From: Lotus japonicus
Taxonomy: Eukaryota > Streptophyta > Magnoliopsida > Fabales > Fabaceae
Direction: 5' to 3'
Assembly: GCF_012489685.1 (NCBI RefSeq)
Contig: NC_080046.1
Span: forward strand, 25,612,223 to 25,676,222
DNA length: 64,000 bases
Below the pieces are notes generated by a model. It had not been told where the DNA came from and made no database searches. It saw only the letters and a list, made by a program, of their open reading frames with translations. Position 1 is the stretch's first letter; each line of letters starts with the position of its first letter. This document shows positions 1 through 64,000 of this stretch, one piece after another. The position numbers and the translations under genes are program-made.

Positions 1-1208
1 GTCGGAGACGTTGTTTGACTAATCATTTTGCATACATGCAACATTAATGAGGTATTAACACAGGACGTACTCTGGACCTCGTCGGTTTCCAAAATGGTCA
101 TAAGACCCGGAATGCCGTGAAAGAGCGTTTGTAGACGTCTCTTGTAGCAGACCGAAATGGCAATCCTACGGGTTTACTGCTGATCTGACTACCCTGTGGG
201 AGTAAGAGACATCACGGGCCGAAATGGCACCACCGTGGCTGGTGAAGGGCTGATCCGATGATGCCCATCCGTTCCGGATTGCATATTGGTTGACTGGGTT
301 AACCTGCATACATATCACGCAGCATGCATACTGACTTAGTTGATGAGTGTGGTTGCTATTTGATAAACTTACTTGGAACATGCTAATTGTTATTATTGTC
401 GTTATGATTTTGTGGAACATGCAACCCTAGGATGTTATCCCTAGTTATAAGCCTAAGTGGCTAATCTTTTAATGGTATCTATTGGTGGTATTATTTATAT
501 AATTCTTTGGAGTTGACCCTCGCGTCTTTGTGTGTGCTTTGGCGGACAAACGCCCTTTGTCAGATGTCTTTGGCGGGCTGGTTCATGACGGTTCACCCTT
601 CGGGGGAGACTAGAGTGGAGAAGCTGGAACAGGAGCGCATCACGGTAGCGAGAGGAGGACGGATGGTGTACATAGACTAGGTTGTTCTGGATTCAGATTC
701 GGGCGACGATCATGCGAGCATGTAGGTTTTAGTGCTGGTGTGAGCTCCTCGAGATGGGATTAGTGTAGGAGTAGAGTCTTAGCTCTGAACATCATTTGTT
801 TTCTTTGGGGACAGGGTAGTTTCCCACCTATAGCTTTTTGTGTGGTTCTTTACGAGGATCACAGAGAGTTGGTTGGACTTAGGAAGTCTTGTTTCAGGCC
901 GATGGGCCAGCTTATTTTCATTTTGAGGGATAGGGTTGCGGACACTTAACCTTTTCTTTTGGTTTGTACTTTTGGCTACGGGCGCTACTCTTCTATTACC
1001 CGTCACTGGAGGTTCACTCGTGACGAGGTTGCTACTTACAGCGGGGACTGTTTATATATTGTATATTAGTTCTATTGCTTTTCGCTTTTGGGTTTTATTT
1101 AATTCAGTCTTGTCTTAGTTATTATCGAAAAAAAAAATATTTCACGTTTTTCCGCATTAAGTTTACTTTTGGTTACTAAAGTGACGCCACCGAAATCGGG
1201 GTGTTACA
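1..1208 (+). mobile_element. Family A Tekay-like LTR, 3' part
   Basis: This is the 3' third of a long Ty3/gypsy LTR, cut by the window edge. It ends in GAAATCGGGGTGTTACA like the other family A LTRs and aligns with 34660-36187. The next base starts a gag fragment in the opposite orientation, so this is most likely the 3' LTR of a plus-strand element inserted into the gag of a reverse-strand element. The partner LTR and target duplication lie outside the window. Confidence 0.85.
564..680 (+). pseudogene. 38-residue deletion form of the LTR-encoded protein
   Basis: The frame opens at the ATG right after the acceptor-like CAG, as in the full-length LTR proteins at 35226 and 44227. The first 15 residues match (Trp-Phe ... 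Val-His-Pro-Ser-Gly), then the central 95 or so residues are missing and the frame rejoins at Glu-Arg-Ile. A TAG replaces the TTG codon just before the acidic tail. The same deletion and stop occur at 2010-2126 and 7038-7154, so this is an inherited subfamily form and not private decay. It is probably non-functional, but the joined frame is still open. Confidence 0.7.
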
Positions 1209-1476
1209 GTCACAGCTTGGGCCATAGTGGCCATCATCTCAGCTAACTGGTTAGTATTCACCATGTTCTGTTAAGTTAAACAAACAGTTAGTACTCATCA
1301 TAAGATAGCATCTAGTATAACTATACAATATGATTAAGCAATAACTTCAATCAATTCTAAGCGAAAAATCGCTTGCAGACAATCAATTTTCACTCTTTGC
1401 AGAGTCACACAACCTAGCACAGAAGACCTATTCCCCAACAACTCCCGAAAGACTCGACCGTGCTCTGATACACAAA
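1209..1476 (-). mobile_element. Leader, primer site and gag start of a reverse Tekay-like element
   Basis: Reading on the minus strand from 1476 there is a primer binding site matching the initiator-Met tRNA 3' end (1462-1472, one base shorter than in the intact element), about 200 bases of untranslated leader, then a gag start codon at 1264. Only about 18 gag codons remain (Met-Val-Asn-Thr-Asn-Gln-Leu-Ala-Glu), matching the start of the gag at 22608. The rest is separated by the plus-strand LTR ending at 1208. It belongs with the LTR at 1477-5422. Confidence 0.85.
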
Positions 1477-2009
1477 TGTAACACCCCGATTTCGGTGGCG
1501 TCACTTTAGTAACCAAAAATAAACTTAATGCGGAAAAACGTGTATATATTTTTTTTTCCGATAATAATATAAACAAGACTGAAATAAATAAGATGCAAGT
1601 GCGAAAGACAACAGAACTAATATACAATATATAATACAGCCCCCGCCGTAAGTACCCAACCTCGTCACGAGTAACCTCCAGTGACGGAAAGTAAAAGAGA
1701 GTAACGCCCGTAGGCGATATGTACAAACTGAAGTAAAGGTTAAGTGTTCGCAACACTAACCTCAAAAATGAGAATAAGTTGGCCCATCGGCCTAAAACAA
1801 GACCTCCTACATCCAACCAACTCTCTGTGATTCCTGTAAAGAAACCACACAAAAAGCTATAGGTGGGAAACTACCCTGTCCCCAAAGAAAACAATGACGG
1901 TTAGAGCTAAGACTCTACTCCTACACTAATCCCATCTCGAGGAGCTCACACCAGCACTAAAACCTACATGCTAGCATGATCGTCGTCCGAATTCGAAATC
2001 CAGAACAAC

Positions 2010-2126
2010 CTAGTCTATGTATACCATCCGTCCTCCTCTCGCAACCGCGATGCGCTCCTGTTCCAGCATCTCAACCCTAGATCCCCCCGAAGGGTGAACC
2101 GTCGTGAACCAGCCTGCCAAAGACAT
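2010..2126 (-). pseudogene. 38-residue deletion form of the LTR-encoded protein
   Basis: This has the same length, internal deletion and terminal TAG as 564-680. The N-terminal block (Met-Ser-Leu-Ala-Gly-Trp-Phe) follows an acceptor-like CAG, and the joined part ends at Val-Tyr-Ile-Asp. The acidic Asp/Ser-rich tail downstream is still readable as sequence but lies past the stop. Confidence 0.65.
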
Positions 2127-2814
2127 CTGACAAAGGCGTTGTCCGCCAAAACACACACAGAAGATGCGAGGGTCAACTCCAAAGAATTATGTAAATAATA
2201 AACCCAATAGATACAGATAAGAGATAGCCACTTAGGCTTATAGCTAGGGATAACATCCTAGGGTTGTATATTCCACAAAGAACATAACGACAATAATAAC
2301 AATTAACATGTTCCAAATAGGATTAACAAGTAGCAATCACACTCAGCAACTAAGTCAGTATGCATGTTGCATGAAATGATGTGACGGTTAACCCAGTTAA
2401 CCAAATGCATTCTGGAACGGATGGACATCAACGGATCAATCCTAGCACCAGCAACGGTGGGACCATTTCTGCCCGCGTGCCTCTTACTCCAACAACAACG
2501 GTAGTCAGATCAGCCGTAACCTGTAGGTCTGCCATTTCGGTCTGCTACAAGAGTCGTCTACAAACGCTCTTACACGGCATTCCGGGTCTTATGACCATTT
2601 TGGAAACCGACGAGGTCCGGTATCACGCCGTGTATTAACCTCAAAATGAGTGCATGAATGCAAAGTGATTAGCCAAACAACGTCTCCGACCTCACTCGAC
2701 ACATCGCCACGTGTTCTAGCTAAATTAATGTCTCTAAAAGCTTACCCTAAGGTAACAGTCGATTTTGCGACAAAATACAATAATCATAAAACGAGTGCAA
2801 ACACTCACGATGAC

Positions 2815-3115
2815 TCTTCGGGTCATCAATGCTCTCACGAAGTCTCACGCTTCAGTGGAGTCTCGCACATTCACAAAGTCTCACGCTTCAGTGAAATTTT
2901 ATGCTTTCACGGGGTCTCACGCCCCAGTGAATTTACACACTTGCACGAAGTCTCACACTTCAGTGAAGTTTCACGCATTCACAAGATCTCACGCCTCAGT
3001 GAAGCTTCATGTTGTTCACGAGGTCTCACGCCTCAGTGAAGATCCATGCTTTCCACGAGGTCTCACGCCTCAGTGAAGAATCACGCATTCACAAGGTCTC
3101 ACGCCTCAGTATAGC
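2815..3115. repeat. 36-bp tandem hairpin array in family A LTR
   Basis: About eight units of about 36 bp, each able to fold as a short stem: CAC plus a four-base block, a loop TCTCACG, the complementary four-base block, then GTG. The four-base block differs between units (GAAG with CTTC, GAGG with CCTC, GGGG with CCCC) while pairing is mostly retained. Because 36 is a multiple of three, the array gives repetitive 12-residue pseudo-peptides in two frames; I do not treat these as genes. Confidence 0.85.
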
Positions 3116-3827
3116 TTCTCGGCTCATCCCTGGGATGGCTAAACAAACTGCTCCCAGAGCACAAGAGTATCAACATACTCAAAACCTCTTAACATTCTCA
3201 ACACTTGGGATCCGACGACACTTCTCGCTTTCCAAAACTAAGATTTGCCTCCTAAGCTTCCTTTCGAGTGTATTATCATTATTTGAAGTTTTTGAGATTG
3301 TTTAATGTCTTATGAGTTTTCTTAACAAAATAATATCCTTTTAGTCTTATCGCAAATCTTATAAGTTCTCGGGATCTCCTGATCCCCAAATGACTCCAGA
3401 GAATGTCTCGATCCATGAAACACCATAACAAGGCCCGAATCTCATTCGTCCTATCAAACTTTCTCAAAACTCTCAAAATAAAATCGGCATGACCTGCCCG
3501 CTATTCTCACTACTCAGAAACACAGATATCAGCGAAAGACATAATTAAATCATCACAGTCCACAAACATGTCATATATCAATACACCTCAGAATAAACAC
3601 GTAGCACTTAGCATATAAAGCATGCACCACACATCCTAGATTACCCACATAGCACATAGCATGTAAGTCAATCTCAAAAACAGTCAGTAGATGAATCATC
3701 TACATTGTCAGCCGAAGCCTCAGAAAACATTTTTCCCAATCAAACACAAACAAGTGCATAAACAATAAATCAATGTCGAAAGCATCGACCCTAAGCATTA
3801 ACTAGAGATTCAGTGAGTATCCCTCAC

Positions 3828-3905
3828 CTGCAGATTCTCCAGGTTGGTCCTCTAGCTCTTCCTCACAAGCAAAGCCTTGCTCTTCAGGAAATTCCTCAAA
3901 AGCAC
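3828..3905 (-). other. 78-nt exon-like block inside LTR
   Basis: It is flanked on the minus strand by an acceptor-like CTCAAAAG and a donor CAG|GTGAGG. It is exactly 78 nt, enters and leaves in the same codon phase, and has 25 whole open codons giving Ala-Phe-Glu-Glu-Phe-Pro-Glu-Glu-Gln-Gly-Phe-Ala-Cys and an acidic end. Equivalent blocks of identical length occur at 8792, 13122, 16572, 25136, 33659, 38385, 54945 and 62674. Splicing is inferred. Confidence 0.6.
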
Positions 3906-4709
3906 CTTTTGAGCAAAACCACAAAAATCAATCAAAATCTATCGAAAACTAAGCTATCAATACTCACTAAGGTTAAACGAAGTAATACATACTCCGGGGT
4001 ACGATAATCTAGCGCGAAAGGACAAGTTTTCGAAAAAGGAATTTTCCTCCTCCCCCCTTAGAGTGCTCGGCCACTATAGGTAATTGTGGGGTTCGATTTT
4101 TCTTCGATCAAACTTGGTTTCTATGCTATCATTAGCCGTAACTAAAGGTATTCTAAACTCGGAAAAATTATCGGATCAAAAACTGTCGCAGGGGTATTTT
4201 GGTCACTATTTTTAACTTAGAATTTCAAAACTGAAATCCCAAAAAGCAAATTGGATGGGGACGTCACCAACGACGTTTATGACAACTAATCCTACTAGCA
4301 CTAAGCTAAGGCGATAGTTTTCAGCCCAAAGGACGAAGCTTTACCCCAAAATGGGTATTTTCACCAGAATTGAAACTCGACGGTAGTTTTTCGAGAGTCG
4401 GCGCAGTATTTTTAGCTAGACATACTCAGAAGAATGTAGGGAAGATGTTTAGAATCAAAAATGAAGTATTCAGGATAGTTTTGCAAAAACCTCAAAACTA
4501 TGAGCACAGAAAGACATAGAGAAAAGCTATGGAAAAAGCGATCAGAGGTAAGGATTAGTGACTATACCTCGAAACCTTGAAGTAGCAACTAACGGATCAA
4601 CGATCAAGCAAGAAATGAACAAAAGCTCTTCTTCCTTCCTCCTTGGTGAAGCTCGCGGGTTTTGGGAGAGAAAATGGTGGAAATTTGTGATATTTTCTCA
4701 TTTCTTGGC

Positions 4710-4717
4710 TATATATA
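4710..4717 (-). promoter_or_regulatory. TATA box of family A LTR
   Basis: TATATATA read on the minus strand, about 710 bp from the LTR start, in a stretch kept in all A and B LTRs with this region. It places the likely transcript start some 30 bp downstream, leaving more than 3 kb of LTR between transcript start and primer site. Confidence 0.6.
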
Positions 4718-5422
4718 GAGGTTGGAAAAACGCGGTAAAATGAAAGTTTCGAGAATCTGATTTTTCCGGCTTCATTCTCCGTGAATTCTAAGATAGGTTT
4801 TGGCGAAAGAATTCCAAAACTAAAATGAGGTTCCCTTGTATTTTTGGCGACTAATGCAAAGTCGGTGTAAAACTATTTTACCCGATAAGTTACTTTTTGC
4901 ATCGAATGTCGGAATAGAAAACTTCCTTCTGAAGAAAGATTGAGATCATCAAGAGAAATGGGTGTACGCGTGTAGAATCTTCATTTGAAGCTCCGAATAG
5001 AAAAAGTCTTCATTGTCGGTTGATTTTAGGGTTTTGAACTACCAGGGTTTTGGTTTCGGCAATCTTCCGATGATTGGAATCGGACGTTCGTAGATCCTAG
5101 GGTTTCGCCTCGAAACGATTGTTATATATGGAATAAGAGAAGTTCTAACATTTCTCTGAAGATTTTTGGAATAAATTCCTACAGTGTTCCAAGGGTGGAA
5201 CATAGTCTTTTCCTAAGGTTCTTGTCCTAGGTTTAAGCGAATCGATCCTGCTATACCTTTTATCGATTCGGATACAATCCTTAGACTTTTCCTGAACTTT
5301 CTCCTTCATAAATTTATTTCATTAAGTAAACTCGTGTTCAGGTTTCCCTTCACAATACATCAACCCTAATCGTGAATAAGATTTTATTCACTTAGCATAA
5401 GCTTAAAAACTTGGGTCTTACA

Positions 5423-6345
5423 TAACCCAACAGGGAAATCAGGAAAAACGGACAGTTTTACAAAAAGCTCAAAACTTTGAGCACAGAAACGACTAAAGAA
5501 ACGCAGTAGAAACAGTGATCAGAGGTAAGAATCAAGCTAGTTACCTCGGTACCTCGAAGTAGGAACGAACTGCGCGAAGATCGGTCGAGTTTTGGCGAAA
5601 AAATCTTCTCCCTCTCTCCCCTTGAAACTCGCGGCCTTGGATGGAAAGAAAATGAGATATTTTTAAATTTTCGAGCTATTTATAGGCAGGTGAAATCGCG
5701 GGAAAATGAAAATTTCGCGATTCCGATTTTTGCATCACGTTCACCGATGAATTCTAAGAGAGATTCTGGCGACAGAATTCCAGAACTCAAAACAAATCTC
5801 TGCCATTTGGGAAAAACGATATCTAAAATCCCAAAAGCGGTGTAAGTTAATCTGTCCCGAAAAACTACTCTTTGTTGTGATGGTCAGACGACAAAACTTC
5901 CTTCTGAAGAAAGATTGGAAATGTCGAAACAAATCTGGCTGCGCGGACGGAAACTTCGTTAGAAGTCCCGAATAGAAAAAGTCTTCATCCAGCGCTTGAA
6001 TTTAGGGTTTCGAAGCAAAGAAATTAGCGTCGTCGGACTTCCGAAAAGTGAATACTATCGTGCGTACAGTCCAGGGTTCCGAAATGAAACTCTGGTCGAA
6101 GGAAAAATAAAGAGAATCTTTAAATTTTCCAAGGATTCGAAATCTCACTTAATACGTTGCTCTCGCCATAAGGCAGGTGTGCAGACGACTCGCATTAACT
6201 CCTAAAACGACTACGCAACATTCCTCAAGCAATTCCTGAACTTTCTTCTTCATTAATCTTTCTCAAACATCAAAATCCTGTCACGCTTACACTGATTCTA
6301 CGCGTGAGTCGGAAATTAACTTGTTCTGCAAATCCAAGTCTTACG
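5423..6345 (-). mobile_element. Family B LTR fragment, reverse (start of a 5' LTR)
   Basis: This is the first 920 bp or so of a family B LTR on the minus strand, aligning with 53443-54386. The right end reads AAGTCTTACG, a diverged form of the usual AGGTCTTACA terminus. It has a TATA-like TATTTATA (5677-5684) and a donor-like CGAG|GTAAC near 5545. The left side is interrupted by the family A element at 5422. Because the LTR start abuts an interior piece of another B-type LTR at 6346, this element appears to have inserted into that LTR. Confidence 0.75.
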
Positions 6346-6508
6346 AAAACCCTTTTGCGCACATATTGAAACTTTATTGTCGAAAAGCCACAATCCGACT
6401 TAGTGCCTTTAGGATTAGTTGTTACAAATTCCGTTGTGAACATCCCCATCAAATTTGTTTTCCAAATTTTTAACTTTGAGTTTTTGAGCTTTAATTTTGG
6501 ACCAAAAT
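6346..6508 (+). mobile_element. B/D-type LTR fragment, segment 1 of the split host LTR
   Basis: This segment aligns in plus orientation with about 54490-54645 of the family B LTR, at lower similarity than other B copies. It continues at 12822 beyond the solo LTR; the direct repeats AAAAT at 6504-6508 and 12817-12821 mark the insertion. Confidence 0.8.
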
Positions 6509-7037
6509 TCTAACACCCCGATTTCGGTGGCGTCACTTTAGTAACAAAAATAAACTTAATGCGGAAAAACGTGAATATTTTTTTTTCCGATAATAACTAA
6601 GACAAGACTGAATTAAATAAAACCCAAAAGCGAAAAGCAATAAAACTAATATACAATATATATAACAGCCCCCGCTGTAAGTAGTAACCTCGTCACGAGT
6701 GAACCTCCAGTGACGGGTAAGAAAGTGTAACGCCCGTAGGCAATATATACAAACCAAATATAAAGGTAAGTGTCCGCAACACTATTCCTCAAAACTGAGA
6801 ATCAGCTGACCCAATGGCCTGAAAATAAGACCTCCTAAGTCCAACCAACTCTCTGTGATTCCCGTAAGGAAACCACACAAAAAGCTATAGGTGGGAAACT
6901 ATCCTGTCCCAAAGAAAACAAATGATGTTCAGAGCTAAGACTCTACTCCTACACTAATCCCATCTCGAGGAGCTCAAACTAACACTCAATCCTACATGCT
7001 AGCATGATCGTCGTCCGAATTCGAAATCCAGAACGAC

Positions 7038-7154
7038 CTAGTCTACATACACCATCCGTCCTCCTCTCGCAACCGCGATACGCTCCAGTTCCCGCATCTC
7101 AACCCTAGTTCCTCCCGAAGGATGAACCATCATGAATCAGCCCGCCGAAGACAT
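7038..7154 (-). pseudogene. 38-residue deletion form of the LTR-encoded protein
   Basis: It is the same 117-nt frame as at 564-680 and 2010-2126, with the same central deletion joining the first 20 or so residues to Glu-Arg-Ile-Ala-Val-Ala-Arg and the same TAG before the acidic tail. Three independently inserted LTRs share it, so the deletion predates their spread. Confidence 0.6.
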
Positions 7155-7460
7155 CTGACAAAGGGCGTTTGTTCGCCAAAGCACACACAGAAGACGCGAG
7201 GGTCAACTCCAAAGAATTATATAAATAATACCACCAATAGATACCGATAAAAGATTAGCCACTTAGGCTTATAACTAGGGATAACATCCTAGGGTTGCAT
7301 TATTCCACAAAGAATATAACGACTGTAAATCACAGTTAACATGCATCAAGTAGAACTAACAAGTATCAAACACACTCATCAACTAAGTCAGAATGCATGT
7401 TGCATGAGATGATATGGCGGTTAACCCAGTTAACCAAATGCATTCCGGAAACGGATGGAC

Positions 7461-7690
7461 ATCAAACGGATCAATCCTAGCACAAGCAACGGTGGGACCA
7501 TTCTGCCCGCGTGCCTCTTACACCAAACATAGGTATGGACATCAACCGAGTCAATCCTAGCACCAGCAACGGTGGGACCATTCTGCTCGCGTGCCTCTGG
7601 GATGGACATCAACCGGATCAATCCTAGCACCAGCAACGGTGGGACCATTCTGCCCGCGTGTCTCTTACACCAAACCAAGGTAGCCAGATC
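7461..7690. repeat. Local triplication of about 70 bp in LTR
   Basis: Three tandem copies of a segment beginning GGACATCAA and containing GCAACGGTGGGACCATTC and CGCGTGCCTC. Other family A LTRs have this segment once (for example 2430-2500). It appears private to this LTR. Confidence 0.8.
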
Positions 7691-8791
7691 AGCCATAACC
7701 CGTAGGTCTGCCATTTCGGTCTGCTACTAAGAGTCACCTAGCAGTGCTCTTACGCGGAAATCCTGGTCTTATAACCAATTTTGGAATCCGCCGTGGTCCG
7801 GTATCTAGCCGTGTTTAAACCACTTAATGAGTGTATGCAATGCAGTGATTAGCCAAACAACGTCTCCGACCTCACTCGACACGTCGCCACGTGTTCTAGC
7901 TAAATTAATGTCTCTAAAAGCTTACCCTAAGGTAAAGTCGATTCTGCGACAAAAGGCACTTCTTCACATCAACATAGTAACTCATGATGATCTCCAAATC
8001 ATCCGACTCATCTCAATCCGATGGTCACAACTGCTCAACGAGCATAGAGTATTACACTCTCGGAAACTAACGGTTTCCCGGACTTATCCCCAAGATAGCC
8101 CAACAACGCATAGCTACTCCAACAGCACAGGAGCATCAACATACTCAACACTTCTCAGCTTCCTCAACGATTGGATCCGACGACACTTCTCGTTATCCAA
8201 AGACTAAGATTTGCATCCGAAGCTTCCTTTCGAGTTTATTATCATTAATTGAAGATTTAGAGGTTGTTTAATGTCTTATGAGTTTTCTTTTCAAAATAAT
8301 ATCCTTTTTAGTCTTATCGCAAATCCTATAAGTTCTCGGGATCTCCTAAACCCCCAAATGATACCAGAGAATGTCTCGATCCATGAAACACCACCACAAG
8401 GTCCGAATCTCATTCGTCCTATCAAACTTGCTCAAAACTCTCAAATAAAAATCGGTATGACCTGCCCGCTATGCTCACCATTCAGAATCTCAGTTCCTAG
8501 TGCAAAGCATATTTAAATCATCACAATCGACAACATGTCATATATCAATAAATCTCATCAATAACACTTAGCACTTAGCATATAAAGCATGCACTACACA
8601 TCCTAGGTTACCCACATAGCACCTAGCATGTAAGTCAATCTCAAAAACATTCAGTAGATGAATCATCTACATTGTCAGCCGAAGCCTCGGAAAACATTTT
8701 CCAATCACACACAATCCAGTGCATAAACAGTAAACAATGTCGAAAACATCGACCCTAAGCATTAACTAGAGATTCAGTGAGAAGCCCTCAC

Positions 8792-8869
8792 CTGTAGATT
8801 CTCCAGGGTGAACTTCAAACTCTTCCTCACAAGCAAATTGTTGCTCCTCAGGAAAATCCTCAAAAGCAC
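8792..8869 (-). other. 78-nt exon-like block inside LTR
   Basis: Minus strand, between an acceptor-like GTAAAG and a donor ACAG|GTGAGG. The 25 open codons give Ala-Phe-Glu-Asp-Phe-Pro-Glu-Glu-Gln-Gln-Phe-Ala-Cys then an acidic stretch. Compared with 3828-3905, many differences fall at third codon positions. Confidence 0.6.
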
Positions 8870-9683
8870 CTTTACAATAAAACCACAGAATACTATCAGA
8901 ATCTATCGGAAACTAAGCTATCGATGCTCACTAAGGTTACCCGAAGTAGTACATACTCCGAGGTATGATAAACTAGCGCGAAAAGACAAGTTTTCGGAAA
9001 AGGAAATTTCCTCTTCCCCCCTTAATAGGTTCGGCCACTTTAGGTAATTAGGGGACTCGATTTTTCTTCGATCAAACTTGGTTTCTATGCTTTCATTAGC
9101 CGTAACTAAGGGTATTCTGAACTCGGAAAAATTATCGGATCAAAAACTGTCGCAGGGGTATTTTGGTCAGGATTTTTAACTTAGGATTTTCAAAACTGAA
9201 ATCCCAAAAACCAAATTTGACAGGGATGTCACCGACGACGTTTATGACAACTAATCCTACTAGCACTAAGCTAAGGCGATAGTTTTTAGCCTAAAGGTTG
9301 AAGCTTTACTCCAAAAACTCCAAAAATGGGTATTTAAGGCTAAAATTGATTCCGGCGGAATTCCGGCGACATAACGGAAAATCTAACCCGGCAGAAGTGA
9401 TCTTGGGCACATAAGGAAGAGGTTTAGAATCAGAAATGAAATATTCAGGATAGTTTTGCAAAAACCTCAAAACTATCAGCTTAGAAAAGTCTACAGAAAA
9501 GCTATGGAAAAAGCGATCGGAGTTAAGGATTAGCGACTATACCTCGAAACCTTGAAGCAGCAACTGATTGATCGACGATCAAGCAAGGATTGAACAAAAT
9601 CTTCTCTTCCTCCTCTCCTCTCAAACTCGCGGCTTTGTGGGTAGAAAATGGTGGAAATTTTGTGTTTTTCTTCCTTTCTTGGC

Positions 9684-9691
9684 TATATATA
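9684..9691 (-). promoter_or_regulatory. TATA box of solo family A LTR
   Basis: TATATATA in the same context as at 4710, followed on the minus strand by a G/A-rich leader and a donor-like TTTCGAG|GTATAG near 9540. Confidence 0.55.
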
Positions 9692-11849
9692 GAGGTTGGC
9701 AAAACGCGGTAAAATGAAAGTTTCGCGAATCTGATTTTTCCGGCGTCATTCTCCGTGAATTCTAAGATATGTTTTGGCAAAGGAAATCCAAAACTATAAA
9801 GGGATCTCCTTGTATTTTTGGCAACTAATGCATAGTCGGTGTAAAACTATTTTACCCGATAAGTTGCTTTTTGCATCGGATGTCGGAATAGAAAACTTCC
9901 TTCTGAAGAAAGATTAAAATCATCAAGAGAAATGGGTGTACGGGTGTAGAATCTTCATTTGAAGCTCCAAATAGAAAAAGTCTTCATTGTCGGTTGATTA
10001 TAGGGTTTTGAAATACCAAGGATTCGGTTTCGGCAAACTTCCGATGATTGGAATCGGACGTTCGTAGATCCTAGAGTTTCGCCTCTAAACGATTGTGATA
10101 TATGGAAAAAGAGAGGTTCTAACATTTCTCTGAAGATTTTTGGAATTAACTTCCGTCGTGCCTAAAAGTGAAAACCAGCTATATACTAGGGTTTCTGACC
10201 TAGGTTTAAGCGTATATTGTAAGGCCCTAAGTTCAATTTGGAACAATTTTATGCAAGTTTGAATAAAATTGAAGTTTTAGCTAATGTTTGATAACTGGCA
10301 GATTAGAACTGTCAACTTGTGTGAATTTATAGAGGGTCTTAACGACTTCATTTGGGAAAACTTCCTTCATGAGAGTTGTAGACCTTCAAGTCTAGAAAAT
10401 TCTCCAAGTGGTTTCGTGTCGATCCGATATCTGTAGCTCCAGATATCCCCGTTTTAGTGAACGTAGTTCCGGCTGTACAGTGCCAGCGGGATTATTACAT
10501 TGTTTTTCTTCTAAGTCCGAATTTAATTATGAATTTACCTTTGAGGGCTTAGGTTTTAGTAAGTTTCAGGTCTGATTAGGTAATTAGACTGGTGGGTTAA
10601 GGTTGGACTTGGGTCGGGCTTGTGGAAAAACAAAACCCTAGCCCACTTGTGGGTTGCATGTGATTTTAGCCAAGGGGGGAAACCCTATTCTTCCACAATC
10701 AGAAAACAGAGATACACTACAGCACCTTCACGTGAAAAACAAAGAGAGAACGTGTGAGAGAAGAGAAGGGAGCCGCCGCCCAAGCCACCACCATTGTCGC
10801 CGGTCACGCGCGCGAGCAAGGGAGAGAGCGCGAATAGAGAGAGTTTCGCGAAGGAGAAGGAAGGTGAAGGAGACTTGGACAGCAAGAGATTGTTCTTCCA
10901 AACTTCATTCTCTTCTCTTTTCAGATCAAGAATCAAGGTAAGGGCTGGTCCTAGGACTTGGGTAGTTTATTAGGGACTTGTTGCTATGTTTGTTTGTGAA
11001 GAATCTTGATTGTTGAGGGTTTGCATGAGGGTTTGGGTTGAAGGTTTGCTTGCTGTACTATTATCATATGAGACCTATGTGATTTGATTTTATTGCTGGA
11101 ACATAGCTTAAAGCCTTGGGCTGAGATGGTTTATAGCTTAAACTAGAGGTGGAAGTTTCGCTGCCAGTTTCCTGTACTGGACAGCGGACTTCAGAGCCCC
11201 TTTTTACCTGTTTAAGGTCATCAAATGAAAAAGTGATTAAAATGAAAGTTGTAGATTTTCGAAATATCTTTCCAGACATATAAAAATCATAATTTTTGGT
11301 TTAGTAATGTGATCTGGGGGTCGTGTTTAGTAACTGTCACACCTGCTTTTTTTCCTGTTCCGGACAGTTAGCTTTAAGGCCTAATATCACCTAATTCTGG
11401 GACTCAAATGAACAAGTGAGTAACTAGAGACTTGTAGATATTTAAAATAGCTTTCTAGAAAGGTATCATACGTGATTTTTGGTTGAAAGATGCATTCTGT
11501 GGCTCTATTTTTGTGAAAGTTGTTTCTGCTGTCAATATGTTGAAGTTGCGATGATATATTATGCATGAGTGAATGTTCTTGCGTTCCTTTACGTGGATTA
11601 TATTTATTTTCTGAGTTAATGGTTCAAGGGTCGCTCACCTAGCCGTAATTCCCTTGTAACCCGTGAATGTTGTGTTGTGAAGGTTGTTGTATAAAGAGTA
11701 TGATAAGACTCTAGGATTGATTTTAGAGACTTAACAAAGAGAACAGTGTAATAAACTCGCTTGCAAGTAAATGTGAATAATTGGACATAGGTCTGGTGAG
11801 GACTATGGACCATGAGAACGATGGTACCTTGCACGCGAGGGTGTTTTGT

Positions 11850-11975
11850 GGGTTGTACGGTGAGTCCCCACGTGATTGGCTGACTGCGGTCGCCTTGTGA
11901 TTCTGTGGACGGACGGTGAGTCTGGCGGACGGTGAGTCCCCCCACATGATTGAGGGTTGTACGGTGAGTCCCCTC
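11850..11975. repeat. GGTGAGTC repeat array in family C LTR
   Basis: Four imperfect copies of a unit containing ACGGTGAGTC, two of them preceded by GGAC or GCGGAC so that GGAC can pair with GTCC around a short loop. It lies just upstream of the LTR's small ORF, as hairpin arrays do in families A and B. Confidence 0.7.
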
Positions 11976-12184
11976 CGAGATTTGTTCATCTGCGGATGAT
12001 CGTGATTATGGCCATGGAAGTTTTGGTGGGTTGTGTGAAGTGAGATTCCGTTAGTAACTGACTCTTTCCCATAAAAGACATATAATGTACTTATATTATA
12101 TATGTTGTTGTTGATTTTGTCATTATCATTCTTTTGTTGGACCTGACCCTGCTTGTTTGCTATGTGTTTGTTTGGGGGGGGTAG

Positions 12185-12295
12185 ATGGTCGTGAAGATAA
12201 TGGCGATGACTCATTCTTGGGAGTTGATGCTACGTGACGTGCCAATACCGGAGGACGACTACACTTCAGAGGAAGAGGAAGAGGCTAAGGAATAG
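12185..12295 (+). CDS. Small acidic LTR-encoded ORF (family C)
   Basis: A 36-residue frame that starts immediately after an acceptor-like GGGGTAG. The first part is Met-Val-Val-Lys-Ile-Met-Ala-Met and the end is Pro-Glu-Asp-Asp-Tyr-Thr-Ser followed by five Glu and Ala-Lys-Glu. Its position near the LTR 3' end, its start at a splice acceptor and its acidic tail parallel the larger ORFs of families A and B, but I see no clear residue homology. Coding status rests on position and composition only; upstream exons may exist. Confidence 0.35.
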   Translation: MVVKIMAMTHSWELMLRDVPIPEDDYTSEEEEEAKE

Positions 12296-12821
12296 GGTTT
12301 GGGTTGAGAGTCTTTTGTTTTCTGTTGGGGTTGAGAGTTTCCGAAGTGTTGGTATCGAACAATTTTATTGCTTAAATTCGAATGAACAAGTTTTGATGTA
12401 ATCTTTATTTTCATTCAGGCCTTTGTTTCGTACTCTTTACAGTTGGTTATTTAAAAAGTTTTACGAAGTTGGTTACTTCCGCGTGTTTTTTGGAAAGGTT
12501 ATGTTTCAAGAGTTTTTGTAAAATGAAAGGTTTGTCATTAATTGAGGATTAATAAGTGAATCACCGAAAACTCTTTACGAAAATTGGTTAATTAGTTACT
12601 GTGTAACACTCGAGAAATCGGGGCGTTACATATATCGATCGTGCTATAACTTTTATCGACTTCGGTACGATCCTCAGACTTTTCCGGAACTTTCTCCTTC
12701 ATATATTTATTTCATTTGGTAAACTCTAGTTCAGGTTTCCCTTCACGATACATCAACCCTAATCGTGAATAGGAATTTTATTCACTTAACACAAGCTTAA
12801 AAACTTGGGCCTTACAAAAAT

Positions 12822-14108
12822 GCCTCTAACTAGTCGTATTTTGACCCGGTCGTTCTAAATTTTTCTGACAGTTTCTTTACCGTAGTTTTACCCTAAAACT
12901 ACCTAGGAATTAAATTAGATCGAAGAAAAAGCGCCGGAACCCTTTTCTCCCATATGGGCGAGAGCATGTTTGAGGGGGGAGGATTTCGTTTTTTCGATAA
13001 CTCGTCCCCTCGTGCTCGATTGTTGTACTCTGAAGCTTGAAACGCTTTGTCTGTCATTAATTAGCTGTGTGGTGATCGAGCTAATCGATTTTGTTTTGAT
13101 TTCTTCTTTGTTTTCTCCAAGGTTCAGTTGAAGGAACTTTGGGTACTACGGAGCTTTACTGTGAGGAAAACCTATACCACGAGGCTGGAGCAACTCGAGG
13201 TTAGGGCAACTTACCTATTAGCCAAGATTGCATGATAGGCGTCGATAAATTCGACTTGTGTATTACTTTGATATTGGTTATGATGATGAATTATTGTTAT
13301 GGTGTTTTCATAACTTATGATATTGATGTTGTATTAAATTGTGCGCCTTGACGCGATTTCGGAGCGAAGAATCACTGGATTGATTCCTTTTGATCTTTCG
13401 GGTTGAATGAACAACCCTAGGCAAGTCCAAAACGAGGTTTGAGACTTAGCTATCGTTTGTATACTTAGACTTTCCCCGGGATTACACTTGGTGGGATTTT
13501 GGCAAACTTAGAATGAATAGAATTTTGGAAACTAGAGACCTTAGAGAACTTAGTCTTCAAGAATTAAACTCATAACTTGACTAATTCAATTCGAAACATT
13601 TTCATTAACGAATAAACCATAGGGAATCTAACGGGAAAATGATTGCGAAAGACGGGGAAAAGTCAACATTGTCGTGAGTTCTTGAGAATCGTTGGACACC
13701 ACGAGGGTGAGCCACGGTGACGTGAGGAAGTCACCGAGTACTTTGGTACTCTTGTTGTTAGAGTTTATGTCGTAGGGTCGACATTAAACTCTAGAGTTTT
13801 GGAATTGAGGTTTAAGCTAAACACTTGCGTTGTGAGGACGATTCGATGTTTGGCTAACCATATTGCATCATGCATACATTCGAGGTTGGTACAGTCGAAA
13901 GATTGGGCCTCGGTGAAGTTGGGACGGCTTCACGAAGGTTGGGACGGCCTTCATCGGAGAACACTTGGGTGTATCTTCAGCATAGCGGGCAGAGTGGTAC
14001 GACCTAGGGTGGTTGGGACTGATCTGACTATGCATGGGTTGTAAGCGACACGCGAGCAGAGTTTTCGACACTAGGCCGGTGTAGGGCAGACTCGTTGGTG
14101 CCCATCCC
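12822..14108 (+). mobile_element. B/D-type LTR fragment, segment 2
   Basis: This continues the host LTR from 6508. The left part follows family B (compare 54650-55560). From about 13800 it drifts: the B hairpin array is replaced by two GGTTGGGACGGC repeats and by a stretch like family A (CTGATCTGACTA ... ACACGCGAGCAGA). The LTR is thus a diverged or mosaic member, called D here. It is cut at 14108 by the reverse B element; ATCCC at 14104-14108 is the target duplication. Confidence 0.8.
13122..13199 (+). other. 78-nt exon-like block inside LTR (D type)
   Basis: It lies between TTTTCTCCAAG and the donor CGAG|GTTAGG. The 25 open codons begin Ser-Val-Glu-Gly-Thr-Leu and end Glu-Ala-Gly-Ala-Thr-Arg. 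The middle differs strongly from family B copies, yet length and frame are unchanged. Confidence 0.6.
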
Positions 14109-14584
14109 TGTAACACCCCGATTTCCAGGTGTCACTTTAGTAACAAAAAATAACCTTTACGCGAAAAACAGGTAAATTTTTTTCGTTTCTTTCGATTGAT
14201 TCCTTTAAATCAAAGCGTTAAAGAAGTAAGGACAAAACCCAACAACTAACTAACCGATATACAATATATACATCTGTACAGCCTCAGCTGCACTCCATGT
14301 CACGCGAAGCCGCAGTGACTCCAAAGTAGTACGCCCGTAGGCAAATATGTACAACATCAGCACTGTAAGTAAAAGTATCAAAATACAGTTATCCAAGAGA
14401 AAGTCGGCACTCAAAAATGGCCTGAAAGGAAGACCCCTATACTCCGACAGACTCTCTGTGATCCTCCTCAAAAGAACCACACAAAAAGCCACACATCGGA
14501 ACCTACCCTGTCCCCAAAAAAACTGACGATCAAAGCTCTTCACAAAAAAATGTCGCTAATCCTAACCTACCCTCCCAGCTCAGC

Positions 14585-15256
14585 TCACCAATCCTCCTCC
14601 TCCTCATCGCTGCTCGGGGAGTAGCTCTCCCCACTGCTCTCGGAGTCAGAGTCGGAATCCACCGTAATCATCTCGGTGTCCAAGTCCATAACCTCCCTCC
14701 TCACTGTCCTGCGCACCGCCCTAGTCGAGCAGGTCTCCACATCCACCTCTCCTGTAAGAACATCCTCCTCTACCACCCTCATCAAGGGGTCCACACGGTA
14801 GCCGTGCGGTGAAGAGAAAGAAAGGAGACGTGAGGCAGATGGAACGACAGACTCCCTCCTTGGCTGTACGAGCCTAGAGGACGACGCCACGTCGGTAGAA
14901 GCGATGGCAGTAGCCGGAGGTGGCACAACAGGTATAGCAGCAGCAGCAGCAGGCTCGATCTCCTCTGGGTCCTCCTCAACAAAAGGTGAAGTCGGAGGTG
15001 GTGCAGGTGGTGCATGTCCAGTGCCTGGTCCACAATGAATTGAGGGCGGCAAGTCAAAACTCAGCTCCATACGCCGTAGCACTCCGCTCGTCAGGCGTCC
15101 TCGCTCATCCGTCCGGTCCTCCATGACCCTTCCCCTATACGTCGCTCGGTGACAAGCTACATCGATCACCCAAGCGGTGGGGGCATCCCGATCCAGCAGC
15201 TCATATCTGATCCCCCCCGAGGGAGAGACCGTCGAGAACCAGTCGGCCATCAACAT
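14585..15256 (-). CDS. LTR-encoded acidic-tail protein, family B (223 aa)
   Basis: The protein is unknown to me. I chose the ATG that directly follows an acceptor-like GCTGCCAG; the frame stays open 11 codons upstream to a Met at 15289. Residues 1-80 form a conserved block (Trp-Phe, Ser-Pro-Ser-Gly-Gly, Ala-Thr-Tyr-Arg-Gly-Arg, Val-Leu-Arg-Arg, Cys-Gly-Pro-Gly) alignable without gaps to family A proteins. A Pro/Ala-rich linker follows, then a basic patch (Arg-Arg-Thr-Val-Arg-Arg-Glu), then Met-Ile-Thr-Val before a Ser/Asp/Glu-rich tail ending Glu-Glu-Glu-Glu-Asp-Trp. That last motif looks like a SUMO-interacting motif (inference). No signal peptide or membrane segment is seen. The sister LTR copy is also intact. 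Confidence 0.6.
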   Translation of the reverse strand: MLMADWFSTVSPSGGIRYELLDRDAPTAWVIDVACHRATYRGRVMEDRTDERGRLTSGVLRRMELSFDLPPSIHCGPGTGHAPPAPPPTSPFVEEDPEEIEPAAAAAIPVVPPPATAIASTDVASSSRLVQPRRESVVPSASRLLSFSSPHGYRVDPLMRVVEEDVLTGEVDVETCSTRAVRRTVRREVMDLDTEMITVDSDSDSESSGESYSPSSDEEEEDW

Positions 15257-15491
15257 CTGGCAGCAGGCCGACCGCCCAAAGACAAACATACAAACAAAGC
15301 CAAGGCGCTAGGGTCAACTCACAGCAATAAGTACATATACACACAACATGTGACAGGGTATATATATAAGTTGTTATATAAGCATATAAGTAATCCTAGC
15401 ATGTTATGGCTCTAACATTGCTTCAATAAACAAACAGCACACAGTCTCAGTCAGCATGAATGTATGCGTGAAATGCAATTATGAATCCGGA

Positions 15492-15738
15492 TTTGTGACG
15501 CGTTCCCGTTCGCCACAAGTGAAGCATTCCCGTTCTTCACTATGGATGGACCATTCCCGTTATCCATCCTGGATGAAATCCATCCTGGATGAACCATTCC
15601 CGTTATTCATCCTTGGTGAACCATTCCCGTTATTCACCATATGATGAACCATTCCCGTTATTCATCATTTATGCAAGGTGAACCATTCCCGTTATTCACC
15701 ATGATATGCACAGGTGAACCATTCCCGTTATTCACCCG
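15492..15738. repeat. Covarying hairpin array, family B LTR (eight units)
   Basis: Each unit has a constant loop close to CCATTCCCGTTA flanked by inverted arms. The arms differ between units but stay complementary: GGTGAA/TTCACC, GATGAA/TTCATC, GGATGGA/TCCATCC, AGTGAAG/CTTCACT. The sister LTR keeps only part of the array (24149-24335). Confidence 0.9.
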
Positions 15739-15829
15739 ATTGAATGCAACGTGGTTAGCCAAACAACAAATCGTCCTTACCACGAAAGTGTTTAGCTCAC
15801 AACCCAATCTCAACAAACCCATGAGTTAG

Positions 15830-15975
15830 TGTCGGTCAATACAACACAACTCGGAGTGAGTGTCGGTCAATACAACACAACTCCATCCACAGAATACACA
15901 AGGGTCTAGTGTCGGTCAATACAACACAGCCCAAACAACAAGAGCACTAGGTGTCGGTCAATACAACACGGCTCC
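15830..15975. repeat. GTGTCGGTCAATACAACAC repeats, four units
   Basis: Four copies at irregular spacing (about 25-60 bp), each with short self-complementary ends (GTGT and ACAC). They lie next to the covarying hairpin array in all family B LTRs (also 24417-24562, and reversed at 55611-55757 and 63340-63486). Confidence 0.9.
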
Positions 15976-16571
15976 ACAACACTCCCAAGAGTACTAGAGT
16001 ACTCGGTGACTTTCAATCATCACCATAGCTCACCTTAGTGGCTTTCCCAATTCGAATAACTCTCCAAACCCACAACAAAAGTCGACTTTTCCCCGTCTTT
16101 CGTAAATATTTTCCCTTTTAGTTCTCCTATGATTATTCGTTTAGTAAAAACGTTTCGAATTGAATTAGTCAGGTTATGAGTTTATTTCTCAAAGTCTAAG
16201 TCTCCCAAAGTCTCTAGTTTTCGAAATTCTATTCATTCTAGGTTTTCCGAAAACCAACCACCCAAAAGAAGTTTCTCGAGGAAAGTCTAAGAATTCCAAC
16301 AAATACCAGCAAATGGCTAAGTCTCAAACCCCTCGTTTGAACTTGCCTAGGGTTGTTCATCCAACCCGAAATATCAAAGATCACCAGATCAATGAATCTC
16401 CACTCCGAAGTCGCGTCAAAACGCTCAATTCAACACAACATCACATCATAAGTTATGAAAACATTCATAACAATAAACCATCATCATAATTAATATCATA
16501 GCAAAGCATAAGTCGAATTTATCGACGCCTATCATGCAATCATAGCTAATATATATGTAAGTTGCCCTAAC

Positions 16572-16649
16572 CTCGAGCTGATCCAGCTTCGCAAGCAAAG
16601 TTCTCCTCAAACAATTGCTCTGAGTATTCCAAAGTTCCTTCAACTGAAC
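16572..16649 (-). other. 78-nt exon-like block inside LTR (family B)
   Basis: Minus strand, between TCCTCCGAG and the donor CGAG|GTTAGG. Open codons give Ser-Val-Glu-Gly-Thr-Leu-Glu-Tyr-Ser-Glu and end Glu-Ala-Gly-Ser-Ala-Arg. The block is repeated in the sister LTR at 25136-25213. Confidence 0.6.
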
Positions 16650-18152
16650 CTCGGAGGAAAACAAAGCAGAATCCAAACAAAATCGATTAGTTCGATCGCA
16701 AAACAATACATAAACGATAGACAAAGCATTAAAGCTTCAGAATACGACAATCGGGTACGAAAGGACAAGTTTTCGAAAACGAAAAACTCCCCCCCCCTTA
16801 GGAAATAGCCCACGGCCATAAGGAGAAAAGGGCTTCGGCTCTTTTTCTTCGATCAAATCAGTTTACAAGGTAGTTTTAGGGTAAAACTAAGGCAAAGAAA
16901 CTGTCGGAACAATTTTCGGACAATCGGGTCGAAATACGACTATCCAGGGGCATTTTGGTCCAAAATAAAGGCTCAAAACTTCAAAGTTATCAGTTCTGAA
17001 AACAAATTTGACAGCAACGATCCTCATGACATCCGTGACAACAAATCCTAAAGGCACGAAGTCAGATTATAGCTTTTCGACAATAAAGTTTCGAAATGTG
17101 AGACAAAAAGGATTTTGAATCAGTTTTTCAGATCCCTGTCAACTGGATCACATTCAGAGTTTACTGACAGAGGTTTTAGGCTCATGGGAACCTAGAGAAC
17201 ATAACCCAAGCAAGAAATCGAAGAAATCAGACAATTTTAGAAAAAGCTCAAAACTGTGAGCACAGAAACGACTTTAGAAACTCAGCAGAAATAGTAATCA
17301 GAGGTAGGATTCATGATAGTTACCTCGATACCTAGAAGTAGGGACGAACTGCACGAAGATTGGTCAATTTTCCGCGAAAATTCCTCTTCTCCCTTGCTCT
17401 CCAAACTCGCGGCCCTTTGAGGAAAGAAATGAGAGGATTTTGCTTTTTCGCGCTATTTATAGGCGGGTGAAATCGGGGGAAAATGAAAATTTCGCGATTC
17501 CGATTTTTGCAGCACGATCACCGAGGAATTCTAAGAGAGATTCTGGCGTCATAATTCCCGAACTCAAAACAAATATCTAAGATTTGGGAAAAACGATATC
17601 CAAAACGCCAAAAACGGTGTAAGTTAGTCTGTCCCGAAAAACTACTTTTTGCTGTGATGCTCAGACGACAAAACTGCCAACAGAAGAAAGATTGGAAATG
17701 TCGAAACAAGTCTGGCAATGCGGACGGAATCTTCGTTAGAAGTCCCGAATAGAAAAAGTCTTCATCCTTCGCTCAAAACTAGGGTTTCGAAGCAAAGAAA
17801 TTAGAGTCGGCGGACATCCGAAAAGTGAAACCTATCGTGCGTACAGTCCAGAGTTCCGAAATCAAACGCTGGTCGATGGAAAAATAAAGAGAATCTTTAA
17901 ATTTTCCGAGAGTTCGAAAACTCACTCAAAACGTTGCTTTAAGAGCGAAATAGCCTATTCTGGACACGCTCGCCCTAAGGCAAGGGTGCAGACGACTCGC
18001 ACTAACTCCGAAAACGACTACGCAACATTCCTCAATCAATTCCTGAACTTTCTTCTTCATTAATCTTTCTCAAATATCAAACTCCTGTCACGCTTACACT
18101 GATTCTACGCGTGAGTCGGAAATTAGCTTGTTCTGAAAATCCAGGTCTTACA

Positions 18153-18172
18153 ATACTCCCCTCCAAAAAGAA
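18153..18172 (-). other. Polypurine tract of the reverse family B element
   Basis: On the minus strand a purine-rich run (TTTTTGGAGGGGAGTAT) directly abuts the 3' LTR, the expected site for plus-strand priming. Confidence 0.8.
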
Positions 18173-18189
18173 AGTTTCGTCCTCGAAAC

Positions 18190-19362
18190 TCAGAGTTCAG
18201 CAAAAAGTCCGGGGTACAGTTCCTTGATCTTGTCTTCCAATTCCCATGTAGCATCCCCCGTATCCTTGTTCCATATCACCTTTACCAACGAAATCTGCTT
18301 TCCCCTCAGCTGTTTTACTCTTCTATCCCCAATACTCACTGGCGGTGTCTCAAAAGTCAAATCATCCTTCAGTTCAACGTTGTCTGGCACGATCACATGA
18401 GTCGGGTCTGGAATGTACTTCCTCAATTGCGACACATGAAATACGTCATGAATGTTGGAAAGAAATGGCGGTAGTGCAATCTGATATGCAACTGGTCCAA
18501 CACGTCGAGTGATTTGATAAGGCCCAATAAACTTTGGCGTGAGCTTCCTCGACTTAATAGCTCGTCCAACTCCCGTAGTCTGAGTAACTCGTAGAAACAC
18601 ATGGTCACCTTCCTCAAACTCTAGGGTTCTGCGTCTCTGATCAGCATAACTCTTCTGTCTGCTCTGTGAAGCTCTCATCTGTTCTCTGATCTGCTTGACC
18701 TTCTCAGTCGTCTGTTGCAGCATTTCTGGCCCAATCAACAAACTCTCTCCATCCTGATACCAACACAACGGTGTCCTACACTTTCGACCATACAAAGCTT
18801 CATACGGTGCCATCCCAATACTCGCATGAAAACTATTGTTGTAGGTGAATTCAATCAATGGCAGAAGATCATCCCAGCTTCCTCTGTTATCTAACACACA
18901 AGCTCGTAGTTGATCCTCTAGCGACTGAATAGTTCTCTTTGTTTGCCCATCCGTTTGTGGATGATACGCCGAACTCAATCTTAGCTTGGTTCCTAACGCA
19001 TCATGAAGAGCTCCCCAAAAGTGCGAAGTAAACTTCGGATCCCGATCAGACACAATGCTTGTCGGAACTCCGTGTAGTCTCACAATCTCCGCCACATAAA
19101 TCTCGGCCAACTTCTCCACATTGTAGGTAGTTCTCACTGGTAGGAAATGCGCTGACTTGGTCAAACGATCCACAATCACCCAAATCGAATCGTTTCTCTT
19201 CTGTGTTCTTGGCAAAGCAACCACAAAATCCATGGATATACTATCCCATTTCCATTCTGGCACGTCTAAACTCTGTAGCATACCAGCAGGTCTTTGATGC
19301 TCTACCTTTGCCTTCTGACAAGTCAAACATGCAGCTACATACTCAGCTACTTGTTTCTTCAT
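18190..19362 (-). pseudogene. Integrase part of pol, broken (390 aa)
   Basis: This is the C-terminal part of the polyprotein, cut from the upstream part by a TAG in place of the first or second Trp of the Trp-Trp-Pro-Gly motif. It keeps the second half of the zinc-binding HHCC region (Cys12, Cys15) and the integrase core Asp45 and Asp106. The third catalytic position, 36 residues after Asp106 in the Asp-Gly-Gln-Thr-x-Arg motif, is Lys142 where the sister element at 30145 has Glu. The integrase should be inactive. The C-terminus (Val-Ile-Trp-Asn ... Trp-Glu-Leu-Glu ... Tyr-Pro-Gly-Leu-Phe) is the chromodomain-like end typical of Tekay elements. Confidence 0.9.
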
Positions 19363-19371
19363 TCCTGGCCA

Positions 19372-20058
19372 CTAGAAATTCAGCTTCAAATCTTGATACA
19401 TCTTGGTCATCCCCGGATGAATACTCCATTTGCTCTTGTGCCCTTCATCCATGATCAGCCTTCTCAATTCTGGATTGTTGGGTACACAAACTCTGTCTTT
19501 GCATCTTAAAATATCATCCGTTCCGATCTTGAATTCCGGGTCTTTCCCTTGAATCACTAAGTTCCTCTTCTCCAGCAGAAACTCATCTTGCAGTTGTTGC
19601 TCTCTAATCTCTTCCATCAGTCCACTGGCAATTCTGATCATACCGAACTTCAACTTTCCCTCAGACGGTGTCACGCCTAAACTCATATCTCGAAATTGTT
19701 CCAGTAACTCCAGCTCCTTAACCATCATTGACGAAACATGCATCTTTCTGCTCAAAGCATCAGCAACTACATTCGCCTTCCCAGGGTGATATTGCAACGT
19801 AAACTCATAGTCCTTGATGAACTCCATCCATCTTCGTTGCCTCATGTTCAACTCCTTCTGATCAAACAAGTATTTAAGGCTCTTGTGATCGCTAAATATC
19901 GTGAAAGTACAACCATAGAGATAATGCCTCCAGATCTTCAGCGCAAACACAATGGCAGCTAACTCCAAATCATGAGTCGGGTAGTTCCTCTCATGCGTCT
20001 TCAACTGTCTCGAAGCATACGCCACCACTTTTCGATGTTGCATCAGCACACATCCCAA
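19372..20058 (-). pseudogene. RNase H part of pol, broken (228 aa)
   Basis: This is the polyprotein segment between two stops. RNase H residues Glu32 (Leu-Glu-Leu-Ala), Asp57 (Phe-Ser-Asp-His) and Asp100 (Ala-Asp-Ala-Leu-Ser-Arg) are present; the first catalytic Asp lies just upstream of the stop at 20059-20061. His207 and His214 of the integrase zinc domain lie at its end. The upstream stop is TAA where the sister element reads CAA after Asp-Ala-Ser-His. Both breaks are single C-to-T or G-to-A changes. Confidence 0.9.
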
Positions 20059-20061
20059 GCC

Positions 20062-22608
20062 TTAATACGAAGCATCACAATAAACATCATAAGGTTCTTC
20101 TGGTTGCGGCAAAATAAGTACAGGTGCTGTCGTCAAACGTTCCTTCAGAGTCTGAAAACTTGATTCACACGCCTCAGTCCATGCAAAAGGTTGATCCTTC
20201 CTCGTCAGTTGAGTCAAAGGTCCAACGATCTTGGCAAATCCCTCAATGAAGCGTCTATAATATCCAGCCAAACCCACAAAACTTCTGATCTCCGTCACTG
20301 TCTTCGGTTGCTCCCAAGCCAAAACAGTCTCCATTTTCGCCGGATCCACAGCTATGCCTTCCTTTGAGATAACGTGGCCTAAGAAATTAACTTCCTTCAG
20401 CCAGAATTTACACTTGGAAGGGTTCGCATACAGCTTCTTTTCTCTCAACACTTGTAAAACTTGGCGCAAATGTCCTTCATGTTCCTTTGCGTCCTTCGAA
20501 TATATCAATATGTCATCAATAAACACCACCACAAACCGATCTAAGAACTCATGAAAGATACGGTTCATGTAATCCATAAAGACAGCAGGTGCATTGGTCA
20601 CTCCAAACGGCATCACTAGGTACTCATAGTGTCCGTAGCGTGTTCTGAATGCAGTCTTTGGTACATCCTCAGTCTTCACCCTGATCTGATGGTAGCCTGA
20701 TTTCAAATCTATCTTCGAAAATACAGCAGCCCCTCGTAACTGATCCATCAAATCATCTATCCTCGGCAACGGGTATCGGTTCTTGATCGTCGCCTTGTTC
20801 AGCTGTCGATAATCCACACATAATCTCGACCTTCCATCTTTCTTCTTAACTAGAAGCACTGGCGCTCCCCACGGTGAAACACTTGGTCGAATAAATCCTT
20901 TTGCCGAAAGATCCTCCAACTGAGATTTCAACTCTGCTAACTCCGCAGGTGCCATACGGTAAGGTGCAATCGAAATCGGTCCAGTTCTGGGTACAATGTC
21001 GATCACAAACTCCACATCGCGTACAGGCGGCAGTCCAGGTACATCTCCAGGAAAAACATCCGCAAAATCTCGAACCACCGGAATACCATGAATATCCGAT
21101 TCCTTCTTCCCCTCCAGACTTAGCAATGAAAAGTACTTCTGAGTGCCCTCGCTCAACGATGCACTAATGTGGTTAATAGAAAGATACTCGAAAAGATCCG
21201 AGTCTGGGAACACCACTTTCTTTCGACTACAGTCCAAAAGACAATGGTAGTGGGATAACCAATCCATCCCTAGAATTACATCTAGGTTTTTAAGGGGTAG
21301 ACATACTAGGTTAGCATGGAAAGTTCTATCTTTATATACTACTGAACAGTGCATGCATGCGGCATTAGCAATTAGAGTCCTAGCAGGTGTAGTTACCATA
21401 AGATCAAAACTCAAAGTAGTAATAGGCAGATGCAGTCTTGATACGCAATCCTTAGAGACAAATGAATGAGTTGCACCAGAATCAAAGAGTACAGTTAGAA
21501 GATTACCGTCAATTTCACATTCTCCTCTGATCAACCCATCAGCTCCTTCAGCTTCTTCTCCATCCATTGTATACACTCTTCCCATAGCCACTGGACGCTT
21601 CCCACTAACAGCATTCACAGCCGGTTCAACCTTCGGTGCCTTGCATTCCGTAGCCAGATGCCCAGATTTGTTGCAATTGTAGCATCTTGGTGGCCTCGTG
21701 CAATTGTTGGCATAGTGTCCCGTTCCTCCACAACGGAAACAAGTCACTTCACGATTTGGGGTACGGCTTCCCGACCCTCCTGAAGTAGCAGCAGCCATCG
21801 GCTTGTAAGATCCCGGGGTAAACCCTCTCCTTGCAGAACGTTGATATGGCTTCCTCGCCTGAAACCTTCCTCTTCCTTGAACATTCTGTGGTGTCGACCT
21901 CACCGGTCCTCCTGTTCCAACCCTGTTGTATCTCCGATTCTTCATCAATTCCACCTCAGTTGCCTTCTCAACCAACGCCTGGAATCTCGTGATCCCCAAC
22001 GGTTTCACCGAGTCTTCAATATCAGGCCTCAATCCCCTCACAAATCTCTTGCACATGTAGGGTTCATCAACTTGATCACGGAAAAACCGAAAGTACTTTG
22101 CCAGAGACTCTAACTTGGCAGCATACTCCGGAATGGTCATGCTTCCCTGTTTTAGAGTCAGAAACTGTGATTCACGCTCGTCACGAGCACTGTCTGGGAA
22201 ATACTTCTCGAGGAAAGCAGTTCGAAAAGAATTCCAGTTCACCTCAATATGATTGGCTTCCATCATCCCTCTGGCGCCTCTCCACCAGTACTCAGCATCT
22301 CCCAACAACAGATAGGTTGCCAGCCCCACTTTGGCTCCCTCAGCAGTCTGTAACACACCAAAGATCTTCTCAATTTCCTCTATCCAGAGTTCCGCTTTGT
22401 CCGGGTTAGTACCTCCCGAAAACTTAGGCGGATCCTGTCTCCTGAAGTCATTCAACCCTTTGTTCTGATCCAGAGTCGCCTCCCTCTGACGCTGGTGTTG
22501 ATCACGCGCTTCCTCCGCAGCACGTCTCAAAGCGTTGTCATTCGCTTGGTTAGTCATTGCCTGGGCCATAGTGGCCTTCATCTCCGCTAGCTGATTCGTG
22601 TTCACCAT
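20062..22608 (-). CDS. gag-protease-reverse transcriptase polyprotein (848 aa)
   Basis: One long open frame starting at the ATG about 200 bp after the primer site; the same start (Met-Val-Asn-Thr-Asn-Gln) is seen at 1264. Gag capsid-like domain lies at about residues 60-220. Two CCHC knuckles are at 290-303 and 309-322 for nucleic-acid binding. The aspartic protease motif Asp-Ser-Gly is at 376-378 and Leu-Gly-Met-Asp-Trp at about 446-450. Reverse transcriptase runs from about 540 to 750, with Lys-Ile-Asp at 632-634 and Phe-Ile-Asp-Asp at 696-699. The frame ends in the first RNase H motif (Tyr-Cys-Asp-Ala-Ser) at a premature TAA. The intact polyprotein would continue through the next two segments. 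Acts in cytoplasmic virus-like particles by analogy with the family. Confidence 0.93.
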
Positions 22609-22804
22609 CGTCTGTTAGCCCCAAGAAAACGGTTAGTCCTAATCGTAGAATAGCACCAAAGCTACTCCATAATATTAAGTAATAATAATACAATCAATTA
22701 GAACGAAAAATCGTTCTGCAGACAATCAATTTTCACTCTTTGCAGAGTCACACAACCTAGCACAGAAGACCTATTCCCCAAAGACTCCCGAAAGACTCGA
22801 CTAA

Positions 22805-22816
22805 GCTCTGATACCA
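22805..22816 (-). other. Primer binding site (initiator-Met tRNA)
   Basis: Read on the minus strand this is TGGTATCAGAGC, complementary to the 3' end of the plant initiator-Met tRNA, three bases from the 5' LTR. Typical for Tekay and many other plant LTR elements. Confidence 0.9.
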
Positions 22817-23295
22817 CAATGTAACACCCCGATTTTCAGGTGTCACTTTAGTAACAAAAAATAACCTTTACGCGAAAAACAGGTAAATTTTTTTCGTTTC
22901 TTTCGATTGATTCCTTTAAATCAAAGCGTTAAAGAAGTAAGGACAAAACCCAACAACTAACTAACCGATATACAATATATACATCTGTACAGCCTCAGCT
23001 GCACTCCATGTCACGCGAAGCCGCAGTGACTCCAAAGTAGTACGCCCGTAGGCAAATATGTACAACATCAGCACTGTAAGTAAAAGTATCAAAATACAGT
23101 TATCCAAGAGAAAGTCGGCACTCAAAAATGGCCTGAAAGGAAGACCCCTATACTCCGATAGACTCTCTGTGATCCTCCTCAAAAGAACCACACAAAAAGC
23201 CACACATCGGAACCTACCCTGTCCCCAAAAAAACTGACGATCAGAGCTCTACACAAAAAAATGTCGCTAATCCTAACCTACCCTCCCAGCTCAGC

Positions 23296-23964
23296 TCACC
23301 AATCCTCCTCCTCCTCATCGCTGCTCGGCGAGTAGCTCTCCCCACTGCTCTCGGAGTCAGAGTCGGAATCCACCGTAATCATCTCGGTGTCCAAGTCCAT
23401 AACCTCCCTCCTCACTGTCCTGCGCACCGCCCTAGTCGAGCCGGTCTCCACATCCACCTCTCCTGTAAAAACATCCTCCTCTACCACCCTCATCAAGGGG
23501 TCCACACGGTAGCCGTGCGGTGAAGAGAAAGAAAGGAGACGTGAGGCAGATGGAACGACAGACTCCCTCCTCGGCTCTACGAGCCTAGAGGACGACGCCA
23601 CGTCGGTAGAAGCGATGGCAGTAGCCGGAGGTGGCACAACAGGTAAAGCAGCAGCAGCAGGCTCGATCTCCTCTAGGTCCTCCTCAACAGAAGGTGAAGT
23701 CGGAGGTGGTGCAGGTGGTGCATGTCCAGTGCCTGGTCCACAATGAACTGAGGGCGGCAAGTCAAAACTCAGCTCCATATGCCGTAGCACTCCGCTCGTC
23801 ATGCGTCCTCGCTCATCCGTCCGGTCCTCCATGACCCTTCCCCTATACGTCGCTCGGTGACAAGCTACATCGATCACCCAAGCGTTGGGGGCATCCCGAT
23901 CCAGCAGCTCATATCTGATCCCCCCCGAGGGAGAGACCGTCGAGAACCACTCGGCCATCGACAT
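23296..23964 (-). CDS. LTR-encoded acidic-tail protein, family B (222 aa)
   Basis: Sister copy of 14585-15256 with a dozen or so residue differences and one Ala fewer in the Ala run; it starts after the same GCTGCCAG. It has the conserved N-terminal block with Glu-Trp-Phe in place of Asp-Trp-Phe, then the Pro-rich linker, basic patch and Ser/Asp/Glu tail ending Asp-Trp. Being in the 5' LTR, it lies between the LTR promoter and gag on the genomic transcript. Both LTR copies remain open although gag-pol has two stops. Confidence 0.6.
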   Translation of the reverse strand: MSMAEWFSTVSPSGGIRYELLDRDAPNAWVIDVACHRATYRGRVMEDRTDERGRMTSGVLRHMELSFDLPPSVHCGPGTGHAPPAPPPTSPSVEEDLEEIEPAAAALPVVPPPATAIASTDVASSSRLVEPRRESVVPSASRLLSFSSPHGYRVDPLMRVVEEDVFTGEVDVETGSTRAVRRTVRREVMDLDTEMITVDSDSDSESSGESYSPSSDEEEEDW

Positions 23965-25135
23965 CTGGCAGCAGGCCGACCGCCCAAAGACAAACATACA
24001 AACAAAGCCAAGGCGCTAGGGTCAACTCACAGCAATAAGTACATATACACACAACATGTGACAGGGTATATATATAAGTTGTTATATAAGCATAAAAGTA
24101 ATCCTAGCATGTTATGGCTCTAACATTGCTTCAATAAACAAACAGCATATGATGAACCATTCCCGTTATTCATCCTGGATGAACCATTCCCGTTATTCAT
24201 CCTTGGTGAACCATTCCCGTTATTCACCATATGATGAACCATTCCCGTTATTCATCATTTATGCAAGGTGAACCATTCCTGTTATTCACCATGATATGCA
24301 CAGGTGAACCATTCCCGTTATTGACCCGATTGAATGCAACGTGGTTAGCCAAACAACGAATCGTCCTTACCACGAAAGTGTTTAGCTCACAACCCGATCT
24401 CAACAAACCCATGAGTTAGTGTCGGTCAATACAACACAACTCGGAGTGAGTGTCGGTCAATACAACACAACTCCATCCACAGAATACACAAGGGTCTAGT
24501 GTCGGTCAATACAACACAGCCCAAACAACAAGAGCACTAGGTGTCGGTCAATACAACACGGCTCCACAACACTCCCAAGAGTACTAGAGTACTCGGTGAC
24601 TTTCAATCATAACCATAGCTCACCTTAGTGGCTTTCCCAATTCCAATAACTCTCCAAACCCACAACAAAAGTCGACTTTTCCCCGTCTTTCGTATATATT
24701 TTCCCTTTTAGTTCTCCTATGATTATTCGTTTAGTAAAAACGTTTCGAATTGAATTAGTCAGGTTATGAGTTTATTTCTCAAAGTCTAAGTCTCCCAAAG
24801 TCTCTAGTTTTCGAAATTCTATTCATTCTAGGTTTTCCGAAAACCAACCACCCAAAAGAAGTTTCGAAATTCTATTCATTCTAAGTCTCAAACCCCTCGT
24901 TTGAACTTGCCTAGGGTTGTTCATCCAACCCGAAATATCAAAGATCACCAGATCAATGAATCTCCACTCCGAAGTCGCGTCAAAACGCTCAATTCAACAC
25001 CACATCACATCATAAGTTATGAAAACATTCATAACAATAAACCATCATCATAATTAATATCATAGCAAAGCATAAGTCGAATTTATCGACGCCTATCATG
25101 CAATCATAGCTAATATATATGTAAGTTGCCCTAAC

Positions 25136-25213
25136 CTCGAGCTGATCCAGCTTCGCAAGCAAAGTTCTCCTCAAACAATTGCTCTGAGTATTCCAAAGTT
25201 CCTTCAACTGAAC
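25136..25213 (-). other. 78-nt exon-like block inside LTR (family B)
   Basis: Copy of 16572-16649 in the 5' LTR; same splice-site-like borders, length and frame. Confidence 0.6.
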
Positions 25214-26721
25214 CTCGGAGGAAAACAAAGCAGAATCCAAACAAAATCGATTAGTTCGATCGCCAAACAATACATAAACGATAGACAAAGCATTAAAGCT
25301 TCAGAATACGACAATCGGGTACGAAAGGACAAGTTTTCGAAAACGAAAAACTCCCCCCCCCTTAGGAAATAGCCCACGACCATAAGGAGAAAAGGGCTTC
25401 GGCTCTTTTTCTTCGATCAAATCAGTTTACAAGGTAGTTTTAGGGTAAAACTAAGGCAAAGAAACTGTCGGAACAATTTTCGGACAATCGGGTCGAAATA
25501 CGACTATCCAGGGGCATTTTGGTCCAAAATAAAGGCTCAAAACTTCAAAGTTATCAGTTCTGAAAACAAATTTGACAGCAACGATCCTCATGACATCCGT
25601 GACAACAAATCCTAAAGGCACGAAGTCAGATTATAGCTTTTCGACAATAAAGTTTCGAAATGTGAGACAAAAAGGATTTTGAATCAGTTTTTCAGATCCC
25701 TGTCAACTGGATCACAATCAGAGTTTACTGACAGAGGTTTTAGGCTCATGGGAACCTAGAGAACATAACCCAAGCAAGAAATCGAAGAAATCAGACAATT
25801 TTAGAAAAAGCTCAAAACTGTGAGCACAGAAACGACTTCAGAAACTCAGCAGAAACAGTAATCAGAGGTAGGATTCATGATAGTTACCTCGATACCTAGA
25901 AGTAGGGACGAACTGCACGAAGATTGGTCAAGTTTCCGCGAAAATTCCTCTTCTCCCTTGCTCTCCAAACTCGCGGCCCTTTGAGGAAAGAAATGAGAGG
26001 ATTTTGCTTTTTTGAGCTATTTATAGGCGGGTGAAATCGCGGGAAAATGAAAATTTCGCGATTCCGATTTTTGCAGCACGATCACCGAGGAATTCTAAGA
26101 GAGATTCTGGCGTCAGAATTCCCGAACTCAAAACAAATATCTAAGATTTGGGAAAAACGATATCCAAAACGCCAAAAGCGGTGTAAGTTAGTCTGTCCCG
26201 AAAAACTACTTTTTGCTGTGATGCTCAGACGACAAAACTTCCAATAGAAGAAAGATTGGAAATGTCGAAACAAGTCTGGCAACACGGACGGAATCTTCGT
26301 TAGAAGTTCCGAATAGAAAAATTCTTCATCCTTCGCTCAAAACTAGGGTTTCGAAGCAAAGAAATTAGAGTCGGCGGACATCCGAAAAGTGAAACCTATC
26401 GTGCGTACAGTCCAGAGTTCCGAAATGAAACGCTGGTCGATGGAAAAATAAAGAGAATCTTTAAATTTTCCGAGAGTTCGAAAACTCACGTAAAACGTTG
26501 CTTTAAGAGCGAAATAGCCTATTCTGGACACGCTCGCCATAAGGCAAGGGTGCAGACGACTCGCACTAACTCCGAAAACGACTACGCAACATTCCTCAAT
26601 CAATTCCTGAACTTTCTTCTTCATTAATCTTTCTCAAATATCAAACTCCTGTCACGCTTACACTGATTCTACGCGTGAGTCGGAAATTAGCTTGTTCTGA
26701 AAATCCAGGTCTTACAATCCC

Positions 26722-27053
26722 AAACAACTATCCGGATCATATTGAATTGCATTTCACGCATACATTCACCCTGACAGGAATCATATGCTGTTTTGAATTA
26801 TTGAACTACTGTTAGAGCCGATAACATGCTAGGAATATATTTATATATATATACCTAAATATATATATCTATACCCCCAATCACATGTTGTCTGTGTAAT
26901 TACTCTATTCCGTGAGTTGACCATAGCGCCTTGGCTTTGGTTTCATGTTTGTGTTTGGGCGGTCGGCCTGCTGCTAGATGTCGATGGCGGATTGGTTTTC
27001 GATGGTCTCTCCCTCGGGGGGATCGGGTTTGAGCTGGTTGACCGACATGCCCC
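26722..27053 (+). mobile_element. B/D-type LTR fragment, segment 3, with start of LTR ORF
   Basis: The host LTR continues from 14108. It includes an acceptor-like CTGCTAG at 26971-26977, the ATG of the LTR ORF at 26978 and the first residues (Ser-Met-Ala-Asp-Trp-Phe). The G run at 27016-27021 has six G rather than the seven of open copies, so the frame is shifted here. It is interrupted by the family A element; GCCCC at 27049-27053 is the target duplication. Confidence 0.85.
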
Positions 27054-28796
27054 TGTAAGACCCAAGTTTTTAAGCTTATGCTAAGTGAATAAAATCTTAT
27101 TCACGATTAGGGTTGATGTATTGTGAAGGGAAAACTGAACAAGAGTTTATTAAATGAAATAAATTATGAAGGAGAAAGTTCAGGAAAAGTCTAAGGATTG
27201 CATCATGATCGATAAAAGGTATAGTACGATCGTTTTACGCTTAAACCTAGGTCAGAAACCCTAGTAAATAGCTAGTTTTGACTAATCATCCTGCATTCAT
27301 GCAACATTAATGAGGTATTAACACATGACGTACTCTGGACCTCGTCGGTTTCCAAAATGGTCATAAGACCCGGAATGCCGTGTAAGAGCGTTTGTAGACG
27401 ACTCTTGTAGCAGACCGAAATGGCAGACCTACGGGTTACGGCTGATCTGACTACCGTTGTTGTTGGAGTAAGAGGCACGCGGGCCGAAATGGTCCCACCG
27501 TGGCTGGTGCTAGGGCTGATCCGTTGATGTCCATTCGTTCCGGAATGCATGTGGTTAACTGGGTTAACCGTCATTTGCATATCATGCAACATGCATACTA
27601 ATTTAGTTGTTGCGTGTGATTGTTACTTGTTAATCCTATCTGGAACATGTTAAGTGTTATTATTGTCGTTTATTTTCCTTGTGGTATATGCAACCCTAGG
27701 ATGTTATCCCTAGTTATAAGCCTAAGTGGCTATTTCTTATCTGTATCTATTGGTGCTATTATTTACGTAATTCTTTGGAGTTGACCCTCGCGTCTTCTGT
27801 GTGTGTTTTGGCGGACAACGCCTTTTGTCAGATGTCCATTGCGGACTGGTTCACAATGGTCCACCCTTCGGGGGGGGATTAGATACGAGATGATTGACCA
27901 GGACGACCCCGGTTCGTGGGTGGTTGACCCCGCTAGCCATCGAGCGACTTACTCGGGGCGGATTATGGAGGACCATGTTGATAGGGTAGGAGTCTTGACG
28001 TCAGGAGTGCTGCGGAGATGCACTGTCATTTTCAACTTGCCACCTGGTGTGCATTGCGGACCAGGAGCAGGAGGACCACCACCACCACCGTTATCCTCGG
28101 ATGAGGAGGATCCCTCAGAGGAGGAGCCAGTGGGAGTGCCTTCGGCAGAGTCCAGTTCACCCACCGTTGCTGTCATAGATGATCATGGATCGGGCCCTAA
28201 ACCCGTTAGTCCAGCACCGGAGCGCATTGCGGTTGCGAGGGGAGGTCGGGTAGTGTTTGTAGACTTGGTCGTTCTGGATTCTGATTCAGACGACGATCAC
28301 GCTAGCACATAGTTTGAGTGCTGGTATGAGCTCCTCGAGATAGGATTAGTGTAGGAGTAGAGTCTTAGCTCTGATTGTCATTTGTTTCCTTTGGGACAGG
28401 GTAGTTTCCCACCGATAGCTTTTTGGGTGGTTCTCTACGGGAATCACAGAGAGTTGGTTGGACTTAGGAGGTCTTGTTTTTAGGCCATCTGGGCTAACTT
28501 ATTCTCAATTTTTGAAGGTGTGAGTTGCGGACGCTCAACCTTTTCATTTGGTTTGTACATATTGCCTACGGGCGTTACACCTTTCTTTCCGTCACTGGAG
28601 GTTACTCGTGACGAGGTTGCTACTTACAACGGGGGCTGTTATATATATTGTATATTAGTTTTATTGCTTTTCGCATTTGGGTTTTGTTTAATTCAGTCTT
28701 GTCTTTATTATTATCGGAAAAAAAAATATTCACGTTTTTCCGCATTAGTTTATCTTTTGGTTACTAAAGTGACGCCACCGAAATCGGGGTGTTACA
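27054..28796 (+). mobile_element. 5' LTR of the family A element (2.3-kb deletion)
   Basis: After the first 228 bases, which match 32141-32368, the sequence jumps to what corresponds to 34670 in the 3' LTR. The junction shares only TTT with both parents, consistent with microhomology-mediated loss. The TATA box, first exon and 78-nt block are gone; the terminal ORF remains, frameshifted. Confidence 0.9.
27832..28312 (+). pseudogene. LTR-encoded protein, family A, frameshifted
   Basis: It matches 35226-35705 almost throughout, including the acceptor-like TTTTGTCAG before the ATG and the Asp-Ser-Asp-Ser-Asp-Asp-Asp tail. The G run at 27870-27877 has eight G instead of seven, which puts the first 15 residues out of frame with the rest. 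Confidence 0.8.
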
Positions 28797-28799
28797 TTG

Positions 28800-28811
28800 T
28801 GGTATAAGAGC
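28800..28811 (+). other. Primer binding site (initiator-Met tRNA), one mismatch
   Basis: TGGTATAAGAGC, one base from the consensus TGGTATCAGAGC, three bases after the 5' LTR. Confidence 0.85.
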
Positions 28812-29008
28812 ACGGTCGAGTCTTTCGGGAGTTGTTGGGGAATAGGTCTTCTGTGCTAGGTTGTGTGACTCTGCAAAGAGTGAAAATTGATTGTCTGCAA
28901 GCGATTTTTTTTCGCTTAGAATTGATTGAAGTTATTGCTTAATCATATTGTATAGTTATGCTAGATGCTATCTTATGATGAGTACTAACTGTTTGATTGA
29001 CTTAACAG

Positions 29009-30148
29009 AACCTAGATATTATCCTAGGAATGGATTGGCTGTCCCGCTATCATTGTCTTTTGTACTTTAACCGAAAGAGAGTGGTATTTCCTGATTCGGA
29101 TCTTTCCGAGTATCTATCTGCTAATCACATTAGCGTCTCTTTGAACGAGGGATCTCAAGAGTATTCCGTTCTGCTAAGCTTGGAGAGTGAAGGGAATCCG
29201 GGAGTTGATAATATTCCAGTGGTGAGAGACTTCACGGATGTTTTTCCTGGCGATGTACCTGGACTGCCGCCTGTACGCGACATTGAGTTTGCTATTGACA
29301 TCGTACCGGGAACAGGGCCGATTTCGATTGCACCATATCGTATGGCACCTGCAGAGCTAGTGGAATTGAAGTCCCAACTAGAAGATCTTTTGTCGAAGGG
29401 ATTTATCCGACCAAGCGTTTCACCTTGGGGAGCGCCAGTCTTATTGGTGAAGAAGAAGGACGGGAAATCGAGATTGTGTGTCGACTACCGACAACTGAAC
29501 AAAGTAACCATCAAGAATAGGTATCCGTTACCTAGAATTGATGATTTGATGGATCAACTGCGAGGAGCTGCGATATTCTCAAAGATCGATCAGAAGTCGA
29601 GTTATCATCAAATCAGAGTGAAGACTGAAGATATCCAGAAGACGGCATTCAGAACCCGTTATGGACACTATGAGTACTTAGTGATGCCATTTGGGGTGAC
29701 AAATGCACCTGCAATATTCATGGATTACATGAATAGGACGTTCCATACATTCTTGGATCGATTCGTCGTGGTGTTTATCGACGACATTCTGATCTACTCA
29801 AAGAATGCTGAGGACCATGAGGGGCACTTGCGACAAGTCTTACAAGTGCTGAGGGAGAAGGAGTTGTACGCCAATCCTTCTAAGTGCGAATTTTGGCTCG
29901 AAGAGGTAAAATTCTTAGGTCATGTGATCTCTAAGGAGGGGATAGCTGTGGACCCAGCAAAGGTAGAGACCGTATTGTCATGGGAACGGCCAAAGACTGT
30001 GACTGAAATCAGGAGTTTCGTTGGTTTGGCGGGATATTATCGCCGTTTCATCGAGAATTTCGCGAAGATTGTTGGACCGTTGACTCAACTCACGAGGATC
30101 AACCTTTTGCATGGACTGAAGCGTGCGAAACTAGTTTTCAGACGATGA
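29009..30148 (+). pseudogene. Protease end and reverse transcriptase remnant
   Basis: It begins in the last protease motif, joined to the gag leader through a shared AAC. Reverse transcriptase residues are present, with the first catalytic Asp in Lys-Ile-Asp (altered to Asp-Gln-Lys-Ser-Ser-Tyr after it) and the Phe-Ile-Asp-Asp box. Near 30096 four bases are missing relative to the family B copy, shifting the frame just before RNase H. There is no start codon of its own. Gag and the protease Asp-Ser-Gly are absent. Confidence 0.9.
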
Positions 30149-32103
30149 AGGAACGGTTGACGACGTCACCTGTACTCGTCTTACCGCAACCGGAGGAACC
30201 TTATGAGGTATACTGTGATGCTTCGCATCAAGGTTTGGGATGTGTGCTGATGCAACATCGGAAGGTGGTTGCTTATGCTTCAAGACAACTGAAGGTGCTT
30301 GAGAAGAATTATCCAACTCATGACTTAGAGCTAGCTGCCATCGTATTTGCGCTGAAGATTTGGAGACATCACTTATATGGATGCAATTTCACCATATTCA
30401 GTGATCATAAGAGCTTGAAGTATTTATTTGAGCAGAAGGAGCTGAACATGAGACAGCGTCAGTGGATGGAATTTCTTAAAGATTACGAGTTCACCCTGCA
30501 ATATCATCCTGGAAAGGCGAACGTTGTTGCTGATGCCTTGAGCAGGAAGATGCACATCTCGTCGATGATGGTGAAAGAACTGCAATTGCTGGAACAATTT
30601 AGAGATTTGAGCTTAGATGTGAGATTGTCCGAAGGAGAACTGAAGTTCGGAATGATCAGAATTACCAACGGATTGATGGAAGAAATACGAGACCAACAGT
30701 TACAAGATGAGTTTCTGCTCGGGAAAAGGAACTTAGTAAGTCAAGGTAAAGACCCGGAATTCAAGGTAGGAAGTGACAATATCCTACGGTGTAAGGATAG
30801 GGTTTGCGTACCTAACAACCCTGACTTGAAAAGGTTGATTATGGACGAAGGTCACAAGAGCAAGTTAAGCATTCATCCTGGAATGAAAAAGATGTATCAG
30901 GACTTGAAGGTGAATTTTTGGTGGCCAGGAATGAAAAGACAAGTGGCTGAGTATGTAGCTGCATGTTTGACATGTCAGAAGGCAAAGGTGGAACATCAGA
31001 AATCTTCAGGTATGCTACAAAGCTTAGATGTACTTGAATGGAAATGGGATAGCATATCAATGGATTTCGTCGTGGCTTTGCCAAGAACTCAAAAGGGATA
31101 TGATTCTATTTGGGTAATAGTGGATCGATTGACTAAGTCGGCTCATTTCGTACCTGTGAGGACTACGTACAACGTGGAGAAACTATCAGAGATTTATATA
31201 GCTGAGATTGTACGACTTCATGGAGTGCCAACAAGTATTGTTTCCGATCGAGACCCGAAGTTTACATCACATTTTTGGGGAGCTCTTCAAGAGGCTTTTG
31301 GAACGAGGCTGAGACTAAGTTCTGCTTATCATCCGCAGACTGACGGACAGACTGAGAGGACAATCCAGTCGTTGGAGGATTTGCTACGCGCTTGCGTGTT
31401 AGACAACAAGGGCAGTTGGGATACCTTATTGCCATTGATTGAGTTCACATACAACAACAGTTTTCATACGAGCTTTGGTATGGCACCGTATGAGGCTTTG
31501 TATGGCCGCAAGTGTAGGACACCTCTATGTTGGTATCAAAATGGAGAAAATCTGTTAGTAGGACCGGAACTTCTGCAACAGACGACTGAGAAGATCAAGC
31601 AGATCAGAGAGAAGATGAAGACTTCTCAGAGTAGACAGAAGAGTTATGCCGATCAAAGGCGCAGAACTCTGGAATTCGAAGAGGGAGACCATGTATTTCT
31701 GCGAGTGACTCAGACGACGGGAGTTGGTCGAGCAATCAAGTCAAAGAAGCTTACGCCCAAGTTTATTGGACCGTATCAGATCACTCGTCGAATTGGACCA
31801 GTCGCTTACCAGATTGCACTACCTCCATTTCTATCAAACATTCATGACGTATTCCACGTGTCACAACTGAGGAAATATATTGCGGATCCGACACATGTTA
31901 TCGAGCTGGATGACATTGAGTTGAAGGATGATCTGTCCTTCGAGACACCGCCAATTAGCATTAGTGACACCAGGATAAAACAGTTGAGAGGAAAGGAGAT
32001 CGAGTTAGTGAAGGTCATATGGAACAAAGACACCGGTGATGCGACATGGGAGCTGAAGGAGAAGATTCAAGAACAGTATCCAGAACTTTTTACTGACCCT
32101 TAA
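30145..32103 (+). CDS. RNase H-integrase part of pol (652 aa open frame)
   Basis: Open from the RNase H start to the natural end of pol. RNase H Asp25, Glu62, Asp87 and Asp130 are present. Integrase zinc ligands are His237, His244, Cys274 and Cys277; the core triad is Asp307, Asp368 and Glu404 with the last two 36 apart. The C-terminus holds the GPY-like region and a chromodomain-like end (Val-Ile-Trp-Asn ... Trp-Glu-Leu-Lys ... Tyr-Pro-Glu-Leu-Phe), which in this family targets heterochromatin. It is the only integrase in the window with all catalytic residues. It is not an independent gene: the Met is internal to pol, upstream of which there is a frameshift. Confidence 0.88.
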
Positions 32104-32128
32104 GTTTCGAGGTCGAAACTTTCTTTTT

Positions 32129-32140
32129 GGAGGGTAGTAA
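32129..32140 (+). other. Polypurine tract of the family A element
   Basis: GGAGGGTAGTAA directly before the 3' LTR, after a conserved GTCGAAACTTTCTTTTT. Confidence 0.75.
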
Positions 32141-32845
32141 TGTAAGACCCAAGTTTTTAAGCTTATGCTAAGTGAATAAAATCTTATTCACGATTAGGGT
32201 TGATGTATTGTGAAGGGAAACCTGAACAAGAGTTTATTAAATGAAATAAATTATGAAGGAGAAAGTTCAGGAAAAGTCTAAGTATTGCATCATGATCGAT
32301 AAAAGGTATAGTACGATCGTTTTACGCTTAAACCTAGGTCAGAAACCCTAGAAAATAGCTAGTTTTCACTTATAGGCACGATGGAAGCTAGTTCCAAAAA
32401 TCTTTAGAGAAATATTAGAACTTCTCTTTTTCCATATATCACAATCGTTTCGAGGCGAAACTCTAGGATCTACGAACGTCCGATTCCAATCATCGGAAGT
32501 TTGCCGAAACCGAAACCCTGGTATTTCAAAACCCTAGAATCACCCGACAATGAAGACTTTTTCTATTCGGAACATCAAATGAAGATTCCACACGCGTACA
32601 CCCATTTCTCTTGATGATTTCAATCTTTCTTCAGAAGGAAGTTTTCTATTCCGACAATCGATGCAAAAAGCAACTTATCGGGTAAAATAGTTTTACACCG
32701 ACTTTGCATTAGTTACCAAAAATACAAGGAGACCTCATTTTAGTTTTGGAATTCTTTCGCCAAAACCTATCTTAGAATTCATGGAGAATGAAGCCGGAAA
32801 AATCAGATTCGCGAAACTTTCATTTTACCGCGTTTTTCCATCCTC

Positions 32846-32853
32846 TATATATA
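32846..32853 (+). promoter_or_regulatory. TATA box of family A LTR
   Basis: TATATATA about 705 bp into the LTR. The following 140 bp have no ATG and end at a donor-like site, consistent with a noncoding first exon. Confidence 0.6.
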
Positions 32854-33658
32854 GCAAAAAAGGTGAGAAAAATCACAAAAACTCCTCCATTTCTCTACCA
32901 AATCCGCGAGCTCCATTGAAGAGGAAGGAAGAAGAGCTTTTGTTCAATCTTTGCTTGATCGTCGATTAATCAGTTGCTACTTCAAGGTTTCGAGGTATAG
33001 TCGCTAATCCTTACCTCTGATCGCTTTTTCCATAGCTTTTCTCTAGACTTTTCTGAGCTGATAGTTTTGAGGTTTTTGCAAAACTATCCTGAATACTTCA
33101 TTTTTGATTCTAAACATCTTCCTTACGTGCCCAAGAGCACTTCTATCGGATTAGTTTTTCCGTTATGTCGCCGAAATTCCGCCGGAATCAATTTATGCCT
33201 CAAATACCCATTTTTGGAGTAAAGCTTCGTCTTTTGGGCTGAAAACTATCGTCTTAGCTTAGTGCTAGTAGGATTAGTTGTCATAAACGTCGTTGGTGAC
33301 GTCCCCGTCAAATTTGCTTTTCGGGATTTCAGTTTTGAAATTCTAAGTTAAAAATAGTGACCAAAATACCCCTGCGACAGTTTTTGATCCGATAATTTTT
33401 CCGAGTTTAGAATACCCTTAGTTACGGCTAATGAAAGCATAGGAACCAAGTTTGATCGAAGAAAAATCGAACCCTACAATTACCAAAAGTGACCGAGCAC
33501 TCTAAGGGGGAGGGAGGAAAATTCCTTTTTCGAAAACTTGTCCTTTCGCGCTAGATTATCGTACCTCGGAGTATGTACTACTTCGTGTAACCTTAGTAAG
33601 TATTGATAGCTTAGTTTCCGATAGATTCTGATAGTAGTTCTGGGGTTTTGCTCTAAAG

Positions 33659-33736
33659 GTGATTTTGAGGATTTCCCTGAGGAACAACGCTTTGATTGTG
33701 AAGAAGTGTTAGAAGATCATCCTGGAGAATCTTCAG
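33659..33736 (+). other. 78-nt exon-like block inside LTR (family A)
   Basis: It lies between TTTTGCTCTAAAG and the donor TTCAG|GTGAGG. Open codons give Asp-Phe-Glu-Asp-Phe-Pro-Glu-Glu-Gln-Arg-Phe-Asp-Cys and an acidic end. In the other two frames the block does not keep a shared reading across copies. Confidence 0.6.
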
Positions 33737-35225
33737 GTGAGGGCTACTCACTGAATCTCTAGTTAATGCTTAGGGTCGATGCTTTCGACATTGTTTACTG
33801 TTTATGCACTTGTTTGTGTTTGATTGGAAAAATGTTTTCTGAGGCTTCGGCTGACAATGTAGATGATTCATCTACTGAATGTTTTTGAGAGTGAATTACA
33901 TGCTAAGTGCTAAGTGGGTAATTTAGGATGTGTGATGCATGCTTTATATGCTAAGTGCTACGTGGTTATTGCATAATATGTTGATATATGACATGTTGGT
34001 TGATTGTGTTGAGTTAATTATGCTTTTGCAATGAAATCTGAGATTCTGAGTAATGAGAATAGCGGGCAGGTAATGCCGATTTTATTTTGAGAGTTTTGAG
34101 AAAGTTTGATAGGAAGAATGAGATTCAGGCCTTGTTATGGTGTTTTATGGATCGAGACATTCTCTGGAGTCAGTTGGGGATTAGGAGATCCCGAGAACTT
34201 ATAAGATTTTGCGATAAGACTAAAAGCATATTATTTTGTAAAGAAAACTCATAAGACATTAAACAACCTCTAAATCTTCAAATAATGATAATAAACTCGA
34301 AAGGAAGCTTAGGATGCAAATCTTAGTTTTTGGAAAACGAGAAGTGTCGTCGGATCCAAGTGTTGAGGAAGTTGAGAAGTATTAAGTATGTTGATGTTCT
34401 TGTGCTGTTGGAGCAGCTGTGTTGTTGGACTATCCGGGGGATAAGTCCGGGAAATTGATAGTTTCCGAGTATGTGATACTCTTTGCACGTTGAGCAGTTT
34501 TGACCATCGGTTTGAGATGAGTCAGATGATTTGGAGATCATCATGAGTTATGTGTTGTTGTAGAGATGAGTCTTTTGTCGCAAAATCGACTGTTACCTTA
34601 GGGTAAGCTTTTAGAGACATTAATTTAGCTAGAACACGTGGCGACGTGTCGAGTGAGATCGGAGACGTTGTTTGACTAATCATCCTGCATTCATGCAACA
34701 TTAATGAGGTATTAACACAGGACGTACTCTGGACCTCGTCGGTTTCCAAAATGGTCATAAGACCCGGAATGCCGTGTAAGAGCGTTTGTAGACGACTCTT
34801 GTAGCAGACCGAAATAGCAGACCTACGGGTTACGGCTGATCTGACTACCGTTGTTGTTGGAGTAAGAGGCACGCGGGCCGAAATGGTCCCACCGTGGCTG
34901 GTGCTAGGGCTGATCCGTTGATGTCCATCCGTTCCGGAATGCATGTGGTTAACTGGGTTAACCGTCATTTGCATATCATGCAACATGCATACTAATTTAG
35001 TTGTTGCGTGTGATTGTTACTTGTTAATCCTATCTGGAACATGTTAAGTGTTATTATTGTCGTTTATTTTCCTTGTGGTATATGCAACCCTAGGATGTTA
35101 TCCCTAGTTATAAGCCTAAGTGGCTATTTCTTATCTGTATCTATTGGTGCTATTATTTACGTAATTCTTTGGAGTTGACCCTCGCGTCTTCTGTGTGTGT
35201 TTTGGCGGACAACGCCTTTTGTCAG

Positions 35226-35705
35226 ATGTCCATTGCGGACTGGTTCACAATGGTCCACCCTTCGGGGGGGATTAGATACGAGATGATTGACCAGGACGAC
35301 CCCGGTTCGTGGGTGGTTGACCCCGCTAGCCATCGAGCGACTTACTCGGGGCGGATTATGGAGGACCATGTTGATAGGGTAGGAGTCTTGACGTCAGGAG
35401 TGCTGCGGAGATGCACTGTCAGTTTCAACTTGCCACCAGGTGTGCATTGCGGACCAGGAGCAGGAGGACCACCACCACCACCGTTATCCTCGGATGAGGA
35501 GGATCCCTTAGAGGAGGAGCCAGTGGGAGTGCCTTCGGCAGAGTCCAGTTCACCCACCGTTGCTGTCATAGATGATCATGGATCGGGCCCTAAGCCCGTT
35601 AGTCCAGCACCAGAGCGCATTGCTGTTGCGAGGGGAGGTCGGGTAGTGTTTGTAGACTTGGTCGTTCTGGATTCTGATTCAGACGACGATCACGCTAGCA
35701 CATAG
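35226..35705 (+). CDS. LTR-encoded acidic-tail protein, family A (159 aa)
   Basis: Function unknown to me. The start is the ATG directly after the acceptor-like TTTTGTCAG; the frame is open 19 codons further up (Met at 35169), but that part does not align in length with family B, whose upstream segment differs by about 10 bases, as expected for intron. Residues 1-77 are the conserved block ending Leu-Pro-Pro-Gly-Val-His-Cys-Gly-Pro-Gly. Then come a Pro run, an acidic stretch, and a C-terminus with Val-Asp-Leu-Val-Val-Leu followed by Asp-Ser-Asp-Ser-Asp-Asp-Asp. No membrane segment. The hydrophobic core plus acidic run resembles a SUMO-interacting motif (inference). Confidence 0.6.
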   Translation: MSIADWFTMVHPSGGIRYEMIDQDDPGSWVVDPASHRATYSGRIMEDHVDRVGVLTSGVLRRCTVSFNLPPGVHCGPGAGGPPPPPLSSDEEDPLEEEPVGVPSAESSSPTVAVIDDHGSGPKPVSPAPERIAVARGGRVVFVDLVVLDSDSDDDHAST

Positions 35706-36192
35706 TTTGAGTGCTGGTATGAGCTCCTCGAGATAGGATTAGTGTAGGAGTAGAGTCTTAGCTCTGACTGTCATTTGTTTCCTTTGGGACAGGGTAGTTT
35801 CCCACCGATAGCTTTTTGTGTGGTTCTCTACGGGAATCACAGAGAGTTGGTTGGACTTAGGAGGTCTTGTTTTTAGGCCATCTGGGCTAACTTATTCTCA
35901 ATTTTTGAAGGTGTGAGTTGCGGACGCTCAACCTTTTCATTTGGTTTGTACATATTGCCTACGGGCGTTACACCTTTCTTTCCGTCACTGGAGGTTACTC
36001 GTGACGAGGTTGCTACTTACAGCGGGGACTGTTATATATATTGTATATTAGTTTTATTGCTTTTCGCATTTGGGTTTTGTTTAATTCAGTCTTGTCTTTA
36101 TTATTATCGAAAAAAAATATTCACGTTTTTCCGCATTAGTTTATCTTTTGGTTACTAAAGTGACGCCACCGAAATCGGGGTGTTACAGCCCC

Positions 36193-36330
36193 CACCTCTT
36201 GGGTGATCGATCCTGTGGATCATCGGGCGACGTACCGGGGAAGGTTCATGGAGGACCGTACTGACGTGCGTGGACATCTGACGAGGGGAGTTCTACGACG
36301 CATGGAGCTGAGCTTCAACTTGCCGCCTTC
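36193..36330 (+). mobile_element. B/D-type LTR fragment, segment 4, with middle of LTR ORF
   Basis: This is the last part of the split host LTR, coding for the conserved block from Thr-Ser-Trp-Val-Ile-Asp to Leu-Ser-Phe-Asn-Leu-Pro-Pro-Ser. It stops abruptly and is joined to an integrase fragment; neither an LTR end nor a target duplication is present, so this is a deletion scar. Confidence 0.85.
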
Positions 36331-36865
36331 AGAGAGAAAATGAAGACTTCTCAAAGTAGACAGAAGAGTTATGCAGATCAAAGGCACAGAACTCTAGAAT
36401 TCGAAGAAGGAGACCTTGTATTTCTGCGAGTTACCCAGACTACAGGAGTTGGTCGAGCAATCAAGTCAAGAAAGCTTACGCCAAAGTTCATTGGACCTTA
36501 TCAGATTACACGTCGTGTAGGACCGGTAGCTTATCAGATTGCACTACCACCATTTCTATCAAACATTCACGATGTATTTCATGTGTCACAACTGAGGAAG
36601 TATATTGCTGATCCGACACATGTTATCGAGCTGGATGACATTAAGTTGAAGGATGACCTGTCTTTCGAGACACCGCCAATTAGCCTTGGTGACACAAGGA
36701 TGAAACAGTTGAGAGGAAAAGAGATAGAGTTAGTGAAGGTCATTTGGAACAAAGACACCGGTGATGCGACATGGGAGCTGAAGGAAAAGATCAAGGAATA
36801 GTATCCAGAACTATTTACTGAACCCTAAGTTTCGAGGTCGAAACTTTCTTTTTGGAGGGTAGTAA
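36331..36865 (+). pseudogene. Integrase C-terminal remnant and polypurine tract
   Basis: About 156 codons of the pol C-terminus (GPY-like and chromodomain-like parts), close to 31610-32100. A TAG replaces a sense codon nine residues before the natural end (36799-36801). It is followed by the conserved tail, polypurine tract and the LTR at 36866, so it is the 3' end of a 5'-truncated family A element. Confidence 0.9.
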
Positions 36866-38384
36866 TGTAAGACCCAAGTTTTTAAGTTTAGGTTAAGTGA
36901 ATAAAATTCCTATTCACGATTAGGTTTGATGTATCGTGAAGGGAAACCTGAACAAGAGTTTATTAAATGAGATAAATTTTATGAAGGAGAAAGTTCAGGA
37001 AAAGTCTAAGGATTGTATCAAAATCGATAAAAGTTATAGCACGACTAATATTCGTTTAAACCTAGGTCAAGAACCCTAGTAAATAGCTAATTTACACTTT
37101 AAAACACGATGGAAACTAATTCCAAAAATCTTCATAGAAATGTTAGAACTTCTCTTATTCGTCTATAAACAAGCATTTCGATACGAAACCCTGGAATGTA
37201 CGAACGTCAAATTCCAATACTCTGAAGTTTGCCGAAACCAAAACCCTGATAGTTCAAGAAACCTAAAATCAACGGACGATGAAGACTATTTCTATTCGGA
37301 GCTTCAAACGAAGATTCCACACGCGTACACCCTTTTCTCTTGATGTTTCCAATCTTTCTTCAGAAGGAAGTTTTCTCTTCCGACATTCACTGCAAAAAGT
37401 AGTTTTTCGGGTAAAATAGATTTACACCGACTTTGAATCGTTTACCTTAATTCCAAGAAACCTCTTTTGAGTTTTGGAATTCTGTCGCCAAAACCTATCT
37501 TAGAATTCACGGAGGAACGCGCAGGAAAAATCGGAATCGCGAAATTTTCATTTTTCCGCAGTTTTCCAAAACCTATAAATAGCCAAGAAATGAAAATTTT
37601 GGCAAAAACCCACCCCATTTTCTTCCCAAACCCGCGAGCTCTCAAGAGGAGGAGGAGGATTTGATTTTTCGCCGTTTCTTGCCCGATTGCTTCACAGTTC
37701 GTTGCTACTTGAAGATTACGAGGTATAGTTACTATCCCTCACTTCTGATCGTCGTTTCTGTCGACTTCTTCTATGTCTTTCTGTGCTCAAAGTTTGGAGC
37801 TTTTTGTAAAACTGTCCAAATAGCTTGATTTTAGTGTCTAAACATATTCCCTACGTGCCCAAGAGTACTTCTAGCGGATTACATTTTGCCGAATGTCGCC
37901 GAAATGCCGCCGGAATCAATTTCTATGAGAAATACCCATTTTTAAGCAAAGTTGCAACCTTTAAGCTGAAAACTATCGACTTAGCTTAGTTCTAGTAGGA
38001 TTAGTTGTCATAAACGTCGTTGTTGACGTCCCCATCAAATTTGTTTTTCGAAATTTCAATTTTGAAATTATGAGCAGAAAATAATGACCAAAATACCCCT
38101 GCGACAGTTTTCGATCCGATAATTTTTCTGAGCTTAGATTCGTCTTAGTAATGGCTAATGATAACCTAGGAACCAAGTTTGATCGAAGAAAAATTGGCCC
38201 ACCTAATTGTGCATAGTGGCCGTGAGCTACCCTAGGGGAGGGGGAAAATTTCTTTTTCGAAAACTTGTCCGATTTCGTTAGATTATCGTACCTCGGAGTA
38301 TAAGCTACTTCGTGTAACCCTAGTATCTATTGTTTACTGAGTTTCTGACTCATTGTGATTGATTTCTGTGGTTTTGCTCTAAAG

Positions 38385-38462
38385 GTTCTTTTGAGGAATT
38401 TCCCGAAGAACAAGGAGTTGATTGTGAAGGAGCGTGTGAAGAGAACCCTGGAGGAGCTATAG
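38385..38462 (+). other. 78-nt exon-like block inside LTR (family A)
   Basis: It lies between TTTTGCTCTAAAG and the donor ATAG|GTGAGG. Open codons give Ser-Phe-Glu-Glu-Phe-Pro-Glu-Glu-Gln-Gly-Val-Asp-Cys. Of the family A copies it is the most diverged, yet it has no indel or stop. Confidence 0.6.
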
Positions 38463-39169
38463 GTGAGGGCTACTCACTGAAATATTAGCTAATGCTTTAG
38501 GTGTCGACGCATTCGACTTGATTTACTGTTTATGCACTTGTTTGTGTTTGATTGGGAAAATGTTTTCTGAGGCTTCAGCTGACAATGTAGATTATTCATC
38601 TACTGACAGTTTTTGAGTTTGAATTACATGCTACGTGCTAAATGGTTAATCTAGGATGTGTGATATCTGCTTTATATGCTAAGTGCTACGTGGTTAATCT
38701 AGGATGTGTTTATATATGAGCTATGATTGTTGGACTGTGCTGATTTAACTATGCTATTACACGTAAATCTGTGGTACTGGAGAGTGAGGATAACGGGCAG
38801 GTCATGCCAAATTTTTATGAGTTTTTGAGAAAGTTTGATGGGACGAACGGAGTTCGGGCCTTGTTATGGTTTTTGTGGATCGAGACATTCTCTGGGAATC
38901 ACTTGGGATTAAGGGATCTTTGAAACTCATAGGAATTACGATAAGATTAAATGGAGACTATTCTTACAAGGAAAATTCATAAGACATTAAACAACCTCTA
39001 AACCTTTAAATAATGATAACAACCTCGGATGCAAGCTTAGGTTTGAATTTTAGTTTTGAAAAAATGAGAAGTGTCGTCGAATCCAAGTTTTAGGGAAATT
39101 GAAAGTTCTAAGTATGTCGATACTTCTTCGCTCTTGGAGCAGTTTGTTTAGCCATCCAAAGGATGAGCC

Positions 39170-39435
39170 GAGAAGCTTCACTAAGGCGTGAGACCTTGTG
39201 AAAGCGTGGATCTTCACTGAGGCGTGAGACCTCGTGAAAAGCATGGATCTTCACCGAGGCGTGAGACCTCGTGAACAGCATGAAACTTCACTGAAGCGTG
39301 AGACTTCGTGCAAGTGTGTAAATTCACTAAGGCGTGAGACCTCGTGAAAGCATAAAACTTCACTGGAGCGTGAGACTTCGTGATTGTATAAGACTTCACT
39401 GAAGCGTGAGACTTCGTGAAAGCATTGATGACTCG
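39170..39435. repeat. 36-bp hairpin array in family A LTR
   Basis: About seven units, the plus-orientation counterpart of 2815-3115. Arms alternate between GAAG/CTTC and GAGG/CCTC around a CGTGAGA loop, with TTCAC and GTGAA outside. Absent from the LTRs at 6509 and 32141. Confidence 0.85.
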
Positions 39436-40380
39436 AAGAGTTATCGTGAGTGATTGCACTCTTTTTTTATGATTAATTGTATTTTGTCGCAGAATCGACA
39501 TTTACCTTAGGGTATTCTTTATAGAGACATTAAGTTAGCTAGAACACGTGGCGACGTGTCGAGTGAGGTCGGAGACGTTGTTTGGCTAATCACTTTGCAT
39601 TCATGCACTCATTTTGAGGTTAATACACGGCGGGATACCGGACCTCGATGGATTCCAAAATGGTCATAAGACCCGGATTTCCATATAAGAACACTGCGGT
39701 GATTCTTAGTAGCAGACGGAAATGGAAGACCTTCGGGTTCACTGCTGATCTGACTACGCTTTGTGTGGTGTAAGAGACACGCGAGCAGAAATGGTCCCAC
39801 CGTGGCTGGTGTTAGGGCTGACTCGTTGATGCCCATCTTTTCGGAATGCATCTTGTCAACCAGCATTGCATTTCATGCAACACACATACTAACTTAGTCG
39901 CTGAGTGTGATTGATACTTGTTAAATCTATTTGATGCATGCTAATTGTTATTATCGTCTTTTATATTCATTGTGAACTGTACAACCCTAGGATGTGATGA
40001 CCCGGGTTTATATGATGTTTTTAGGGTTTTTCTTTGTAGGTTTTGAGTCTTTTTCTTGTGTCTCATGTAGTGTTTCATGCATTCTCATGCATTTTTACTT
40101 TTATTTGTGCATTTGCATTAGTTTAGTAATTTTGTAGTTTTATAAGGGTTTTAGTTGCATTTTATTAGAGTTTAGGAGTCTTAGGCAATTTCCACTTGTT
40201 TTGGAGCCTTTGTGCAAAACTGACCTTTAAGTTTCAAGATATCTTCCAAGCTTGTTCATCAAGGTTTCAGGTTGAATTAGCTGAAGAGGGAAGGTCTAGA
40301 GGCTTGGAGAATTGAATGGAGGCTTAAAGAGGCATAAAGAGGAGTTAAAATGAAGATCAAGGGACTTTCCAGCGAGTCTG

Positions 40381-40530
40381 AGCGCCTAGGCATGCTCCAT
40401 TGGCGCCTAGGCGCCAAATGCCCTGTTCCAGAAATTGGAATTGGCGCCTAGGCGCTCTGAATTGGCGCTCAGGCGCTCTGGAATTGGCGCTCAGGCGCTC
40501 TGAATTGGCGCCTGAGCGCTAGGAACAGCC
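40381..40530. repeat. GGCGCC palindrome array in LTR of element E
   Basis: Five or six tandem units built on AATTGGCGCCTAGGCGC and AATTGGCGCTCAGGCGC, some 20-170 bp upstream of the TATA box. The copy in the 3' LTR is at 43148-43290. TTGGCGCC fits the E2F-type consensus TTSSCGSS. Confidence 0.85.
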
Positions 40531-40549
40531 CAGACTCGTGATTTTTGCC

Positions 40550-40557
40550 TATAAATA
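40550..40557 (+). promoter_or_regulatory. TATA box of element E LTR
   Basis: TATAAATA after GATTTTTGCC; the equivalent in the 3' LTR is at 43317. With the upstream array it forms a compact core promoter. Confidence 0.65.
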
Positions 40558-41326
40558 GGATTTTAGTCATTTTCTTTTGCAATCTTTGATACTACTTTCA
40601 TTTTTACATAAACTCAGAGGTAGAGGAGCATCTAGGAGAGTGTGAGAGGGCTTCTAAGCTTGTAATTCAGGTTTTTAGCCAAGCATGACTCTTGCCATGC
40701 TTGGTTAATCTCTCTTCTTTTGCTTTGGATTTCTTTGTAAGACATTTATATTTGAGTTATAATCTTAAGTTCTTTCCCACATGTTCTTCTTCTTCCCTTG
40801 AATCCCATTTTCTGAATTTCAATCTAAGCTTGTATGCATGCTTGCTTTATACTATTCTATAATCAGAGCGGAAGTTTGTTATAGATTAGGGAACCGATTT
40901 GGGATTACCCCTTCTATGCTTGCTACTAGGAATAGAGGAAGGGTTGGGGTTTGATGGCCTGAATTTGCATGATCTAAAACCTCATATAAATGACTAAGTA
41001 CACAAGGAATTGGGCTTAGCTTTTAGTATGAGAGAATTGCTTATGTGAGGAATCAATAAGTGAGTAACTAGGCTATATCATCAAGGAGAGATCCATGAGA
41101 ACATGTGCATAGAATGATGTGCTTAAATTGACTAGTTGAACAAGAACCCAAAGCATGTTATTTTCTGAATTGTCTTTTTATTTTTCCTTTTCCTTATTTC
41201 AACATATCTCTTATTCAATAAAACCAACCTTCAAACTCAAAGCTTAAACTGAATTTAGTCACTCACAATCCCTGTGGTTCGATATTTAAAACCGGGTGGA
41301 TTCGTACACTTGCGGATTTACCAACA

Positions 41327-42761
41327 AGTTTTTGGCGCCGTTGCCGGGGATTGCTTGTGATTTTTGGTTTGAGTTACGAGTTTGAGGTAAAGTCTACCTA
41401 AGACTCAAACTTAGGGCTGAATGGGAGACAACCCATGTTTCTTTTTTCTGTTTTACGTTTTGTCTTCTGTTTTGTTTTTCAGGAAATAAAAACCATTGGA
41501 GAACACTTGGAAGCACTCAATCACTTGAAAGGAGGTTCTTTTCTTACTCTGAGTTTAGTTCATGCATTTTTGCATATTTTTCTTTTGTAGATTTTTGTTT
41601 TTGTTTATCCCTTTTTATCATGCATATAGTCTTTTAAACCTTGGTCATTACGTTCTTATACTCAAATGATATGTTCCCGAGTCTTGCTCACTCACATGAT
41701 GCTGGTTTTGAAAATGTTTTTAAGTGGATACTTTGTGATTTCTTTTGGGGAGTGATTGTATGTTGGGAAAGAGAGGGAGAGACTTCAGTCTTCTAAGTGT
41801 TATCTTGAGGATAGAGTTGATGTGAGTTCACAAGGGTCCATCTTTGACCCTTCACTATATAATTTCCCTGGAGGATCCTGACTCACTTGCACTTCTTGGT
41901 TCTGTGTTTCATTTTATGCCTCCTTGAGTGTAGCTTTAGGAGACTTGCATTCTTGAGACTGGTAGGTTTTCTTGTACTTCAGAAATTGTTTTATAACATC
42001 TTTGTCCCTAGTTGACCCTTTTGAGCCTTATGGAGATTTCTTTGTTACCTTTGTTATGTGGGCTGGTTGTTTGGTTGAAAAAATGGGGAAACTCTCAATG
42101 GAGCTAGTTTATAGAAAATGCAATTGTCTCTTGCCCCAAAGAAAAAAATTCAAAAAAATTCAAAAGATGAACTCCATGGCCGAATGGAGTTCCAAAAAAA
42201 AGTCAAAAGAAAAAAAATGAACTCCATGGAATGGGTGGAGTTCCAGAAAAAAAAGAAAAAATTCTGAAACAAAAGGGGGTTGAGAGACTTGTGTGCTAAG
42301 TATCAATTGCTTTAAGCTCCGGTTTTCATGAAGGACCACACTCAAATTTTGTGCAGCCTTAGTCTTGCTTAGGGACCACCTACCATGTGCTTTACCTAGC
42401 CAACATTACAACCCTTTTGAAGTCTCAATGAATAATGCATTGTCAACTTTAGTTGCTCTTGAGGAAATGATTCTCAGAACCTATGAACTTGCTTGTGTGC
42501 TCAGTGCACTAAACAATTGTCTCATGCTAGGATGTTAGCTCTAAATGCTTCTCATAGTGGACTCTAATTCTTCTTTATCTAAGAGTAGCATGAAGTTGAT
42601 TGTTGAATCTTTCTCTTGGAACTAACTGCATTTACTTGATCCCCCGGTTTTCTAAAAATGTATCCTTCTTTTGGCATGTGTGTTGGGAGCAATTCTTTGT
42701 GCTTGAGGGCAAGCTAATCTTAGTGACGCTCGAGGGCGAGCTGTCGTTGAGTATAGTGGTG
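41327..42761 (+). mobile_element. Interior of element E: primer site, no coding capacity
   Basis: Primer site TGGCGCCGTTGCCGGGGA at 41333-41350 matches the tRNA-Asp 3' end. The rest has only short chance frames. Around 42130-42270 there are A-rich stretches and a repeated pair of GAACTCCATGG with its partner TGGAGTTC that could fold back on itself. The segment near 42690-42760 (CTCGAGGGCGAGCTGTCG) precedes the 3' LTR in the place of a polypurine tract. Confidence 0.8.
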
Positions 42762-44226
42762 TGATGACCCGGGTTTATATGATGTTTTTAGGGTTTTTCT
42801 TTGTAGGTTTTGAGTCTTTTTCTTGTGTCTCATGTAGTGTTTCATGCATTCTCATGCATTTTTACTTTTATTTGTGCATTTGCATTAGTTTAGTAATTTT
42901 GTAGTTTTATAAGGGTTTTAGTTGCATTTTATTAGAGTTTAGGAGTCTTAGGCAATTTCCACTTGTTTTGGAGCCTTTGTGCAAAACTGACCTTTAAGTT
43001 TCAAGATATCTTCCAAGCTTGTTCATCAAGGTTTCAGGTTGAATTAGCTGAAGAGGGAAGGTCTAGAGGCTTGGAGAATTGAATGGAGGCTTAAAGAGGC
43101 ATAAAGAGGAGTTAAAATGAAGATCAAGGGACTTTCCAGCGAGTCTGAGCGCCTAGGCATGCTCCATTGGCGCCTAGGCGCCAAATGCCCTGTTCCAGAA
43201 ATTGGAATTGGCGCCTAGGCGCTCTGAATTGGCGCTCAGGCGCTCTGGAATTGGCGCTCAGGCGCTCTGAATTGGCGCCTGAGCGCTAGGAACAGCCCAG
43301 ACTCGTGATTTTTGCCTATAAATAGAATTTTAGTCATTTTCTTTTGCAATCTTTGATACTACTTTCATTTTTACATAAAATCAGAGGTAGAGGAGCATCT
43401 AGGAGAGTGTGAGAGGGCTTCTAAGCTTGTAATTCAGGTTTTTAGCCTTGCCATGCTTGGTTAATCTCTCTTCTTTTGCTTTGGATTTCTTTGTAAGACT
43501 TTTATATTTGAGTTATAATCTTAAGTTCTTTCCCACATGTTCTTCTTCTTCCCTTGAATCCCATTTTCTGAATTTCAATCTAAGCTTGTATGCATGCTTG
43601 CTTTATACTATTCTATAATCAGAACGGAAGTTTGTTATAGATTAGGGAACCGATTTGGGATTACCCCTTCTGTGCTTGCTACTAGGAATAGAGGAAGGGT
43701 TGGGGTTTGATGGCCTGAATTTGCATGATCTAAAACCTCATATAAATGACTAAGTACACAAGGAATTGGGCTTAGCTTTTAGTATGAGAGAATTGCTTAT
43801 GTGAGGAATCAATAAGTGAGTAACTAGGCTATATCATCAAGGAGAGATCCATGAGAACATGTGCATAGAATGATGTGCTTAAATTGACAAGTTGAACAAG
43901 AACCCAAATTAAAGCATGTTATTTTCTGAATTGTCTTTTTATTTTTCCTTTTCCTTATTTCAACATATCTCTTATTCAATAAAACCAACCTTCAAACTCA
44001 AAGCTTAAACTGAATTTAGTCACTCACAATCCCTGTGGTTCGATATTTAAAACCGGGTGGATTCGTACACGTGCGGATTTACCAACAGGATGCTATCTCT
44101 AACTTATAAGCCTAAGTGGCTACTCCTTTCTTTACCTATTGGATTTATTATTTACATAATTGTTTGGAGTTGACCCTCGCGTCTTCTGTGTGTGCTTTGG
44201 CGGACTACGCCCATTGTCAGAGGTCT

Positions 44227-44697
44227 ATGGCGGACTGGTTTACGATGGTCCACCCTTCGGGGGGGACCCGGTTTGAGATGCTGGACCAGGATGACCCCGG
44301 TTCATGGGTGGTCGACCCCGCTGGCCACCGTGCGACCTATTCGGGGAGGATTATGGAGGACCGCGTTGACCGACTGGGGCACCTGACGGAGGGAGTGCTG
44401 AGGAGGTACACCGTGAGCTTCAACTTGCCACCTGGCGTGCACTGCGGACCAGGAGTGGAAGCACCACCACCACCGTCATCTTCTGATGATGAGGACCCCT
44501 CAGAGGAGGAGCCTGTGGGAGGGACTTCTGCGGAGTCTAGCTCACCCACCATCGTTGTCATCGATGATCTTGGCTCGGGCCCTACGCCCGTGAGGCCAGC
44601 ACCGGAGCGCATCGGGGTAGCGAGAGGAGGTAGGATGGTGTACATAGACTTGGTCGTTCTGGATTCAGATTCGGACGACGATCACGCTAGCATGTAG
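44227..44697 (+). CDS. LTR-encoded acidic-tail protein, family A (156 aa)
   Basis: Intact counterpart of 35226-35705. In this copy the ATG after the acceptor-like CAG has become AGG, so the first Met is the one in Met-Ala-Asp-Trp-Phe two codons on. The frame is also open upstream to 44116, which includes presumed intron. The conserved block, Pro-rich linker, Ile-Val-Val-Ile-Asp-Asp stretch and Leu-Val-Val-Leu plus Asp/Ser tail are all present. Several changes against 35226-35705 are conservative (His/Arg, Val/Ile, Asp/Glu). Confidence 0.6.
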   Translation: MADWFTMVHPSGGTRFEMLDQDDPGSWVVDPAGHRATYSGRIMEDRVDRLGHLTEGVLRRYTVSFNLPPGVHCGPGVEAPPPPSSSDDEDPSEEEPVGGTSAESSSPTIVVIDDLGSGPTPVRPAPERIGVARGGRMVYIDLVVLDSDSDDDHASM

Positions 44698-45179
44698 GAT
44701 TGAGTGCTGGTGTGAACTCCTCGAGATAGGATTAGTGTAGGAGTAGAGTCTTAGCTCTGACCGTCATGCTTCTAGTTGGGGACAGGGTAGTTTCTTGCCG
44801 ATAGCTTTTTGTGTGGTTTCTCTACGGAAATCACAGAGAGTTGGTTGGACTAGGGGGTCTTGTTTTAGGCCGTTTGGGCTAACTTATTCTCATTTTTGAG
44901 GGATGGTGTTGCGAACACTTGACTTTTCTTTGGACTGTACATATTGCCTACGGGCGCTACTTTCTACCACTTCCCGTCACTGGAGGATACTCGTGACGTG
45001 GTTTGTTACTTACAGCGGGGGCTGTAATTATTATTGTACATTAGTTCTGTTATCTTTTATTGTTGAGTTTATTTCTTTCAGTCTTTGTTCACATTATCGG
45101 AAAAAAAAATATTCACGTTTTTCCGCTTTAAGTTTCTTTTTGGTTACTAAAGTGACGCTACCGAAATCGGGGTGTTACA

Positions 45180-45360
45180 AAGGCAGCAGATGCTTGTTTC
45201 TAATTTATTACAAACTTAATGGAAGTATAAGGGGGAGACGATTGATACTTGAAAATACACTTAAGGAGCAATAAGGAGTAGAAAAGTACTGTCACTACCA
45301 CTAAGAGAGTGGGAATACAGAGACGCCAATGGTGGTCATGTTCAGAGATGAATTTGAAGG
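45180..45360. other. Unassigned flank between family A LTR and copia LTR fragment
   Basis: 181 bp with no frame of note. It contains TATAAGGGGGAGACGATTG, which resembles the polypurine tract and LTR junction of SIRE-type copia elements, so it may be a short piece of one. Confidence 0.4.
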
Positions 45361-46066
45361 TATGAAAAACGATAAAAAGGGGGGGGGGTTTGAATAGCGT
45401 TTTTAAAACTAAAACTCGACCCACTTGAGATTTAAATAAATCTCTTCAACCACCAAGGATAAAAGTGCTAAGATAAGAGTTAAGGAAAGCACACAAATGA
45501 TTTTATCCTGGTTCACTTGATAAATCCCTCAAGCTAATCCAGTCCACCCGTTTAGGTGATTTCTTCCTTCTTAGAATGAAGGCAATCCACTAATCAGAGT
45601 TTGTTACAACTGCACTTGCTACCTGCAAAGTGACTAACAATACACTGACTTAGCTATCACTAAGATTCACTCTCTTAGTCTTCTCTAGGATCCGACCAAC
45701 CTTGGTCTCCTAAAGGAAAATCAAACAACTGTTTGAAGGTTTGGGTTTACAAAGAAATGCTTCTTAGAAAGCTAATAGTAAACACAATTAATACAATGTG
45801 AAGAAAGAATGCTTTTAGAGAATATTTGATTTCGCGTGAGCTTCTACAAAGTTTCTTCCAAAAGCATCTTTCATCTTCAGCCTCTTTATATACTCCAAGG
45901 AATTAGATTTGGAAGTTTGCATGGAATGCTACCGTTGGAGGGCCGATCTGGGTTTTCCAGGTTCTGCTGTGGCTGAATAAGTTAGGTAAGGTCGTCAGGA
46001 ATGGTACAATAGCTTTTGTACTTTGGATAGTGACATGACCTTTATCTTTGTTGACTTCTGATCAGA
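45361..46066 (-). mobile_element. SIRE-type copia LTR fragment, reverse
   Basis: It aligns with the left two thirds of the LTR at 50689-51926: the long G run before TTTGAATAG, TTATCCTGGTTCACTTGA, AATCCAGTCCACCCG and the Leu/Cys-free spacer all recur in order, diverged. The right end fades into element E-like interior near 46067, so the LTR start is lost. Confidence 0.7.
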
Positions 46067-46212
46067 GTGATGCTTCATACTTGCACTATTCATGAGACTA
46101 ATAGGTTTTTGAACCTCACAGTTTTTCTTGGCTTGAATATTTGTTCCTATTTGTCCCTTTTGAGCCTATTGAAGATTTCTTTGTTAGCTAAATGATTGGG
46201 ACGGATGATAGG

Positions 46213-47134
46213 TGTAACATCCCGACTTGACGACTGGCCTGACGGTAACAACACGAGTCTTTTCAGCGCGCTTTGTCCTCACTCGCGCACTTCCCGGGAA
46301 AACTTCCCAGGAGGTCACCCATCATAATATTGCTCCAAGGCTAGCACACTTAACCATGGAGTTCTTATGAGTTGGGCTCCCGAAAAGAAGTTGCAACTTT
46401 TTGTTATGAGTAGTACCAATCAAATCTTTATTCCCTCCTCAATTGTATAGTCCATCCCTACACAGTCTCGGAATACCTCTTGTTTGGGTGTGAGATCGGC
46501 TCATTCCTGTGACCCTCCGCCTAGAAGCCTGCCAGGAGCCGCTCCTTGTCCGTGCCTCACTGCACCGGCGATCACTCCCCACCCTCGTCAGCCCCGGGTG
46601 TCACAGGCCCACCAGCTTCCGCTTGGTTCGTCCTCGAACCACACCGTACTGGAAGAGGTTGGCTCTGATACCACTTGTAACATCCCGACTTGAGCCTTAA
46701 TACCTAGTGCATCACTAGACTCATTCCCTTTAACATCAACTTATCAACAACTTATAACCTAATCTTCATCTTAATATCTAACAAACCATTATTGACATCT
46801 CTTTCTTCAAAACTTTCCTCACTCAAACCAATTTACACTTATTGAAATCTCTAACACTTCACACAAATAAGGACTCATCCCCTAGAAGATCAACTTATAA
46901 CTATACCCCAAGGGACGTTGATACGGCTTCTTCTGTTGGAATCTCCCTTTCCCTTGATTATTCTGAAGGTTCGACCTCATTGGTCCCCCAGTGCCTGTTC
47001 CGGTCTCGCGGTGCAGGTATTATGATGGGTGACCTCCTGGGAAGTTTTCCCGAGAAGCGCGCGAGTGAGGACAAAGCGCGCTGAAAAGACTCGTGTTGTA
47101 ACCGTGAGGCCAGTCGTCAGATCGGGATGTTACA
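46213..47134 (-). mobile_element. Cassandra-like TRIM with 5S-derived LTR sequence, rearranged, TSD ATAGG
   Basis: 922 bp flanked by ATAGG at 46208-46212 and 47135-47139. On the minus strand a Met-tRNA primer site (about 46660-46675) follows an LTR end CGGGATGTTACA, and the 3' LTR holds a 5S rRNA-like segment, the hallmark of Cassandra TRIMs. The right half is abnormal: the expected 5' LTR start is replaced by an inverted copy of the LTR 3' end, giving about 120-bp terminal inverted repeats. Between them is a 28-codon gag fragment (46916-47001, minus), alignable with 21840-21925 and still in frame. Confidence 0.75.
46301..46380 (-). pseudogene. 5S rRNA-derived segment in the TRIM LTR
   Basis: On the minus strand, a run from CCCAACTCATAAGAACTCC through GGTTAAGTGTGCT to GATGGGTGACCTCCTGGGAA matches the 3' two thirds of plant 5S rRNA. 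The box C part is almost perfect; the box A and intermediate parts are diverged. The first third of 5S is not recognisable. A second box C copy lies inverted at 47021-47045. Pol III activity is not shown by the sequence. Confidence 0.75.
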
Positions 47135-49004
47135 ATAGGTCGGAATTATGGGGAGTGTTGGTCCTTGCATTGTGTTGGAGTTGATAATTAAAGTTTGAAA
47201 ATGTCTCTTGTCCCAAGGAAAAAAAAATGAAAAAGAAAAAAGAAAGAGAACTCCTAATCAAAGTTGGAGTGGGAAAAAAGAAAAAAAAACTTGAAAAGGG
47301 GTCAAAAAAAGTTGTTGTTGAAAGCTCCGGGGGGTACTATTTGGACCACACTCAATGCGCTTTAAAGCCTTAGTTTTCCTTAGGGACCAACCACCTTGTA
47401 CTTCACCAAGCCACGCATTCCAACCCTTGTGAAGTCTCTTTGAATTTATGCATGTTTTGATCTTTGTTGCTTTTGAGTGAATGACATCCAGAACCTATGA
47501 ACTTGCTTGTGTGCTCAGTGCACTACATTATATCTCATCCTAGGATTTTAGATCTATACTCTTCTCTTTTCAAAAAAGTGGCATGAGGTAGGTTGTTGGA
47601 TCTTTTCTCTTGGAACCAGCTGTAGTTACTCTTTCCCCAGTTTTGTGGGTAGTATCCTTTGTGAAGGCACTTGTTTGGGAGCATTTCTTGCGCTTGAGGG
47701 CAAGCGAGTGTTTTCTACGCTCGAGGTCGAGCTGTCGTTGAGTATAGTGGTGTGATTACCCTATGTTAGTAGTGGTTTTAGGGTCATTTCTTTGTGTGTT
47801 TTGAGTCTTTTTCTTTGTCTCATGTAGTGTTTCATGCATTCTCATGCATTTTTGTGTTTATTTGAGTTTGAGTTAAGTTTTGGTAATTTTATGGTTTTAT
47901 GAGGGTTGTTTTTGCATTTTTATAGAGTTTAGGACTTGCATGAGTTTTGCCATGATTTTGTGAGGACTAAGGTGGTTAAAAGCCTTTTGAATTTCTTGAT
48001 TTTACTCCTTGTCTTGGTCCTTTAGTGCTGCAGCAGGTAACTTATGGAAAAGGAAGGCCAAGATGCAAAGGAATTGAAGAAAGCATTCAAAGGGGGGTTA
48101 CAAAAAGCTGAAAAGCCACCAAGAGCGTGCAGCTGGCGCTCCAGCGCCAGCACTCCAGAAGCTGGAGCCTTGCATCTGCCACATGGGCGCTCAAGCGCTA
48201 CTTTAGGCCGTTTTGTTCAGGACTTCTGATTTTCTTTGAGATTTTTACCAAGTATTGAAGCTTAGGAAGTGCTTTTGGGGCATGTGAGAGGCTTCCACCT
48301 TGTATTTTCCAGGTTTTCTTTACATTTTTGTATGGATTCACTAGCCATGAGTGGCTAGTACTCTCTTTTGCTTTGGGTTCAATGTGATTTCATGAATTTC
48401 TAGACTTAATTCCTATCTCTATGCTCTAGTTCTTGAATCTACCTTATATTTCAATTCTTTTATGCATGATAAGCTTGGGTGCACCTTTGCTTAAGGCTAA
48501 ATTGCAATCATATTGGAAGATTGTTGTAATTTGGGGACTTGTGTTGGAATTGATCTCTCTTTGCTTGCTTCTAGGAATAGAGTGGGGGATTGGTTTTGTT
48601 GGCCTGAAAATTGCATGCTTATAAACCTCATATGAATGACTAGGTACACAAGGAATTGGGCTTAGCTTTTAGTATGAGAGAATTGCTCATGTGAGGAATC
48701 AATGAGTAAGTATCTAGGTTATAACAATAAGGGAATGATTCAAGGTTTCAATTGCATAGGGTAGGTTGTCTAGGAAGGATTGGATGAACATTAACCCAGA
48801 GCATTTTCATCAATTGATATTTTCATTTTCTTCACTATTGCTTATTTTGCAAACTCTTGTTACAAACAAACAAATCCAAAAACTGAATTTTATTTGCTTT
48901 CAAACTCACAAGCTTCGAGCTTAAACCATAATTCTCACTCATGGTCCCTGTGGATTCGATATTAAAACCCGGAGATATCTGTGCACTTGCAGATTGATTC
49001 AACA

Positions 49005-49379
49005 ATGCTTCCAGAATTCCTTCACAAGCTTGTCATAGACTGAACCAGGTACTCTATGGAAGTACCCTTCCCAGCCTTGAGCCTGCACTTCAGGACGAAG
49101 ATCAACCCCATTTGCAGCAATGTTGTTGAGATCAAAATGCCATTCAGCAAGAACTTGAAGTTCTTCTAGAGGAAAAACACAAGTAACTGCACAACCTCGT
49201 TGAGCTATTGGAATAACATCCCTAGTTTCTTGATTTTCCGCTTGTGTAGCCTCTGTGGATCTGGGACGAGGAACTGGACCGACTTGACCCGTTGCGAGAC
49301 CCACTACCAAATTGGGGAACACTCTTCCATCAGCGGAATCAGACCTTTCAGCGGAATCAGCCCTTTCAGATCTAGCCAT
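49005..49379 (-). pseudogene. Post-pol ORF of SIRE-type copia element, 3'-truncated
   Basis: The frame begins Met-Ala-Arg-Ser-Glu-Arg and ends in Gly-Tyr-Phe ... Tyr-Asp-Lys-Leu-Val-Lys-Glu-Phe-Trp-Lys-His, a pattern seen in the extra ORF between pol and the 3' LTR of SIRE/Maximus elements and related plant transposon proteins. It lies 440 bp downstream of the pol end on the same strand. The coding sequence is cut by the insertion of the E-like element, whose LTR end supplies the stop. Assignment is by motif memory. Confidence 0.55.
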
Positions 49380-49818
49380 TGTGAAGAAGGTTGAAGGTTG
49401 AAGGTTTGGGTAGAAGAGGGATGAACAGGAGAGAGAGAGAGTTTAACAAAGAAGACAAGGTTTTTGCAATTAGGAGAGAGAAGCAAAAATAGAGAGTGGT
49501 GGAGAACGTGTGCGCGTAATGGTTTAGAAAGTAACCGTTGTTGGTTGTAAAGCAAAAGTAAAATCAACGGCTAGAAATTAAAGACATGATTATGAACAGT
49601 TAATACAAAAAAACACGGTGGAGAATAAGCACATCTACACTCATTACAACAGATTGTCCGGACGGGCACAAGGAACGAGGCATCAGAAAAAACGGACACA
49701 CGTTTGCTGTCTTGTCTCAGAGTAAGCACCAATGGGTACTCACCATCTGACAAAGTAACCTTCTGAACTAGAAATCTTCTGATAAGGAAGCATCATAGTC
49801 AGAGGTTCTGATCCATCT
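49380..49818 (-). other. Copia spacer between pol and the downstream ORF
   Basis: 439 bp without a supported gene. On the minus strand it would be the intergenic spacer of the SIRE-type element. Pyrimidine-rich tracts upstream of 49379 could be leader sequence. Confidence 0.5.
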
Positions 49819-50688
49819 TCATACTGGACAAAAGTCCATATTCAGATTTTTCAGTATAAAATTAAATCTATCCTCTGCTAAGGGCTTTGTAAAGATATCT
49901 GCCCATTGATGGTCAGTTTCAACAAACCTTAAAAGAAGTACGCCCTTCTGAACGTAATCTCTAATAAAGTGATACTTTACCTCAATGTGTTTTTCCCTTG
50001 AATGTAAGATTGGATTCTTACTGAGTGATATTGCAGCAGTATTGTCACAGTAGATTGGGATGTTGCTCTCAAGGATTTGATAATCTTCTAATTGATGTTT
50101 CATCCAGAACATCAGAGTACTGCAAATAGCTGCTGAGATATATTCTGCCTCTACAGTGGATAGTGCAATAGTAGACTGCCTTTTGCTTGCCCATGAGACT
50201 AAATTACTTCCCAGAAATTGACAATTTCCAGAAGTACTCTTCCTTTCAGTTCTATCTCCAGCATAATCAGCATCACAGTAACCTGAAAGCTTATACTCTG
50301 ATGTTTTCTTATACATCAAGCCAAGGTTAGTGGTACCTTTCAGATATCTGAGAATTCTCTTAATAGCAGTTAAGTGAGTTTCTCTCAGATCTGATTGGAA
50401 TCGAGCACATAAATGTACACTAAACAGAATATCTGGCCTAGATACAGTTAAGTATAGAAGTGAACCTATCATACCACGATAGAGCTTCTGACATACTTTT
50501 CCACTGACATCTTCTTTCTCCAGAATGCATGTAGGATGCATAGGAGTCTTAGCAATCGTTGATTCTGTCATATTGAACTTCTTAAGAAGTTCCTTTAAGC
50601 ACTTGCTCTGATGGATGTAAGTTGCTTCTGGTTTTTGATCAACTTGTATTCCCAGAAAGTACTGAAGTTCTCCCATCATACTCGAAGG
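49819..50688 (-). pseudogene. SIRE-type copia pol, RT end and RNase H
   Basis: This is the C-terminal part of a copia polyprotein: Gly-Glu-Leu-Gln-Tyr-Phe-Leu-Gly (RT end), Leu-Tyr-Arg-Gly-Met-Ile-Gly-Ser-Leu-Leu-Tyr-Leu, Ser-Arg-Pro-Asp-Ile, Cys-Asp-Ala-Asp-Tyr-Ala-Gly-Asp (RNase H), Lys-Ser-Thr-Ser-Gly-Asn, Val-Glu-Ala-Glu-Tyr-Ile and Asp-Asn-Thr-Ala-Ala. It ends naturally at Met-Asp-Phe-Cys-Pro-Val. The upstream part, including the RT Asp-Asp box, is separated by the LTR at 50689. The remaining frame is open, about 287 residues after the junction. Confidence 0.9.
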
Positions 50689-51926
50689 TGCGAAAAACAC
50701 TAGAAAGGGGGGGGGTTTGAATAGAGTTTTTGCATAATGGATATACTTTTGAACTTTTTCAAAACTCAAAGATAAGAACTAGGTGCAGAGGGATAAGAAG
50801 TGAAGCACGCAAGTATTTTATCCTGGTTCACTTGAGATAAAAGCTCAAGCTAATCCAGTCCACCCGTGAAGGTGATTTCTTCCTTCTTCTGATGAAGGCA
50901 ATTCACTAAAATCAATGAGTGTTACAACTGCACTTTGCTACCTGCTAAGTGACTAACAATACACTGATTTTCTCACTAGTATCCTCTTAAGAAGCTGATC
51001 TACCGATCCTCTTAAGACTAGCTAAACACTGAATCAACCTTGATTCAGTCCTCTCAAGATCCGACCAACCTTAGTCTCTTAAGGAACTTTACAATATAAG
51101 GTAAAAGGTTTCGGGTTTACAAGAAGTGCTTCTAAAAAGCTAATAGTAAACTCAGATGTTTAAGAATAGTGAAGAAATAATGCTAAGAGATTGGTTCGTA
51201 TAACTTGAATGATTTCAGCAAAGTTTCTTAGCTTCTTTCTTCTATCGTCAGCCTTTAAATACTCCAAGGCATATGATGTAGCTGTTGCTAGGGTTTTGTC
51301 TGTTGGAGTGGCAATCTTGTAATATCAGACTGCTAGGCTGCACGAGGTAGGTGGCGGACAGACTGAGGCTTGTACGATTTTGTACTATGACAGCGACCTG
51401 TCCTTTCACCAGCTGACTTGAGATCTGGAGTGCTTCAGATGAACGTTGGTGAAGCTTCTGATCATAGTCAGACGGAAGCTTGGATCCTCTGACCTTGCAA
51501 CTTCTGCTTCTGAACAAGTTCCTCAGAACTTCTGAACGTCAGGGCTAGAATAGCTTTTGTCTTCAGATACCAACTTCTTTCAGGTCTTCAGAACTTGAGT
51601 CTTCTACTTCTGGACCGTTCCGCTGGAACATTTGGTCTTCAGAACTTCTGAATCCGGTTCTTCAGTACCTCTTGAGAGCTTCCATCTTCAGAACTTCTGA
51701 AGGATTTGCCACTGTTCTGAACGAACATGATAATCTTTATAGCTCTCTTTTCAGTATCCCTTGGTTCGTCTTCTTCTGAATGAATAGGCTTGGGTCAGAT
51801 TCAGAACCTGTTTGTCACAACTAAAAGAGACAAACGTTAGGGTACCACAATTGTTCATCATCACAAACCTTAATTGTAATCATCAAAATATAGAGATGCA
51901 ACCACTGATCAAACCTTGATCTTACA
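50689..51926 (-). mobile_element. SIRE-type copia LTR, reverse (3' LTR), inside another copia pol
   Basis: On the minus strand it begins TGTAAGATCAAGG and ends GTGTTTTTCGCA, 1238 bp. A polypurine tract AAAAAGGGGGAGAT precedes it at 51927-51941, fixing it as a 3' LTR. GAAGG at 50684-50688 should be one copy of the target duplication. It contains several AGAACTTCTGAA-like short repeats around 51530-51720. Confidence 0.8.
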
Positions 51927-53442
51927 ATCTCCCCCTTTTTGATGATGACAAAACAAGTATTTTGATGAACAATTCTTAAACAATAAACTGAATACACAAG
52001 AGAGAAGGGATCAGAGATTAAACTTATCCTTGTGTAACGGTTAGTATTGCTCTTTCTGAATCTGGGATAATACCTGATTCTGAGCTGGGGTCTCCCCCTG
52101 ACTCCCCTGAATCTATGACTTGATGAGATGATGAAGAGTCTAGATTCAGAGTCTTGGTGATGTGATCAGAAGATACGCGTAGAAGGATGTATACTCATCA
52201 GAAGTGATGGTTCAGAACTTGCGTAGATCACATAAGAACATAGAGTCTTGTCCAGATATAATTGGAATAAGGCGTCAGAAGCAAATTAGTTCAGAATATG
52301 AACAAAATGTATTCCTTATTTGGGACGCTTGACAATATCTATGTGCTATAAGTATTTGATACTTATTCTCCTCTACTGGTTTTATATAATATAAAAAAGT
52401 TTATCAAAACCATTTTATGTACTCCCCCTTTTTGTCATAATCAAAAAGAGTGAAAAAACAAAGCCAACAATAACAATAACAAACAAGTAAATGATGCAAA
52501 AAGAAGCTGTTATTATTACTGAACGGAGAAAGAGTACAGAGGATAGAGAGGAATGAACAAAACTAGTCCTAGATACATAGGAAAGCACGAGAGTTCTTCA
52601 TGGAGAGAAGTTGAAGATGTAGGGGACGCACGTCCTGATCAATCGAGGCTAACTGGGTAGCCAGTTCTTCCTTCAGAGCTTCATTCTCCCGGACAGCATC
52701 TTGATTCGCTTCGTTTTGATCTTCTTCATATTCCAGAAGCATACAAATGCCCTGGAACTGATCTTCAATGTCCTTCCGGCGAGTGGTCAGACGAAGGAGG
52801 TCATTCAGAACTTCTTGAAGGTTCTGAAGACAGTGAGTCTGATGGGATGTCAGCCAACACGTCAGAAGATTCTCAATCTTCTCAAGAGCTTGAGAAATCT
52901 GAGAAGTAGATAGATTAACGCTCCACAGAAAGACTTGGTCAAATACCATAGTCTTGAGTTCAGAAATAAATTCGACAGAAGTCATTCTTGAAGTAGAATT
53001 GAGGGGAGAGTGAATTGACTGATGTGAAGTGAATTGCGGTGTGATGGAGAAGAAGGATTGCAGAGATTATAAGGAGGAAAAGTAACAGAAAAACATGCAT
53101 AAAACTTATCAAATCATAAAAGCATGTGAGTTACTAAGTGGACGGTGCAATGAATAATAGAATAAGAATGTAACACAGTCAACATGAAATAAATTCACTC
53201 AAAACAAATAAATGCATGCAAGATAGATGAGAGGGGTTCAAGGCTTGGATGAAGAGGGAAGATTCTCGATCAGGAACTTCATCATGCTTCCATTCTGCGG
53301 GAGGATTCCTGAATCTGCCTGCTTTGTTCAATCTGAACAAGTCCTTGTTGCTCAACCATCTGAAACAGTCTCTGCTGATCATCTTGAATTCTGTCAATTA
53401 TGGCAGCAAGAGTAGCAACTTCTGGAGCTTGAGTTGAAGTAG
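51927..53442 (-). mobile_element. 3' interior of the SIRE-type element, cut by the family B element
   Basis: Mostly noncoding. It starts with the polypurine tract and GATGATGACAAAAC, then a T- and A-rich stretch to 52568 with nothing I can call, one 138-residue frame, and 52986-53442 with only chance frames. The rest of the element would lie beyond the family B insertion; AGTAG at 53438-53442 should be its target duplication. Confidence 0.65.
52569..52985 (-). CDS. Hypothetical coiled-coil-like ORF in copia 3' region (138 aa)
   Basis: Not recognised. It starts Met-Thr-Ser-Val-Glu-Phe-Ile-Ser-Glu-Leu-Lys and is rich in Leu, Gln and Glu with heptad-like spacing (Ile-Glu-Asn-Leu-Leu; Leu-Asn-Asp-Leu-Leu-Arg-Leu; Glu-Asn-Glu-Ala-Leu-Lys-Glu-Glu-Leu), suggesting coiled coil. 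It sits where SIRE-type elements carry their envelope-like or extra ORF, about 630 bp before the polypurine tract on the coding strand. It may be a small separate ORF or the tail of a larger decayed one. Confidence 0.4.
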   Translation of the reverse strand: MTSVEFISELKTMVFDQVFLWSVNLSTSQISQALEKIENLLTCWLTSHQTHCLQNLQEVLNDLLRLTTRRKDIEDQFQGICMLLEYEEDQNEANQDAVRENEALKEELATQLASIDQDVRPLHLQLLSMKNSRAFLCI

Positions 53443-54134
53443 TGTAAGACCTGGATTTTCAGAACAAGTTAAGTTTCCGACTCACACGTAGAAATAGTGT
53501 AAGCGTGACAGGAGTTTGACATTTGAGAAAGATTAATGAAGAAGAAAGTTCAGGAATTGCTTGAGGAATGTTGCGTAGCTGTTTTCGGAGTTAGTGCGAG
53601 TCGTCTGCACACCTGCCTTATGGCAAGCGTGTCCAGAATAGGCTATTTCGCTCTTAAAGCAACGTTTTGAGTGAGATTTCGAACTCTCGGAAAATTTAAA
53701 GATTCTCTTTATTTTTCCATCGACCAGCGTTTCATTTCGGAACTCTGGACTGTACGCACGATAGGTTTCACTTTTCGGATGTCCGCCGACGCTAATTTCT
53801 TTGCTTCGAAACCCTATTTTCGAGCAATGGATGAATACTTTTTCTATTCGGGACTTCTAACGAAGATTCCGTCCGCGTTGCCAGACTTGTTTCGACGTTT
53901 CCAATCTTTCTTCAGTTGGAAGTTTTGTCGTTTGAGCATCACAGCAAAAAGTAGTTTTTCGGGGCAGATTAACCGACACCGCTTTTGAGTTTTTCGATAT
54001 CGTTTTTCCCAAATCCTAGATATTTGTTTTGAGTTCTGGAATTATGACGCTAGAATCTCTCTTAGAATTCCATGGTGATCGTGCTGCAAAAATCGGAATC
54101 GCGAAATTTTCATTTTCCCGCGATTTCGCCCGCC

Positions 54135-54142
54135 TATAAATA
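54135..54142 (+). promoter_or_regulatory. TATA box of family B LTR
   Basis: TATAAATA about 690 bp into the LTR, within GCCTATAAATAGGC, which is itself self-complementary. The first exon of about 110 bp downstream has no ATG. The identical copy is at 61864-61871. Confidence 0.65.
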
Positions 54143-54944
54143 GGCGAAAAAGCTAATATCCTCTTCATTTTCACCATTTTGGCCGAGATTGTGGAGAGCT
54201 TGGGGGGAGAAGGAGAATTCGCGAAACCTTGACCAATCTTCGTGCAGTTCGTCCCTACTTATAGGTATCGAGGTAACTATCATGAATCCTGCCTCTGATT
54301 GTTGTTTCTGTTGCGTTTCTGAAGCCGTTTCTGTGCTCTAAGTTTTGAGCTTTTTCTAAAATTGTCCGATTTCTCTGATTTCTCGCTTGGGTTATGTTCC
54401 TTATGTTCCCCTGAGTCTAAAACCTCTGTCAGTAAACTCTGATTTCGATTCAGTTGTCCAGGATCTGAAAAATTGACTCAAAACTCTTTTTGTCTCACAT
54501 TTCGAAACTTTATTGTCGTAAAGCTATAATCTGACTTCGTGCCTTTAGGATTTGTTGTCACGGATGTCATGAGGATCGTTGCTGTCAAATTTGTTTTCAG
54601 AACTGATAACTTTGAAGTTTTGAGCCTTTATTTTGGACCAAAATGCCCCTGCGTAGTCGTATTTCGGCCCGATTGTCCGAAAATTGTTCTGACAATTTCT
54701 TTGCCTTAGTTTTACCCTAAAACTACCTTGTAAACTGATTTGATCGAAGAAAAAGAGCCGAAGCCCTTTTCTCCTTATGGCCGTGGGTTTTCCTAAGGGG
54801 AGGGGAGTTTTTCGTTTTCGAAAACTTGTCCTTTCGTACACGTTTGTCGTATTCTGAAGCTTTGATGCTTTGTCTATCGTTTATGTATTGTTTTGCGATC
54901 GAACTAATCGATTTTGTGTGAATTCTGCTTTGTTTTTCTCCGAG

Positions 54945-55022
54945 GTTCAGTTGAAGGAACTTTGGAAGTTTCAAGGCATTCCTGTGAAGGAGATTTGATT
55001 TGCGAAGCTGGATCAGCTCGAG
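54945..55022 (+). other. 78-nt exon-like block inside LTR (family B)
   Basis: It lies between TTTTTCTCCGAG and the donor CGAG|GTTAGG. Open codons give Ser-Val-Glu-Gly-Thr-Leu-Glu-Val-Ser-Arg-His and end Glu-Ala-Gly-Ser-Ala-Arg. The identical copy in the 3' LTR is 62674-62751. Confidence 0.6.
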
Positions 55023-55604
55023 GTTAGGGCAACTTACTATATATTAGCTATGACTGCATGATAGGCGTCGATAAATTCGACTTATGTTTTATCTGATGTT
55101 GTTTTTGATGATGAGTTGATGTTATGATGTTTTTCCATACTTGTGATGTTGTGCTTTTGTTGGATTGAGCGTTTTGACGCAATTTCGGAGTGGAGATTCA
55201 TTGATCTGGTGATCTTTGATATTTCGGGTTGGATGAACAACCCTAGGCAAGTCCAAATGTGGGGTTTGAGACTTAGCCATATGTTGGAATTCTTAGACTT
55301 TCCCCGGGAAATGTATTTTGGGTGGTTGATCTTTGAAAACTTAGAATGATAGAGCTTTGAAAATCTAAAGACTTGGGAAACTTAGACTTTGAGAAATAAA
55401 CTCATAACTTGACTAATTCGAATTGAAACAATTTTTATTAACGTTTAAGCATAGGAGAACTGAAGGGGAAAATATTTACGAAAGACGGGGAAAAGTCGAC
55501 TTTGTTGTGGGTTTGGAGAGTTATCGGAATTGGGGGAAGCCACTAAGGTGAGCTATGGTGATGATTGAAAGTCACCGAGTACTCTAGTACTCTTGGGGAT
55601 TGTT

Positions 55605-56065
55605 GTGGAGCCGTGTTGTATTGACCGACACCTAGTGCTCTTGTTGTTTGGGCTGTGTTGTATTGACCGACACTAGACCCTTGTGTATTCTGTGGATGGA
55701 GTTGTGTTGTATTGACCGACACTTACTCCGAGTTGTGTTGTATTGACCGACACTAACTCATGGGTTTGTTGAGATTGGGTTGTGAGCTAAACACTTTCGT
55801 GGTAAGGACGATTCGTTGTTTGGCTAACCACGTTGCATTCAATCGGGTGAATAACGGGAATGGTTCACCTGTGCATATCATGGTGAATAACGGGAATGGT
55901 TCACCTTGCATTAATGATGAATAACGGGAATGGTTCATCATTCGGTGAATAACGGGAATGGTTCACCAAGGATGAATAACGGGAATGGTTCATCCAGGAT
56001 GGATTTCATCCAGGATGGATAACGGGAATGGTCCATCCATAGTGAAAATGCTTCACTTGTGGCGA
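55605..56065. repeat. Two repeat arrays of the family B LTR
   Basis: Four GTGTTGTATTGACCGACAC units (55611-55757) followed by six or more hairpin units with loop TAACGGGAATGG and matched arms (55850-56065). Arms include GGTGAA/TTCACC, GATGAA/TTCATC and GGATGGA/TCCATCC. The copy in the 3' LTR is 63334-63794. Confidence 0.9.
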
Positions 56066-56321
56066 ACGGGAACGCGTCACAAATCCGGATACATATTGTG
56101 CATTTCACGCATACATTCATGCTGACTGAGATTGTGTGCTGTTTGTTTATTGAAGCAATGTTAGAGCCATAACATGCTAGGATTGTTTATATGTATATAT
56201 ATCAACATATATCTATACCCCATATCACATGTTGAGTGTATATCTACTTATTGCTGTGAGTTGACCCTAGCGCCTTGGCTTTGTTTGTATGTTTGTGTTT
56301 GGGCGGTCGGCCTGCTGCCAG

Positions 56322-56615
56322 ATGTCGATGGCCGACTGGTGTTCGATGGTCTCTCCCTCGGGGGGGATCAGATATGAGCTTGTGGATCGGGATGCCCCCA
56401 CCGCTTGGGTGATCGATGTTGTGGGTCATCGAGCGACGTACCGGGGAAGGGTCATGGAGGACCGGACTGACGAGTGTGAACATCTGACGAAAGAAGTTCT
56501 ACGACGCATGGAGCTGAGCTTCAACTTGCCGTCTTCAGTTCGCCGAGGACTCGGATGTGTGAGCAGTTATGGGTTGGTAGAGTTAGGCAGGCGTCATATT
56601 TGTGTAGAGCTCTGA
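56322..56615 (+). pseudogene. Truncated LTR-encoded protein, family B (97 aa)
   Basis: It starts after GCTGCCAG and matches the conserved block of 14585-15256 up to Leu-Ser-Phe-Asn-Leu-Pro-Ser-Ser-Val. A deletion then removes the linker, basic patch and acidic tail, and 25 or so unrelated residues precede the stop. This is the version carried by the most recently active element in the window. Confidence 0.75.
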
Positions 56616-57016
56616 TTCGTTTTGCTTTTGGGACGGGGTAGGTTCCCGACGCATGGCTTTTGTGTGGTTCTCTTATTGAGGGATCACAGTGAGTCAGTCG
56701 GACTATAGGAGTCTTTGCTTAGGCCATTTTGAGGCCGACTTTCTCCCAGTGGATTGTAATTATAACCTTTTCACTCACACTTCTGGATCTGTAACTATTT
56801 GCCTACGGGCACACTACTTTGGAGTCACTGCGAGTGCGCGTGACATGGGAGTGCAGCTGAGGCTGTACATGTGTATATATTTGTGTGTTGGTTGGGTTTT
56901 GTCTTTATTTTCTATTGCTTGATTTAAAAGGTATCAAACAAAAAAATTACCTGTTTTCAGCGTAAAGTCTATTTTTGGTTACTAAAGTGACACCTGGAAA
57001 TCGGGGTGTTACATTG

Positions 57017-57028
57017 TGGTATCAGAGC
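57017..57028 (+). other. Primer binding site (initiator-Met tRNA)
   Basis: TGGTATCAGAGC, a perfect match to the primer consensus, three bases after the 5' LTR. Confidence 0.92.
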
Positions 57029-57222
57029 TTAGTCGAGTCTTTTGGGAGTCTTTGGGGAATAGGTCTTCTGTGCTAGGTTGTGTGACTCTGCAAAGAGTGA
57101 AAATTGATTGTCTGCAGAGCGATTTTCGCTCTAATTGCTTGCGTTACTACTCAATCGGATTGAGTGGTTTGTCTAGTGCTACCGTATGGTTAGTACTAAT
57201 CGGACGTTCGATGGGATATAGG

Positions 57223-57805
57223 ATGGTGGATCTTAACCGGATGGCGGAGGCTACATGTGAGCATCATCAACGACTGATGGCGACAGCAATGTATCAACAA
57301 AGAGGAATGAACCGAACTGGAGCTGGGGGACCAATGAGGTCAGGTTCCCAAGGCTACAACGGAAGGAAGAGTTACCATAAGTGGGGACCATATCAGCGTT
57401 CCGAGGGAAGAAATCTTATCTCAAGAGAGTACAAACCGACGACTGCTGATACTGGGGGGGAAGCCAGTTGGTGACAAAGGAGTGACATCTACTCGTTGCA
57501 GAAAGTTTGGGCATTTTGCTAACAAATGCTCAGTGATTGGACGGAGATGCTTCAAGTGTAACCGAGAGGGGCATCTAGCTGTGAACTGCAAGATCAAAGA
57601 AAGTCTATGCTTCAATTGCAACCAACCGGGACATTTCTCCCAAGATTGCAAGGCACTCAGGGGCGAATCATCAGGGAATGTTGGGAAAGGAAAACAACTT
57701 ACTACAGAGGAAAGGATTCATATCAAGGGAGGAGCAAGAGTTGAGGAGTCGAACGAGGAAGAACGTGGGAACGATGGTAATATTTTAACTGTTCTCGTAT
57801 TCTAG
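57223..57805 (+). pseudogene. gag remnant: N-terminus and zinc knuckles
   Basis: It starts Met-Val-Asp-Leu-Asn-Arg-Met-Ala-Glu, like the intact gag. About 180 residues containing the capsid-like domain are missing, and the frame resumes at Gly-Ala-Gly-Gly-Pro-Met-Arg-Ser. A run of G near 57456-57462 shifts the frame before the knuckles. Three knuckle units follow (57495-57650): the first has lost one Cys, while Cys-Phe-Lys-Cys ... His ... Cys and Cys-Phe-Asn-Cys ... His ... Cys are complete. The full-length B gag at 22608 has only two. Nucleic-acid binding could survive; capsid assembly could not. Confidence 0.85.
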
Positions 57806-58083
57806 AATAACTTACTCTTTTATATTCAAGCGAGTGTGACGCGCCTAACTTGTATTTACTACTTAGACTATGATCCTATGATTATTATCCCTAGTAGGAC
57901 CTTATTCGAAGTTGCTCGTGATTTAACTATAGAGGTTACACGAGATCTAGAATAGCACGCGGAGCTAGGGAGTTGTTTTACCGAGGCGTTGATAAGGAAG
58001 CTAGGATCTCAGGGAAATTCCTTATGGGTACGAATCGTAGGATTTTAGGGCGTTTAGTTTTGAAGCGGAGTCGTTAGAGGATC
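57806..58083 (+). other. Decayed protease-to-RT region
   Basis: 278 bp where protease should be. I see no Asp-Ser-Gly motif and no long frame. The right edge joins reverse transcriptase. Confidence 0.6.
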
Positions 58084-58803
58084 TTTCGGCAAAAGGGATT
58101 CATTCGACCGAGTGTTTCACCATGGGGAGCGCCAGTGCTTTTAGTCAAGAAGAAGGACGGAAGGTCGAGATCGTGGGTGGATTATCGACAATTGAACAAG
58201 GCGACGATCAAGAACAGATACCCGTTGCCGAGGATAGATGATTTGATGGACCAACTACGAGGGGCTACCGTATTTTCCAAGATAGATTTGAGGTCAGGCT
58301 ATCGTCGGATCAGAGTGAAGATTGAGGATATACCGAAGACTGCTTTCAGGACACGTTAAGGACACTACGAGTACCTAGTGATGCCGTTTGGAGTGACGAA
58401 TGTACCTGCTGTTTTCATGGATTACATGAACCGCATCTTTCAGGAGTTCTTAGATCGGCGTGTGGTGGTGTTTATTGAGGACATATTGATCTATTCGAAG
58501 GACGCGAATAAACATGAAGGACATTTGCGCCAAGTTTTACAATTGTTGAGAGAGAAAAAGCTGTATGAGAACCCTTCCAAGTGTGAATTCTGGCTGGAGG
58601 AAGTCAATTTCTTAGGCCATGCTATCTCGAAGGAGGGCATAGCTGTGGATCCAGCGAAAGTGGAGACTGTTTTGGCTTGGGAGCAACCGAAGATGGTGAC
58701 AGAGATCAGAAGTTCTGTGGATTTAGCTGGATATTATAGACGCTTCATTGAGGGATTTGCCAAGATTGTTGGACCTTTGACTCAATTGACGAGGAAGGAT
58801 TAA
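58084..58803 (+). pseudogene. Reverse transcriptase remnant
   Basis: It runs from Lys-Gly-Phe-Ile-Arg-Pro-Ser-Val-Ser to Leu-Thr-Arg-Lys-Asp. The Tyr codon of Arg-Tyr-Gly-His is a TAA at about 58358. The catalytic Phe-Ile-Asp-Asp box reads Phe-Ile-Glu-Asp, and Gly-Tyr-His-Gln is Gly-Tyr-Arg-Arg. A stop follows Arg-Lys-Asp at 58802. RNase H is absent. This reverse transcriptase cannot be active. Confidence 0.92.
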
Positions 58804-60861
58804 TCTTTTACATGGATTGAGGGTGTGTGGTTCCGTAGCGGAATCGTTAGGAACTTGATATCAGGATAATTGTGGTTACTGGATGTTAGGATCTCATTGT
58901 CTGTTCCAGTGGGTTTTTCTAAATTTCCACCTTCGATGTATTAGGCCTGATCAACCTAATATTGAGGGGGTGATATTCGGAATCACAGCTGATAATGGAC
59001 CTTGATAGAAGGATGTGTAAGATGAATTTGAATTGATTGAGGATTAGTCGGATTTGGGAGGAAAGTTCGTGTTAAGCATTTGATTGTACAAGATTAAGAT
59101 TTGAACCTTTGGAAGTTGATGATTTTCGTATAGACATTGATTGGTTAGTTCGTGTGATTACTCCAAGTAGAGGTAGACTAAGCCAATAGAATTGATGTTG
59201 GAAAATCTTTAAGTATTTTCTCGGAAGTTATGAAGTCATAGGTTATGTGATTTCTGACGTGGGATTATTAGAGATTAGATAGGTTGGATTTAATATCCGG
59301 TTATAGATGATTGTTTGATGGTAGCGAGATTGAGAAGAATTAACTCTGAACTAGATTGTTATAGTCGAGTTCGAGGAATAAGTTTTGCTAAGCGTTGGAT
59401 TAATATGTGGAGACATTATAGTCTTAAGAGATGAATTTTCGCTTGAAAAGTGTTGAATTAATGATTAAGTTGGAGAAAGAAAGTTTTAGCATAAGTTGAA
59501 TACTTGAGGTTGGTGATATGGATTCCAAGGAAATATGCTGAGATTACTAAGTGAGATTTACTAAGTTGGATTGAAATCTTAGGGTTAAGATTGAATCTTG
59601 AGAGTCGAGAATCGCATACGAGTAAGAGATCTTACAGTTGTAGCTGTGACAATAGGAGTTGAATCTTAGAAGAATGAAGACCTGGAGATGGGTTTCGGGT
59701 TAAGACCATTGAGGTATAATATAAGAGTGATCTTGAAGTAAATGAATCTTGGGTTGTGTAGGGTCATAAGGTTGGTTATAAGTTGGTGATCGATTGATGT
59801 TGATCATGAGGTTGCAGACATAATGAGCCATGTGATATGATTTGAATGATGTTAGCATAATAAGTTGTGGATGTGAAAGCATGACGACACTGGTCAGGTC
59901 GTTTGGGTAAGTGAAGGAGTTATAGTTTTTAAGAAACGGATATTCATTTAAGAAGTATTGAAGGATTAAAGGACATTAGAGGACCAAACTTGGTGAAGGT
60001 GTAGGTTTTAAATCTATGAATGTCTGTCTAAGGTGTGAAGGACTCAAAGTTTGTCAGAATTTGATTGGGAGATTAAGAAGTTGATTGACGAGATGGTGGT
60101 TGAGTCCCAAAAGGAGGGTGTTGGTGTTAAGATGAATACTTGAAGTTGTTATGTTTGGACAAGTTTCTTAGAGCTTAAGAGTGGATGAAACTTTGTTATG
60201 GATTTTGATGATGCATATTACGGTTAACAAGTGAATTTTACTAAGGTTGAATGAGAATCCTAGGGCTAAGGTTGACCTAGTGAGCTGAGATTCATGTACA
60301 CATACGAGATTTAGTGGTGTTAGCGGTTACGATAGAGTTAAATCTCAGAATGTTGAAGGATCGGATGATAAGATGGCTAGTTAAGTCCCTTGAGGTATAG
60401 TTATGATGTAATCTACTAGAGGATAAGTCTCGATTTATGCGAAGTGTTAGGGATTTCAGTAAGTGTAAATAGGTTTGAGTGAGGGAAGTTCTAAGGAAGA
60501 AGACGATAATAATGGATTGTTAGATATTAAGAAGAGGATTATCTTATAAGTTGTTGGTAACTTGATGTTGAAGGGGATAAGATTAGTGAAGGACAAGAAA
60601 TAAGGACATAAGTCGATTTTTAATTCGAATGGTGACTAAGTAGGAGATTGATTTCATTGTGCGAGTGATGATAGTTACGAAGTTGGATGTGACGTTAATG
60701 GACTATTAGATTCCAACGCAATGTTTCGTCTAAGAGTTATCGAACGAACAAGTGATGGACTGTAGATGAAGATCACGAGGACAAGTTGAGTATCTACTTT
60801 ATGATGACAGAGAGGCACTGAGTTTAAGAAGAATTCCGGACGACCGAAAGTAAAGAAGTAA
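58804..60861 (+). other. About 2 kb of unassigned interior sequence
   Basis: It occupies the place of RNase H and integrase. The plus strand is rich in G and A with frequent TTGA and GATTAAG-type words and no long frame. Two segments, about 59480-59670 and 60140-60350, resemble each other in order (AATACTTGA, TTACTAAG, ATCTTAGGGTTAAG or ATCCTAGGGCTAAGG, ACATACGAG, TTGAATCTTAGAA), so it contains an old duplication of about 660-bp period. Origin unknown: filler picked up by the element or unrecognisably decayed pol. Confidence 0.55.
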
Positions 60862-61171
60862 GTGGCTAAGGTTGTGCGACTGCACGGAATGCCAACCGGT
60901 ATCATTTCAAGCAGAGGTCCGACGCAAGTAATCGAGTCAGACGACATGAGGTTGAATGATGTTTTGTCTTTTGAGACGCCGATAGTTAGCAGTGGGGATA
61001 GAAGAGTGAAACAGTTAAGGGGAAGGCAGATTGCTTAAGTAAAGATTTTGAGGAACAATGACACAGGCACTACTACATGGGAATTGGAAGATAAGATCAA
61101 GGAACTGCATTCCGAACTTTTTGCAGAGCTCTGAGTTTCGAGGACGAAACTTTCTTTTTGGAGGGGAGTAT
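60862..61171 (+). pseudogene. Integrase remnants and polypurine tract
   Basis: First about 20 residues of the integrase core (Val-Arg-Leu-His-Gly-Met-Pro-Thr-Gly-Ile), then a jump to the chromodomain-like C-terminus (Gln-Val-Ile-Glu-Ser-Asp ... [10 protein letters not shown]), with a TAA at 61036-61038 and the natural TGA at 61132-61134. A polypurine tract GGAGGGGAGTAT precedes the 3' LTR. The ends needed in cis are kept while the enzyme is gone. Confidence 0.88.
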
Positions 61172-64000
61172 TGTAAGACCTGGATTTTCAGAACAAGTTA
61201 AGTTTCCGACTCACACGTAGAAATAGTGTAAGCGTGACAGGAGTTTGACATTTGAGAAAGATTAATGAAGAAGAAAGTTCAGGAATTGCTTGAGGAATGT
61301 TGCGTAGCTGTTTTCGGAGTTAGTGCGAGTCGTCTGCACACCTGCCTTATGGCAAGCGTGTCCAGAATAGGCTATTTCGCTCTTAAAGCAACGTTTTGAG
61401 TGAGATTTCGAACTCTCGGAAAATTTAAAGATTCTCTTTATTTTTCCATCGACCAGCGTTTCATTTCGGAACTCTGGACTGTACGCACGATAGGTTTCAC
61501 TTTTCGGATGTCCGCCGACGCTAATTTCTTTGCTTCGAAACCCTATTTTCGAGCAATGGATGAATACTTTTTCTATTCGGGACTTCTAACGAAGATTCCG
61601 TCCGCGTTGCCAGACTTGTTTCGACGTTTCCAATCTTTCTTCAGTTGGAAGTTTTGTCGTTTGAGCATCACAGCAAAAAGTAGTTTTTCGGGGCAGATTA
61701 ACCGACACCGCTTTTGAGTTTTTCGATATCGTTTTTCCCAAATCCTAGATATTTGTTTTGAGTTCTGGAATTATGACGCTAGAATCTCTCTTAGAATTCC
61801 ATGGTGATCGTGCTGCAAAAATCGGAATCGCGAAATTTTCATTTTCCCGCGATTTCGCCCGCCTATAAATAGGCGAAAAAGCTAATATCCTCTTCATTTT
61901 CACCATTTTGGCCGAGATTGTGGAGAGCTTGGGGGGAGAAGGAGAATTCGCGAAACCTTGACCAATCTTCGTGCAGTTCGTCCCTACTTATAGGTATCGA
62001 GGTAACTATCATGAATCCTGCCTCTGATTGTTGTTTCTGTTGCGTTTCTGAAGCCGTTTCTGTGCTCTAAGTTTTGAGCTTTTTCTAAAATTGTCCGATT
62101 TCTCTGATTTCTCGCTTGGGTTATGTTCCTTATGTTCCCCTGAGTCTAAAACCTCTGTCAGTAAACTCTGATTTCGATTCAGTTGTCCAGGATCTGAAAA
62201 ATTGACTCAAAACTCTTTTTGTCTCACATTTCGAAACTTTATTGTCGTAAAGCTATAATCTGACTTCGTGCCTTTAGGATTTGTTGTCACGGATGTCATG
62301 AGGATCGTTGCTGTCAAATTTGTTTTCAGAACTGATAACTTTGAAGTTTTGAGCCTTTATTTTGGACCAAAATGCCCCTGCGTAGTCGTATTTCGGCCCG
62401 ATTGTCCGAAAATTGTTCTGACAATTTCTTTGCCTTAGTTTTACCCTAAAACTACCTTGTAAACTGATTTGATCGAAGAAAAAGAGCCGAAGCCCTTTTC
62501 TCCTTATGGCCGTGGGTTTTCCTAAGGGGAGGGGAGTTTTTCGTTTTCGAAAACTTGTCCTTTCGTACACGTTTGTCGTATTCTGAAGCTTTGATGCTTT
62601 GTCTATCGTTTATGTATTGTTTTGCGATCGAACTAATCGATTTTGTGTGAATTCTGCTTTGTTTTTCTCCGAGGTTCAGTTGAAGGAACTTTGGAAGTTT
62701 CAAGGCATTCCTGTGAAGGAGATTTGATTTGCGAAGCTGGATCAGCTCGAGGTTAGGGCAACTTACTATATATTAGCTATGACTGCATGATAGGCGTCGA
62801 TAAATTCGACTTATGTTTTATCTGATGTTGTTTTTGATGATGAGTTGATGTTATGATGTTTTTCCATACTTGTGATGTTGTGCTTTTGTTGGATTGAGCG
62901 TTTTGACGCAATTTCGGAGTGGAGATTCATTGATCTGGTGATCTTTGATATTTCGGGTTGGATGAACAACCCTAGGCAAGTCCAAATGTGGGGTTTGAGA
63001 CTTAGCCATATGTTGGAATTCTTAGACTTTCCCCGGGAAATGTATTTTGGGTGGTTGATCTTTGAAAACTTAGAATGATAGAGCTTTGAAAATCTAAAGA
63101 CTTGGGAAACTTAGACTTTGAGAAATAAACTCATAACTTGACTAATTCGAATTGAAACAATTTTTATTAACGTTTAAGCATAGGAGAACTGAAGGGGAAA
63201 ATATTTACGAAAGACGGGGAAAAGTCGACTTTGTTGTGGGTTTGGAGAGTTATCGGAATTGGGGGAAGCCACTAAGGTGAGCTATGGTGATGATTGAAAG
63301 TCACCGAGTACTCTAGTACTCTTGGGGATTGTTGTGGAGCCGTGTTGTATTGACCGACACCTAGTGCTCTTGTTGTTTGGGCTGTGTTGTATTGACCGAC
63401 ACTAGACCCTTGTGTATTCTGTGGATGGAGTTGTGTTGTATTGACCGACACTTACTCCGAGTTGTGTTGTATTGACCGACACTAACTCATGGGTTTGTTG
63501 AGATTGGGTTGTGAGCTAAACACTTTCGTGGTAAGGACGATTCGTTGTTTGGCTAACCACGTTGCATTCAATCGGGTGAATAACGGGAATGGTTCACCTG
63601 TGCATATCATGGTGAATAACGGGAATGGTTCACCTTGCATTAATGATGAATAACGGGAATGGTTCATCATTCGGTGAATAACGGGAATGGTTCACCAAGG
63701 ATGAATAACGGGAATGGTTCATCCAGGATGGATTTCATCCAGGATGGATAACGGGAATGGTCCATCCATAGTGAAAATGCTTCACTTGTGGCGAACGGGA
63801 ACGCGTCACAAATCCGGATACATATTGTGCATTTCACGCATACATTCATGCTGACTGAGATTGTGTGCTGTTTGTTTATTGAAGCAATGTTAGAGCCATA
63901 ACATGCTAGGATTGTTTATATGTATATATATCAACATATATCTATACCCCATATCACATGTTGAGTGTATATCTACTTATTGCTGTGAGTTGACCCTAGC
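61172..64000 (+). mobile_element. 3' LTR of the young family B element (cut by window end)
   Basis: This matches 53443-56271 at a constant offset of 7729; I found no difference while reading, including the repeat arrays. The LTR ORF and LTR end lie beyond the window. Confidence 0.95.

What the first reader, a model, noticed from the sequence alone, without database searches (positions are those of the whole stretch)
35226..35705. Unrecognised protein encoded inside the LTRs of two Tekay-like families
Open frames of 156-223 codons sit about 480-750 bp from the LTR end in families A (35226, 44227) and B (14585, 23296), with decayed copies at 27832, 56322 and 26978/36193. The first 75-80 residues align between families without a gap although flanking LTR sequence is poorly alignable, and many codon differences are at third positions. 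Frames stay open in both LTRs of an element whose gag-pol has two stops. LTR-internal proteins are rare in plant retroelements. That it is translated and selected is inference.
Basis: partly seen in the sequence, partly recalled or inferred. Interest (0 to 1): 0.88.

Follow-up and report, generated by a model that had tools for sequence, protein, structure and literature searches.

The report
Protein gene hidden inside retrotransposon LTRs
In a lotus-like legume genome, retrotransposons carry a small protein gene inside their end repeats, and the pattern of mutations shows that natural selection kept the protein working while the elements multiplied.

Summary
Two families of Ty3/gypsy elements carry a sense frame (156-234 codons) wholly inside the LTR, about 480 bp before its 3' end. 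It is selected as a protein: across 52 copies from the same genome pooled dN/dS falls from 0.81 (near-identical copies) to 0.16-0.18 (distant ones); variable columns by codon position are 37/30/102, while flanking LTR shows no periodicity; wrong frames give 1.3-1.7. The two LTRs of one element differ neutrally (2 synonymous, 12 nonsynonymous). So the frame is selected between insertions and decays afterwards: only 10 of 29 flank-chosen copies are fully open. The protein has a beta-rich N-terminal domain of about 75 residues without a recognised family, a loose acidic linker, and a conserved C-terminal block (LVVLDSDSDDD / MITVDSDSDSE) resembling a SUMO-interacting motif. All 9 named of 17 relatives found are Lotus japonicus. 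Best reading: an LTR-resident accessory protein acting through SUMO on silencing or integration; the SUMO step is inference, and translation is not shown. Extra ORFs of plant retrotransposons are known; the review I read places them in the internal region. New variant of a known kind.

The parts
35226..35705 (+). LTR-internal ORF, family A, 3' LTR copy (159 aa)
   Evidence: dN/dS
35264..35270 (+). run of seven G (S-G-G codons); commonest place of frame loss among flank-chosen genomic copies
35658..35690 (+). C-terminal SUMO-interacting-motif-like block LVVLDSDSDDD
   Evidence: dN/dS 0.11 in codons 131-156
35172..35180 (+). GAGTTGACC, inside the most conserved 15-base block of the 5' flank of family A; contains TTGACC, a WRKY W-box core (recalled)
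32141..36187 (+). 3' LTR of element A (about 4.05 kb)
27054..28796 (+). 5' LTR of element A, 1.74 kb, shorter than the 3' LTR; GCCCC stands outside both ends of the element
27832..28312 (+). family A ORF in the 5' LTR, frameshifted by an eighth G
29030..32103 (+). RT, RNase H and integrase frames of element A
44227..44697 (+). family A ORF in an LTR fragment (44087-45179), 156 aa
14585..15289 (-). family B ORF in the 3' LTR, 234 aa (inner ATG at 15256)
23296..23997 (-). family B ORF in the 5' LTR, 233 aa (inner ATG at 23964)
23362..23382 (-). SIM-like MITVDSD of family B
14109..18152 (-). 3' LTR of element B
22820..26716 (-). 5' LTR of element B
18190..22608 (-). gag-pol of element B, interrupted by two stops
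56322..56561 (+). B-type copy truncated after the N-terminal domain; the same tail occurs in the L. japonicus record P0013
26978..27053 (+). first part of an older B-type LTR ORF (six G in its G run), split by element A
36188..36331 (+). continuation of that older ORF after element A; runs into an integrase fragment
564..719 (+). LTR copy with most of the ORF deleted and a stop before the SIM-like block
1992..2126 (-). same deletion type, second copy
7020..7154 (-). same deletion type, third copy

Best explanation
The LTRs of two related Ty3/gypsy families in this Lotus genome carry a gene for an accessory protein that acts during the transposition cycle. Shown here: the frame is kept by purifying selection between insertions and decays neutrally after insertion; its two constrained parts are an N-terminal domain of about 75 residues and a short C-terminal block, joined by a looser acidic, proline-rich linker. 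Inferred: it is translated from RNA started in the LTR (a splice-acceptor-like CAG stands directly before the ATG in 8 of 10 aligned window copies, and a conserved TTGACC lies about 45-60 bases upstream); it acts in the nucleus; the C-terminal block is a phospho-regulated SUMO-interacting motif that docks the protein on SUMO-modified host proteins, most plausibly to blunt SUMO-dependent silencing or to steer integration; the N-terminal domain binds the element's own partner. Because the gene sits in the LTR, every insertion makes two copies, and LTR fragments or solo LTRs could supply it in trans.
For: 52 copies: pooled dN/dS 0.81 at dS below 0.02, then 0.44, 0.28, 0.20, and 0.16-0.18 at dS 0.2-1.2 (five of the copies carry one stop). 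Variable columns by codon position 37/30/102 of 156 each in 50 copies; 3' flank 49/53/57 and 5' flank 53/63/63. Window pairs: A-A 0.13 (bootstrap 95% 0.08-0.22), A-B N-terminal 75 codons 0.28 (0.13-0.55); wrong frames 1.3-1.7 with stops; antisense LTR frames 0.64-1.04; pol 0.04. Two LTRs of element B: 2 synonymous, 12 nonsynonymous. Block dN/dS: codons 1-78 0.11-0.12, linker 0.28 and 0.41, last 26 codons 0.11 (first 400 of 669 distant pairs). The SIM pattern [PILVM][ILVM]x[ILVM][DSE]{3} is found in 13 of 21 proteins, in both families, against 222-398 of 5000 shuffles of four single tails. N-terminal domain modelled at mean pLDDT 77, pTM 0.59.
Against: No RNA, ribosome or peptide data. Only 10 of 29 flank-chosen copies are fully open. 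The copies behind the dN/dS figures were chosen by protein similarity, which favours low dN. The 3' flank read as pseudo-codons gives 0.48-0.74, not 1 (on a gap-friendly alignment; intervals 0.22-1.94). Three window LTRs lack most of the ORF yet share one deletion, so LTRs without it have multiplied. The strict SIM pattern fails in 8 of 21 proteins: P0009 and P0011 have variant blocks, P0004 a one-residue change, P0005 a changed tail, and P0013 and P0015-P0017 are truncated; several of the 13 matches are close relatives and P0012 matches in another register. No nuclear localisation was tested. The fold is unidentified.
Confidence: 0.7

Rival explanations
1. It is a 5' additional ORF of the kind known from Tekay elements of grasses and sunflower; it works as the first gene of the genomic RNA, before gag, with no SUMO role.
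For: Known Tekay 5'aORFs lie at the 5' end of the element, the sunflower one is largely disordered and proline-rich, and sunflower and grass proteins show no similarity (PMC11728184, section 2.5 and passages). The frame here is also upstream of gag in the 5' LTR, proline-rich and partly disordered by model confidence.
Against: Here the frame is repeated in both LTRs; 156-234 aa against 402 aa in sunflower. The passages I read do not say where the published frames stand relative to the LTR, and no sequence comparison with them was possible.
Confidence: 0.35
2. It works from the 3' end like the LTR-encoded Sag of MMTV or Nef of lentiviruses (recalled): the genomic RNA starts near the TATATATTGTATAT-like block about 150 bp before the LTR end, the ORF lies in U3, and a spliced RNA expresses it.
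For: CAG directly before the ATG in 8 of 10 aligned window copies; the TATATATTGTATAT-like block is kept in 7 of 8 aligned LTR ends; P0009 and P0010 have N-terminal stretches of their own joined just before MSMADW.
Against: No transcript seen; the block is changed in the copy at 44227; TATA-like stretches also lie upstream of the ORF, and the late block may be a polyadenylation signal.
Confidence: 0.25
3. The conservation is at RNA or DNA level (packaging or regulatory sequence) and the open frame is incidental.
For: Flanking LTR within family A is more conserved than the ORF's synonymous sites (3' flank K 0.16 where dS is 0.55).
Against: Codon-position pattern, wrong-frame controls and rarity of frame-breaking indels outside the G run.
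Confidence: 0.03
4. A captured fragment of a host gene carried passively.
For: Some plant elements capture host genes (PMC7264820, parts 1-2 of 3 read).
Against: Three protein searches gave only L. japonicus names (the last two scored only the best-sharing candidates), and passive cargo would not show dN/dS of 0.17.
Confidence: 0.04

Closest known systems
5'aORF / eORF-5'F of LTR retrotransposons, including Tekay (RIRE3, RIRE8, Retrosat-2, maize and sorghum Tekay, sunflower Tekay group 2)
   Same: Extra sense frame on the 5' side of gag-pol in chromoviruses, conserved within a family, partly disordered and proline-rich in sunflower, no domain match (PMC11728184, passages and section 2.5).
   Different: Here wholly inside the LTR and so present twice per element; the passages I read do not state whether any published 5'aORF overlaps the LTR. 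Shorter, below the 250 codons counted in the 2019 survey (PMC6317226, passages); beta-rich N-terminal domain; acidic SIM-like tail.
Antisense or sense 3' aORFs (Grande gene23, RIRE2, Retand, env-like frames)
   Same: Conserved extra proteins of unknown role, some nuclear (PMC7264820, parts 1-2 of 3).
   Different: Those lie between pol and the 3' LTR, not in the LTR.
MMTV Sag and lentiviral Nef (recalled)
   Same: Accessory protein encoded inside, or overlapping, the LTR.
   Different: No sequence relation tested by name; different hosts; expression route here unknown.
VANC anti-silencing proteins of VANDAL DNA transposons (mentioned in PMC12844716 passages)
   Same: Proposed role: an element protein that counters host silencing.
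   Different: DNA transposons; no homology tested.
SUMO-interacting motifs such as those of Daxx, PML, PIAS (recalled)
   Same: Hydrophobic core followed by a Ser/Asp run.
   Different: Binding not tested; the motif is shown only by pattern and conservation.

Membership tests
additional ORF (aORF/eORF) of plant LTR retrotransposons | extra coding frame besides gag-pol, kept by selection in a family | tested here: met
   dN/dS and copy survey; but only 10 of 29 flank-chosen copies fully open
additional ORF (aORF/eORF) of plant LTR retrotransposons | located in the internal region (as the review PMC7264820 words it) | tested here: not met
   frame lies inside the LTRs
Tekay 5'aORF proteins | sequence similarity to published 5'aORF proteins | not tested
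   published protein sequences were not at hand; protein searches returned no such name
Tekay clade chromovirus | RT/INT phylogenetic placement | not tested
   only Pfam domains checked (gag, protease, RT, RNase H, integrase)
Tekay clade chromovirus | chromodomain at integrase C-terminus | tested here: inconclusive
   no chromodomain among Pfam hits at E 0.001; the tail looks like a group II chromodomain by eye (recalled)
SUMO-interacting motif | hydrophobic core plus acidic/serine stretch | tested here: met
   13 of 21 proteins incl. both families, 8 of 21 fail the strict pattern; last 26 codons dN/dS 0.11
SUMO-interacting motif | binds SUMO | not testable with these tools
   needs a binding assay
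LTR-encoded accessory protein (Sag/Nef-like expression) | expressed from the 3' LTR by a spliced RNA | not testable with these tools
   no RNA data
known protein domain family | Pfam, NCBIfam or PDB sequence match | tested here: not met
   0 matches
NTF2-like fold | fold match | tested here: inconclusive

The most novel reading that the evidence does not exclude
The LTR itself is a gene: a SUMO-binding anti-silencing factor that full elements, truncated copies and solo LTRs all can express in trans, so that the many LTRs left in the genome act as a dispersed helper population, while a slippery run of seven G near its start makes a large share of new copies null and so limits dosage.
Probability: 0.1. 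Interest if true: 0.88.

Novelty: new variant of a known kind. Interest (0 to 1): 0.62.

Why it matters
LTRs are usually treated as regulatory DNA. A selected protein inside them means that LTR surveys, solo-LTR dating and gene annotation can miss coding capacity; a survey threshold of 250 codons (PMC6317226, passages) would overlook this one. If the C-terminal block binds SUMO, it gives a direct handle on how a plant retrotransposon meets the silencing machinery in a model legume.

Tried and rejected

Mosaic origin of the high synonymous divergence in the N-terminal part was considered. ORF third positions and the 3' flank give the same group sizes and correlated distances (0.86, 48 copies), so recombination is not needed; the 5' flank correlates poorly (0.19). 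The cause of the faster synonymous rate stays open.

A programmed frameshift at the seven-G run was considered. The run is broken by substitutions in a few copies and other codons of the domain are equally G-rich, so slippage during copying is the simpler reading. The G-run counter also called some in-frame copies 'G6'; only copies with a frame change are used.

Errors of mine: the A1-A2 row was one codon out of register and is void (redone). The 3' flank alignment used gap-friendly scoring, so its 91% identity is too high; one search gives the better profile. One search stopped on an error and was rerun. In one search three of eight loci were read on the wrong strand; none of its rows is used. 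In one search only one of two fetched stretches was compared. Rfam at gathering thresholds: 0 matches. tRNA scan: 0.

Selection bias: the places are the best 150 by protein score out of 9121 and 8770 first-look candidates, so 144 of 150 and 127 of 150 without a stop in the matched part overstate openness. dN/dS rests on 50 fetched copies (the 30 best and 20 that I picked from its lower part) plus two in the window; one locus is counted twice (L011 = 44227). For the flank-chosen set I read 30 of the 40 matches.

Papers: one search listed four papers with Tekay and 'within the LTR'; I read passages of two and did not open the other two. Searches are listings of which I opened only the papers named in this report. 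PMC2832683, PMC11963269 and PMC12786077 were seen as passages only.

Full report
What is there. The window belongs to a 553.7 Mb genome of 65 contigs. One contig has the same length, 97635135 bases, as the contig given for the L. japonicus protein P0007; the other large contigs seen differ by some kilobases from those listed with the other L. japonicus proteins. All 9 named of the 17 relatives found are L. japonicus, so I take the plant to be L. japonicus or a very close relative. The window holds nested Ty3/gypsy elements. Element B lies on the minus strand between a 5' LTR (26716-22820) and a 3' LTR (18152-14109), with the target duplication GGGAT and a PBS-like TGGTATCAGAGC. Element A lies on the plus strand, 27054-36187, with GCCCC on both sides; it inserted into the ORF of an older B-type LTR, whose two parts are the copies at 26978 and 36188. 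Pfam finds gag, protease, RT, RNase H and integrase. The frame stops about 480 bp before the LTR end.

Selection in the window. A (35226) against A (44227) differs at 16/18/55 first, second and third positions over 158 codons, dN/dS 0.13 (bootstrap 0.08-0.22); A against B over the N-terminal 75 codons gives 0.28 (0.13-0.55) (NG86, saturated replicates dropped). The same DNA read in the other two frames gives 1.3-1.7 and contains stops; antisense LTR frames give 0.64-1.04; the 3' flank read as codons gives 0.48-0.74 without periodicity; pol gives 0.04. The two LTRs of element B, identical at insertion, differ by 2 synonymous and 12 nonsynonymous changes over 222 codons, as expected of neutral decay. 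Between the truncated copy at 56322 and the fragment at 36188 the ratio is 1.31 on 3 synonymous and 11 nonsynonymous changes.

Selection in the genome. With 52 family A copies (50 fetched plus two of the window, one locus counted twice; five carry one stop) pooled dN/dS is 0.81, 0.44, 0.28, 0.20, 0.16, 0.18 and 0.17 in rising bins of dS: close copies look nearly neutral, distant ones strongly constrained, the signature of a gene needed while the element is active. Variable columns are 37/30/102 by codon position in 50 copies; the 3' flank gives 49/53/57 and the 5' flank 53/63/63. Constraint is bimodal: codons 1-78 have 0.11-0.12, the linker 0.28 and 0.41, the last 26 codons 0.11 (the first 400 of 669 distant pairs). 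Because these copies were found by protein similarity, I also took 30 copies found by the 3' flank alone (30 of the 40 matches). Leaving out the window's own, 10 of 29 are fully open (one of them, L063, with a changed C-terminal block), 11 are frameshifted, 3 end early at a stop, 5 are partial, rearranged or lacking. Nine of the 11 frameshifts are at the run of seven G. Outside that run, 2 of the 24 copies with full or nearly full coverage have frame-breaking indels (three events), against 1 to 4 indels per copy in about 450 bp of flank. These counts are relative to one copy and share ancestry.

Copy number. The B protein had 9121 first-look candidates and the A protein 8770; 150 of each were scored. 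Among the 150 B places, 34 successive same-strand pairs, the window's own included, lie 8.55-8.80 kb apart, the spacing of the two LTRs of one element, so the frame is LTR-borne well beyond the window.

The protein. N-terminal domain: one short helix and five strands in the model, mean pLDDT 77, pTM 0.59, no sequence family and no convincing fold match. Invariant or nearly so in 21 sequences: P26, W29, V30, D32, H36, R37, A38, Y40, G42, R43, M45, E46, D47, D50. The rest is acidic and proline-rich (net charge -13 to -23 in the five proteins counted) and poorly modelled. The clearest part of the tail shared by A and B is LVVLDSDSDDD / MITVDSDSDSE. It fits a SUMO-interacting-motif pattern (recalled) in 13 of 21 proteins; shuffles of four single tails do so in 222 to 398 of 5000 each.

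Expression. Not shown. Indirect signs: P0013, an entry named only 'unknown [Lotus japonicus]' and probably from a cDNA (recalled, not seen), equals the truncated copy at 56322 but for one residue, including its odd tail; one of the NCBI entries is called 'isoform X1'; P0009 and P0010 have starts of their own joined just before MSMADW, where the LTR has CAG directly before the ATG in 8 of ten aligned window copies (the others have TAG, or CAG with the ATG six bases on). A GAGTTGACC block stands upstream in all ten and lies in the most conserved 15 bases of the 5' flank of 50 family A copies.

Compared with what is known. Plant extra ORFs are reviewed in PMC7264820 (parts 1-2 of 3 read), which describes them in the internal region. 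Tekay 5'aORFs are described in grasses and sunflower (PMC11728184, passages and section 2.5); what I read puts them at the 5' end of the element and does not say how they stand to the LTR. The 2019 survey counted extra ORFs of at least 250 codons (PMC6317226, passages), longer than this one. Searches for ORFs in or within the LTR, or encoded in the LTR, gave no paper, and 'LTR-encoded' with plant genomes gave three papers of which I saw the listing only; subscription papers, such as the 2011 survey of extra ORFs, are not held. So I call it a new variant: an accessory ORF inside the LTR, with the caution that an LTR position of some published 5'aORF is not excluded.

Verdict. The protein-coding claim is strong; the mechanism is a hypothesis. 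I put the real, selected protein at about 0.93, its SUMO-linked nuclear role at about 0.3, and the whole statement at 0.7.

Noticed in passing
35264-35270 and the matching run in genomic copies L062, L065, L071, L074-L078, L086: A run of seven G in the ORF is the main place of frame loss: 9 of 11 frameshifted flank-chosen copies have 6, 8 or 9 G there; the window copies at 27832 (8 G) and 26978 (6 G) are further cases.
   Followed up: partly
564-719, 1992-2126, 7020-7154: Three LTRs share one deletion that removes most of the ORF and a stop before the C-terminal block, so an LTR lineage without the protein has multiplied.
   Followed up: partly
family A copies, codons 1-78 against flanks: Synonymous sites diverge about three times faster than the flanking LTR (dS 0.55 against K 0.16), with more transitions than in the flank (first 300 distant pairs); unexplained.
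   Followed up: partly
about 35980-36055 and equivalents in the aligned LTR ends: A short inverted repeat (GTCAC...GTGAC) is kept in 8 of 8 aligned LTR ends and is followed by a TATATATTGTATAT-like block in 7 of 8; it may be a promoter or a polyadenylation region.
   Followed up: no
34522-34986 (-), 2650-3039 (+), 7827-8207 (+): Antisense frames in the LTR show no clear protein-level constraint (dN/dS 0.64-1.04).
   Followed up: yes
36188-36331 into 36340: The older LTR ORF fragment runs straight into an integrase fragment of another element, a rearrangement junction.
   Followed up: no
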